Of a DNA stretch of 42,366 nt, positions 1 to 42,366 are shown one piece after another (position 1 is the stretch's first letter; each line of letters starts with the position of its first letter). The DNA comes from a virus, in the IMG/VR virus record IMGVR_UViG_3300023276_000379, positions 1 through 42,366 of that record. One strand, written 5' to 3'. A program made the position numbers and the translations under genes. The notes below the pieces were generated by a model. The model saw only the letters and a program-made list of their open reading frames with translations, searched no databases and was not told where the DNA came from.

Positions 1-57
1 AAGGATGAAGTAATCATTAGAGTTGATAACCAACGAACTTATAACATTAAATTTTGA
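1..57 (+). CDS. C-terminal end of an upstream gene (partial)
   Basis: The frame beginning at base 1 is open and ends at TGA 55-57, giving 18 residues that end RTYNIKF. It stops 9 bases before the next ATG, and the ribosome-binding site of the next gene (GAGGAAA) overlaps its stop. Tight packing and matching direction suggest it is the tail of a real gene that starts outside the window. Function cannot be judged from 18 residues. Confidence 0.5.
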   Translation, partial: KDEVIIRVDNQRTYNIKF

Positions 58-66
58 GGAAAAGAA

Positions 67-459
67 ATGACTAATATTTTTGAACAAGCAACAAGAGAAC
101 ACCTACGATTTGATACTACTATTGGAACATTAACAGTAGAGGACTTATGGGAACTACCTTTAACTAGTAAAACTAAGTTGAATTTAGATGATGTAGCGAA
201 AGCTACTAATCGACTTATTCGTGAAACTGAGGAGGATAGTTTTGTAACTAAAAATGAAACTGATTCAGCTCTAATATTAATGATGGATATTGTTAAGCAT
301 ATTATCTCTGTAAAGCTTGCTGAGAAGGATAAGCTTAAAGAAGCAAGAGAAAGCCAAGCTCGTAGGAAACTATTGGTAGAAGCTCTTCATGAGAAAGAAA
401 TCGATAGTATTAAAAGTATGTCTGAAGAAGATCTTAAGAAGGAACTAACTAACTGTTAA
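67..459 (+). CDS. Conserved small phage protein, function unknown
   Basis: 130 residues with a GAGGAAA ribosome-binding site just ahead of the ATG. The N-terminal half contains LRF, a GTLTVEDLWELPL block and a DDVAKATNRL segment. The middle has an acidic stretch and DIVKHIISVKL, and the C-terminal third is a charged helix rich in Lys, Glu and Ala that is likely coiled coil. I recognise this architecture (LRF...tvEDLW.LPL...DIVKhVI.vKl) as a small protein found in many tailed phages with no assigned role. There is no signal peptide, membrane segment or catalytic motif. It is followed by a strong hairpin terminator, so it ends a transcription unit that starts to the left of the window. Confidence 0.8.
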   Translation: MTNIFEQATREHLRFDTTIGTLTVEDLWELPLTSKTKLNLDDVAKATNRLIRETEEDSFVTKNETDSALILMMDIVKHIISVKLAEKDKLKEARESQARRKLLVEALHEKEIDSIKSMSEEDLKKELTNC

Positions 460-481
460 GATTTACAATTAGTTAACTGAC

Positions 482-515
482 AAAACCCTATATGATTAGC
501 TCTATAGGGTTTTTT
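482..515 (+). terminator. Rho-independent terminator
   Basis: An 11-bp perfect stem, AAAACCCTATA (482-492) with TATAGGGTTTT (503-513), a 10-base loop, and a run of six T at 510-515. It lies between the 130-codon gene (stop 459) and the AAA+ gene (start 533). The A-run before the stem means it could also work on the other strand. It separates the leftmost transcription unit from the replication block. Confidence 0.85.
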
Positions 516-532
516 AATTTAAAGGAAAATTA

Positions 533-1555
533 ATGGATATTAAAATTAATGAACTAGCACCGCTAATAATGGATGATCTTATATGTGGATTGGTTCCTTA
601 TATAACATCAGTCCCAGGTATTGGGAAAAGTGATGTAGTAAAAACTATTACTGAAGACTCCAATTTAGCATTAATAGATGTAAGATTATCACAATGTGAT
701 AGTTCAGATTTATTGGGAATACCTAAATTAGGTACTGATAGACTTGAATTTGCACCACCAAAGATGTTCCCACTTGAAGGGGATAAGATCCCTGAAGGTA
801 AGAAAGGATGGTTATTATTCTTTGATGAGTTCTCTTCAGCTAACAAGTCTGTAGAGGCTGCAGCATATAGAATTTTATTAGATAAACAGGTAGGTGAATT
901 TAACTTACATAAAAAGGTAGCTATTGTATGTGCAGGTAATGGTACAGGACAAGGAGCTATTGCAAATAGATTAAGTACAGCTTCTCAATCAAGAATGATC
1001 CATTACAATTTAGTAACTGATGCAAATGCTTGGTGTGACTGGGCTATTACTAAACAAGTTCACCATAAGATTATTGGTTTCATTCAATTTAGACCTGATT
1101 TACTACATGACTTTGACCCAAAACATAAAGACAATACTTTCCCTTGCCCACGTACATGGGAGTTCTTAGATAGAAAACTAAAACTATGGGGCGGAGAAAT
1201 AGATGAAAGTAGATTACCCTCTGTTGCAGGAACTATTGGTTCAGGTGCTTCATTTGAGTTTAAAGCATTCTTAGATATATTTTCTAGGATACCTTCTATG
1301 GATATACTTAAAAAGAATCCTAGCTTGATATCCGAATATACAGAGCCAAGTATGCAATATGCCTTATCAGCAACCATAGGACATAATACTAATGCACATA
1401 ACATTAAAGAAATGTTCCCTCTAATTGAAGCACTACCTTTAGAGTTTCAAGTAATTTGTATAAAACAATTAATCCAATCAGATAGAACAATTAAACGTAA
1501 TCCTCTTATAGGTAAATGGGGTACGTTACATCGTTCAATATTAGTAGGAGACTAG
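533..1555 (+). CDS. MoxR-type AAA+ ATPase (N4 gp24-like)
   Basis: 340 residues, with AAAGGAAAA ahead of the ATG. Walker A is SVPGIGKS with K32. Walker B is WLLFFDEF with D98-E99. A sensor-1-like CAGNG follows with N136, then an arginine-containing NRLSTASQSRM segment. This order and spacing fit the MoxR/RavA-like branch of AAA+ ATPases, which usually act with a VWA-domain partner to remodel protein complexes. A VWA protein is encoded two genes downstream (2444-3556), as in N4, where an ATPase/VWA pair is conserved. The stop at 1555 almost abuts the next ATG at 1557, indicating one operon. The target of the pair in the infected cell is unknown. The family call is strong; the gp24 equivalence is inferred from context. 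Confidence 0.85.
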   Translation: MDIKINELAPLIMDDLICGLVPYITSVPGIGKSDVVKTITEDSNLALIDVRLSQCDSSDLLGIPKLGTDRLEFAPPKMFPLEGDKIPEGKKGWLLFFDEFSSANKSVEAAAYRILLDKQVGEFNLHKKVAIVCAGNGTGQGAIANRLSTASQSRMIHYNLVTDANAWCDWAITKQVHHKIIGFIQFRPDLLHDFDPKHKDNTFPCPRTWEFLDRKLKLWGGEIDESRLPSVAGTIGSGASFEFKAFLDIFSRIPSMDILKKNPSLISEYTEPSMQYALSATIGHNTNAHNIKEMFPLIEALPLEFQVICIKQLIQSDRTIKRNPLIGKWGTLHRSILVGD

Positions 1556-1556
1556 T

Positions 1557-2441
1557 ATGATCAAATATCAACAACAACAAGCTAATAGTTTTGAAGACTT
1601 ATTTGCAGAAGAAACTCTAGGTGTAAAATTCAATTATAAATTTAATCCAGAAACACGAGTTAGATATATTGATTTTACTAAGTATGATCCTATTGCTACG
1701 ATAAATACCAAGCATTTTGAAGATGAAATAATTAAAACTTCATTTGGTTTTGAATCTGTACAATCACACCAGGTTTCTGTACATATTTCTAGAGATATTA
1801 ACAATATTCCAGTTATTTTCTGCAATCTTAAATATGTTACAGATAAGTATAATCTATTTAACACAGAAGATAAGAGAGTACCTAAATCTAACTTCCCAAA
1901 TCAAAATTCAAAATTCATTATTTATAATGGTATTGCTAAAATGATAAAGGGGAAGGCAATAACTGAAACTATATTAAGACCTGATAATGTTAGGGAAACA
2001 GTAATTAATACTGAACCTATGACTATTGTTAGACCTGACAGAAAACTAAATAATAAGTATAAGCAACAAATACAAGATGAGGTAGATTCACTTAAAACAC
2101 TAGATATTGTTGATCCAATCAATTCAGAGAATATTAAAGAATTATTTCCTAATGATGATGATTGGTCAATTACTAAATTAGTAATGGATTCAATAAATAG
2201 GAATAACCGAAATCTAATATATTCAAGCATAGATTATAACCGATTAATTGAACTAGTATTTAATGATCCAATACTCAGTCACTTTATGATGTTAGACACT
2301 GGAAATCTTAGTGAATGGGGTTCATACGTAAATAGGGGTAACATACGTATTAACGCCAAAGGAATTAAAGATTTTCAAAAATTAATGTATCACCCTAAAG
2401 CTATGTATTCATTGGATCAGGTAACCCTCAAGGAGAGATAA
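1557..2441 (+). CDS. Unknown protein between AAA+ and VWA genes
   Basis: 294 residues; I do not recognise the family. The start lies 1 base past the previous stop, with TAGGAG in the end of the upstream gene as ribosome-binding site. The protein is rich in Asn, Ile and Lys, has no membrane segment, no cysteine cluster and no recognisable NTPase or nuclease motif, and begins with a glutamine-rich patch (QQQQ, residues 5-8). Lying between a MoxR-like ATPase and its VWA partner, and 2 bases from the latter, it may be an adaptor or substrate of that pair. That is inference from position only. An alternative is an unrelated early/middle protein that shares the transcript. Confidence 0.7.
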   Translation: MIKYQQQQANSFEDLFAEETLGVKFNYKFNPETRVRYIDFTKYDPIATINTKHFEDEIIKTSFGFESVQSHQVSVHISRDINNIPVIFCNLKYVTDKYNLFNTEDKRVPKSNFPNQNSKFIIYNGIAKMIKGKAITETILRPDNVRETVINTEPMTIVRPDRKLNNKYKQQIQDEVDSLKTLDIVDPINSENIKELFPNDDDWSITKLVMDSINRNNRNLIYSSIDYNRLIELVFNDPILSHFMMLDTGNLSEWGSYVNRGNIRINAKGIKDFQKLMYHPKAMYSLDQVTLKER

Positions 2442-2443
2442 CA

Positions 2444-3556
2444 ATGGAAGACCTAGACAAAGCTCTTTTACAAGCAAAAATGGGTATAGTTCGTAAGTCA
2501 GCATTCTGGTCTACTATTTGTTTTGGATTAAAACATGCATTTATTATAGATCCAGAAATACCTAGAGCAGGTACTGATGGAACTTCAATATTTTATAATC
2601 CTGATTTCTTTATGGGATTAACTAAAGAAGAAAGGATATTTGTAATAGCACATGAATTAGGACATGTAGCATTAAGCCATATGACCCGTAGAGGGAATAG
2701 AGATCATAAGAAGTTCAATTATGCAGGAGACTTTAAAATTAATTATATGTTACACGCAGAGGGATACTGCTTGATTAATGATATATTATACGATGAAAAG
2801 TATGACCATACTTGGACTACTGAAGCTATCTATGACGACTTACCTGATCCTAAAAATAATGAACCAGGAGGATTAGGTTTAGACATCTTGGATCCAAAAG
2901 GAAAGCATAGTCAGGGTAAGAATGAACAAACTGTGGATTTAGAAATAAAAGCATTACTTGCTAGAGCAATTACTCAATCTAAGATGGCCAAAGAATACGG
3001 GAACTTACCTGGGGATATTAGGGCAGAGTTTGATGACCTATTATCACCTAAATTAACTTGGTATGAATTGTTATCTAATTATGTGGATGGGTTTATCAAA
3101 GAAGACTACTCTTGGAGAAGACCTAATAAGAAATTCTTACCACATTTCTACTTACCTACAGCTTACTCAGAGAGACTAGCTAATTTAACTATTGGTGTTG
3201 ACACTTCTGCATCAATATCTAAAGAAGATATTACTAAAATGGTATCTGAGTTAAACACTATCAAAGAGGAATTTAAGCCTGAATTATTAACTGTAATTGA
3301 TTGCGATACTAAAATACATGCAATTCATGAATTAACTAATGATATGGATATAAGAGAATTATACTTCACAGGTAGAGGTGGTACTTCATTCCAACCAGTA
3401 TTTGATTACTGTGAGGATAATGTTCCTGTATGCCTTATATACTTCACTGACTTATATTCAGATTTCCCTCCTGAACCAGATTATCCTGTTATATGGGTAA
3501 ACATAGATAATGATCGAGAAGCTCCCTATGGAGTCACAATCCATTATGAGAGGTGA
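2444..3556 (+). CDS. Putative metallopeptidase-VWA protein (N4 gp25-like)
   Basis: 370 residues. The N-terminal part has a zincin signature, VIAHELGH, with H70, E71 and H74. The C-terminal part is a VWA-like domain with the metal-site motif DTSAS (D253, S255, S257), a later GGTSF and a CLIYFTDL strand. This is the arrangement of the DUF2201 family (peptidase-like domain followed by VWA-like domain). In N4-like phages a VWA protein accompanies the MoxR-type ATPase, here at 533-1555. Whether the HELGH site cleaves anything is not known for the family. The start has AAGGAGAG upstream. The next gene begins 3 bases after the stop, so this is one operon. Confidence 0.82.
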   Translation: MEDLDKALLQAKMGIVRKSAFWSTICFGLKHAFIIDPEIPRAGTDGTSIFYNPDFFMGLTKEERIFVIAHELGHVALSHMTRRGNRDHKKFNYAGDFKINYMLHAEGYCLINDILYDEKYDHTWTTEAIYDDLPDPKNNEPGGLGLDILDPKGKHSQGKNEQTVDLEIKALLARAITQSKMAKEYGNLPGDIRAEFDDLLSPKLTWYELLSNYVDGFIKEDYSWRRPNKKFLPHFYLPTAYSERLANLTIGVDTSASISKEDITKMVSELNTIKEEFKPELLTVIDCDTKIHAIHELTNDMDIRELYFTGRGGTSFQPVFDYCEDNVPVCLIYFTDLYSDFPPEPDYPVIWVNIDNDREAPYGVTIHYER

Positions 3557-3559
3557 TAC

Positions 3560-3877
3560 ATGGCTAAAGATAGGTATCTCTTATCTGAGTTCATAAAAGC
3601 AGAAACTAGTAAAATGATTATAAGTTATGATCTAGATATTAATATACATGCATATTCCAACTATATACGTAAATATATTAATAGTATTAATACTAGGTCT
3701 GAACAAATTTGGTTAATAACTGTTAAATTACGATACTTAGATTTAGGTGCTTACTATGTAAATCCAGATAAACTACAAAAAACAGTTCCAAATCCTATCC
3801 TACTAAATAAAATAAATAATCCAGCAATGGAAGATGTTATCAAACTACTCAACACATTAGCTCTAGTTAACGATTAA
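3560..3877 (+). CDS. Unknown 105-residue protein
   Basis: 105 residues, starting 3 bases after the VWA gene with GAGAGGTGA as ribosome-binding site. The protein is basic and Ile/Asn/Tyr rich with no motif I recognise. Its first residues, MAKDRYLL, resemble those of the 88-residue protein at 8602 (MASDRYFL), but similarity beyond that was not evident by eye. It is the last gene of the AAA+/VWA group; a 53-base gap with a short palindrome follows. Function unknown. Confidence 0.65.
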   Translation: MAKDRYLLSEFIKAETSKMIISYDLDINIHAYSNYIRKYINSINTRSEQIWLITVKLRYLDLGAYYVNPDKLQKTVPNPILLNKINNPAMEDVIKLLNTLALVND

Positions 3878-3893
3878 AGCTAATTTAAAGGGG

Positions 3894-3904
3894 GTACACT
3901 GTAC
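3894..3904. repeat. 11-bp palindrome upstream of the helicase gene
   Basis: GTACA-C-TGTAC, perfect around the central base, in the 53-base gap between the 105-codon gene and the helicase gene, directly after a G-run. It could be a protein-binding half-site pair or a small hairpin. The short length leaves chance possible. Confidence 0.35.
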
Positions 3905-3930
3905 GATCACATATAGAGGTAAACAAACTG

Positions 3931-5073
3931 ATGGATGACATAAAATTAACCGAGAAACAGGACACAGTTCTGTTTGCTATAGCACAATGGTTTATATCAA
4001 AAGAAACCCCTTATTACAGGTTAGGTGGTGTAGCTGGATCTGGAAAAAGTGTTTTAATATCTCACCTAAATGATGCTATTAATACTATGGAACTAGTTGA
4101 TGAAGTAGATGATAGGGGTATAGGTATTATGGCTCTATCTTGGAAAGCAGCTAATGTTTTGAAAAGTAAAGGTTTACCTGCATCCTCAATACATTCAATT
4201 ATATATCATTCCCAGAAAATAGGTCCAAATGAGTATAGACAAACCATAAAATCAAAACAGGCAATGACTGCACACTATAAGTTGTTTGTTGTAGATGAAG
4301 CTTCTATGGTGAATGAACAATTGAGGGATGATTTACTTTATTTTGAGATACCTATTTTATTTGTAGGGGATAATGCACAGTTACCCCCTATAACTAACAA
4401 TATACTTGATAGGTATTTTATGCGTAATCCTGATTCTGAACTAACCACAGTACATAGAGTTGCAAATGAAAATCCTATTATTAGATTAGCTACTCATATT
4501 AGAAATGGTGGGGAATTACCTGATGTAGGTATTTATAAAGATAAGATTCAAGTAATACATAGGAATCAACTTACTGATGAATATTTACTTGGATCAGATA
4601 TAGTTATTTGTGGATACAACAAATCTAGAATTAAATTAAATAATATAATCAGATCACTTAAAGGAATTGATCCAACACAACAACCACAAATAAATGAAAC
4701 ACTTATGTGTACTCAAAATAGTAAACGTATAGGTATATATAATGGTGACATGTTTAATGTAGAAACACATATTAATTCAAACACTAATACTGTCAATGAG
4801 CAGTTTGAATTACACATAAGACTTAAAACCCTAACTCATGAAAATAAATGTGTACTAATCAATATGCCTGACTACTCAAATAGAGACTATGCACAAGGAG
4901 CTGTAAATATGACTTTTGGTTATGCAATTACTTGTCATAAAGCACAAGGAAGTGAGTATAAGAATGTATTGGTATTCACAAATGAAGCTATGGGTAAGAC
5001 TAAAGAAGATAAAACTAAGTGGCTTTATACAGCAATAACTAGAGCAAAGGATAAACTAATATTGGTGGTATAG
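3931..5073 (+). CDS. Dda-like SF1B DNA helicase (N4 gp37-like)
   Basis: 380 residues with a full set of superfamily 1 helicase motifs. Motif I is GGVAGSGKS (K39), motif II is VVDEAS (D122-E123), motif III is VGDNAQLPPI (145-153), motif IV region is TTVHR (R176), motif V is ITCHKAQGSEY near residue 330, and motif VI is YTAITRAKDKL close to the C-terminus. The compact size and motif spacing match the Dda/RecD2 group, which unwind 5' to 3' and serve phage replication. It is joined directly to the DNA polymerase gene (stop 5073, next ATG 5074), as in N4 where helicase and polymerase are neighbours. The ribosome-binding site is AGAGG about ten bases upstream. A second helicase domain of the same type lies inside the virion RNA polymerase of this window. 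Confidence 0.93.
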   Translation: MDDIKLTEKQDTVLFAIAQWFISKETPYYRLGGVAGSGKSVLISHLNDAINTMELVDEVDDRGIGIMALSWKAANVLKSKGLPASSIHSIIYHSQKIGPNEYRQTIKSKQAMTAHYKLFVVDEASMVNEQLRDDLLYFEIPILFVGDNAQLPPITNNILDRYFMRNPDSELTTVHRVANENPIIRLATHIRNGGELPDVGIYKDKIQVIHRNQLTDEYLLGSDIVICGYNKSRIKLNNIIRSLKGIDPTQQPQINETLMCTQNSKRIGIYNGDMFNVETHINSNTNTVNEQFELHIRLKTLTHENKCVLINMPDYSNRDYAQGAVNMTFGYAITCHKAQGSEYKNVLVFTNEAMGKTKEDKTKWLYTAITRAKDKLILVV

Positions 5074-6561
5074 ATGAAGTATTATACTTACACAGAAGAA
5101 GTAAATGAAGCATACGTAGTAGCAGTACTAATCAAAGATACTGCATTCAAAGAAGTTAACCTAAAGGAATACTATTTAAACCCATTAAACGAACTAGGGG
5201 TACCTAAAGAGAAGGTAATCTTTATTGGGTTAAAATATAACCCTAACGGAAAGATCTCTGCTACAGAGCAGAAGGAATATCTAGATTTAATTAAACCATA
5301 TCTAGAAGAGCTACAAGTAAAACTCTTACTTGTTACTGATGGAAAGTACTTTAAAACTTTAACCAAAAAACCAAAGGTAGAACCTTACTATGGGTATAAA
5401 GTTGAATGTGCTTACAAAGGGTATGAAGAGTATACAGCAGTATTAAGTATTAACTCTGAAGCTCTATTCTATAAACCTGATTTACAAGTAAAACTAACTA
5501 AGAGTTTACATATAGTGAACTCAATCCTATGTGAAACATATGTGGATCCAGGTATACGTGAATTTGGTATTCAAGCTCTTTTTGATAGGGAATCTATCGA
5601 GAAAAAACTACTAAACTATTTAACTGAACCCATTCTTACCTGTGACATAGAAACGTCTGGTTTATCCCTTACCAACTCGATAATTTCTATCTCATTTGCT
5701 AAGAACGAAAATGAGGCCATTGCTTTCCCTATTGCAGAGGAAAACAAAGCTACATTAAGAACTTGGTTCACATTATATAAAGGTACTCTCATATTTCATA
5801 ACTGTACATTTGATATAAAAATGCTTATCTACCATCTATTTATGAATGATCCGTTGGATATGGAAGGTCTAATTGATGGATTAGAGGTAATGTTCAGATC
5901 CATAGAAGATACTAAATTAATCATTTATTTAGCTACCAATAATACTGCAGGTAATAACCTAAAACTAAAAGATAACAGTGCAGATTTCCTAGGTAACTAT
6001 GGATTGATTAATTCAGATACAGATGTAACTAACATTCCTATGGATCAATTACTTGAATATAACGCTAAGGACTGTCTAGCTACTTGGTATGTCTATAACA
6101 AGTTTAAACCAATGATGATTGCTGATGAACAGGAGAACCTATACAAGGAAATATTTATTCCAAGTGCAAAAGTTATTTGCCACATGGAACTTATAGGTAT
6201 GCCTATGGATATGGATCAAGTACAACATGCTAAATCCTATCTAGAAGATATCATTGCTAAGCAGTATCAAATATTTAATAAATCTAGAATCATAAAGAAG
6301 TTTACTTGGGAGCTGAACAGATTGGAAATGATCAAAGCTAACGCTAAATTGAAATCTAAGGTTAAATCTATTATGGACTTTGATGTGGAATATAACCCTA
6401 ACTCAGGTAACCATAACCAAAATCTAATCTATGATTTCATGGGTAATGAAGTAATAGACACTACTGATTCAGGATTGCCCGCTACAGGTAAGGAAACGCT
6501 AGAGAAGGTACTTAATAAACTCATCCATGAACATGGAATAACAGAAGACGAACTTAAATAA
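5074..6561 (+). CDS. DNA polymerase A, N-terminal part: 3'-5' exonuclease and thumb
   Basis: 495 residues. The exonuclease is of DEDD type: CDIETSGL gives D191 and E193, HNCTFDIKML gives D247, and YNAKDCLATWYVY gives D333. The polymerase thumb begins at KVICHMELIGMPMDMDQV and runs to the stop. The C-terminus (TGKETLEKVLNKL...) matches the helix just before the fingers/palm region in Klenow-type enzymes. The rest of the enzyme (motifs A, B and C) is encoded separately at 7156-8286, after an unrelated 193-codon ORF. The two parts sum to 871 residues, close to what I remember for intact N4-type polymerases. The split is clean, with normal stop and start signals and no frameshift within the coding sequence. 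The 130 residues before the exonuclease are not recognised. Confidence 0.9.
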   Translation: MKYYTYTEEVNEAYVVAVLIKDTAFKEVNLKEYYLNPLNELGVPKEKVIFIGLKYNPNGKISATEQKEYLDLIKPYLEELQVKLLLVTDGKYFKTLTKKPKVEPYYGYKVECAYKGYEEYTAVLSINSEALFYKPDLQVKLTKSLHIVNSILCETYVDPGIREFGIQALFDRESIEKKLLNYLTEPILTCDIETSGLSLTNSIISISFAKNENEAIAFPIAEENKATLRTWFTLYKGTLIFHNCTFDIKMLIYHLFMNDPLDMEGLIDGLEVMFRSIEDTKLIIYLATNNTAGNNLKLKDNSADFLGNYGLINSDTDVTNIPMDQLLEYNAKDCLATWYVYNKFKPMMIADEQENLYKEIFIPSAKVICHMELIGMPMDMDQVQHAKSYLEDIIAKQYQIFNKSRIIKKFTWELNRLEMIKANAKLKSKVKSIMDFDVEYNPNSGNHNQNLIYDFMGNEVIDTTDSGLPATGKETLEKVLNKLIHEHGITEDELK

Positions 6562-6574
6562 AAAGGAAATAACA

Positions 6575-7156
6575 ATGTCATTATTACTAAGAAAAGCAAC
6601 ACAAGATTTATTAATTAAATTTAATTTAGGAGAATATCATATAGATATTAATCAAGAGTTAGATATGGTTATTGTAGGAGAATGCGGCAACTATTTATGT
6701 ACAGTTAAAGGTGTAACTTTTAGTAGAAAATCTCCTACAAAAGCTGAAATAAATTTTGCTGTAGAATTACTTAACAAATTTCTAACTACACATAAATCTA
6801 AAATAAACAAAGTTATCTCAACTAAAGCAGATTGGAAACTTAATTCCCCAAATGAAAATTTATGGTCAGGGAACAAAATCAGACAAATTGACACTGATGA
6901 GCAGTCTATTAGTGTTTACTTCAAAAAAGGATTAGATTCTAGAGTAATTTTCTATAAAAAAGACCTAACATTAATTAAAGTATACTTACCTGGTTATGGT
7001 AGTGAATCAATTAATGTAGCTGACTTAAATACATTCCTTAAGGGTAAAAAGATGCAGAATAAATATTTACACATTTTGGATCAAAAATTAATTGAGGATG
7101 ACTTACATAAAAAATACAATGCTGCAATAAACGCACTTAATACCTGTGCTATCTAA
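6575..7156 (+). CDS. ORF inserted between the two DNA polymerase halves, unknown
   Basis: 193 residues with its own AAAAGGAAATAAC ribosome-binding site, 13 bases after the first polymerase part. Its TAA overlaps the ATG of the second part (TAATG). I find no HNH, GIY-YIG, LAGLIDADG or intein motif, so it is not an obvious homing endonuclease. The protein is basic, Asn/Lys/Ile rich, predicted soluble, with a GYGSESINVADLNTFLKGKK segment near residue 145. Codon use and base composition look like the neighbours. Its position suggests either an old insertion that split the polymerase or a protein that joins the assembled enzyme; both are inference. Translation of the catalytic half probably depends on this ORF. 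Confidence 0.7.
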   Translation: MSLLLRKATQDLLIKFNLGEYHIDINQELDMVIVGECGNYLCTVKGVTFSRKSPTKAEINFAVELLNKFLTTHKSKINKVISTKADWKLNSPNENLWSGNKIRQIDTDEQSISVYFKKGLDSRVIFYKKDLTLIKVYLPGYGSESINVADLNTFLKGKKMQNKYLHILDQKLIEDDLHKKYNAAINALNTCAI

Positions 7157-8286
7157 TGAATAGATCTGAAGCCATAGAACAGGCAAGGATTATTAAAGCT
7201 CTAATTACTCTTACTGAAGTATCTAAGATTACAGGTACTTTCATTAAAGCATTTGAAGAGAAGTCATTTACTAAGGAAGATGGTATTAACTATCTTCATG
7301 GAAACTTTAACTCAGGAGGAACCAAATCAGGAAGACTATCCAGTTCATCACCGAATTTACAAAATATCCCTAGTACTGGTAACCCACACTCTAAAATAGT
7401 AAAGAAATGCTTTAAGCCACCTAGTGGCTGGCTCTTTGTGGGAGCAGATTTTAGTTCTTTAGAAGCTAAAATTGGTGCTTTATTAACAAAAGATCCTGCT
7501 AAATTAGGTATATACACTGAAGGCTACGATATGCACTCATTCAATGCTTTTGGGTATTGGGGGGATAAAATGCCTGATATACAATTAGAATTAACTAAGG
7601 CTAATTCAATTAAAGAAAGGGTGTATATAATTAACTCAATTAAAGATAAATACCCTGAATTTCGACAAGCATCAAAAACAATAACCTTTGCTGCACAATA
7701 CGGGGGAAGTTATAAGACATTTATGGATTCAGGTTTTTCAATGGAAGAAGCTAAACAAATTGAAGCTAACTACAACAAACTATACGAAACATCTATTACT
7801 TGGGCAGAAGATAAAATTAAACAAGCTAGTAAAGATGGGTTTGTGACCTGTGCTTTTGGATTGAAGTTAAGAACACCAATTATAGGTCAAGTAGTTATGG
7901 GTACGTCTAGCACACCTTATGAAGCTTTAGCAGAAGCCAGAACAGCTGGGAATGCTATGCAACAAGGGTATGGATTACTTAATAATAGATCAGCAATAGA
8001 GTTCCAAGAACTGCTATTAAACAGTGAATTCAGGTATAATATTAAGCCTAGTTGTCATATACATGATGCACAATATTTCCTTGTAAAGGAAGACGTAGAT
8101 ACCATTCATTGGTTAAACCAAAACCTAATTAAATGTATGTCTTGGCAAGAACTACCTGAACTAAAGCATGATCAAGTAAAGCTAGGAGCAGAGTTAGATC
8201 TGTTCATACCTGACTGGTCAGAACACATAACACTCCCCAATGGGGCAACTAAAGAACAAATAGGAGATATATTAAATGAGAAGTGA
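7156..8286 (+). CDS. DNA polymerase A, C-terminal catalytic part (palm/fingers)
   Basis: 376 residues with all the polymerase motifs of family A. SGRLSSSSPNLQNIP is motif 2/T; GADFSSLEAK is motif A with D98; FRQASKTITFAAQYGG is motif B with R170, K174 and Y182, the same spacing as Klenow R754, K758 and Y766; HIHDAQYF is motif C with H303-D304. Catalytic residues are intact. The exonuclease and thumb are encoded at 5074-6561, so activity needs assembly of two chains. There is no purine-rich ribosome-binding site before the ATG; the start overlaps the stop of the upstream ORF, pointing to translational coupling. The last 11 bases overlap the next gene. In N4 the same enzyme (gp39) is a single polypeptide. 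Confidence 0.92.
   Translation: MNRSEAIEQARIIKALITLTEVSKITGTFIKAFEEKSFTKEDGINYLHGNFNSGGTKSGRLSSSSPNLQNIPSTGNPHSKIVKKCFKPPSGWLFVGADFSSLEAKIGALLTKDPAKLGIYTEGYDMHSFNAFGYWGDKMPDIQLELTKANSIKERVYIINSIKDKYPEFRQASKTITFAAQYGGSYKTFMDSGFSMEEAKQIEANYNKLYETSITWAEDKIKQASKDGFVTCAFGLKLRTPIIGQVVMGTSSTPYEALAEARTAGNAMQQGYGLLNNRSAIEFQELLLNSEFRYNIKPSCHIHDAQYFLVKEDVDTIHWLNQNLIKCMSWQELPELKHDQVKLGAELDLFIPDWSEHITLPNGATKEQIGDILNEK
8251..8278 (+). repeat. Repeated gene-leader sequence, copy 1
   Basis: AAAGAACAAATA followed by AGGAGATATATTAAATG, lying inside the 3' end of the polymerase gene and ending at the ATG of the 100-codon gene. It is nearly identical to 8577-8604 (copy 2), with one small indel on each side of the Shine-Dalgarno. 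Similarity continues a few bases past the ATG (AGTGAT in both). A weaker third copy (GGAGACATTAAATGGCTAG) ends at 8928. It supplies the ribosome-binding site for each downstream small gene. Confidence 0.7.
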
Positions 8287-8578
8287 TGAGGACAGTTCAT
8301 ACACTTATGTATGCGAGGAAACTACTCGACAAAATAAACAATTTAAATTCACAACTTCAAAAAGCTTTCATAGTTTAATGATGGATCAGTTTGCTAGTAT
8401 GCGAGATGAATTAATAGAGCAACATAACTCTGAGGATATAGTGGGTGATATAGTTTATGAGATTTCTTTAAATAATAAGCAGGAAAATGGCTATATCCTT
8501 GGATGTAGAATTGATAAAGCTGGAGTAAGTAATAAATACTCAGAAATATATACAGCATGGGATTGTCGTGACTATTAA
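8276..8578 (+). CDS. Unknown 100-residue protein
   Basis: 100 residues. The ATG lies in an 11-base overlap with the end of the polymerase gene and has AGGAGATAT as ribosome-binding site. No recognisable motif. The protein contains acidic and tyrosine-rich stretches at both ends and a central DELIEQHNSEDIVGDIVYEIS segment. It is the first of four small genes between the polymerase and the nuclease gene, a typical place for host-takeover or accessory genes. Function unknown. Confidence 0.65.
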   Translation: MRSDEDSSYTYVCEETTRQNKQFKFTTSKSFHSLMMDQFASMRDELIEQHNSEDIVGDIVYEISLNNKQENGYILGCRIDKAGVSNKYSEIYTAWDCRDY

Positions 8579-8604
8579 AGAACAAATACAGGAGATATTA
8601 AATG
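8577..8604 (+). repeat. Repeated gene-leader sequence, copy 2
   Basis: AAAGAACAAATACA then GGAGATATTAAATG, directly after (and overlapping by two bases) the stop of the 100-codon gene and leading into the 88-codon gene. Compare copy 1 at 8251-8278. Such direct repeats at gene boundaries can arise when a gene is duplicated or inserted by recombination across conserved translation signals. Confidence 0.7.
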
Positions 8605-8868
8605 GCTAGTGATAGATACTTTTTAGCATGTAAACAAGTAAACCTATGTTTATTCATGGGTAAATGTACAGGTGATCCAATCATATACAAAACACCTACT
8701 GGTGAAAAGCTTCAAGAATTCTTTGACTTGGTAAATGACTTAGCTCCTAGAGTTGATTTAGATTTCTTCATATTAAGGGAAAATAAAGATGCATACTCAA
8801 TTATTTCATATAAGGATATACCCCATATTTGGAAGTACACAATAGAATTTGATTGGGAGGTAAAATGA
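8602..8868 (+). CDS. Unknown 88-residue protein
   Basis: 88 residues with a GGAGAT ribosome-binding site inside the repeated leader. Begins MASDRYFLACKQVNLCLF and has a PTGEKLQEFFDLVNDLAP segment in the middle. Three cysteines occur early (10, 16, 22), but the spacing does not form a clear zinc site. No membrane segment. A non-coding stretch of 52 bases follows. Not recognised; part of the small accessory gene run. Confidence 0.6.
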   Translation: MASDRYFLACKQVNLCLFMGKCTGDPIIYKTPTGEKLQEFFDLVNDLAPRVDLDFFILRENKDAYSIISYKDIPHIWKYTIEFDWEVK

Positions 8869-8920
8869 ATAATTATTTGAAGTAAAATATTTATGATAAA
8901 GGAAATCAAGGAGACATTAA

Positions 8921-9184
8921 ATGGCTAGATTTAAAGGAACTGTACAAGGTAGTAGAGGTGAAGCTAGTAGACTAGGGCATAAAACCACAGGTCTTATAGC
9001 TACATTAAATGGTTGGGATGTTGGTATAGAGATACAAGCTTCAGTAAATAATGCTGACGAAGATGTCTTTCATATCTATAGAACAAGTGGATCAAATAAT
9101 AGTTCACGTAAAACATTACTTTGTGAGTTGAATACAAATGCTTCCAAATTAAATGATCTAATTTCAGGAGTACATTTTGAATAA
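8921..9184 (+). CDS. Conserved small phage protein (MARFKGTVQGxRGEASRLG family)
   Basis: 87 residues with AAGGAGAC as ribosome-binding site. The N-terminus MARFKGTVQGSRGEASRLGHK, then GWDVGIEI, DVFHIYRTSGSN and a final acidic tip, match a small protein I recognise from many unrelated tailed phages. It is annotated only as hypothetical there. The Gly/Arg-rich basic N-terminus and predicted all-beta core would suit nucleic-acid binding, but that is inference. Its last bases overlap the start of the next gene. Confidence 0.75.
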   Translation: MARFKGTVQGSRGEASRLGHKTTGLIATLNGWDVGIEIQASVNNADEDVFHIYRTSGSNNSSRKTLLCELNTNASKLNDLISGVHFE

Positions 9185-9437
9185 TTCACCTATGAAAGCC
9201 ATAAGAGCTTACTGCATGGAATGCAACTATGATCCATTAGATAAAGGTACTGCTGTTGCTCAAATTGAAAGTTGTACTATCAATAAATGTCCTCTATATG
9301 GATTCAGACCCTTAACTTCAGCAACCAAGAAAAAGCTAAAAGAGGAACGAATTCAGAACATGTCCCCTAAAGAATTAGCTAAATATAACAAGAGATCTGA
9401 ACAAGCTAAAGAAAGATTCTCTAAATACCGAAAATAA
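9177..9437 (+). CDS. Small zinc-finger-like phage protein, TTG start
   Basis: 86 residues. Four cysteines, C13-x2-C16 and C33-x4-C38, in the context KAIRAYCMEC...ESCTINKCPLYGFRP. This resembles a widespread family of small phage proteins with KAIRxxCxxC...VxxCxxxxCPLxPFR signatures and probably holds one zinc ion. The C-terminal half is a basic helix. The start is TTG at 9177: AGGAG at 9166-9170 sits six bases ahead, whereas the first ATG (9192) is 21 bases away and has no site of its own. The TTG start overlaps the stop of the preceding gene. Role unknown; binding to DNA or to a host protein is plausible. Confidence 0.75.
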   Translation: MNNSPMKAIRAYCMECNYDPLDKGTAVAQIESCTINKCPLYGFRPLTSATKKKLKEERIQNMSPKELAKYNKRSEQAKERFSKYRK

Positions 9438-9440
9438 GCT

Positions 9441-9459
9441 CATTTTACTCGGTAAAATG
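9441..9459. promoter_or_regulatory. Hairpin with 3-base loop after the zinc-finger gene
   Basis: CATTTTAC - TCG - GTAAAATG, a perfect 8-bp stem, three bases after the stop at 9437. There is no T-run after it on either strand, so it is a poor intrinsic terminator. On the minus strand the loop reads CGA with a central purine, a geometry shared with N4 virion-polymerase promoter hairpins. It is one of two such hairpins in the 115-base non-coding gap 9438-9552. Confidence 0.5.
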
Positions 9460-9511
9460 CTTACTAATTCAGACTAAAACCAAAAAGCAATACAATCACC
9501 TTGATCAAAGA

Positions 9512-9524
9512 GAAGCTCCGCTTC
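9512..9524 (-). promoter_or_regulatory. Candidate N4-type vRNAP promoter hairpin, leftward
   Basis: The minus strand reads GAAGC-GGA-GCTTC: a 5-bp stem and a 3-base loop with a central G. From memory this is identical to the hairpin core of the N4 P2 early promoter recognised by the virion RNA polymerase. The surrounding AATCAC (9494-9499) and GTGATT (9530-9535) could form an outer stem. If functional, transcription would start about a dozen bases to the left and run antisense to the small genes. No promoter activity can be proven from one copy. Confidence 0.4.
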
Positions 9525-9552
9525 CTTCTGTGATTTCTATTAAGGAAAATAT

Positions 9553-10518
9553 ATGTATACAAACGAAGAAGGGATAGAATTACCATTAGCTGTATGGCTT
9601 GCAGCGGATGAATACGATCATAATTCTGATCCAAAAGCTATTAGTGCTACAACACTACTCAATCCAATCAAATCATTACTCTTACAGAACAGAATGAATG
9701 GTGCATTGGATTCAGAGGTAGATGTAGATATTTTAAGCCAAGTACCATCTAGAATGGGTACTGCTTTACATGACTCTATTGAAAGGGCTTGGATTGATCC
9801 AGAACTAAGGGTAGCTAGCTTGAAGAAGTTAGGTTATCCAGAAGCAATGGTTAAACAAATACAAATTAATCCAACTAACCCTAAAGAAGGTATTCCTATC
9901 TACATGGAACAGAGATGGTTTAAAGATCTCAAAGATTATGTCATTTCAGGTAAAGTTGATTTTGTAATGGAAGGTGTAGTACAGGATTTCAAATCTACGG
10001 GTACTTACACTTGGTTAAATGTCAAAGATAAGACAGATGACTATATTAAACAAGGGTCAATCTATAGATGGTTAAGACCTGATATCATTACAGAAGACTA
10101 TATGAAGATTCATTTCATATTTACTAACTGGTCTAAATTGGAAGCAACTAAGAGTAAGGACTACCCTCAGAGTAGGCTCAGAACTATTAAATTAAATTTG
10201 ATGAGTATTCCTGAAACAGAAGCTTTTATCCAATCTATACTTAATAAGCTTGATACCTTGAAAGATGCTACTCAAGAACATATGCCTAGGTGTACTGACA
10301 AGGAACTGTGGAGAAGTAAATTTGTATGGAAGTACTACAAAGATCCAAATAAGAGAACTAGATCAACTAAAAACTTTGATAATGAATCTGATGCCTACAT
10401 GAGATATGTGAATGAAGGTAGCAAAGGTATTGTTGTTAGAACAGGGGGAGATGTAAAAAGATGTAACTATTGTGATGCTCGCAATATGTGTGACCAAGCC
10501 AAAGAATATATAAAATAA
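9553..10518 (+). CDS. Cas4/RecB-like PD-(D/E)XK nuclease with likely Fe-S cluster
   Basis: 321 residues, with TAAGGAAAA ahead of the ATG. The nuclease core is GKVDFV...VVQDFKSTG with D136, D145 and K147 (the D...DxK pattern). A glutamine/tyrosine pair for the RecB-family motif lies downstream (YIKQGSIYRWL). Cysteines C247, C304, C307 and C313 (one upstream, then C-x2-C-x5-C at the end) match the four-cysteine iron-sulfur arrangement of Cas4/AddB-type exonucleases. It lies between the polymerase/accessory genes and the primase gene, so a role in end processing, recombination or host DNA breakdown is likely. Family call is good; substrate and polarity are not determined. Confidence 0.82.
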   Translation: MYTNEEGIELPLAVWLAADEYDHNSDPKAISATTLLNPIKSLLLQNRMNGALDSEVDVDILSQVPSRMGTALHDSIERAWIDPELRVASLKKLGYPEAMVKQIQINPTNPKEGIPIYMEQRWFKDLKDYVISGKVDFVMEGVVQDFKSTGTYTWLNVKDKTDDYIKQGSIYRWLRPDIITEDYMKIHFIFTNWSKLEATKSKDYPQSRLRTIKLNLMSIPETEAFIQSILNKLDTLKDATQEHMPRCTDKELWRSKFVWKYYKDPNKRTRSTKNFDNESDAYMRYVNEGSKGIVVRTGGDVKRCNYCDARNMCDQAKEYIK

Positions 10519-10531
10519 CAGGAGAATAATA

Positions 10532-10885
10532 ATGCTAAACACAATTGGCAAACTAGCTATCGCTAGTATAGTCCCAAAACTAGTAACTACTATCTATGCT
10601 GAAGCAGTAAAGCTAATCACACCAGATAAAGAGGAAGAAGTAGTAAAATCAAAACATAGAGTTAAAGGTAAATTACGTAAGATAAGGGACTGTCATAGAC
10701 TCACTACAGAAGAAAGAGCTTGGATAGGTGAAATATTCAGACAATGGTCTATGGATCATAAAGAAGTTGATATGGGTGTTATCTGTCACAGCAGAGAAGA
10801 GCTAGGTAGATTCTTTAATCAGAAGTTAAACATAAACAAAAGTAGAAGCTTTTGGTATAACTTATTTATTGAACTTTCTAAGTAG
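10532..10885 (+). CDS. Unknown basic protein next to the primase gene
   Basis: 117 residues with CAGGAGAAT ribosome-binding site. The first 30 residues form a mildly hydrophobic helix (GKLAIASIVPKLVTTIYAEA), followed by a charged KSKHRVKGKLRKIRDCHRLT block and a C-terminal helical region with TTEERAWIGEIFRQW. The basic character suggests nucleic-acid contact. It sits 8 bases before the primase-helicase gene in the same operon. I do not recognise the family; a helper of the primase is only a positional guess. Confidence 0.65.
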   Translation: MLNTIGKLAIASIVPKLVTTIYAEAVKLITPDKEEEVVKSKHRVKGKLRKIRDCHRLTTEERAWIGEIFRQWSMDHKEVDMGVICHSREELGRFFNQKLNINKSRSFWYNLFIELSK

Positions 10886-10893
10886 GATATAGC

Positions 10894-13041
10894 ATGAGAG
10901 ATTTAGACTCGATAGAACATTTTGATACCTTAGAGGAAATAACCCAAATATTGATGGCTAAGACTCAAAATGATAATCCTCTGTTCTTTAGAATATTGAC
11001 CGCTTATTACTTCTCCAAGATAGCAAGTATGATGAGAACCAATATTAAAACACATGATAGAGGTACAATACCTGTAAGCCTATATGCCATAAACTTAAGT
11101 GTTTCTGGTACAGGTAAGGGACATAGTACTAATATCATGGAAGAGCAAGTTATCCATAAATTTAAAAAGAATTTCTTAAATAATACTTTTGAGGAAGTAG
11201 CTAAGAAGAACCTAGCTAAACTAGCTAATTTTAGAGCTACTAAATATGCTGATGATCCAGATGAGACTTTAGAACGGGTAGAGAAAGAATTCGATCTACT
11301 TGGGCCACTATTATTTTCATTTGATTCAGGTACTACTCCAGCAGTTAAACAGATGAGGCATAAATTACTTATGGCTAATGCTGGATCAATGAATTTTGAA
11401 TGTGATGAGATTGGTAATAATATAGCTAGTATTAATGAATTACTAACTACCTTCCTTGAATTATATGATGTAGGTAAAGTTAAACAAAAGCTAATTAAGA
11501 ATACAACTGAAAACAGACGTAATGAGGAAATTGAAGGCAAGACACCTACTAATATGCTTCTATTTGGTACACCTAACAAGGTATTAAATGGATCCAAAGA
11601 GGAAGAAACTTTCATTTCAATGTTAGATACTGGATATGCTAGAAGATGTTTATTTGGATTACAGACTAAGTCTAATGGATTCAAAGATATGTCTGCTTCA
11701 GATCTATATGACATTATGACTGATACTTCATCAGTTGATTACCTAGATGCAATATCAAATCACTTTGGTAACCTTGCAGATATACTCAATTTCAATATAA
11801 CACTAACCATGACAAAAGATGTTAGCTTACATATTATTGAATATAAAACCCATTGTACCAAAATAGCTTATGATCTAGGAGATCATGAAGACATCCTTAG
11901 AACAGAGATTGAACACAGGTATTACAAAGCACTAAAACTTGCAGGAGCATTTGCTTTCATAAATGGTGATCATGAAATAACTGAAGACATCCTCTATTCA
12001 GCAATCAAGTTAGTTGAAGAATCTGGTAAAGCATTTGAAAGTATTCTTTCCAGAGACAGAAACTATGTCAAATTAGCCAAGTACATAGGAGGAAACAAGG
12101 GAGAACTTACCCAAGTTGATCTAACTGAAGACTTACCTTTTTATAAGGGAGGAGAAGCTCAGAAGAGAGACTTAATGAACCTTGCAGTAGCATGGGGTTA
12201 CAAGAACAATGTAGTCATTCGTAGGGCATTCAGAGATGGAATAGAAATGCTCCAAGGAGATTGCTTAGAAGAAACTAATATAGATAAAGTTATAATATCT
12301 TATAGTCAGGAATTAGCTGCAGGATATCAACCTGATGTAGCACCATTCAAGGACTTACATAAATTAACAACTTTATCTGGTTACCACTATACGGCACACC
12401 ACTTCATAGATAATTACAGATCCAGTATTAAAGCAATTCCAGGATTCAATCTATTAATCTTAGATGTGGATTCAGGTATTTCTATGGATACAGCTAAAGA
12501 TCTTTTATCTGAATATATGGCTCTATTTGCCACAACTAAAAGACATACACCTGATAACCATAGATTTAGAATTATTATGCCTTTATCTCATACTCTCAAA
12601 CTAGTACCAGAAAACTACTCTAAATTCATGATGAATGTATTCAACTGGTTACCATTTGAAGTAGATGAAGCAACTAAAGACATAAGTCGTAAATGGATGG
12701 CATATTCAGGTACATACGATTATCAGGATGGGAAACTGCTTAATGCATTAACCTTTATACCTGAGACAAGTAAAGAAGAGGAATATAAGAAGCTTATCTC
12801 TGATACCAGTAATTTAAATAACCTAGAGAGATGGTTCTATACAAATACTGATAACGGGAATAGAAGTAACCAAATGATTAAATATGCATATGCATTAGTA
12901 GACAAAGGTCTAGCACTCGAAGATATCAAGAATGCTCTATATTCGTTTAATCATAAAATCAAAGATGGTCTTACTGAAACTGAGATCAATTCAACAATTT
13001 TAATATCAACAGCTAAATCAATAGCAAAGAGAGATGCATGA
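10894..13041 (+). CDS. DUF3987-type ATPase/primase protein (N4 gp42-like)
   Basis: 715 residues. Near the N-terminus a P-loop NLSVSGTGKGHS (K75) follows a hydrophobic strand, as in DUF3987 helicase-like proteins of phages. The central region holds helical ATPase elements up to about residue 450. The C-terminal part has a primase-like signature: FNLLILDVDSGIS (D524, D526), TTKRHT and HRFRIIMPL, the D-x-D ... H ... R pattern of archaeo-eukaryotic-type primases. The protein thus probably combines NTP-driven activity with primer synthesis for the phage replisome. It overlaps the next gene by 4 bases (ATGA), indicating coupling. The ribosome-binding site (TAGGATA) is weak. In N4 a homologue lies at the same place relative to polymerase and SSB. 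Precise division of activities is inference. Confidence 0.8.
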   Translation: MRDLDSIEHFDTLEEITQILMAKTQNDNPLFFRILTAYYFSKIASMMRTNIKTHDRGTIPVSLYAINLSVSGTGKGHSTNIMEEQVIHKFKKNFLNNTFEEVAKKNLAKLANFRATKYADDPDETLERVEKEFDLLGPLLFSFDSGTTPAVKQMRHKLLMANAGSMNFECDEIGNNIASINELLTTFLELYDVGKVKQKLIKNTTENRRNEEIEGKTPTNMLLFGTPNKVLNGSKEEETFISMLDTGYARRCLFGLQTKSNGFKDMSASDLYDIMTDTSSVDYLDAISNHFGNLADILNFNITLTMTKDVSLHIIEYKTHCTKIAYDLGDHEDILRTEIEHRYYKALKLAGAFAFINGDHEITEDILYSAIKLVEESGKAFESILSRDRNYVKLAKYIGGNKGELTQVDLTEDLPFYKGGEAQKRDLMNLAVAWGYKNNVVIRRAFRDGIEMLQGDCLEETNIDKVIISYSQELAAGYQPDVAPFKDLHKLTTLSGYHYTAHHFIDNYRSSIKAIPGFNLLILDVDSGISMDTAKDLLSEYMALFATTKRHTPDNHRFRIIMPLSHTLKLVPENYSKFMMNVFNWLPFEVDEATKDISRKWMAYSGTYDYQDGKLLNALTFIPETSKEEEYKKLISDTSNLNNLERWFYTNTDNGNRSNQMIKYAYALVDKGLALEDIKNALYSFNHKIKDGLTETEINSTILISTAKSIAKRDA

Positions 13042-13335
13042 ATAATAATTTATTACTAATAGCAGGTAAGTCTGCTACAGGCAAGTCTGCCTCACTCATG
13101 AACTTAGAGAATCCAGAAGGAGTAATGTACTTAGGTTGTGAGAACAACAAATCCTTACCCTTCCCAAGTAAATTTCAAGAGTTTAACATTACTGATCCAT
13201 TACAAGTATACGAAGCATTTGAGGTTGCAGAAACCAAAGATAATATCCATACAATAGTAATTGATACCCTTACTTACTTAATGGATATGTATGAATCCAT
13301 GCATGTACTTACTTCAAGCAATACGATGAAAGCCT
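13038..13335 (+). CDS. RecA-like ATPase, exon 1 (N4 gp44-like), interrupted by intron
   Basis: The first exon encodes 99 full codons plus one base. Walker A is GKSATGKS (K16) and Walker B is TIVIDTLTY (D76). Reading on past 13335 gives eight unrelated codons and a stop. Joining base 13335 to 14137 restores the frame through a TGG codon (T|GG) and gives NTMKA-W-GGYAQFF, a smooth continuation of the ATPase. The spliced gene is 714 nt, 237 residues. P-loop ATPases of this kind sit before SSB in N4-like phages (PHA00729/RecA-like) and act in replication or recombination. Start overlaps the previous gene by 4 bases. Confidence 0.88.
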
Positions 13336-14136
13336 TAAGTGTAAGGGCAGTTCACTAGAAATGGTGTTCTAAAGAAACCAATTGAATTCAGGGAAACTCT
13401 AAGGGAGAAATCCTAAGACAATCCTGAGCGAAGATTGACAATACCCCAGCTATATAATACAATATTGTATTTTAAGTTTAGGGGAATATGATGAATAAGA
13501 AAAGATATGGTAATGAATTACATCCTTTATACACACGCTGGTTAAGTATGAACCAACGCTGTAATAATCCTAATCATAAGCAGTATAGAGATTGGGGTGG
13601 TAGAGGAATTTGTATTTCAAACGAGTTAAAAAAATTTAATGATTATGTAAGTATAGTTGAAAATTTACCTAATTATTCTCTTGATAATTCATTAGACAGA
13701 ATTGATAACAACAAAGATTATTCAAAAGATAATTTACGTTGGACTAGTAGTAATACACAAGTAGCAAATCAAAGACCTAATTCCAGAGGTTTTAACAAAT
13801 ATACTGGAGTAGGTTGGAGTAAAGCCCATAATAGATGGGTTGCTAGAGTATCTTATAAAGGTAAAGTTTTACTCAGTAAAGTAACCTTAACTGAAGAAGA
13901 AGCTTTAACTGCTAGGAATCAATTTATCATTGATAATGATTTACCTCATCCTATCCAAACATATTGTCAATAACGTGCAACGACTATCCTGAGAAGGAGT
14001 ACACTCAAGTGAGTGGAAGCGGTTGGTACCTAAACAAGTAGAGTTGTAGGTAAAGATATAGTCTAGCCTTATATGAAAATATAAGAAGTTCATAAGAGAA
14101 CTGATATGGTTTAACGAACCATATTGAATATAAGCG
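13336..14136 (+). mobile_element. Group I intron with endonuclease ORF in the RecA-like gene
   Basis: 801 nt. P1 is visible: exon end GCCU and first intron U pair with AGGGC at 13344-13348, leaving the required U(13335)-G(13345) wobble at the 5' splice site. A P4/P5 region resembling T4 td lies at 13388-13427 (TCAGG paired with CCTGA, with GACAATCC between P5 and P4'). P7 is GACTAT (13982-13987) with ATAGTC (14058-14063), the latter in the common AAGATATAGTCT context. The last base is G14136, as group I introns require. The ORF occupies the P6 loop position. The whole is consistent with subgroup IA introns of T-even and other phages. Self-splicing itself is inferred. Confidence 0.88.
13488..13973 (+). 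CDS. Intron-encoded HNH homing endonuclease with AP2 domain
   Basis: 161 residues, with AGGGGAAT ribosome-binding site; ATG 13488 and 13491 are both possible starts. The N-terminal half has HPLYTRWLSMNQRCNNPNH, then YRDWGGRGI and SLDRIDNNKDYSKDNLRW, the signature of a large phage HNH family in which the zinc/metal site is built around DRIDNN...NLRW. The C-terminal part (about 101-150; KYTGVGWSKAHNRWVARV...) is an AP2-type DNA-binding domain. It lies wholly inside the group I intron and would cut intronless alleles of the RecA-like gene, spreading the intron. The reading frame is intact and catalytic elements are present, so it is probably active. A decayed relative with the same HPLYxxW start lies beside the capsid gene at 35101-35208. 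Confidence 0.92.
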   Translation: MMNKKRYGNELHPLYTRWLSMNQRCNNPNHKQYRDWGGRGICISNELKKFNDYVSIVENLPNYSLDNSLDRIDNNKDYSKDNLRWTSSNTQVANQRPNSRGFNKYTGVGWSKAHNRWVARVSYKGKVLLSKVTLTEEEALTARNQFIIDNDLPHPIQTYCQ

Positions 14137-14552
14137 GGGGCGGCTATGCTCAATTCTTTAAGAAGTTAATGCAAACCTATGTAGCTAACTCTACCAAGAA
14201 CATTATATTCCTAGCCCATACATTAGATGTGATGAATGAAGCAGAGATGATCTCTGAAACCTTAGTTAAGGTTAAAGGTTCATTGATGAATAATGGTATT
14301 GAGAGTGCATTCTGTACTGTTATTGGATCCAAGAAAGTAGCTATCAAGAAATTGAAAGATACTAATTCAATGCTAAACATAACTGAGGAGGAAGAGCTAC
14401 TGGGGTACAAACATGTATTTCAAACTAAACTAACGAAAGAAACAGTTAATGAAAGACTCCGAAGTCCTATAGGAATGTGGACTAAAGACGAAACATTTAT
14501 CAACAATGACGTTCAATTAGTTTTGAACCGACTACATACATTTTATAATTAA
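14137..14552 (+). CDS. RecA-like ATPase, exon 2
   Basis: Continuation of the ATPase after the intron: two bases completing the TGG codon, then 137 codons and TAA. The sequence YAQFFKKLMQTYVANSTKNIIFLAHTLDV carries the strand-plus-His element typical of RecA-like cores (IIFLAHT), and the remainder is alpha/beta with an ELLGYKHVFQTKL stretch. The codons ahead of 14137 in this frame are intron sequence, so the exon has no start of its own and depends on splicing. It ends 12 bases before SSB, whose ribosome-binding site is AAGAGGAAA. Confidence 0.88.
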
Positions 14553-14564
14553 GAGGAAATATTT

Positions 14565-15284
14565 ATGTCACTATTTGACAACTTGAAAACTGATAAATCA
14601 ATTGAAGCAGAAAAAGATACACTAGGTGGAGGAGGAGTTCTACCAACAGATGCCTATGACATGGTAATAGATATGGCTTATGTCCATATGTCCAAAGGTG
14701 GAGCTATGGCTATTGTTCTTGCTACTAAGAGCCAAGAAGGTAGAAACCTTAAACAAACTATCTATGTAAGCTCAGGTAATGCTAAAGGTAACAAAAACTA
14801 TTACATGGATAAGCAAGGAACCAAGAAGTATCTACCAGGTTTCAATATCATGAATGGTATTGTTCAATTAACCTTAGATAAAGACTTAGGTGATATTGAA
14901 CCTGAAGAACGTACTATCAGTATCTATGACTTTGATGCTAAGAAAGAGAAACCAACTAAGGCTCAAGTATTAACTGAGCTCATTGGTCAGAGAATCATTT
15001 TAGGTGTACAGGAACAGAAGGTAGACAAGAACATTAAGGATGGCAATGACAACTATGTTCCTAGTGGTGAAACTCGTATGGAAAATGAAATTGTTAAAGT
15101 ATTCCAAGCGGATACTGATCTAACAGTCGCAGAGGCTAAAGCTGGAGAAACTGAGGGCAAATTCAAAGACAAATGGGTAGAGAAGAACCAAGGTAAGGTT
15201 CGAGATAAGTCTACCAAAGATGCAAGTAAAACTGCAGGTGGAACTACTAACGATTCTAAGCCAGCTGCTTCAATATTCGGCTAA
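14565..15284 (+). CDS. Single-stranded DNA-binding protein (N4 gp45-like)
   Basis: 239 residues, placed directly after the RecA-like ATPase as in N4. The N-terminal MSLFDNLKTDKSIEAEKDTLGGGG leader, the central KQTIYVSSGNAKGNKNYYMDKQG region and the LPGFNIMNGIVQLT block match my recollection of N4-type SSBs. The C-terminal 50 residues are charged, low-complexity and end in AASIFG, a flexible tail with a hydrophobic tip as in other SSBs. In N4 this protein coats single strands during replication and also activates late transcription by host RNA polymerase, so it may link the plus-strand and minus-strand halves of this window. Good ribosome-binding site. A long inverted repeat follows at 15298-15337. 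Confidence 0.82.
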   Translation: MSLFDNLKTDKSIEAEKDTLGGGGVLPTDAYDMVIDMAYVHMSKGGAMAIVLATKSQEGRNLKQTIYVSSGNAKGNKNYYMDKQGTKKYLPGFNIMNGIVQLTLDKDLGDIEPEERTISIYDFDAKKEKPTKAQVLTELIGQRIILGVQEQKVDKNIKDGNDNYVPSGETRMENEIVKVFQADTDLTVAEAKAGETEGKFKDKWVEKNQGKVRDKSTKDASKTAGGTTNDSKPAASIFG

Positions 15285-15297
15285 TCTATTGCTGAAG

Positions 15298-15337
15298 TCT
15301 AGAAGTCGCCTTATAGCGTAAATATGGGGCTTCTAGA
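15298..15337. repeat. Inverted repeat after the SSB gene
   Basis: TCTAGAAG (15298-15305) and CTTCTAGA (15330-15337) form an 8-bp perfect stem, extendable by a G-T and a C-G pair, around a 20-base interior. It fills the gap between SSB and the resolvase gene. There is no T-run after it, so it may be an RNA processing or stabilising hairpin or a weak terminator rather than an intrinsic one. Confidence 0.5.
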
Positions 15338-15366
15338 TATACATTTGAAGTAATTGGAGGATGACA

Positions 15367-15753
15367 TTGGTATATACGATCATAGCACCATTAAGAGTAC
15401 GAAGATCAAAGAAGAAATGGTTTGTTTTAAACCTAAACCAATATAGGAATACTCACTTTCAAGTTTTGAATAAAGCTAAAAGAGAGTACAAAGCAATCTT
15501 AACTGATCAAATTAAGAAATTACCTATATTTAAGAAAATCAAACTTACATACACACTGTTCCCTAAAACTAGAAGAAAGACTGATATTGGTAATGTATTA
15601 TCCATACATCAGAAATTTGCTGAGGATAGTTTTGTTGAGAATGGTCGTATTGAAGATGATGATTACTTACATATACCTATGACTATATTTGAGATAGGGG
15701 AAGTTGATCCAATTAACCCTAGAGTAGAAATAACTATTGAGGAAATTAAATGA
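15367..15753 (+). CDS. RusA-like Holliday junction resolvase, TTG start
   Basis: 128 residues from a TTG start at 15367. The ATG at 15361 directly touches the GGAGG (15356-15360) and leaves no spacer, while TTG sits six bases from it, which is optimal; both are in frame. RusA-family features are TDIGNVLS (D73), FAEDSFV (D87), IEDDDYL (D97-D99) and the closing GEVDPINPRVEITI. The acidic residues bind the metal that cuts four-way junctions. A basic N-terminal strand region (PLRVRRSKKKW) would contact DNA. Resolvases of this class clear branched replication intermediates before packaging. It overlaps the next gene by 4 bases. Confidence 0.82.
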   Translation: MVYTIIAPLRVRRSKKKWFVLNLNQYRNTHFQVLNKAKREYKAILTDQIKKLPIFKKIKLTYTLFPKTRRKTDIGNVLSIHQKFAEDSFVENGRIEDDDYLHIPMTIFEIGEVDPINPRVEITIEEIK

Positions 15754-16013
15754 ATATAAATTTAGACGCAGAAGACATCAAAGAAGCATTAACCAACTAT
15801 GTATCAGTCCTTGGATTTGATATGTCCAATAAGCAAGTAACTGTGAATATGGTTGCAGGTAGACAAGGGAATGGATATAGAGCTGAATTAGAGATTGTTA
15901 AAGGAAACTCTAACAATGAGACTCTGAAAGTAATAAGTCCCCCTGAAGAGCCTGAAATTAGCTCTGAAGAGGAATCTGAAGAGGATGCTCAACCTAATAG
16001 ATTGTTCGGATGA
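15750..16013 (+). CDS. Small acidic protein, function unknown
   Basis: 87 residues, overlapping the resolvase gene (ATGA) with GAGGAAATT as ribosome-binding site. N-terminal 60 residues look like a small alpha/beta fold (INLDAEDIKEALTNYVSVLG...VTVNMVAGRQGNGYRAELEIV). The last 25 are strongly acidic and end PNRLFG. The same type of tip ends the SSB two genes upstream (SIFG), so both may dock to one partner; this is inference. It resembles small proteins placed after resolvase or SSB genes in other phages, but I cannot name the family. Confidence 0.65.
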   Translation: MNINLDAEDIKEALTNYVSVLGFDMSNKQVTVNMVAGRQGNGYRAELEIVKGNSNNETLKVISPPEEPEISSEEESEEDAQPNRLFG

Positions 16014-16171
16014 TTGAAAAGATTAAACATGGAGTAATTGCTGTAATCCTAGCACCATTAATAATAGGTGCTTGGATGATTATCCCATTAATCTTGACAA
16101 TCTTACCTGTAATATTCCTGACTTTAGTCATATATTTTATATTACAGGAAGAATATTCCAAATCTAAGTAA
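16010..16171 (+). CDS. 53-residue membrane protein at the end of the rightward operon
   Basis: A short ORF with ATG overlapping the previous stop by 4 bases (ATGA at 16010-16013). It begins MIEKIKHG, then has two hydrophobic stretches separated by a proline (about residues 9-27 and 30-46: VIAVILAPLIIGAWMIIPL and LTILPVIFLTLVIYFIL), and ends with the charged EEYSKSK. It is therefore probably an inner-membrane protein with one or two helices. Size and layout would allow a holin- or antiholin-like or superinfection-exclusion role, but no lysis gene is next to it and nothing proves one. Its last 8 bases overlap, tail to tail, the end of the virion RNA polymerase gene on the other strand. Confidence 0.6.
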   Translation: MIEKIKHGVIAVILAPLIIGAWMIIPLILTILPVIFLTLVIYFILQEEYSKSK

Positions 16172-19100
16172 GAACTTGGACGACTGCTGGTACAGCAGCA
16201 GTCTCCCCTAAACCAAATGGATTCTGAAAAGGTGCAGTTGGTTCTGTAACAATGTTTGAATCGAATGGAGTAGATATATCTAATCCAAGCATAGCTTCAA
16301 GCATATGTAATAGGAATACTGATGCACTCTTCTCAGTTGTCATCCTAGCTAATACTTTAAATATTCTAAGAGGATATCGAGTAAATGGTGCTAGACCCAT
16401 ATCATTAGCATATTGAATATACTTATGTGTTGGTAAAGCGTAGTTAATGAAATCTTCTCTTAAATGGCTAACTACTTGATTAGCAGGTTGCTTTTGGTTC
16501 TTAACCAGATGCTCGTATATAGCAAATCTAGCAATGAAATCACTATATTGAGTAAGCTTTAATGCGAGTTTAAACGTACTTGTATTGGCTCCCATATACA
16601 ATTGATTAGTAGCTTCTTTACCTAATTGAGGTAATTTATTTAATACAGGATCAGCCCATCTGATAAATTTACTCTTATTTGAGTGGAAGTCCTCAGTAGT
16701 ATCAATATCTTCAACAATAGTTGGAAACAGTCCTTTATCAATTAGAGGTTTAATTGGATTAAGCCGCTGTAACTCTTTGTTTGAAACAATTCTTGCTTCA
16801 ATATCTTTACGTTGTATAGTAGTAATTCCAGCTAACTGTAATTTTTTAGCATCAGATACTAACTGCCTTTCAATATTTAACCATCTATCTAAATGACGTA
16901 TACCTTCTATTTGAAGTTTAGCCATAATTTCAGGAGGGACACCATTAATTATACCAACAATAGTATTACTGAATATATTATTCATAATCACTTGAGGTAG
17001 CCTTACAACAATAGTTGTCTTAGCAAATTTTACTATTTCTTGCCAAATAGTTTCAGCTTTTTTAAGCATGGATTGTATTTTATTCCTTGGTTTATCAACT
17101 ACACTAAACTTCCTATATGCAAAGAAAATATCAACCCAAGCATCTCTGACAACAATACCACCATCACCAAACACACTAGTAGCATACCTACGCATATCTT
17201 CAGGCATTAATCTATATATCTCAGCTAATTCTGGGTCAGTAGAATCTTTGTTTATGGTTACATAGCTCTGAGGTAGTTTTAAATAATTCTTATCAAAGTC
17301 TGCTTTAAGAATATCAATAGTTTCTCTATTAAAACCTTTAGTATTAGCCTTGTCTTCCATATGAGAATACATATGCCCTAGCACATTAAATGCTCTATCA
17401 TCTCTTTTGAATAATCTTTTCTCTACAGAATTAGATATAGTATTCCTATAATCTGAGATATGACCTTTATCATCAATAGTAGGGACCATAATATTATCTT
17501 GTATAGTGGTATTACTATTAAGAGTACGTTTCATCTCACGGATAGTCTTCATCTTAGTTTTGTTGAAGTCATTAATATTTTTTAAGAAAGTAGCTACATC
17601 ATTTGCATTACCTTCTTGTAACATGGATTGACCCATACTAACTTCACTAGTTAAAGAAGTGATAGTTTTAACCCTAGTGTTTAAAGCATAGTCTTTATTA
17701 ACCATAAGAACCTTAGGTTTAGAGTTAACTCTAATCTTATTCTCTGGAAGAGAAGATTCTATAACATAACCTTCTTTTAATAATTGCTCTACATCTACTT
17801 CATCAACTACTCTAGTATCAACAAATGGGTCATTTAATTTGGCAGCATAACCCTTGTGTGTATGCGCTATTTTGTTATCAAAGTTTTTAGTTAAAGATTC
17901 TTTCTTGAAAGCATTATGCATATCAACTAAGAAAGTAAACCCATTCTGCTTAGGATTAATAGCAACCTCACTATCAATTAAATCAACTACCTGTTTATTA
18001 ACAGTTGGATTCGTTAATTGTATACCATACAAGCTTGTTAATTTATTAATTAATTCAATTGCTAGATCCATATTCTTAGGAGCAGTAATTCCTAATTGAG
18101 GAATTGTATGAGGTAATATAGCAATTGATGTTGGATTCAACATAGTGTTGTACCAATTTGCTTTACCAAAAACATTCAAATGAGCCAAAGAATTACTCTG
18201 TTTTCTGTACAAGTTATACAGGTCTTTAGAACCTAACTTACGTAATTGAATAAGGGTATCCTTGATCTCATCTCCAACTTTACTTGGATCATCAATCAAA
18301 TCTCTTAAGTCTTTAAGATTATAATGTTTACGGAATAAAGCAGAAGCATCATTCCTTATAAGTCCCTGTGTTAAAGCTTCCCAAGTATTATCTGAAACAT
18401 TTTCTGTTAACATACTATCTTTGAGATCATTACTTACAACATGACGAACAGTATCTCTAGTTTTATCTATAACACTCATAGATCTAGCAAGATGTTCAAC
18501 AATAGGTATCTCTTCTTTATCACCAAAACCAATAACTTCCTTAATTGTAGCCGCTAGGAATTTACGTCTAGATACACCCATCTTAGCTGCCATATTATTA
18601 AAAGCGTTTAAATAAGCAGAAGTAGTTATTGGATTAACAACACCAGCAACTAATGAAGCTGTATTTACATACTTATTTTTATGCACTTTAAGGCTAAAAT
18701 TAGCTAAAGGTTCACCTATCAACTTAGTAGCAACTTTACTAATAACCTTATTACCAGCATTCAAACCATTAATAAGAAACTGAGTAGACATATGAGTCTT
18801 TTGTATCTTATTTAAATCTTTAACCAAATTCAGTAATACTACATCACCTGTATGGCCCCTATTAAATCTAAGTAATAAAGCATTTACAGCAATATTAAAA
18901 TAATGTTGTAAGGTAGCTGCAAAAGATTGTTTCTTACTATCTTTAAGTAAATTAGGTCTGAAAGAAGCTAAATGTTTAATCAAGTGTTTATTAGTTAATC
19001 CATAAGCAACAAATTCATGTAAACTAATTGGCACTTGTTCAGTTTTAATTGTACCTGTATTAAGATCCATTAATTGAATTGCTTGTGTTTTCTTATTTCT

Positions 19101-22100
19101 AAACACGTAATCAAACCTATCTTTAGCAGTTTTCTCCTCAACTAATTGATCTACATATATAGGTTGATTATTTGGATCCAAATTTAAGAATATAAAGTGC
19201 TCATTACCTTCACCAAATACTTTAGATAAATGTTCAATAGATTTATCTCTTAATCTAGCAATCTTATGTACTATATTAGATTTGGTACTAGAGAGTAGTC
19301 CAGCCCTACTTATTGCATGACCAACTTCATGTGCATAGGTTTCTCTACCAGACATAGCAATAGGATTAGTACTTGTACCTTGAGTAAGAGCTACATATAT
19401 ATTATCTCCAGCAATCCTACCTTTAGTCTTATTACCTAACTCGTCTAATTGTAATGTGAAATTACCTACACTGGGCATTAATTTAGCAGCATACTCTTCT
19501 AAGAAAACTCTCAAATATGCATCATGCTCTGCAGTTTCAGATATATTATCCTTAGCTTTAATTTCATCATAGGTTTGCGTTAATGTACCTGCATTCAAAG
19601 CTACTTTAGGTAGGGACTCATCAATATCTATTTGTCCTGGAGTAGAGCCAAATTCAGCTGTAATATCATTAACCAAATCCTCAGGAGAAATAACATTACC
19701 AGCACTATCTATTGGCTGTCCTTCTCTATTTACTCGTTGTGTTGGTTTAGCTTGTTGAGCAATAGATCCTTTAATATCATCTCCTGAGAGTATGAACAGG
19801 GGATCAGCAAAATGCTGTATAGAAGTAGCTTGGTTAAGTATTTCTAATGTACCTTTTCTAGTTTCACTAGCGTAATGCTTAACAGCTTTATTTCTATTTT
19901 TAAGAAATTTATCTAATCCTGCATTACCACTACCTGCTTCTTCTATAGCTTCCTTGATATCTAGTCTAGCTTGCTCAGGAGCACTTACAGATTCATTATA
20001 TGGATCTGCATCCTGTTTAGATATAACTTCCTTAGGAAAATCAGTTAAGTATTTTCTAAGAGAAGCTTTATCAGCGGCAGATAATTTGAGAGCATTCTTA
20101 ACACTTCTATCCAATGTATTGGATACTTCTTGAGCAATAGAGTATTCAGAATTAACTTTAACAAAATTCTGTAGATAATCAGCAGTAGCTGCTTCAATTA
20201 GATTTGATCCAGCTTGTACTGCATCAAACATAGACATCACAGGTTTGCTACCAAATACTCTTGTAATAAAGGCTGAATCCATACCTTGGGTACCCCCTAC
20301 TAAAGTAGCAACTCCAGGTTCAGTAAATATTTGTTTATGTATCTGGGATGTAGCTGTACCCCCAGGTACAGTATTAAAAAATGCAATAGCTGTATATGCT
20401 GGATCATTTTCAGTATTAACTACTTTCTTAGTCTTAGAAGCAAATAAACCTTCTACACGTCCTTCATCTAGATTTGAATTAGAATCATAGAACTCAATGA
20501 TAGGTAGAAATGCTCTATATTCCTTAGACTCTAGGAAGTCTCTCATCTGTTTTACCGTAGGAATACCTTTAGATTCATTGATGAATTTTAGATATCTCCA
20601 GTTAAACATATGAGATATAAGATTAATGTTACTATTCATCATTTCTTTAAAAACCTTAGTATCTTCTAAGTATTTCTTAAGACTAGATTGAACAGTGATA
20701 CCATAAGACTTACTTAAATGAGTGTGCATCATTTTACGCACATCTTCAGGTAACTTTGTTTGTTTGATATTGAAACCAGTTTCTAATGTTTTAACAGGTC
20801 TGTTATTACCTATATTATGCTCCTTAATAATTTTATTGATAATGCTTTGGGTAGGTGAATCTTCACCTCCAACTTCTTCAGCTAGTTTACTTTCAATATC
20901 CGTAACCAAAGCAGTAATAATAGTATCAACAGCTTTAGCTATAGCAGCACCATAGTTAGTAGTCATGGTTGGTGATTTAGCTATCTCCCTAGCTTCTCTA
21001 GTTATCTTACCTGTTAGATCCTTAAATTCAGGTACAAAATTGTTGTATGTAGTCATAAATTCAAATGGTTTAACTAAATCATTATTAAATTCAAAATTTT
21101 CACCTTTAAGCTCTGTATAAATCCGTTTAACCATATTGGTTAAATCAACTTTAATAGCCTTAAATCCTTTACTATCTCCATTTCTTAAAGCTTCATTCAT
21201 GTATTCTGCTAAAGAACTTAGTTCAGTAATATCGTTTGCAGCAGCACCAATAACTTGTCCATAGTTATCTAAATTACCTGGTTTTGAACTCCAAGTAGAT
21301 AAGTTCTCACCTTCTGTAAAGAAAACTCCACCAGCCTCCAATTTAGCCTTTGTAGATTCTGTTAATACACCAGCTTGGATTAATCCAATAATAACTCCAG
21401 AAGTTACAGCATCATTCTCTTGTGAAATAGATGTAGTTACCTTACCACCAGTTTTAGCTTTAAAATAATCAACCAATTCAAGAAGAGTATCCAAAGAGTG
21501 GGACTTCTCTTCATTATTTGTGAATTTACCTATCTTAGCAAAATCAGACATAGTAGAGTCTTTATTAGTTAATTTATTAACAAGTTCCTCAACACCTTTA
21601 TCTGACATAAATTCATCAAACATTTGATTAATTACTGCAGGATCATAATTAAGTTTAACCGTACCATCTTTTTGGATCTTAGCAGATTTAATAGCATTAA
21701 CTTTCTTCTCTAAGTTTTGCCCCAATCCTTGCATAACAGCAAGTTTATATCTAATTTCTGCATGAGAATTATCACCTTTCTTAAATGTACTTAACCAATC
21801 ACTATTAAATATAGAATGTCTCTGTAGCTTATTAGCTTGATAATTAAATCCACTTCCTTGGATCATTATTCTACTGTTAGTAATAGCCATATATTTGAAG
21901 AAAAATTCAGAATCTAATCCCCTCTCTTTAACCATGTCATAGAAGGTAAAAAGATTTTCTATTTCAGTTAGGATACCTAAATTTGCACCTTCATAAGACT
22001 TACGATGCTCTAAAGGTTTATCTTCAATAGAGTACTCATATCCAAGATTAATTTTAAATAACTCAATTAATTTATTTCTACTGTGGGTTTCTAATAAATT

Positions 22101-25100
22101 AATAAAAGCTTTCTTGAATCTAAAAGGAACATTGTTAGCATATTGAACACTCTTTTGAATTCCTACAGGTAAAGAGTTACCATTTTTAAAGAATTTAGGG
22201 GCAGGAAATTGCTTATCTGAATCATCTTTAAATCTAGGAAATACTGGACTACTAGGTTTATCAGTTAAAGATCCAATAACATTGGACATAGTATCTGACT
22301 TATTCCTTGAGTCTTTCTCAGTTTTAAATATATGCTCTAATTTATTAGATGTAGCAGGTAATTCAAGTATACCTCCATTTTCTACAGATGCTCTCTGTTT
22401 AAATTCAGCTGTAGTAGTATTAAAAGTGTATTTCTGACCTTTCTTAGTTTGTGCTGCTACTTGTACAAGATCGGGTGAACTCATACGAACATATATAGTA
22501 TATGGTTCACTAGTTGGCCTATCAAAAGCAAAAGCAGGTATAGCTGTTTCTACAACTAATTTCTGTTTACCTAGGATATACAGAGCATATTGACCCAGAT
22601 TTGTTGCCATCTTGTTATCAAAGTTAGAATCTGAGCTATCAACTGCAGTAATACCAACTTCTCTAAGAATAGCTTTACCCAATTCTAAAGCGAGAGTAGT
22701 CCTAGGAACCCCAGCATAACCAAATATATTATATTGATCACTAGTAGGACTATCTTTAGTATCTGCACCTCTAGCCCTATTTACTGTTTCCTTGGTTGCA
22801 GATAAAGTAGTTTTACCCTGTGTAGTTAACCAATTCATAGAAGTAGTAGCCATAGCACTTAGGATATTACGATCCATATAACCTGACTCTACACCACCTA
22901 CATTTAACTTCTTGAAAAGTAATTGAACTGGATCTAACCTAATACTTTCTTCAGGAGTAATAAATTGATTTGTACCTAGAGAAGTATTTATAACTGGACG
23001 CATAAACTTCTCAAATTCTGAATATTTCTTTGTTTTACCCTGCTTATCTGTATAGGTACTTTCTCTCCTAGCAGTAGCAACAAATTTCTTTTCAAAAGTT
23101 ATTAAACTTTTAATTAACTCTTTCTGAGTAGCACTTGGATCTTTAAATATTTGTAAAGGATTCTTACCTAATTCTACAAATAAATTCTGCACTGTAGAAA
23201 GTAAGCTTTTACTTGAAGCTACATTATCTATAAACTCAACAGCAATCTCATTACCTTCATCATCCTTTATAATCTTAAAATCAGGTTTAGTCTTCTTAGC
23301 TGGTTTAAAGAAATTAGCTAACTTCTTGGTATATGCAGGGAAGGTAGGTCTACGATCCTTAAATTTAAATATGTTTAAATGATTACTAACCTTACCCCAT
23401 TTACCAAAATCTTCCTCCTGATTAACCAAAATATCTGATAGGTTATAAGTAACCTCACCATCTTTAGTTTTAACCTTCTTATTGGTTAATGCAACAATAC
23501 CTTCTTCATTTCGATCCAATAAAGTAAGCTTGTCATAGTCTCTAATTACATGAGTATCATCTGAAGTAGGTATAATTTCAGTTGTTGTGCTAGCAGTCTT
23601 CTTATCTTTAAAGTTTGGATCATCTCTAGGATCAACTTCTTCAGATGTCTTCCCTTTAAGTTCTACTTTCTTAGAGGCAGTATGCTTAGGAACTTCTTGT
23701 TTAAATACCGCAGAATCAAATACAGCTTTACCCTGTTTAGTGAAATCAATATCTTCTTGTTTAACAGGGACATTATCTGAATGTAAACCAACACCTTTAT
23801 TTATTACTACCAATTTAGATGTTGCTCTTGTATACGCAACATACAGAGCATTATATAATGTTTTAAGAGGAATACTTCCTGTTCTTTCTTGCTCATTGCT
23901 AACAATATTATCTTCCATAACATACACATTTCTATAGGAGGATCCCTGAGATTTATGTGTATTGATTGAATAAGCAAATTGAACATGAGGAACATTACCT
24001 TCCATCAATCTAACTAGTGGAGTTAAATTAGCTGCTTTAGCCTTACTTACCCTATCATTCCTATTTGCATTTCTTTGAATAAATTGTTGGATCCTAGAAA
24101 TATTACCGAGTAACTCATTAATAGGGTGTGTTGATTGTGGAGATGGTAAATAACTAGTTGTTTCTGTTTCAGAGATTAAGTTACGCATACTTACTTCATA
24201 AAACTTAATTGGTTTACCTGCTAAATTGGCGTTCTCACCAGAAAATATAGCTTCTTTAATCTCTGCAAAAGTACGTTTAGCATTTGTTTTAAACTTGTCA
24301 TCAGTAGCTGCTACCTGTATGGCAATGTACGCATCAAAAAATTCACCAACATTCTTTGCAGAAGCAACGCCAGTAACTTTACTCGAATCTACTAGTGTAG
24401 GTTTAGAAGTTACCTTATACTCAAAAGAATTTCCAAGACCATCTACTTTAAGTAAACCTGTCTCTACATCAACGTCATCTGTCTCTTTATTAGTGCTATA
24501 AGAAATTAGAGCATCATTCTCAACATATGCATCAATTTCTTCACTATCAGCACCATATATTGTCTTTCTGACTATTCTATTTAAGTTAGCAACAGAAGTA
24601 TCTATACTGAATTTACGCTCATTATTATAAGTAAGTATTCTAGTTGATTCAGGATTCTCTTTGAAATCAGATATAAATTGATCCAATGCACTATCAGAAC
24701 CTTTACCTAAGAATTGTACACCAGCATTCTTCTTTGGAGCAAAAACATTGAACCTATCACTAACCTTGAGTAGTAGTTTACCTGCTTTTTCTTTAAGGAA
24801 AGCCCCTGCACCTTCAGCATGGAATTCATCTAATACACTAACAAATGCATCACCAATAGGTGTAATAGGTGATCCAGTATTCTGACGCACTCTAACAACT
24901 AACTCTGCTGAATGATCATACCCTTTTTCAAAAATAACTGAGTCTTTATTTTTGACCTCAACATTTGAATTATCATCTCTTACAGGTGCAAACTGATTAG
25001 GGTCACCAATATATAACTTCTTAATATGACCTAATTTAGGGTTATTTAAAGCCTGAACTACAGCTTCATCAGCCATAGATACTTCATCAATAATTAGAAG

Positions 25101-28100
25101 CTTAACTCCATCCATTTTGTCTTCATCAATTTCAAACTTACCAGGAGATTTCATCCCTAAAAATGAATGAATAGTTCCTGCAGTTTTACCTGCACCAAGA
25201 GAAGATGTTAATACTGCTGAAGCTTTATGTGAAAGAGCTGTATAAGATATTTGATTTGATTTGATCTTTTTATCATTTAATAATTTATCAACAAATTGAT
25301 TAACTATAGTAGTTTTACCCGTACCTCCCCCACCAGTAAGTAAAAACTCTTTACTATGTCTATCATTGTAAAATTCAAGCATCTTATCAATAGCTTCTTC
25401 CTGTTGGGTATTAGCAAATGCTCCAGGAAATAGCTCGTACTTAGTACCAATGACAGGAACTAATGGATCTCTCTTCTTAACTTCATCTAAGAGAGTTTCA
25501 CCTGTAACTTCAGAACTACTTATGCCTTCTTCTCCAAAGTTACCCTCAGTATTGTTAGAGAATGATCCAGTATCTATATCACTTGATCCAAGAAAAGATT
25601 CTTCTTCTACTGGAGGAGGTGCATTACCTAAGTCAATGTCTTGTTCAGGAGTAGCTGTAGAAGCCCCATTTTGGGCCTCTAACTGACTTTCTCTTGCATC
25701 AGGATTAACTTCATCTGTTTGAATAGGGGCTTGCCTATTTAAACCAAATTTAAGTAATTCAGTACGAAAAGATTCATCACCAGTTTCACTTGCATGTCTA
25801 CTAGCCAATATCTGATTAGCTTCATTTACTGCTATAGCATTATCTGTAGATTGTTTAATAAGAGTATCAAACGATTTACCTATTGCAGTATCAAAAGTAG
25901 TACCTAACCATTTAAATGATTTAACCTTACCGTCTTCAAATTTAACTTCTTCAATTGGATCACTATTATTCGTAGTACCTTTCAAACCATCATTAAGGGT
26001 ATTGATATGTTTGAGGAAATCCTTTGGATTAACTTTACCATAACGACCTTGGTTGTAACTTTTGATTATGTTGAATACTTGAGACTTACCAACCATTTTT
26101 TGAGTAAATGTCTTTAGATTACCAAGTACTTCTTTAGCCTGTTTTATATTCTTATCGTTAATAGCCTTTTCATATTGCTTACGATAAGTATTGATACCTA
26201 TAAATTTACTGTCTTTGTTCCTAGTACCTTCAAAGACTTGTTTGGTTACTTCGTTGGATCCACTAACCTTCTTCAATTTAGCATAGGTAACTAATTTATT
26301 AATCTGTGCTTTAGTAAACTCACCTGAATCAATTAAATCTTGTATAGCATCTGCAGGAATATCATCAGATTCATCTATATTCTTCATAACTAAAGATTTA
26401 GAAGCATTCTCATTGAATTCTTTAGCAGTAGTAGCAGGATTAATAATTCCAGCAATAGCTGTAGCCAAATTCTTCTTAAGTTCAGGAGTACCTGTCTCAG
26501 GATTAAGAGCACTACGAATTAATTCAGCAGATCTTTTAAGAATATCTACTTGTTCAATAAAATCAGCCCTATTACTTGGGGTTATCTTCTTTGATTCTCT
26601 AGCTTTAATCATAGAGTCTGATACTTGTATTATCTTCTCTAATTGATCTAATTTCTCTTGAGAAACTGTTGATACTCCTTCACCTAAATCAGATATATGT
26701 TGGATAGTTTTCTTAAGATTATCTAATTCTGCATCACCAGTTGAAGTCTGAGTACCCTTAATTGAATCTTTCAATTCAGTACCAGCTTTAACCACTGTAT
26801 CCTTAGACTTTTCTAATTTAGTTTTTAATTCGGCTATCTGAGCATCTAATGCAGCTTTCTTTCCATCTTTAGTAATGAAATCCTTAGTAACCTTAGCACC
26901 TTTAAGTAATCCTTTGGCACTAGCAAGTCCAATTTTACCTGTGATCTCTCCTGACTTAACAATACCCTTTAATAGAGCCTTAGCATTCTTTGTAGTGATA
27001 GCTTTCTTAGCAACTTCTTTTGTAACTGCACCAGCAACATTAATAGGGGTTCTAGCAGTACCACCAACAGAACCAGTTCCAGCACCTAAAGCACCAGCAG
27101 TAGCTAATCTCTTCTTAGCCTCTTCAGTTGTTAAGTCTGAAAACTTCTGATTATTGGCTCCCAATATTTCAGTAGATTCTTGAATAGATTCTTGAATACT
27201 TTCAGAAATTCCTTTCTCTAAGAAACCTCCTGCAGGTCTAACTCCAGGAACCTTGGCTAATTTACCCACAGGAGCTAATCTAGAGCCCTCTGACGTGAGT
27301 TTCTTAGCAAGGTCTTGCAAAGGCTTAGATTCACCTAAAAGAATCTTAGAAGATACCTTATCTGTGAGTACATTGACTGCAGATAAATAACCAATATTCT
27401 CCGATTCACTCGGATTAGGTAATCTCTGGTGTTTACTAGTAAATTCTTCAGTAATATCATTCTGTGCTTGATTATATAGAGCAATTACATATGTAGCCCC
27501 TTTAACCCCAGATTCAGCAAGAGCTTTCATAGTACCCAATGATTTAAAGAATTCTTCTACTAATTGTACTGGCTCACTTAGAACTGCTTTACCAAGCTTC
27601 TGTGTAGTATCCAATACACCTTCACCAGAATCAAAAGCTTTACCTACAGATTCATGTAATTCTTGTGATCCAGTTGTATTATAGAAAGGAGCAATCTCTC
27701 CTACAACGAAATCACCTAATTGGTCCGCAAATTGAGTAGCAGGTCTAGTTACTGGGTTATTTAATGCATTACCAATAAGGGGGGATATACCACCTTGTAG
27801 TGGCTCCTCTTGAGCTATATTTGTAGCAGTTAACTTATCCCTAACATTCTTAGCTAGAATCTTTCTTTCTTGCACTGATAGGTTATTTTGATTATCAATC
27901 AAATACTGTTCTTCAGGGGAAGAAATCCTATTAATATTAGGATTATTCTTAATAATATTCTCAGGAGCAGATGCAACAAAGTTACCCAACTCACCAATAC
28001 CTAAAGCAGTACCCCCTAGGATATTAAGAGCTTTACCTAAAGGATTATTCTGTGAGAACTCATCAGACAAGATTGCATTAGAGTCACTGAATTTAGCTAT

Positions 28101-28238
28101 ACCTTGAGATATATTACTATTTGGTAATGGAGGAGCAATTAAACCAAAATCGAGTTTCTTATTGGAAATAGCATTAGCAACAGACTCAACTTTACTATCC
28201 AACTTAGCTTTAGGAAAATTGAATTCAAAATTTGGCAT
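16164..28238 (-). CDS. Giant virion RNA polymerase with helicase and peptidase-like domains (N4 gp50-like)
   Basis: 4,024 residues; injected, single-subunit early-transcription enzyme. The RNA polymerase core (about 1850-2760) aligns to N4 mini-vRNAP: TNSR (R2123, replacing TxxGR) before GFNYQANKLQR; motif A ENDAVTSG (D2276); motif B REIAKSPTMTTNYGA (R2417, K2421, Y2429); motif C SMFDAVQAG (D2672). Motif B and A-to-C spacing agree with N4 (396 residues here, 392 in N4 by memory). Ahead of it lies a complete SF1 helicase: TGGGGTGKTT (K975), LLIIDEVSM (D1051-E1052), YIGDPNQFAPV, INTHKSQGSSY (H1428), YVAYTRATSKL (R1471). After it, YAHEVGHAIS (H2970, E2971, H2974) with SLHEFVAYG (E3075) resembles a zinc peptidase. 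Both ends lack recognised domains; the N-terminus is Gly/Ala/Asn rich like other ejected proteins. AAAGGA precedes the ATG. It is longer than N4's about 3,500 residues, mostly by the helicase segment. Confidence 0.93.
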   Translation of the reverse strand: MPNFEFNFPKAKLDSKVESVANAISNKKLDFGLIAPPLPNSNISQGIAKFSDSNAILSDEFSQNNPLGKALNILGGTALGIGELGNFVASAPENIIKNNPNINRISSPEEQYLIDNQNNLSVQERKILAKNVRDKLTATNIAQEEPLQGGISPLIGNALNNPVTRPATQFADQLGDFVVGEIAPFYNTTGSQELHESVGKAFDSGEGVLDTTQKLGKAVLSEPVQLVEEFFKSLGTMKALAESGVKGATYVIALYNQAQNDITEEFTSKHQRLPNPSESENIGYLSAVNVLTDKVSSKILLGESKPLQDLAKKLTSEGSRLAPVGKLAKVPGVRPAGGFLEKGISESIQESIQESTEILGANNQKFSDLTTEEAKKRLATAGALGAGTGSVGGTARTPINVAGAVTKEVAKKAITTKNAKALLKGIVKSGEITGKIGLASAKGLLKGAKVTKDFITKDGKKAALDAQIAELKTKLEKSKDTVVKAGTELKDSIKGTQTSTGDAELDNLKKTIQHISDLGEGVSTVSQEKLDQLEKIIQVSDSMIKARESKKITPSNRADFIEQVDILKRSAELIRSALNPETGTPELKKNLATAIAGIINPATTAKEFNENASKSLVMKNIDESDDIPADAIQDLIDSGEFTKAQINKLVTYAKLKKVSGSNEVTKQVFEGTRNKDSKFIGINTYRKQYEKAINDKNIKQAKEVLGNLKTFTQKMVGKSQVFNIIKSYNQGRYGKVNPKDFLKHINTLNDGLKGTTNNSDPIEEVKFEDGKVKSFKWLGTTFDTAIGKSFDTLIKQSTDNAIAVNEANQILASRHASETGDESFRTELLKFGLNRQAPIQTDEVNPDARESQLEAQNGASTATPEQDIDLGNAPPPVEEESFLGSSDIDTGSFSNNTEGNFGEEGISSSEVTGETLLDEVKKRDPLVPVIGTKYELFPGAFANTQQEEAIDKMLEFYNDRHSKEFLLTGGGGTGKTTIVNQFVDKLLNDKKIKSNQISYTALSHKASAVLTSSLGAGKTAGTIHSFLGMKSPGKFEIDEDKMDGVKLLIIDEVSMADEAVVQALNNPKLGHIKKLYIGDPNQFAPVRDDNSNVEVKNKDSVIFEKGYDHSAELVVRVRQNTGSPITPIGDAFVSVLDEFHAEGAGAFLKEKAGKLLLKVSDRFNVFAPKKNAGVQFLGKGSDSALDQFISDFKENPESTRILTYNNERKFSIDTSVANLNRIVRKTIYGADSEEIDAYVENDALISYSTNKETDDVDVETGLLKVDGLGNSFEYKVTSKPTLVDSSKVTGVASAKNVGEFFDAYIAIQVAATDDKFKTNAKRTFAEIKEAIFSGENANLAGKPIKFYEVSMRNLISETETTSYLPSPQSTHPINELLGNISRIQQFIQRNANRNDRVSKAKAANLTPLVRLMEGNVPHVQFAYSINTHKSQGSSYRNVYVMEDNIVSNEQERTGSIPLKTLYNALYVAYTRATSKLVVINKGVGLHSDNVPVKQEDIDFTKQGKAVFDSAVFKQEVPKHTASKKVELKGKTSEEVDPRDDPNFKDKKTASTTTEIIPTSDDTHVIRDYDKLTLLDRNEEGIVALTNKKVKTKDGEVTYNLSDILVNQEEDFGKWGKVSNHLNIFKFKDRRPTFPAYTKKLANFFKPAKKTKPDFKIIKDDEGNEIAVEFIDNVASSKSLLSTVQNLFVELGKNPLQIFKDPSATQKELIKSLITFEKKFVATARRESTYTDKQGKTKKYSEFEKFMRPVINTSLGTNQFITPEESIRLDPVQLLFKKLNVGGVESGYMDRNILSAMATTSMNWLTTQGKTTLSATKETVNRARGADTKDSPTSDQYNIFGYAGVPRTTLALELGKAILREVGITAVDSSDSNFDNKMATNLGQYALYILGKQKLVVETAIPAFAFDRPTSEPYTIYVRMSSPDLVQVAAQTKKGQKYTFNTTTAEFKQRASVENGGILELPATSNKLEHIFKTEKDSRNKSDTMSNVIGSLTDKPSSPVFPRFKDDSDKQFPAPKFFKNGNSLPVGIQKSVQYANNVPFRFKKAFINLLETHSRNKLIELFKINLGYEYSIEDKPLEHRKSYEGANLGILTEIENLFTFYDMVKERGLDSEFFFKYMAITNSRIMIQGSGFNYQANKLQRHSIFNSDWLSTFKKGDNSHAEIRYKLAVMQGLGQNLEKKVNAIKSAKIQKDGTVKLNYDPAVINQMFDEFMSDKGVEELVNKLTNKDSTMSDFAKIGKFTNNEEKSHSLDTLLELVDYFKAKTGGKVTTSISQENDAVTSGVIIGLIQAGVLTESTKAKLEAGGVFFTEGENLSTWSSKPGNLDNYGQVIGAAANDITELSSLAEYMNEALRNGDSKGFKAIKVDLTNMVKRIYTELKGENFEFNNDLVKPFEFMTTYNNFVPEFKDLTGKITREAREIAKSPTMTTNYGAAIAKAVDTIITALVTDIESKLAEEVGGEDSPTQSIINKIIKEHNIGNNRPVKTLETGFNIKQTKLPEDVRKMMHTHLSKSYGITVQSSLKKYLEDTKVFKEMMNSNINLISHMFNWRYLKFINESKGIPTVKQMRDFLESKEYRAFLPIIEFYDSNSNLDEGRVEGLFASKTKKVVNTENDPAYTAIAFFNTVPGGTATSQIHKQIFTEPGVATLVGGTQGMDSAFITRVFGSKPVMSMFDAVQAGSNLIEAATADYLQNFVKVNSEYSIAQEVSNTLDRSVKNALKLSAADKASLRKYLTDFPKEVISKQDADPYNESVSAPEQARLDIKEAIEEAGSGNAGLDKFLKNRNKAVKHYASETRKGTLEILNQATSIQHFADPLFILSGDDIKGSIAQQAKPTQRVNREGQPIDSAGNVISPEDLVNDITAEFGSTPGQIDIDESLPKVALNAGTLTQTYDEIKAKDNISETAEHDAYLRVFLEEYAAKLMPSVGNFTLQLDELGNKTKGRIAGDNIYVALTQGTSTNPIAMSGRETYAHEVGHAISRAGLLSSTKSNIVHKIARLRDKSIEHLSKVFGEGNEHFIFLNLDPNNQPIYVDQLVEEKTAKDRFDYVFRNKKTQAIQLMDLNTGTIKTEQVPISLHEFVAYGLTNKHLIKHLASFRPNLLKDSKKQSFAATLQHYFNIAVNALLLRFNRGHTGDVVLLNLVKDLNKIQKTHMSTQFLINGLNAGNKVISKVATKLIGEPLANFSLKVHKNKYVNTASLVAGVVNPITTSAYLNAFNNMAAKMGVSRRKFLAATIKEVIGFGDKEEIPIVEHLARSMSVIDKTRDTVRHVVSNDLKDSMLTENVSDNTWEALTQGLIRNDASALFRKHYNLKDLRDLIDDPSKVGDEIKDTLIQLRKLGSKDLYNLYRKQSNSLAHLNVFGKANWYNTMLNPTSIAILPHTIPQLGITAPKNMDLAIELINKLTSLYGIQLTNPTVNKQVVDLIDSEVAINPKQNGFTFLVDMHNAFKKESLTKNFDNKIAHTHKGYAAKLNDPFVDTRVVDEVDVEQLLKEGYVIESSLPENKIRVNSKPKVLMVNKDYALNTRVKTITSLTSEVSMGQSMLQEGNANDVATFLKNINDFNKTKMKTIREMKRTLNSNTTIQDNIMVPTIDDKGHISDYRNTISNSVEKRLFKRDDRAFNVLGHMYSHMEDKANTKGFNRETIDILKADFDKNYLKLPQSYVTINKDSTDPELAEIYRLMPEDMRRYATSVFGDGGIVVRDAWVDIFFAYRKFSVVDKPRNKIQSMLKKAETIWQEIVKFAKTTIVVRLPQVIMNNIFSNTIVGIINGVPPEIMAKLQIEGIRHLDRWLNIERQLVSDAKKLQLAGITTIQRKDIEARIVSNKELQRLNPIKPLIDKGLFPTIVEDIDTTEDFHSNKSKFIRWADPVLNKLPQLGKEATNQLYMGANTSTFKLALKLTQYSDFIARFAIYEHLVKNQKQPANQVVSHLREDFINYALPTHKYIQYANDMGLAPFTRYPLRIFKVLARMTTEKSASVFLLHMLEAMLGLDISTPFDSNIVTEPTAPFQNPFGLGETAAVPAVVQVLT
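16182..16203. repeat. Hairpin near the convergence of the two operons
   Basis: GACTGCTG (16182-16189), loop GTACAG, CAGCAGTC (16196-16203): a perfect 8-bp, GC-rich stem within the last codons of the virion polymerase gene and 11 bases past the end of the last rightward gene. It has no T-run on either side. It might slow or end rightward transcripts running into the late operon, but repeated alanine and valine codons could produce it by chance. Confidence 0.35.
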
Positions 28239-28247
28239 AGTAATCCT

Positions 28248-29258
28248 TTACTTATTAAAAACAGAACCAGTCTTTTGCTTGTAATTTTGAATAATTTTCT
28301 CAAAATCAGATACAGTAAACTCATTACCAGATAGAGTATTTTCTTCTGTAGCGGTTAATAGAGCCGTATCTAATACATGCTCAGGAATACCTTGTTTTCT
28401 ATATTTCTGAACAGTATCTCTAGCTTTATTCAAATCACCAAAACCTAGATTAAAATTAAAACTATTTTTTAATCTAGTATTAACAGCATCTGCTGTAACT
28501 TTAAATTTCTCTAAAGCTGTCTGCTTTCTAACTGCCTTGCCAATAGTATACTCATCTACTGTTTGACCAGATAACTTTCTATTAGCCAATTCACGTATAT
28601 TACGAATTTGATCAGCTTTTAACCCAGAACCATATTTAGCTATAAAACTATCAAAATCTTGCTTACTTTGTTTAGGATTAGTTACTTCAGTTCCCTCAAT
28701 AGCTGATAACAAATTCTGATAAGTAATATCAGTTTGAGCAGTGGCAGCTTCCCTATTAGAAGAAATAGCTTTATCAAGAATACCTCTATATATATTCTGA
28801 TCTGTGAAAGCATCATTAGTAGGTGCAGCTTTCTTTATTGCTAGAATTTCTTCATTGGTTTTACCAGCAAGACTATTACCTAGTGCGTTAGCAGCAACAG
28901 TATTCTGTTGTTGGTTTCTCAATTGACCTAATTGGAAGTCTTGAGTAATTTTATTATTAATACCAACTCCCTTAGCTTTAAAAGCAGCATCCAATGAAGC
29001 AATATCTTGTGGTTTAAGAAAACCTAAATTTTGTGCTTGATATGCTTCTTGAGCAGCAGCTAACTCTGCTTGAGTTCCTGCTTGGTTAAATTCATTCTTT
29101 AAACTCTGTACAGCATCAGCTCTTCTATTCTGACCATAGTCAGAGAGTAGCTTACCTAGAGTAGAATATGGATTACTAGCTGCTTGGCTAGCAGCAAGAT
29201 CTGATCTAGTTGTATCTCCAAAGTTAGCAGTTACAGGAGTAAATCTTAATTGAGGCAT
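28248..29258 (-). CDS. Virion protein upstream of vRNAP, probable ejected protein (N4 gp51-like by position)
   Basis: 336 residues; stop lies 9 bases before the virion polymerase start, and AAGGATAAG precedes its ATG. The protein is Gln/Asn/Ala rich and mostly helical (AAAQEAYQAQNLG, LRNQQQNTVAANALG), without membrane segments, cysteines or enzyme motifs. The composition and place fit the internal proteins that accompany the virion polymerase in N4-like particles and leave the head with DNA. The N-terminal LRFTPVTANFGDTTRSDLAASQAA region may be a head-binding segment. Function is inferred from context only. Confidence 0.7.
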   Translation of the reverse strand: MPQLRFTPVTANFGDTTRSDLAASQAASNPYSTLGKLLSDYGQNRRADAVQSLKNEFNQAGTQAELAAAQEAYQAQNLGFLKPQDIASLDAAFKAKGVGINNKITQDFQLGQLRNQQQNTVAANALGNSLAGKTNEEILAIKKAAPTNDAFTDQNIYRGILDKAISSNREAATAQTDITYQNLLSAIEGTEVTNPKQSKQDFDSFIAKYGSGLKADQIRNIRELANRKLSGQTVDEYTIGKAVRKQTALEKFKVTADAVNTRLKNSFNFNLGFGDLNKARDTVQKYRKQGIPEHVLDTALLTATEENTLSGNEFTVSDFEKIIQNYKQKTGSVFNK

Positions 29259-29268
29259 AGTCTTATCC

Positions 29269-30732
29269 TTATCCTAATAAATTAGGTTTATTAATCTTTG
29301 GTGCATACTGGCTTAGAAAGTCTTGTTGTCCTTGTAAGCCTCCTGTAGTAGGAAGTAGACCTAATCTACCTGCAAGATACCTATTCTTATCAGCAACATT
29401 TCTGGCGTATGAATCGTGTTGTAAATTTATATTATTCTGAGCTTGTTGTTTCTGTAAACCGAACTTCTCTTGGTTCAGTTTATGGGCATCTCTTGCAACC
29501 TTACCTTGTTGGTATGCACCATATCCACTAAATAACTTACCAATACCTTCAATGTTATCTCCTAAAAATCCAGCACCAGATTTAAGACTATTGAATGCAC
29601 CACCGAAACCAAAGTTACCATCACCGATGCCTTTATTAGCATTTGTAGCAGCAGAATTAGTAAATAAATCACCAAATAAGGAAGAAGAACTCTGATCTCC
29701 CCCTGGATTTTGACTTGCAAACCCGTACCCGCCTAAACCTGTACCAAGTTGGTTCCTACTTGCATCTGCAATTGTACCTGTACCACCATTACTACTGTAT
29801 AAATCACTATTAGTATCAGACACAGTATTACTCCCAAATCCAAAAATATTCCCAGTAAGTGGATTTGCTCCAGATTGTGGTTTAATACCTGCACCTGCAA
29901 AAAATCCTGGAACTGCATTAGAAGTTTGTGAACTAGGTATACTTGCTACAGGTTTAGTTAAACTAGATATTTGTAATGGACCAGGATTTCGCAAATCAAA
30001 AGCACTCTCTTGTGCATTTTGTAACTCTTTTGATCTAAATAACTCTGCATTTTGCTTATTTTTTATTACAGCTTTAGGATTATATAATGTTGCATTTTTA
30101 GATTGTTCAAATCTAGCTGCATCAGCATCTAATGGATGTAATGAATTAGTATTACTGGGTATTTGAGGTAAAAAAGGAGTTACTTCAGGATTCTTTTTAA
30201 GTCGAGTAATATTATCAGTTCCTGCTTGTATACCTTGATTTACAAGTAATTGTTGTTCCGCAGGTAAATTATTTATCTTAGATATAGCTTGCACAGGATC
30301 AGTTTCATATTGTCTAATTAAAGAAGACAGTTCTCCATCAGAAGCTTGACTAACTTCAGTACTACCTGCACTAGGTGGTAATGTTGCTGTAGGTGAATTA
30401 ACTATAGGGGCACTATTAGATTTAGGAGACTGCAAAAGTTTAGGTGGATTGCTTTTATAAATTTCACCATGTATTTTAGAATATTTATTAACATCAGGGC
30501 CACTATTTATACTAAAAGAAATATCTGCTTGCTTTTTTTTAGACAAAAACTGTCGATACGGGTTAGTATTACCTGGATTAATCTGATTATGTACCATAAA
30601 TTTAATTTCATTAGCTGTTAACTGCTCAGCTTCTGGTAATGTCTTATTTTGTTTGATGTGTTCCTGAGCAACTTTCTCAACTTGAGTAGCTCTAGCCCTA
30701 TTAAGTTTTAACCTATCTTTTGTAGCAGACAT
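29269..30732 (-). CDS. Low-complexity virion protein (N4 gp52-like by position)
   Basis: 487 residues, with GAGGTGA ahead of the ATG. The N-terminal 45 residues are charged and helical. The middle (about 120-400) is low complexity, rich in Ser, Asn, Gly and Pro with scattered NIFGFGSN, GNFGFGGAF and similar Gly-Phe units. The C-terminal 90 residues (GKLFSGYGAYQQGKVARDAHKLNQEKFGLQ...) return to a helical region with regularly spaced Gln and Asn, as in the terminal helices of phage internal core proteins. No catalytic motif. Placed in the late operon between the 776-residue protein and the ejected proteins, it is probably a virion or ejection component. Correspondence to gp52 is positional. Confidence 0.65.
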   Translation of the reverse strand: MSATKDRLKLNRARATQVEKVAQEHIKQNKTLPEAEQLTANEIKFMVHNQINPGNTNPYRQFLSKKKQADISFSINSGPDVNKYSKIHGEIYKSNPPKLLQSPKSNSAPIVNSPTATLPPSAGSTEVSQASDGELSSLIRQYETDPVQAISKINNLPAEQQLLVNQGIQAGTDNITRLKKNPEVTPFLPQIPSNTNSLHPLDADAARFEQSKNATLYNPKAVIKNKQNAELFRSKELQNAQESAFDLRNPGPLQISSLTKPVASIPSSQTSNAVPGFFAGAGIKPQSGANPLTGNIFGFGSNTVSDTNSDLYSSNGGTGTIADASRNQLGTGLGGYGFASQNPGGDQSSSSLFGDLFTNSAATNANKGIGDGNFGFGGAFNSLKSGAGFLGDNIEGIGKLFSGYGAYQQGKVARDAHKLNQEKFGLQKQQAQNNINLQHDSYARNVADKNRYLAGRLGLLPTTGGLQGQQDFLSQYAPKINKPNLLG

Positions 30733-30760
30733 CTAAATCACCTCAATGTTTAATTTTTAA

Positions 30761-30783
30761 AATTAAAGGTACTATCTTTAATT
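30761..30783. repeat. AT-rich inverted repeat in the 81-base gap 30733-30813
   Basis: AATTAAAG (30761-30768), 7-base loop, CTTTAATT (30776-30783). It is immediately flanked by a second AT-rich palindrome, TTTAATTTT/AAAATTAAA, from about 30749, and the two can form alternative stems. The gap separates the 776- and 487-residue genes in an otherwise tightly packed operon. It may hold a late promoter, processing site or weak terminator; I could not identify convincing -35/-10 elements. Confidence 0.4.
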
Positions 30784-30813
30784 AATAATATCTAAAAGTA
30801 TAGCACCTTATCT

Positions 30814-33144
30814 TCATGCAATGCTATCGAATGCTGGTGTGAACAATTCAAGCTTTAAAGCACTAGAATGATAACTACTTATTTGATCATTGGTTGCTAC
30901 AGCAGGATTAGTTGTATGGACTGTTCTAGAGAAGAAATCACTAGGAGATTCATTATGTGAGCTATCCTTAGTCATTTTATCAATATCTAGGATATCAAAC
31001 TCTTTATTATTTAATCCATCAGCAGCTTCTTGAATCTTCTCTAACTCAGTATTATACAGGTCATTGAAGTCTTCTTGCTCTTGTCTCAATAGGTCAGCTT
31101 GGTATGCTGTAATTGAATTAAACCCATCAACAATTGTCTGTACAACTTCTAAGAATAAATTTGCAGTAGCAAGATCAAGACTTAAAGAGAAACTACTACT
31201 ACCCTTAGATCCAAGAAATGTTGCTATTACATAGAATGCTATAGCAATATTCTGTTTAGATTTATCGTCACCAGCTTTTTCCATTAACTTACGGAAAATA
31301 GTCTTGATTGCATAATTAACCAAATACTGCTTAAGCATCTCCCAAAGAATTAACCGAACTAATATATGTACTGCAAATACATACGCACCAGCAGCTAATG
31401 CAGACACGAATGCTGATGTTGCAGCACCAGAGGCACCACTAGTAAATACAGAAAGAACGAGACCAACAATAAGGATGACAGCACTAAGGAGTGATACAAA
31501 CCCAGATGTTTGATAATACCTTAAATGAGTTACACTCTGAGCATAGTTAACTAAAACTAGTGCCTCTATGAGTAAAGTTGTTCTATCATTTGATGTGTAA
31601 TCCTCTAGCATTAAATAAGGTACAGGGAATATGAAGTTAGACATAGCTTCTGCATCACTACTTATTTCAAGTACAGCAGTGTAGAAAGAACCAGAATCAC
31701 CTGTATCAATAATTATTGTTTGATGTAATCCATAAACAATAACCTCTCTATAATTAGAAGCATCAGTTTGATATTGAACAGTAACATAACTGTTAATACC
31801 ACCATATTGACCTAGGCCTAAATCATATGGATCATTTGCAAGCACAGTAGCAACATTCGTGTATTCACCTACATCAGCTATAACACCTACATGGTCAGTA
31901 ATTGTCATATAACTAAATACAATTGCAGCATTATAATTCTGTTCATCTAACTTAATTATATTAAATGATTTACTTATATCAGGTGAATTAGTGTATTGGA
32001 TCTCATCAACAATAGCATTTGAATTAAAATTAATGAACAAGTCATAGAGGAACTTCATCCCTACTTGGGATTGAGTATATAGATTTATTCCAAATAAAAT
32101 AAATGAATCTTTAATACTATCAATATCTGAATTTGAATCTATAGCACCAACAATATCATCTAAATTTAATGGTATTTTATTTAGTAGCTCTTTACTGGTT
32201 ATATACTCTGGATCACTAGAATCTGTGTCTAAACTAATAAAGTCTTTTCTAAGAGGAATTATTGGCAATAACTTAGTTAAATCACTAGTAACACTTTCAA
32301 CATTTGGATCTAGATCAGGGTAAGTTCCAGAAGCTACTTCATAATACCAGACGAATCTTACACTTGGTGCTGAATCTTTATAGTAAACAACTCGATACCA
32401 ATTTCCTTCTGGATTTGTAGAATAACTAAGTCTGTGGTTAACAATAAGAGGAGAAAGTCCTGTATCAATAGTTACACCATCTAGTTCAAGGTGGTCGAGT
32501 GTAGTTATCCAATTACCTAATTCAACATCTGTATCTCTAAATAACAAAATATTTAAATCTGGATCAGCTGCAGTATCAACAATATTTTGAGTTGAGTACT
32601 GATACTCAGTCGACCCAGTATTAAAAATATTAGTCAAATCCCACTGAGCAAATTCTTCTAGGTCAGGAACTCCAAGAGTCATTTCAAGAACTGTAACTGG
32701 TTCTCCTAAAATACTCTCAAGGACATCCTCAGCAACTGGTACTAAGGTGGTTCTCCAGCTAGTACTAATAGTAGGTATTCCATGCGTATAGGTTGTATTA
32801 CCATACTCAATATATTTATTTATACTGGTGCTAATACTTGATACAAATGTAATGACAATTTCATCACCAACATCTGTGCCTGTATGGAGTGCGTTTAAAA
32901 CAGCAATTTTACCTAAGGAATCAGGAGCTTCTGTGAATATCTGTGTAGTTAATACTTCAGTAGCAAAGACATCTTCATCTTCAAATCCAAGAACATTAAA
33001 TGTTTCTTCAATAATTTTCTTACCAATACCATTCCAAACAGTAAGAGTAATAGATTCTACAAATCTAAATTGCTCTTCAGCAAAATCAACAATATCATCA
33101 AAAGCATCTTTAACTAATTCCTTAACTGAATCTTCACAACCCAT
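30814..33144 (-). CDS. Large virion protein with hydrophobic C-terminal third (N4 gp53-like by position)
   Basis: 776 residues, GAGGTATTAAAATG start. The first two thirds are acidic and beta-rich, with many Asp/Thr/Ser strands (DLDPNVESVTSDLTKLLPIIPL and similar). Around residues 545-565 (FVSLLSAVILIVGLVLSVF), 580-610 (GAYVFAVHILVRLILWEML) and 630-646 (IAIAFYVIATFLG) are hydrophobic or amphipathic segments with an Ala/Gly-rich linker, followed by a helical, charged tail. In short-tailed phages such a combination suits a protein that enters or crosses the host membrane during DNA ejection, or a tail tube protein. No enzyme motif seen. The start is 1 base from the end of the upstream gene. Late-operon membership is clear; role is inferred. 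Confidence 0.7.
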   Translation of the reverse strand: MGCEDSVKELVKDAFDDIVDFAEEQFRFVESITLTVWNGIGKKIIEETFNVLGFEDEDVFATEVLTTQIFTEAPDSLGKIAVLNALHTGTDVGDEIVITFVSSISTSINKYIEYGNTTYTHGIPTISTSWRTTLVPVAEDVLESILGEPVTVLEMTLGVPDLEEFAQWDLTNIFNTGSTEYQYSTQNIVDTAADPDLNILLFRDTDVELGNWITTLDHLELDGVTIDTGLSPLIVNHRLSYSTNPEGNWYRVVYYKDSAPSVRFVWYYEVASGTYPDLDPNVESVTSDLTKLLPIIPLRKDFISLDTDSSDPEYITSKELLNKIPLNLDDIVGAIDSNSDIDSIKDSFILFGINLYTQSQVGMKFLYDLFINFNSNAIVDEIQYTNSPDISKSFNIIKLDEQNYNAAIVFSYMTITDHVGVIADVGEYTNVATVLANDPYDLGLGQYGGINSYVTVQYQTDASNYREVIVYGLHQTIIIDTGDSGSFYTAVLEISSDAEAMSNFIFPVPYLMLEDYTSNDRTTLLIEALVLVNYAQSVTHLRYYQTSGFVSLLSAVILIVGLVLSVFTSGASGAATSAFVSALAAGAYVFAVHILVRLILWEMLKQYLVNYAIKTIFRKLMEKAGDDKSKQNIAIAFYVIATFLGSKGSSSFSLSLDLATANLFLEVVQTIVDGFNSITAYQADLLRQEQEDFNDLYNTELEKIQEAADGLNNKEFDILDIDKMTKDSSHNESPSDFFSRTVHTTNPAVATNDQISSYHSSALKLELFTPAFDSIA

Positions 33145-33145
33145 T

Positions 33146-33565
33146 TTAATACCTCGGAATTAATCTGATTGAATCAACCTTACCTAATTTCCATCTACGG
33201 ATGGATTTACTACAGCAGAAATCTTGGTATTCAGCACATGAAATACTCTTAGGAATAAACCGTGTACTAAGGTTTAGTTCAGATATGTACTTCAGGAGCA
33301 AATTAAGCCCCTCTGAGGGACTTTCTTCATAAAAAAGTGTATTTATGCGTAATGAATATCTTGTAGGCTTCAATGCATAAAAATAAGCTAAGACATCTTT
33401 ACCTAGAACCACTTGCTTACAAATGCCAGTAGATAAGGATTCTTTCATTAATTGATAGTGAGCTTCTTTCTCTAAGTCAGAGATTTCTAAATCAGAAATT
33501 ATCCAAGAGAAATATTGATCAAAGTGTTCATCAATATTCTCTGGATTAATCGATTGAATATTCAC
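33146..33565 (-). CDS. Unknown 139-residue protein, GTG start
   Basis: 139 residues. It starts at GTG overlapping the stop of the upstream gene by one base (TAGTG); no clear Shine-Dalgarno, so coupling is likely. The pattern with a central LGKDVLAYFYALKPTRYSLRINTLFY and later LLLKYISELNLSTRF recalls the strand-helix order of small acetyltransferase-like (GNAT) proteins found among phage tail genes, but the acetyl-CoA loop is not visible and I do not rely on it. Two adjacent cysteines (QDFCCSK) near the end. Lies in the structural operon between a 199- and a 776-residue gene. Confidence 0.6.
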   Translation of the reverse strand: MNIQSINPENIDEHFDQYFSWIISDLEISDLEKEAHYQLMKESLSTGICKQVVLGKDVLAYFYALKPTRYSLRINTLFYEESPSEGLNLLLKYISELNLSTRFIPKSISCAEYQDFCCSKSIRRWKLGKVDSIRLIPRY

Positions 33566-34164
33566 TAAGGTAATACAACCCCAATACCTGCACCTGCTTT
33601 AGTAGCAACAGTATCAATAGGTGTATCCGCAAAAGTAGGAGGAGGAGTCTGTGAAGTACTTGCAGATATGCCCCATAATTGAGTCATAATACTAAGCAAC
33701 TTCTGTTCAGCATCCCTATCATACCCATCCTTTTGTTTATCATACAGATCATTCTTCTTACCTACAGATCCAACAACAAGATTACCATCTACAGTATCTA
33801 ATATTTGAGCTTGCTCAGTAAACTTCTTTTGGGTAAGTAAATCTGTTTCTGCAGTAGTTTTAAGTGTTTGCTGTACAGCAGTAAGTATATTCTGATCAAC
33901 TACATCTTCATCCTTAGCCACTTTAGATGCTTGAGCAGCAATTAGATCTGCTTGCTTATCTGCCTGTTGTTCACCTAATACAAACTGTATCGATTGAGAA
34001 ATAGCAGATTGCATAGCACCTAGATAAACAGTTGCATAGTCAGAACCTTTAATTCTACCAGCATCATATTGCCCATTTATCCTAGTTTCTATAGCACACA
34101 TCAATTCATCAAATACACCAGTATTGTCATTACTAGTTATATCAGATATTTGAATATTACTCAT
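33565..34164 (-). CDS. Structural protein (N4 gp54-like by position)
   Basis: 199 residues, with GAAGGGAC ahead of an ATG that overlaps the end of the upstream gene. The N-terminus holds ETRINGQYDAGRIKGSDYATVYLGAMQSAISQSIQF, followed by a long Gln/Ala/Lys/Asp-rich helical stretch (about 65-120), then a Gly/Asp-rich region and a proline- and alanine-rich tail (TPPPTFADTP). I recognise the RI-G-DYA-YLG motif from structural proteins of N4-like and other short-tailed phages. Position between capsid and ejection-protein genes suggests a head completion or tail component. No cysteine, membrane or catalytic motif. Confidence 0.68.
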   Translation of the reverse strand: MSNIQISDITSNDNTGVFDELMCAIETRINGQYDAGRIKGSDYATVYLGAMQSAISQSIQFVLGEQQADKQADLIAAQASKVAKDEDVVDQNILTAVQQTLKTTAETDLLTQKKFTEQAQILDTVDGNLVVGSVGKKNDLYDKQKDGYDRDAEQKLLSIMTQLWGISASTSQTPPPTFADTPIDTVATKAGAGIGVVLP

Positions 34165-34768
34165 TTGAAGTCCCTTCAGCCATAGCTTGCCTTTGTGCTA
34201 AGTCTTTCAATTCTTGTTTAGTTAATGGAGGTAAAACTTCCATAGCAAACTCATTAATAAGTTTAGCTTTTCTAATCTTCTCTCCTCTAGCACCTTGAAC
34301 AGTTTGAAATACAGAACATTTACGTTCTTTTAATGCCTGATACATCATTACAGGCATATGCCAGGGTTGGTCACTATTAAAAGGTATAAATTTCTTATAC
34401 GTACCTAATTTAGCAGACCCAACTGAAACAATTTCACCTTGCCAACTAGTTTTATTTGGATTCATACAAGTAATCCTAACTCTAATCATTCTACCTGCAT
34501 TTGCTTTATCTCGTTTACGTTTATCTGCTTTATATTCAGTTTGAGTCATGTAAAACTTTTCATGAGTTTTACTGTTAGATTCATTATGATGTTTAGTAGC
34601 ATCATTCACCTCATCACTTCCTAATTTTAAATCAATCTTAGCCGCAAGTTTAGCTACACCAATATTAGCGTTATAACTAATACCTAACATGTTTGCTCTT
34701 GCTTTAAGATTATCTAATTCACTAGGGACTTCTGCTTGACTTATATTGTCAGTTTTTGTTGTTGTCAT
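34157..34768 (-). CDS. Conserved N4-type structural protein (gp55-like)
   Basis: 203 residues. A variable, charged N-terminus is followed by a conserved core, RVRITCMNPNKTSWQGEIVSVGSA, KKFIPFNSDQPWHMPVMMYQALKERKC, and a C-terminus LINEFAMEVLPPLTKQELKDLAQRQAMAEG. I recognise this from a gene located next to the capsid gene in N4-like phages. It is taken to be a virion or assembly protein; the exact role is not established to my knowledge. AGGTAG is the ribosome-binding site. The 8-base overlap with the following gene indicates co-translation. It is separated from the capsid gene by a terminator and a homing-endonuclease remnant. Confidence 0.78.
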   Translation of the reverse strand: MTTTKTDNISQAEVPSELDNLKARANMLGISYNANIGVAKLAAKIDLKLGSDEVNDATKHHNESNSKTHEKFYMTQTEYKADKRKRDKANAGRMIRVRITCMNPNKTSWQGEIVSVGSAKLGTYKKFIPFNSDQPWHMPVMMYQALKERKCSVFQTVQGARGEKIRKAKLINEFAMEVLPPLTKQELKDLAQRQAMAEGTSNE

Positions 34769-34807
34769 TTTATTAACTACCTATATCTTTTTGAGGGTAT
34801 GATACCC

Positions 34808-35104
34808 CTATTTATTTAAGTTTGGATCAGTAGCATGTTGCCACTTAAATCCGCCTGCATGATTAAGTTTACCCGAACAAACTCTAGAAAGACTCCCACT
34901 ATTAATACCTAAAGTAGAGACTATTTCTTTAGCATTATCCCATAACTTAATAATTTCTCCTGTATCCTTATCAATTTGCTGTATAGATATGTTTACTGTA
35001 TTTAATTTACCTAACATAAGTTCCTTAGTTAAATTAATTTCTGAATCATGTCTAGCCCACCTAAATCCTTTAAATGGTTTCATTAATTTATGCGCCCTAT
35101 TCAT
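34808..35104 (-). CDS. NUMOD1-domain fragment of an HNH homing endonuclease
   Basis: 98 residues. Residues about 40-92 (IQQIDKDTGEIIKLWDNAKEIVSTLGIN...GSLSRVCSGKLNHAGGFKWQHA) are a NUMOD1 helix-turn-helix DNA-binding module, which normally forms the C-terminal part of HNH or GIY-YIG homing endonucleases. The preceding KGFRWARHD looks like the end of a further module. No HNH core is present. The ATG overlaps, in a different frame, the stop of a 35-codon ORF that has the N-terminal HPLYxxW...RC signature of the same enzymes (35101-35208). The pair is best read as one endonuclease gene with an internal deletion. This part could still make a DNA-binding protein, but probably does not. Confidence 0.72.
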   Translation of the reverse strand: MNRAHKLMKPFKGFRWARHDSEINLTKELMLGKLNTVNISIQQIDKDTGEIIKLWDNAKEIVSTLGINSGSLSRVCSGKLNHAGGFKWQHATDPNLNK

Positions 35105-35208
35105 ACCACCATGATTAAGTACTTGGTGTTAGTACACCGATACATCATCAAATACCAAATTTTATACAAAGGATGTTCACTTAAATTTTTCGATACTGAT
35201 ATTTTCAT
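35101..35208 (-). pseudogene. N-terminal remnant of an HNH homing endonuclease
   Basis: A 35-codon ORF with a strong AGAGGTAG site. Its residues SEHPLYKIWYLMMYRCTNTKY match the start of the intron endonuclease family in this window (LHPLYTRWLSMNQRCNNPNH) and then run into LIMVV and a TGA that overlaps the ATG of the NUMOD1 ORF. The GGRGI and DRIDNN...NLRW catalytic segments are missing. The ribosome-binding site lies in the 3' arm of the capsid-gene terminator, so it would be exposed only when the hairpin is open, a control seen for several phage homing enzymes. Confidence 0.65.
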
Positions 35209-35247
35209 AAAAAACTACCTCTCTAATGGGTTACATAAAGAGGTAGC
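35209..35247 (-). terminator. Rho-independent terminator after the capsid gene
   Basis: On the minus strand CTACCTCT (35246-35239) pairs with AGAGGTAG (35222-35215) around a 16-base loop, followed by TTTTTT. It lies 43 bases after the major capsid stop and before the endonuclease remnant. It would end abundant capsid transcripts, with read-through supplying the downstream structural genes at a lower level. Confidence 0.8.
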
Positions 35248-35290
35248 ATATCGCTATGCAGATTTTATTTCAAGCTCTGCAACTGTCTGG

Positions 35291-36853
35291 TCACCATTCA
35301 GCAATAGTTTTGATCAAAGCAATACGTTCTGGACGTAAAGCTAGGAAACCAAAGTACCACTTAATAGACATAAAACCTGTTTCGCCATAAGGATCATCTG
35401 AAGAATGATTATTCTCTGGCTTAACATGTTTGATTTTGAACTTAACAGTCTTACCATTGGTTTGAAAACCAATAGTAGCAAATGACTCACTGCCAACAGA
35501 TAACATTGGGAATACGTCATAGTTCAAAGTAGCACCATCAGCAGTAGTTGAATATCTGTAGTTTGTTGTTGCTTCTACAGCATCAGCAATTTCTGCACCT
35601 ACAGCGTTCCAATGCATCATTTCTGGAACAACAATGAATCTCCAGTTATCGATAGCACCAATCTCACCACGTGCAACATTACCTGCAGAAGCATACTGGG
35701 CAACTGGAATAAATGCTTTATTGTCATGATAATCAGTCATACGCATAACAGTAGGAATCAATTCAGAACCAATATACATATACCTGGCAGCGTTAACTAC
35801 TTTAGTATCTGTCATTCTAGAACCAGCAATGATCTTAGTATTTTTAGGAGATCTATTCTGATCTAATTCAATACCTAATTTAACTAAATCATCGTAGTCT
35901 ACTGCATCATTAGTATTACCTGAAGCAAATGGATTAGTTACATCATCACCTTGCAAAGTAGTGGTACTTGTAGCCGAGCCAGTATAACGAATTACACCAG
36001 CAGCATTTAACAATTCAATCTGAAGTTGATCTTCAGTCAATTCATTAGCAGCTTTAACCATTTCCTGAGTCATATGAGACATCAATTCAGAATCGGTATC
36101 AAAGTCTAGAGATTCTTGAGAATACTCATCAAAGAAACCAAACTTCTCTAGAGAACCTGAGATATCAATACGCTTCATACCAACTCTATTAACACGACCA
36201 CCAGTTTCAGAAAGAGCTGGAAGTTTAGCAGTAATAGTACTTACATCTTTAGATGATCCATAGAAATTACCATATAGAGAGGTATCACTACCTGCAATAG
36301 CGGTAACAGTATAATCAGGGGATGCAGTAGTATTCAAAGCATCTGCAGAAGCATCAACTAATTCAACATATGCAGCAGCAATATCAGCAGCAGTAGAAGT
36401 ACTATCAATATCTTGAGAAGTGGTATACCCCTTAAAATATGCCCAAGCTACAACTTTACCCTTGGCTTCAGCAAGTGCTGCAGCATCACTAGTAACATTA
36501 TGTGCTACAAAGTATTTAGTTTGTGAAGCAGGCTGCCCCGTCTCTAATACAGAAACAGCTGCAGTAAAGGGATGAGTTACGTCACCTGTAACAGTACCAG
36601 CAGAAGCTAATGCACCTTCAGCATCAATACCTTGATCATTAACATTACGATCATCAAGAACTGGAAGATAGTGATATTGCTTAATGGTTTTACCCATATT
36701 CTTAGGCATAGCTCTAGAACTAGCTAATTGACCAAAATATTGCTCTTTAGCAGCTTCAACTAAAGCTTTCTTGTAATAATAATCAGTACGATACTGAGTT
36801 CCGATATCTGAATTAGATCCAGTACCGTAAAGTTGTGATGTTGCAGTAGTCAT
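35291..36853 (-). CDS. Major capsid protein (N4 gp56 family)
   Basis: 520 residues, with GAGGTAATT ahead of the ATG. The start, with YRTDYYYKKALVEAAKEQYFGQLASSRAMPKNMGKTIKQYHYLPVLDDRNVNDQGID, and the later blocks GRVNRVGMKRIDISGSLEKFGFFDEY, LLNAAGVIRYTG, NTKIIAGSRMTDTKVVNAARYMYIG and ENWRF-like DNWRFIVVPEMMHW are the pattern of the N4-gp56 family of HK97-fold capsid proteins. It is longer than the about 400 residues I remember for N4 gp56; the extra material lies mainly at residues 80-210, an Ala/Thr/Asp-rich region probably forming an inserted surface domain. Residues 390-440 are also variable. It is flanked by a scaffold-like gene upstream (22 bases away) and a terminator downstream. Confidence 0.93.
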   Translation of the reverse strand: MTTATSQLYGTGSNSDIGTQYRTDYYYKKALVEAAKEQYFGQLASSRAMPKNMGKTIKQYHYLPVLDDRNVNDQGIDAEGALASAGTVTGDVTHPFTAAVSVLETGQPASQTKYFVAHNVTSDAAALAEAKGKVVAWAYFKGYTTSQDIDSTSTAADIAAAYVELVDASADALNTTASPDYTVTAIAGSDTSLYGNFYGSSKDVSTITAKLPALSETGGRVNRVGMKRIDISGSLEKFGFFDEYSQESLDFDTDSELMSHMTQEMVKAANELTEDQLQIELLNAAGVIRYTGSATSTTTLQGDDVTNPFASGNTNDAVDYDDLVKLGIELDQNRSPKNTKIIAGSRMTDTKVVNAARYMYIGSELIPTVMRMTDYHDNKAFIPVAQYASAGNVARGEIGAIDNWRFIVVPEMMHWNAVGAEIADAVEATTNYRYSTTADGATLNYDVFPMLSVGSESFATIGFQTNGKTVKFKIKHVKPENNHSSDDPYGETGFMSIKWYFGFLALRPERIALIKTIAEW

Positions 36854-36874
36854 TTGTAATTACCTCAAATATAA

Positions 36875-38026
36875 TTAAATAAAATTTTGTTCACTAAGTT
36901 TTTCAAATTCATCATCTGACATAGATAATGGATTCACTTTAGTAGGAGAATTCTTAGTAGTTTTAGCTCTAGTAGGACTAGCTGCTTTACGTCTACTTTC
37001 CAATTTCTTATCTAAAGTTTTCGTGGACTTAGAGTTATTCAAATTAGTATTAGTGGCAACTTCTTCTTTTGGTTGGTCATTGTTTGATGGTTGGTCAAAG
37101 TAACCTTGTTGAGTCAGTGCTTCACCTACTGCTTTATAAGCATCTATATCCGTCATTCCGTTCAATCTACCTAAAGCTCTCTCATTTTCAACTACATCAA
37201 AGATCTGCTTATATATGCCAGATCCAACATGATCATTAATAGTTTTAATTGCTTCAGGATTTTCTAGTAAGACTTGCTTACTTTTATCATCCCACTTGTT
37301 CCCTAGTATATCTATGGTTTCATTAAAGCTAGGAGTATTTTGAATATCATTCAAAACATTGTCCAAATCTACTTCTTTGTCACCTACAGCATAACTGTTA
37401 GGAATATACTTACTTTCTTCTTCAGTATTTATCTCTAATGGATCTATCTTACTCTCAGAAATTAATTTTGTAATTGCTTCTGGGTTCTTATTACTCAGAT
37501 CAATCAGGTAATTAAGTTTCTGCGCATCTAATAGATCATTATTTTCTAACATTTTCACTAACTTAAGATTAGGCTTTAAAGCTGCCATCTTCTTATTGTA
37601 GTTTGCTCCCATCTGCATAAGAGATATAGCATCATCAACATTGGATACATTCATTTCCCTTCCATTAGCTTTGAAAGGTGAATATAACTTCTTAACTACA
37701 GCTTCATAATCATCTTCTGCTTGAGCAGTTTCTTCCTGAGATTCCTCTTCAACTTCTTCAGTCTCAGATTCCTCTTCATTTGACTCTTCCTGTGTAGATT
37801 CCTCAGTCTCTACAGCTTCTTCTTCATCTTCTTTAGTATTGACCTCACTTTCCTCAGAAGTCTCCTCAGAAGGCTCAGAATTAGCCTCTACAGTATCTTC
37901 AGGAATATCATCTAAATTAAGTTTAGCAAACTCTTCATCAGACATATCCAATGGATTAACTTCAGGAGTTTCCTCCTCCTGAACTTCTTCCTCTAACTCT
38001 TCTTCTTGGGTATCTTCGTCACTCAT
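36875..38026 (-). CDS. Scaffold-like assembly protein (N4 gp57-like by position)
   Basis: 383 residues directly upstream of the capsid gene. The first 105 residues are extremely acidic (Glu/Ser/Thr repeats), the middle (SNVDDAISLMQMGANYNKKMAALKPNLKLVKMLE) carries the helix pattern of phage scaffolding or head-assembly proteins, and the last 40 residues are basic. A short motif occurs at both ends: VNPLDMSDEEFAKL (23-36) and VNPLSMSDDEFEKL (364-377). In scaffolds the C-terminal end usually grips the capsid subunit. No protease motif was found. Identification rests on composition and gene order. The stop lies 22 bases before the capsid ATG. Confidence 0.78.
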   Translation of the reverse strand: MSDEDTQEEELEEEVQEEETPEVNPLDMSDEEFAKLNLDDIPEDTVEANSEPSEETSEESEVNTKEDEEEAVETEESTQEESNEEESETEEVEEESQEETAQAEDDYEAVVKKLYSPFKANGREMNVSNVDDAISLMQMGANYNKKMAALKPNLKLVKMLENNDLLDAQKLNYLIDLSNKNPEAITKLISESKIDPLEINTEEESKYIPNSYAVGDKEVDLDNVLNDIQNTPSFNETIDILGNKWDDKSKQVLLENPEAIKTINDHVGSGIYKQIFDVVENERALGRLNGMTDIDAYKAVGEALTQQGYFDQPSNNDQPKEEVATNTNLNNSKSTKTLDKKLESRRKAASPTRAKTTKNSPTKVNPLSMSDDEFEKLSEQNFI

Positions 38027-38028
38027 GA

Positions 38029-38367
38029 TTAGATACCTTCATTAAGTAGGTCTTCACGAGTATTTTCATCATCAGCTAAAGTCCGCATAGCTGTGTTACC
38101 CATTTGAAAAACTGTACTTATATATTTTCTGAAACCACCAATAGCTAAAATACCATTGTCAATTTCTCTCTGTTCGTTGTCGCCTTGCATACTAGGATCA
38201 GATTTAAGTAAAACCAATCTACTTGCTTCATCTCTAAAATAACCTTCATCTACCAAAAGAGTAAAATCTTTATTAGTTATTAATCTTTGAGCAGCTTCAA
38301 GTTTAGCAATCATACCTTTAGCTTGTTCAATACTTAATTCAATTGTTTCTAACTGTTCATTCAACAT
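38029..38367 (-). CDS. Small head-assembly protein (N4 gp58-like by position)
   Basis: 112 residues starting with a helical, Gln/Glu-rich stretch (NEQLETIELSIEQAKGMIAKLEAAQRL), then a central region with RDEASRLVLLKSDPSM and a short acidic end. The GAGG ribosome-binding site is partly inside a perfect 12-base palindrome, CTCTATATAGAG (38378-38389). It ends 2 bases before the scaffold-like gene and follows the portal gene. No enzyme motif or membrane segment. Position between portal and scaffold genes supports a role in head assembly. Confidence 0.65.
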   Translation of the reverse strand: MLNEQLETIELSIEQAKGMIAKLEAAQRLITNKDFTLLVDEGYFRDEASRLVLLKSDPSMQGDNEQREIDNGILAIGGFRKYISTVFQMGNTAMRTLADDENTREDLLNEGI

Positions 38368-38396
38368 TACGTGTGTCCTCTATATAGAGATATTGC

Positions 38397-40556
38397 CTAC
38401 GAGTCCCCCGAAGGCTTAGGGTTAAGTAATCTATCTACTTCTTTTAAACTTATATCTGATCTAGTCTTGTGATCTGCTTTTTCCATGTCTCTCTGATGTG
38501 GGATACCTGACTCCTGTTCTAAGAAGTCTAGATCTTCTTTATCAGATTTACTATCTAAATTTCTACTCTTAGCTAATTCTGTTTGTGTCTTAGCTTGTTT
38601 CAACCCAACATCAACAGAATTCTCTTTACCTTTAGCTTGCTCATTAAATACTTGAGCTTCAAGTAATGCAACTTCCAACTGAGCTTTCTTCTCAGCCAAT
38701 GGATTAGGTTGTGGTTGATACTCAGCAATCTTCTTGGATAACTCAGGCATCTTTCTAAGCCTAGCAATGTCTGACAATATCATCTGAGACATACTTGGAT
38801 CCATATTATTACCCATAGTCTGAAGCATGAATGCTAACTCTTTAGCTTTCTCATTGTCTGCCTCGGCTGTAGATATAGCCAACCTAAGATCAAAATTACC
38901 TACAAGGTCATCCCTACGTACTTCAACAAATTCCTCATTAGTAACCCTAACCACTTCTCCCTCTTCAAGGAAGAGAGCATTCATACCTACAATCTTTCTA
39001 CCTATTTGAATCACACCTTCAGCTAATCTCCTAAGAATACCTAACTCTCTCTTAGATGTAGCATCCAAAGCTGATCTAATACCAGTGGCAGTTTCTCCCA
39101 AGGCTTGTCCTGAAATACCTGAATGGAAAGCTTTTACTCCTGTAAGACTCTCAGCTTCAGCATTCTGTGCATTAAGCATGAACTGGGCTGATTGAGGTAT
39201 CTCAGGAAATGTATGTGCAAAAAACACATCATTAGGAGTTACTCCTTGGTTATATTCGTAATCCTCACCTCTATCAAACTTTCTCTTATTAGTTATATCT
39301 AGAGCATCTTTCCTAGAACCAATTTGACCATTAGCACTTCTACCCATGATATCAATCATACCTCTGGTAACTGCACCAATAATCTTTTGATTATCTTCTA
39401 ATAAAGCCCCATCAGGTTCACCATATATAGACTTCCTAACAGGTAAATACTGAGCAACAATAAAAGGTAGCTTCTTATCAGGGAATGGATTCTCTTCTAA
39501 ACGAACCATAGTATCCCCAATATATGTAGCAATAATTGGTGTAGTAATACCTGAATTATCTATATCCCAGAATCCCCAGTATTCATAAGCAACTAACTTC
39601 TTCCTAGGCTTATCTTTAAAATCAAAGTAAGACTCATCTTGTGTATTATGATCTGGTTCTGAAAGTATAGAACTACCTTGTCCTACAATATTATTTAAAT
39701 TTTTATATCGCTTATCCTTCTTCAATTCTGAAAGGGAAGTCTCAAAGCTATATATAACAAATGCAGCTTTATCCATATCACCTTCAGCAGTAGGATCAAT
39801 AGTTACATTATTAAAATCACATACTTCTAAAGTAGGTTGGTTCTTAACTACTTGTGTCTGCTCTTCAATTTTAGTACCTACTTGAGTAGGAACCTGTAAT
39901 ACCCCTGTCTGCATAAACTGAGCATGTATCTGTTGCACTTCAGTAGGTAACTGTTGAAAAGATTGAGGATCCTGTTGCATCATTTGATGGATCTGTTGTT
40001 GTTCCTGTAATGCCTGAGGATCATTAACAATCCTATTTTCAATAACAGGTACTTCAACTTCTACTATTTCATCTTCGTAATCCCAACCTACTTTTACAAC
40101 TACAGTACCTTCATCTACAGCAGTACGTATATAATCATCTACAAACTTAACTTTCTGAATCTTAGTATTAAATTGGTTATTAATTACTAACTCATTCTGT
40201 TGAGCAGACTTCTTATCTTCCCAAGATACTGGAGAAACATTAAACATATCTGGGGTACTTAAGAAAGCTTCTGTTAAAGCAGCATATCTCCACTCAGCTT
40301 GTTTTCTAATAAGCATTGGTTGAATAGTAGATCTATTCTTACTAGTAGCTAATTTAGCTGAACCAGTAATATTTAAATTATCTAACCAAGCTTCTACACT
40401 AGATACATGATCTTGATGAGCAGGTTTAGCATCTTCAAAATCTTGTTTAAGATCAGATACACTAGGTTCATTTTCCCAGTCAGTTAACTTCTCAGTTACT
40501 TCCTCAGAAAGACCAAGTTCATTTTCTTCTCCTACTTCTTCAACTTGTGAGTTCAT
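38397..40556 (-). CDS. Portal protein (N4 gp59-like)
   Basis: 719 residues, close to the size of the N4 portal (about 760 by memory). The order of features is a helical N-terminus, a core with KNRSTIQPMLIRKQAEWRYAALTEAFLSTPDMFNVSP, a Gln-rich loop (around residues 190-225: QQQIHQMMQQDPQSFQQ), a NNVTIDPTAEGDMDKAAFVIY block, KSIYGEPDGALLEDNQKIIGAVTRGMIDIMGRS, and the FHSGISGQALGETATGIRSALDATSKRELGILRRLAE segment. The C-terminus is a long helical, Glu/Lys/Gln-rich region that would build the inner barrel. Such portals form the dodecameric DNA gate of the head. AAGGTT before the ATG; the start overlaps the preceding small gene by 17 bases. Confidence 0.88.
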   Translation of the reverse strand: MNSQVEEVGEENELGLSEEVTEKLTDWENEPSVSDLKQDFEDAKPAHQDHVSSVEAWLDNLNITGSAKLATSKNRSTIQPMLIRKQAEWRYAALTEAFLSTPDMFNVSPVSWEDKKSAQQNELVINNQFNTKIQKVKFVDDYIRTAVDEGTVVVKVGWDYEDEIVEVEVPVIENRIVNDPQALQEQQQIHQMMQQDPQSFQQLPTEVQQIHAQFMQTGVLQVPTQVGTKIEEQTQVVKNQPTLEVCDFNNVTIDPTAEGDMDKAAFVIYSFETSLSELKKDKRYKNLNNIVGQGSSILSEPDHNTQDESYFDFKDKPRKKLVAYEYWGFWDIDNSGITTPIIATYIGDTMVRLEENPFPDKKLPFIVAQYLPVRKSIYGEPDGALLEDNQKIIGAVTRGMIDIMGRSANGQIGSRKDALDITNKRKFDRGEDYEYNQGVTPNDVFFAHTFPEIPQSAQFMLNAQNAEAESLTGVKAFHSGISGQALGETATGIRSALDATSKRELGILRRLAEGVIQIGRKIVGMNALFLEEGEVVRVTNEEFVEVRRDDLVGNFDLRLAISTAEADNEKAKELAFMLQTMGNNMDPSMSQMILSDIARLRKMPELSKKIAEYQPQPNPLAEKKAQLEVALLEAQVFNEQAKGKENSVDVGLKQAKTQTELAKSRNLDSKSDKEDLDFLEQESGIPHQRDMEKADHKTRSDISLKEVDRLLNPKPSGDS

Positions 40557-40776
40557 AAATAACCTTGCTACCTAGTCTCGTATAGAACTTTAAATGATTC
40601 TTTATTTCAGGAATAAAGCCTATAACTAATAATTTATTATGCTTAGTGATATTAAGTTTAATATCCTGTAAAACTTTATACAATTCTTTCTGAGTATAGT
40701 CAGTATCTTTTAATACTAAAATATACCCTCCCAATTTCTTATCTAAGTACAAATCAAAACATAAGTAGCTAATCAT
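40540..40776 (-). CDS. Unknown small protein upstream of portal
   Basis: 78 residues from the ATG at 40776 (a GTG at 40794, adding six residues, is also in frame; neither has a ribosome-binding site). The protein begins with hydrophobic YLCFDLYLDKKLGG and ends GFIPEIKNHLKFYTRLGSKVIYELTS, an alpha/beta pattern without a motif I know. The C-terminal part vaguely resembles the last strand-helix of acetyltransferase folds. Its last 17 bases overlap the portal start. A possible promoter with TTGATT and TATATA elements overlaps its 5' end. Confidence 0.5.
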   Translation of the reverse strand: MISYLCFDLYLDKKLGGYILVLKDTDYTQKELYKVLQDIKLNITKHNKLLVIGFIPEIKNHLKFYTRLGSKVIYELTS

Positions 40777-40782
40777 AATATA

Positions 40783-40813
40783 AATATATAGCACTATTAT
40801 TTGATTTAATCAA
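40783..40813 (-). promoter_or_regulatory. Possible sigma70-type promoter / hairpin before the portal operon
   Basis: Minus strand TTGATT (40813-40808), 17 bases, TATATA (40790-40785), or TATATT with 19 bases. A perfect 7-bp hairpin with a 3-base loop, ATTTGAT-TTA-ATCAAAT (40799-40815), overlaps the -35 element and begins inside the stop codon of the upstream gene. N4 late genes use host sigma70 polymerase, so such a promoter ahead of the portal-capsid group would make sense. In AT-rich DNA these matches are common. Confidence 0.3.
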
Positions 40814-40815
40814 AT

Positions 40816-41340
40816 TTAACTAGTTTCTGTAACTATAGTTATAGGTACCTTACTACATAACTTAGCCCAAGTATGCTTGCACCTAAGTACCATACTTCTA
40901 GTAGGTATTATTTGTTTTTTATCAGGATATTTAATATGGTTAGGTACACTAGTATGACAATCCATACCTATAACATGTATATCCTTACTACCCAATTCTT
41001 TAGCTATAGCACATGCATACATAGCCGAAGCAAATTGTACCTTATATGTGCTACGTATATATTTTCTATCAATAAAATATTGACCTAGTTTACCTGCATT
41101 AACTGTAATTAAACCATGTTCCTCAGCTTCTTGTAACGCCTTCTTAGCTGAAGAATTTTTATCTAATGCTACACTCATCTTCAATTTATCAATAATACCT
41201 ACTGCATTAGAATTAATATCAATTCTATATGCATCATCAGGAGTCTTCCTTAAATCATCTAACATAGTTAAGCCCCCACAACATATTACTGTAGATTGCC
41301 CTTCTAATATATTGGGAAATGCTTTAAGTATATTTTTCAT
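40816..41340 (-). CDS. DUF115/Rossmann-like protein, possible sugar-phosphate metabolism
   Basis: 174 residues. The N-terminal strand QSTVICCGGLTMLDDL and the C-terminal block FASAMYACAIAKELGSKDIHVIGMDCHT, with its SAMxAxAIAxELGxxxIxxIGxD pattern, resemble the Rossmann-like DUF115/MAF-type family and related phage proteins near tail genes, some linked to glycosyl- or phospho-sugar transfer. The usual full domain is longer, so this may be a compact version. It starts in the TAATG overlap with the upstream virion gene and has no ribosome-binding site of its own. Not needed for capsid assembly by analogy with N4, so possibly a modification enzyme of virion or host surface; that is inference. Confidence 0.55.
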   Translation of the reverse strand: MKNILKAFPNILEGQSTVICCGGLTMLDDLRKTPDDAYRIDINSNAVGIIDKLKMSVALDKNSSAKKALQEAEEHGLITVNAGKLGQYFIDRKYIRSTYKVQFASAMYACAIAKELGSKDIHVIGMDCHTSVPNHIKYPDKKQIIPTRSMVLRCKHTWAKLCSKVPITIVTETS

Positions 41341-42366
41341 TATGTCTGATCATACCAACTAATAGCCCATGCAGTAGTATCTGTACCTGCACCAGCCACT
41401 AATTCTTTTATAGCAATTAACATTGCATAACCTGGATCCAAATACATACCTAATTTTTCTAGATCCAATTCACTAGAATTAGCCCCATTACCTCCAGAAG
41501 GTACTGGTAACAATATAGCAGCAACTTCAGTACCTACAGCAGAAGCTACAGTAAAATCATTATGGTATTCAATAGGGGTATGTGAACTAACTGTTTGGTA
41601 GCCAGATCCCCCAGTAGCAACTGCAGCTATAGTAGCAATAGTTCCTTTATAGAATGTAATCGAATATAAACCCTCAGACATCGTAGCAAAAGATAATGAC
41701 AACGCCTGTGATCGTATAGCATTTGGATAACTCTGAAATGTGGTAGGATTCCTAAAAGCTACGAAAGCTGCACCAGCTGCAGACGGGGTAACTGATCTAG
41801 ATCCATGATTAAAATATGGCTTATTTTCTCGATTGTGATCCTTAGTCCAAACGCTAGCACTCCAAGAAGCAGTATATATACTAAAATCATTACCATTATT
41901 AGGAGAATCAACTTCTAACCTCATTGGCGTTAAAGGACAACCTATATGTGTTCTAGGTATATTACTTGAAGTTTCTAAAGAACCATCAGTATTAAATCTA
42001 TGTAGAAGTTTCCAATCACCGCCATTATCAGGTTTTATTTCAAAAAGAATATCTCCTACACCTAAAAAACCAAATTTAATTCTAAATCTATGTAGTTTAG
42101 TAAGATCATAAGAAGTCATGCTAACTATTTGTTTTACATCGGCTATACCCCCAGTACCTGGAGTAGCACCATCTTCAGCATAAAGATTTCTATATGCAAC
42201 TATAAAATCAGCACCATCATACCCAAGATACACGCCACTACATGTCATGAATAAGCCAATAAAAGCTTCATCATTTCCTGAACCATGATCAGCAATAGTG
42301 CCTAACCATGCAGCAGTAAAATTACATTCAATAGTACTACCAGGCTTATAACGTAATTTATTTAAT
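41340..42366 (-). CDS. Virion surface or tail protein, 5' end missing
   Basis: The frame continues open for 39 codons beyond the first internal ATG (42248) to the window edge, so the gene starts further right. The visible 342 residues are beta-rich and Gly/Ser/Thr/Asn rich, with GSGNDEAFIGLF, YLGYDGADFIVAYRN, FRIKFGFLGVGDILFEIKPDNGGDWKLLHRF, and a Gly/Ala-rich C-terminal domain ending AWAISWYDQT. This pattern fits a jelly-roll appendage or capsid-decoration protein such as those encoded near the portal in short-tailed phages. No pectinase-like repeats or peptidase motif seen. It is followed without gap by the DUF115-like gene. Confidence 0.7.
   Translation of the reverse strand, partial: LNKLRYKPGSTIECNFTAAWLGTIADHGSGNDEAFIGLFMTCSGVYLGYDGADFIVAYRNLYAEDGATPGTGGIADVKQIVSMTSYDLTKLHRFRIKFGFLGVGDILFEIKPDNGGDWKLLHRFNTDGSLETSSNIPRTHIGCPLTPMRLEVDSPNNGNDFSIYTASWSASVWTKDHNRENKPYFNHGSRSVTPSAAGAAFVAFRNPTTFQSYPNAIRSQALSLSFATMSEGLYSITFYKGTIATIAAVATGGSGYQTVSSHTPIEYHNDFTVASAVGTEVAAILLPVPSGGNGANSSELDLEKLGMYLDPGYAMLIAIKELVAGAGTDTTAWAISWYDQT

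Follow-up and report, generated by a model that had tools for sequence, protein, structure and literature searches.

The locus analysed here raises the question of what a DNA helicase would do inside an RNA polymerase that is expected to travel in a virion. Within the window, the whole 42,366-nucleotide stretch of viral DNA, a reading frame uninterrupted across all 4,024 amino acids encodes a virion RNA polymerase (vRNAP) that matched phrog_2206 in a PHROG profile search (E 2e-271) and the N4 vRNAP PDB sequences (E 4e-35). When its core was aligned with those of N4 and 16 other vRNAPs (alignment A1), 14 of 14 invariant columns were present, including the T7/N4-type motifs A, B and C (invariant core residues R2123, R2140, E2274, D2276, R2417, K2421, Y2429, D2654 and D2672). 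As read from its sequence, the chain is both an N4-type RNA polymerase and a DNA helicase, and its packaging is predicted by analogy with N4.

A helicase within a giant N4-type polymerase

The polymerase and its parts are as follows.
16164..28238, minus strand: giant vRNAP, 4,024 aa, N4 gp50-like (phrog_2206, N4 PDB sequences, core residues)
25629..28238, minus strand: N-terminal domain (NTD), residues ~1-870, placed against the N4 layout (PMC12633501), boundary inferred
25464..25718, minus strand: acidic low-hydrophobicity linker, residues ~841-925, from composition (residues 841-920: 12-25% hydrophobic, 9-11 D/E per 40 residues)
23724..25451, minus strand: SF1B (Dda/RecD2-like) helicase domain, residues ~930-1505, from motifs, profiles and predicted fold
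23559..23738, minus strand: hydrophilic linker C-terminal to the helicase, residues ~1501-1560, 15-20% hydrophobic
19998..22190, minus strand: single-subunit RNAP catalytic core, residues ~2017-2747, from alignment A1
19317..19331, minus strand: zincin metallopeptidase motif HEVGH, residues 2970-2974, C-terminal to the core
16212..18572, minus strand: C-terminal C2-like domain, residues ~3223-4009, from profile and sequence matches

The vRNAP of N4 (gp50, Schitoviridae; PDB 9pnr/11fw) shares the core invariants, the HEXXH zincin and the C2 domain, and the window genome further resembles N4 in its gene order, the position of the vRNAP gene and the presence of RNAP1 and RNAP2 elsewhere in the genome. 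The C-terminal region matched N4 plus 468 phage records, whilst residues ~1-870 showed ~20-31% alignment with an independent genome, L033; in N4 the NTD comprises residues 1-906 and is the injection/membrane part (PMC12633501). Whereas N4 gp50 has a flexible linker between NTD and polymerase at residues 907-1007, the window vRNAP carries the SF1B helicase at this site, flanked by its two low-hydrophobicity linkers. The preliminary description had placed this segment ahead of the polymerase core and credited it with most of the size increase over N4 gp50; both statements hold, the domain of ~575 aa roughly equalling the 524-aa surplus over the 3,500 aa of gp50.

The protein is multidomain, contains a zincin and is encoded among virion genes, the features by which polyvalent proteins are defined; these are likewise injected and combine zincins with nucleic-acid enzymes (Iyer et al. 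2017, PMC5512222). By analogy with N4, the virion would carry the window vRNAP and eject it. N4-like vRNAPs with fused zincins are already on record, the reported partners of N4-type RNAPs in polyvalent proteins being zincin, lysozyme, PBECR and ART, and SF1 (UvrD) helicases being noted there in actinomycete plasmid-type proteins only (PMC5512222).

An assembly error is unlikely because contig G001 agrees with window positions 1-25050 at 100% over the stretches compared and L033 has the same vRNAP architecture. A chimera or misjoined gene could be argued from the coverage of residues 1-1062 by the window contig alone, with G001 ending inside the helicase, but it is largely refuted by these two agreements and we consider it barely conceivable.

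Motifs, fold and conservation of the helicase

Seven SF1 motif strings occur in the expected order, and the residues singled out in the preliminary description (K975, D1051-E1052, H1428 and R1471) are exact.
25308..25337, minus strand: motif I (Walker A) TGGGGTGKTT, residues 968-977, with K975; invariant in 18 giant-protein helicases
25209..25232, minus strand: motif Ia SHKASAVL, residues 1003-1010 (motif search, alignment)
25074..25094, minus strand: motif II (Walker B) IIDEVSM, residues 1049-1055, with D1051 and E1052; invariant
24981..25010, minus strand: motif III IGDPNQFAPV, residues 1077-1086 (motif search, alignment)
24879..24896, minus strand: motif IV VRVRQN, residues 1115-1120 (motif search, alignment)
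23928..23963, minus strand: motif V NTHKSQGSSYRN, residues 1426-1437, with H1428 (alignment; UvrD_C_2)
23811..23843, minus strand: motif VI YVAYTRATSKL, residues 1466-1476, with R1471 (arginine finger); invariant

Matches to AAA_19 (E 6e-19) and AAA_30 (E 9e-15), to PIF1 and UvrD_C_2 above their cut-offs, and to PHROG 325 'Dda-like helicase' across residues 943-1527 (E 3e-52) indicate that the motif set is not due to chance. The predicted fold, a moderate-confidence model (pLDDT 70.6, pTM 0.74), retrieved T4 Dda as its best match (E 9e-22, TM 0.72 by target length), followed by RecD, RecD2 and Pif1. A complete SF1 helicase of the SF1B Dda/RecD2/Pif1 group is thereby confirmed; its ATPase and unwinding activity and 5'-3' polarity would be those of the family. 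T4 Dda, RecD2 and Pif1 share fold and motifs with it, but are stand-alone replication and repair proteins, whereas the window helicase is embedded in a virion polymerase.

The loops of the window helicase have diverged and a long insert lies around residues 1300-1400, as might be expected if the fold had decayed or served structure alone, as a bead devoid of ATPase activity. We regard this as highly improbable, since the catalytic residues are without variation in 18 of 18 aligned fused helicases, and the helicase is the most conserved stretch of the vRNAP between the window and L033. A KYELFPG.FAN signature lies N-terminally in the window helicase.

Distribution among N4-type polymerases

With a helicase HMM at E<=10, the domain was absent from N4 and from 21 other isolate vRNAPs, in line with the preliminary description, which knew of no such fusion in the type phage. 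Metagenomic relatives were gathered by portal alignment, the A1 core alignment being too diverged for a scan of the collection, and one of their 13 long vRNAP frames contained the helicase. The idea of a widespread but overlooked vRNAP domain was rejected on these counts. Three further N4-type vRNAPs carry it: in L033 it lies N-terminal to the polymerase core, as in the window, and in L043 and G021 it is C-terminal to the core. A polymerase-core tree was compatible with either a single origin or several for the helicase-bearing vRNAPs (AU p 0.25 on a single origin).

Relationship to crAss-like virion polymerases

The window also encodes a separate helicase, as had been noted.
3931..5073, plus strand: stand-alone Dda-like helicase, 380 aa, of a different clade (phrog_325, E 1.5e-86; trees)

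The fused helicase had been described as distinct from a relocated replicative enzyme, and the trees bear this out: relocation was rejected, as the window Dda and the other stand-alone Dda proteins, among them those of N4-type phages (Schitoviridae), fell outside the fused clade in both trees, and the T4 Dda, RecD2 and Pif1 proteins tested also belonged to a separate clade. The window helicase instead grouped with helicases fused to crAss-like virion RNAP giants (100/97), a kinship overlooked in the preliminary description. The fused-helicase clade spans two unrelated RNAP types (support 99/95 and 100/97 in two trees).

The crAss-like giants carry the same helicase family in cis with an injected RNAP, and many contain HEXXH, as does the window vRNAP. 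Their RNAP, however, is of the two-barrel DxDxD type, non-homologous to the T7/N4 type, and their helicase is C-terminal to the RNAP motif; at the majority of the crAss-like loci that were scored, helicase and DxDxD catalytic motif occupy one reading frame. One such giant, cr118_1 gp14 (4,946 aa), is annotated 'exonuclease V', and cr118_1 itself lies outside the supported fused clade. Given this kinship and the non-homology of the polymerases, the sequences place the same helicase module on two unrelated injected polymerases. This favours a function common to injected polymerases over one tied to N4 hairpins, and it suggests that such polymerases are aided by a DNA motor when they begin work on incoming DNA.

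The module might instead guard early DNA independently of transcription, stripping host proteins, defending incoming ends or priming repair or recombination, perhaps after release by the zincin. SF1 helicases of the Dda/RecD2/Pif1 type displace proteins, and additional HEXXH motifs adjoin the helicase in L033, L043 and G021; zincins are also combined with helicases and anti-defence domains in polyvalent proteins (PMC5512222). Yet every member of the family detected in this analysis belonged to a giant virion-type protein, in most cases with an RNAP on the same chain, and a pattern-based scan of the genome collection detected no relatives in bacterial genomes, so that we consider such a guardian role rather unlikely.

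Early promoters in the same genome

A less stringent scan keyed to the loop picked out one strong candidate, a TCC-loop hairpin at L050:3484-3498, which lies 38 nt 5' of RNAP1 at the position of N4 promoter P3, together with weaker candidate sites. GCTCCGC occurs three times against 0.17 expected, always between genes, and one intergenic stretch is a possible hairpin-promoter element, on suggestive evidence.
9512..9524, plus strand: GAAGCTCCGCTTC, an exact match to the inner 13 nt of the P2 promoter hairpin of N4

A strict scan of the early region for exact N4 GC-TYC-GC hairpins found none in L050 or L051, and a repeat search gave no clear candidate for a shared early-promoter motif. Near RNAP1 the L033 genome has a 4-bp TCC-loop stem only (read by eye), so the promoter argument is based on one genome. 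N4-style early transcription nonetheless seems to be retained. The suggestion that the helicase replaces hairpin promoters is weakened by the hairpin at the P3 position; with RNAP1, RNAP2 and this hairpin retained, the helicase probably supplements them.

The same evidence bears on whether the helicase, tethered next to the polymerase, takes the place of host gyrase and SSB by unwinding early promoters or aiding their extrusion, rather than acting as a processive entry motor. In favour of this proposal, native duplex DNA is no template for the N4 vRNAP, which depends on gyrase and SSB (PMC4496689). The P3-position hairpin and GCTCCGC sites, however, suggest that the hairpin system persists. 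SF1B helicases normally require a single-stranded 5' tail for loading, and the same helicase is joined to the crAss-like RNAP, for which we know of no hairpin promoters. We consider promoter opening as the sole role unlikely.

A proposed role in genome entry

The best explanation, which we judge to stand in the balance, is that the helicase works as a 5'-3' motor tethered to the polymerase, which it helps to open the entering DNA or to reel it in. An N4-like vRNAP would have acquired, in its NTD-polymerase linker, an active helicase from a family whose other members in this analysis are joined to crAss-like virion RNAP giants. The chain would be packaged, ejected through the tail and refolded at the inner membrane in the manner of N4, where genome entry is driven by transcription and vRNAP is located at the membrane (PMC4496689; PMC12633501). 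Held beside the polymerase, the helicase would most likely load at the promoter or transcription bubble, on its non-template strand, and translocate in the direction of transcription, spending ATP on opening the entering duplex, drawing DNA inward or removing obstacles, in addition to the hairpin/gyrase/SSB route. We infer its coupling to transcription-driven entry.

The tethered motor is favoured by the motifs, fold and invariant residues, by conservation with L033, by fusion positions on either side of the core, by the clade shared with the crAss-like fusions, by the transcription-driven entry of N4 and by the retained RNAP1, RNAP2 and P3-like hairpin. Against it, most N4-like phages, N4 included, enter and transcribe without the fused helicase, which is therefore not essential to the strategy; its polarity is assigned by homology alone; and the zincin may cleave the chain, as proposed for such proteins (PMC5512222), freeing the helicase to act elsewhere. 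A wider reading, possible but less than probable, is that a mobile virion-borne SF1B family has been fused repeatedly to two unrelated kinds of injected RNAP, changing polymerase lineage independently, and forms with them a cis motor-plus-polymerase machine that drives transcription-coupled genome entry.

Implications for injected polymerases

How N4 vRNAP acts on entering duplex DNA and pulls in the remaining genome is incompletely explained. The window provides a natural vRNAP with a predicted built-in ATP motor, in which the wild type is directly comparable with a Walker A mutant and a deletion, and the crAss-like fusion allows the same comparison in a second system. The crAss-like parallel, with an unrelated polymerase, suggests that injected polymerases generally need a helicase at their side.

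SF1 helicase domain within the virion RNA polymerase

The window encodes a giant N4 gp50-like virion RNA polymerase (vRNAP) with an internal superfamily 1 (SF1) helicase domain:

Window 16164-28238, minus strand: vRNAP ORF, 4,024 aa, stop-free

Translation recovered the seven motif strings quoted in the preliminary description, in SF1 order and with the numbered residues exact. Together with Pfam matches over cut-offs within residues 943-1479 (AAA_19, AAA_30, PIF1 and UvrD_C_2) and a match of residues 943-1527 to PHROG 325 'Dda-like helicase' (E 3e-52), this confirmed a complete SF1 helicase domain. The remainder of the protein is an N4-type vRNAP (phrog_2206, E 2e-271), matched by N4 vRNAP structures at E 4e-35. 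Every column that is invariant when 18 polymerase cores are aligned is kept, among them those of the R...K.......YG helix and the catalytic aspartates, and the HEXXH zincin typical of N4-like vRNAPs lies at residue 2970.

N4 gp50 comprises an N-terminal domain (NTD, 1-906), a flexible linker of ~100 residues (907-1007), the RNAP (998-2103), C1 containing the zincin and then helical C2 (PMC12633501). At the site of this linker the window protein has the helicase, placed between a ~870-residue NTD and the polymerase core. With an acidic segment of low hydrophobicity on one side (841-920) and a hydrophilic segment on the other (1501-1560), the helicase looks like an extra bead inserted in the NTD-RNAP linker, a position that fits the beads-on-a-string ejection model of PMC12633501. 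The domain had been described as lying ahead of the core and explaining most of the size gain over N4 gp50, which agrees, roughly, with its ~575 residues versus a 524-residue excess.

Across 18 aligned sequences, the catalytic residues in motifs I, II, III, V and VI show little or no variation, and the motif loss in relatives that might have signalled a non-functional fold was not seen. Identity between the window protein and that of a relative, L033, is 35-41% in helicase blocks (25% in one variable block) and 14-36% elsewhere. For an AlphaFold2 model of the helicase (pLDDT 70.6, pTM 0.74), the nearest structures were Deep-Sea Helicase 9, T4 Dda, RecD/RecD2 and Pif1. The retained catalytic residues, conserved blocks and fold match predict a working SF1B enzyme, for which we infer 5'-3' polarity from its family.

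Distribution and layouts of the fusion

Isolate vRNAPs were sampled across the family as 21 complete ORFs of 3,022-4,093 aa (N4, LUZ7, EcP1, nACB1, Roseovarius, Rhizobium and Vibrio phages, and others) plus the frameshifted AD45-P4 gene. The SF1 Walker A was absent from all of these, leaving the window protein as sole carrier; one P-loop-like string inside the At2 core was judged to be chance, and the vRNAP of Vibrio phage 1.261.O (L025 676-12957) exceeds the window's at 4,093 aa without a helicase. A helicase HMM returned zero isolate vRNAP matches at E<=10, and when three fused helicases were compared by tblastn with 50,697 phage records, none of the matches listed was an annotated N4-type vRNAP. 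Of 30 metagenomic records whose portal proteins are close to the window's, 19 had a vRNAP core match and 13 had vRNAP frames >3,100 aa, one of which, from G021, carried the helicase. The domain is therefore unusual, as first supposed, being missing from N4 gp50 and most of the relatives sampled. Listed partners of N4-type RNAPs are zincin, lysozyme, PBECR and ART, with SF1 (UvrD-like) helicases described only in actinomycete plasmid-type proteins (Iyer et al., PMC5512222). The N4 vRNAP structure preprint (PMC12633501) mentions no helicase, and we found no earlier report of an SF1 helicase-N4-type vRNAP fusion in the open-access literature.

Scanning with a helicase alignment and a polymerase-core HMM identified L033 and L043 as carriers. 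The L033 contig (75.5 kb), with portal, primase and capsid 44-56% identical to the window's, encodes a 4,248-aa vRNAP with the helicase at the same site. In L043 (90.8 kb) a 2,821-aa protein has an N4-type core then the helicase, while the zincin and some of the C-terminal region are encoded by the next gene, and the 4,636-aa G021 frame runs core, extra HEXXH, helicase, zincin, C2. Helicase-bearing N4-type vRNAPs thus have two layouts, with the domain at one shared place in the window and L033 and after the core in L043 and G021. An additional HEXXH adjoins the helicase at residue 1640 in L033, 2076 in L043 and 2748 of the G021 frame (L155), and the window protein has none there. Because the L033 and G021 regions match each other (E 3e-6), this extra zincin may travel along with the helicase.

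Within the clade of fused helicases, grouping follows layout, the window pairing with L033 (99/98) and L043 with G021 (100/99), whereas polymerase cores pair L033 with G021 (100/99) and, weakly, the window with L043. This disagreement suggests, with the caveat of long branches, that the helicase moved independently of the polymerase; a single origin of the helicase-bearing cores was not rejected (AU p 0.25).

Kinship with crAss-like fusions

The remaining giant-protein helicases found belong to giant virion proteins of crAss-like phages. One of these proteins, from L005, has regions that match crAss-like phage genes whose annotation is 'RNA polymerase' or 'RNAP catalytic subunit'. The D[FY]DxD RNAP catalytic motif and helicase share one ORF in most scored loci with a long frame (scoring left out L035, L037, L039, L041, L045, L047 and L048) and in the named genome cr118_1; in L049 the motif lies in the ORF preceding the helicase ORF. 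The crAss-like RNAP is a two-barrel enzyme (PMC7886860), and RNAP-associated proteins of crAss001 are virion cargo (PMC10172136). Two unrelated kinds of polymerase, the two-barrel crAss-like enzyme and the single-subunit N4 type, therefore each occur with a fused helicase.

One clade joins N4-type and crAss-like fused helicases (support 99/95 in one tree, 100/97 in another). This clade excludes the stand-alone Dda helicases encoded by N4-type phages, T4 and crAssphage, which upholds the earlier view that the domain is not the replicative enzyme relocated; the cr118_1 helicase is also outside the supported clade. Most fused-clade helicases have an unusual N-terminal signature, KYE[LI]FPG, which is present in the seed (the window protein) and formed part of the search pattern, biasing the set towards it. 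The cr118_1 gp14 (L063 3034-17874; 4,946 aa), annotated only 'exonuclease V', contains a DFDID RNAP motif, HEXXH and a C-terminal SF1 helicase. Just after the helicase-bearing giant ORF of another locus, a 598-aa ORF (L034 11486-13279) has HEXXH and a Walker A-like GHPGIGKT.

Extended genome and candidate hairpin promoters

Contig IMGVR_UViG_3300023112_000033 (G001) overlaps the window by 25 kb (1-25050), with full identity over the parts compared (window 1-1159 and 6167-25050), and adds 18.3 kb on the left, including the early region. It encodes homologues of N4 RNAP1 and RNAP2 (L050, positions 1-19500 of the contig):

L050 3536-4435: RNAP1
L050 4536-5525: RNAP2

As a control, the hairpin scan was run on N4 and recovered its three sites where P1, P2 and P3 should lie. 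In the window phage gggtacTCCgtaccc sits 38 nt before RNAP1, compared with 41 nt between the P3 hairpin and gp15 in N4; this first site could instead be a terminator. GCTCCGC forms the core of the P2 and P3 hairpins in N4. In the window phage it has three plus-strand copies in 60.7 kb versus 0.17 expected, all in intergenic gaps, and zero on the minus strand; the copy at window 9512-9524 matches 13 nt of N4 P2. The L033 genome had no clear equivalent of the hairpin site. These few sites are suggestive that the hairpin promoter system probably persists, and the helicase therefore probably adds to it. Of the roles initially proposed, supplementing hairpin promoters is thus favoured over replacing them.

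Elsewhere, the early region has a 135-nt direct repeat of 70% identity (L050 7528-7662 and 8257-8391), probably duplicated genes. Window ORFs 28248-29258 and 29269-30732 lie where N4 has its ejection-protein genes and had no PHROG or significant Pfam match. In the window, DNA polymerase A is encoded by two separate ORFs (phrog_17 positions 516-926 and 930-1247) on either side of a 193-aa ORF of unassigned function; the L033 gene is interrupted too, at a different place (~600 nt):

Window 5074-6561, 6575-7156, 7156-8286: split DNA polymerase A region, three ORFs

Proposed role of the helicase

The N4 vRNAP is located at the inner membrane, its promoter activation requires gyrase and SSB, and the N4 genome is drawn in by transcription (PMC4496689). 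A 5'-3' helicase on the non-template strand would travel in the same direction as the polymerase and, tethered by short linkers, could keep the bubble from closing, drive past roadblocks and help to reel DNA in. It might alternatively act as a promoter opener, or guard incoming DNA, perhaps after release by the zincin. The motor role, if true, would be useful to any injected polymerase, a generality that agrees with the parallel fusion carried by crAss-like phages.
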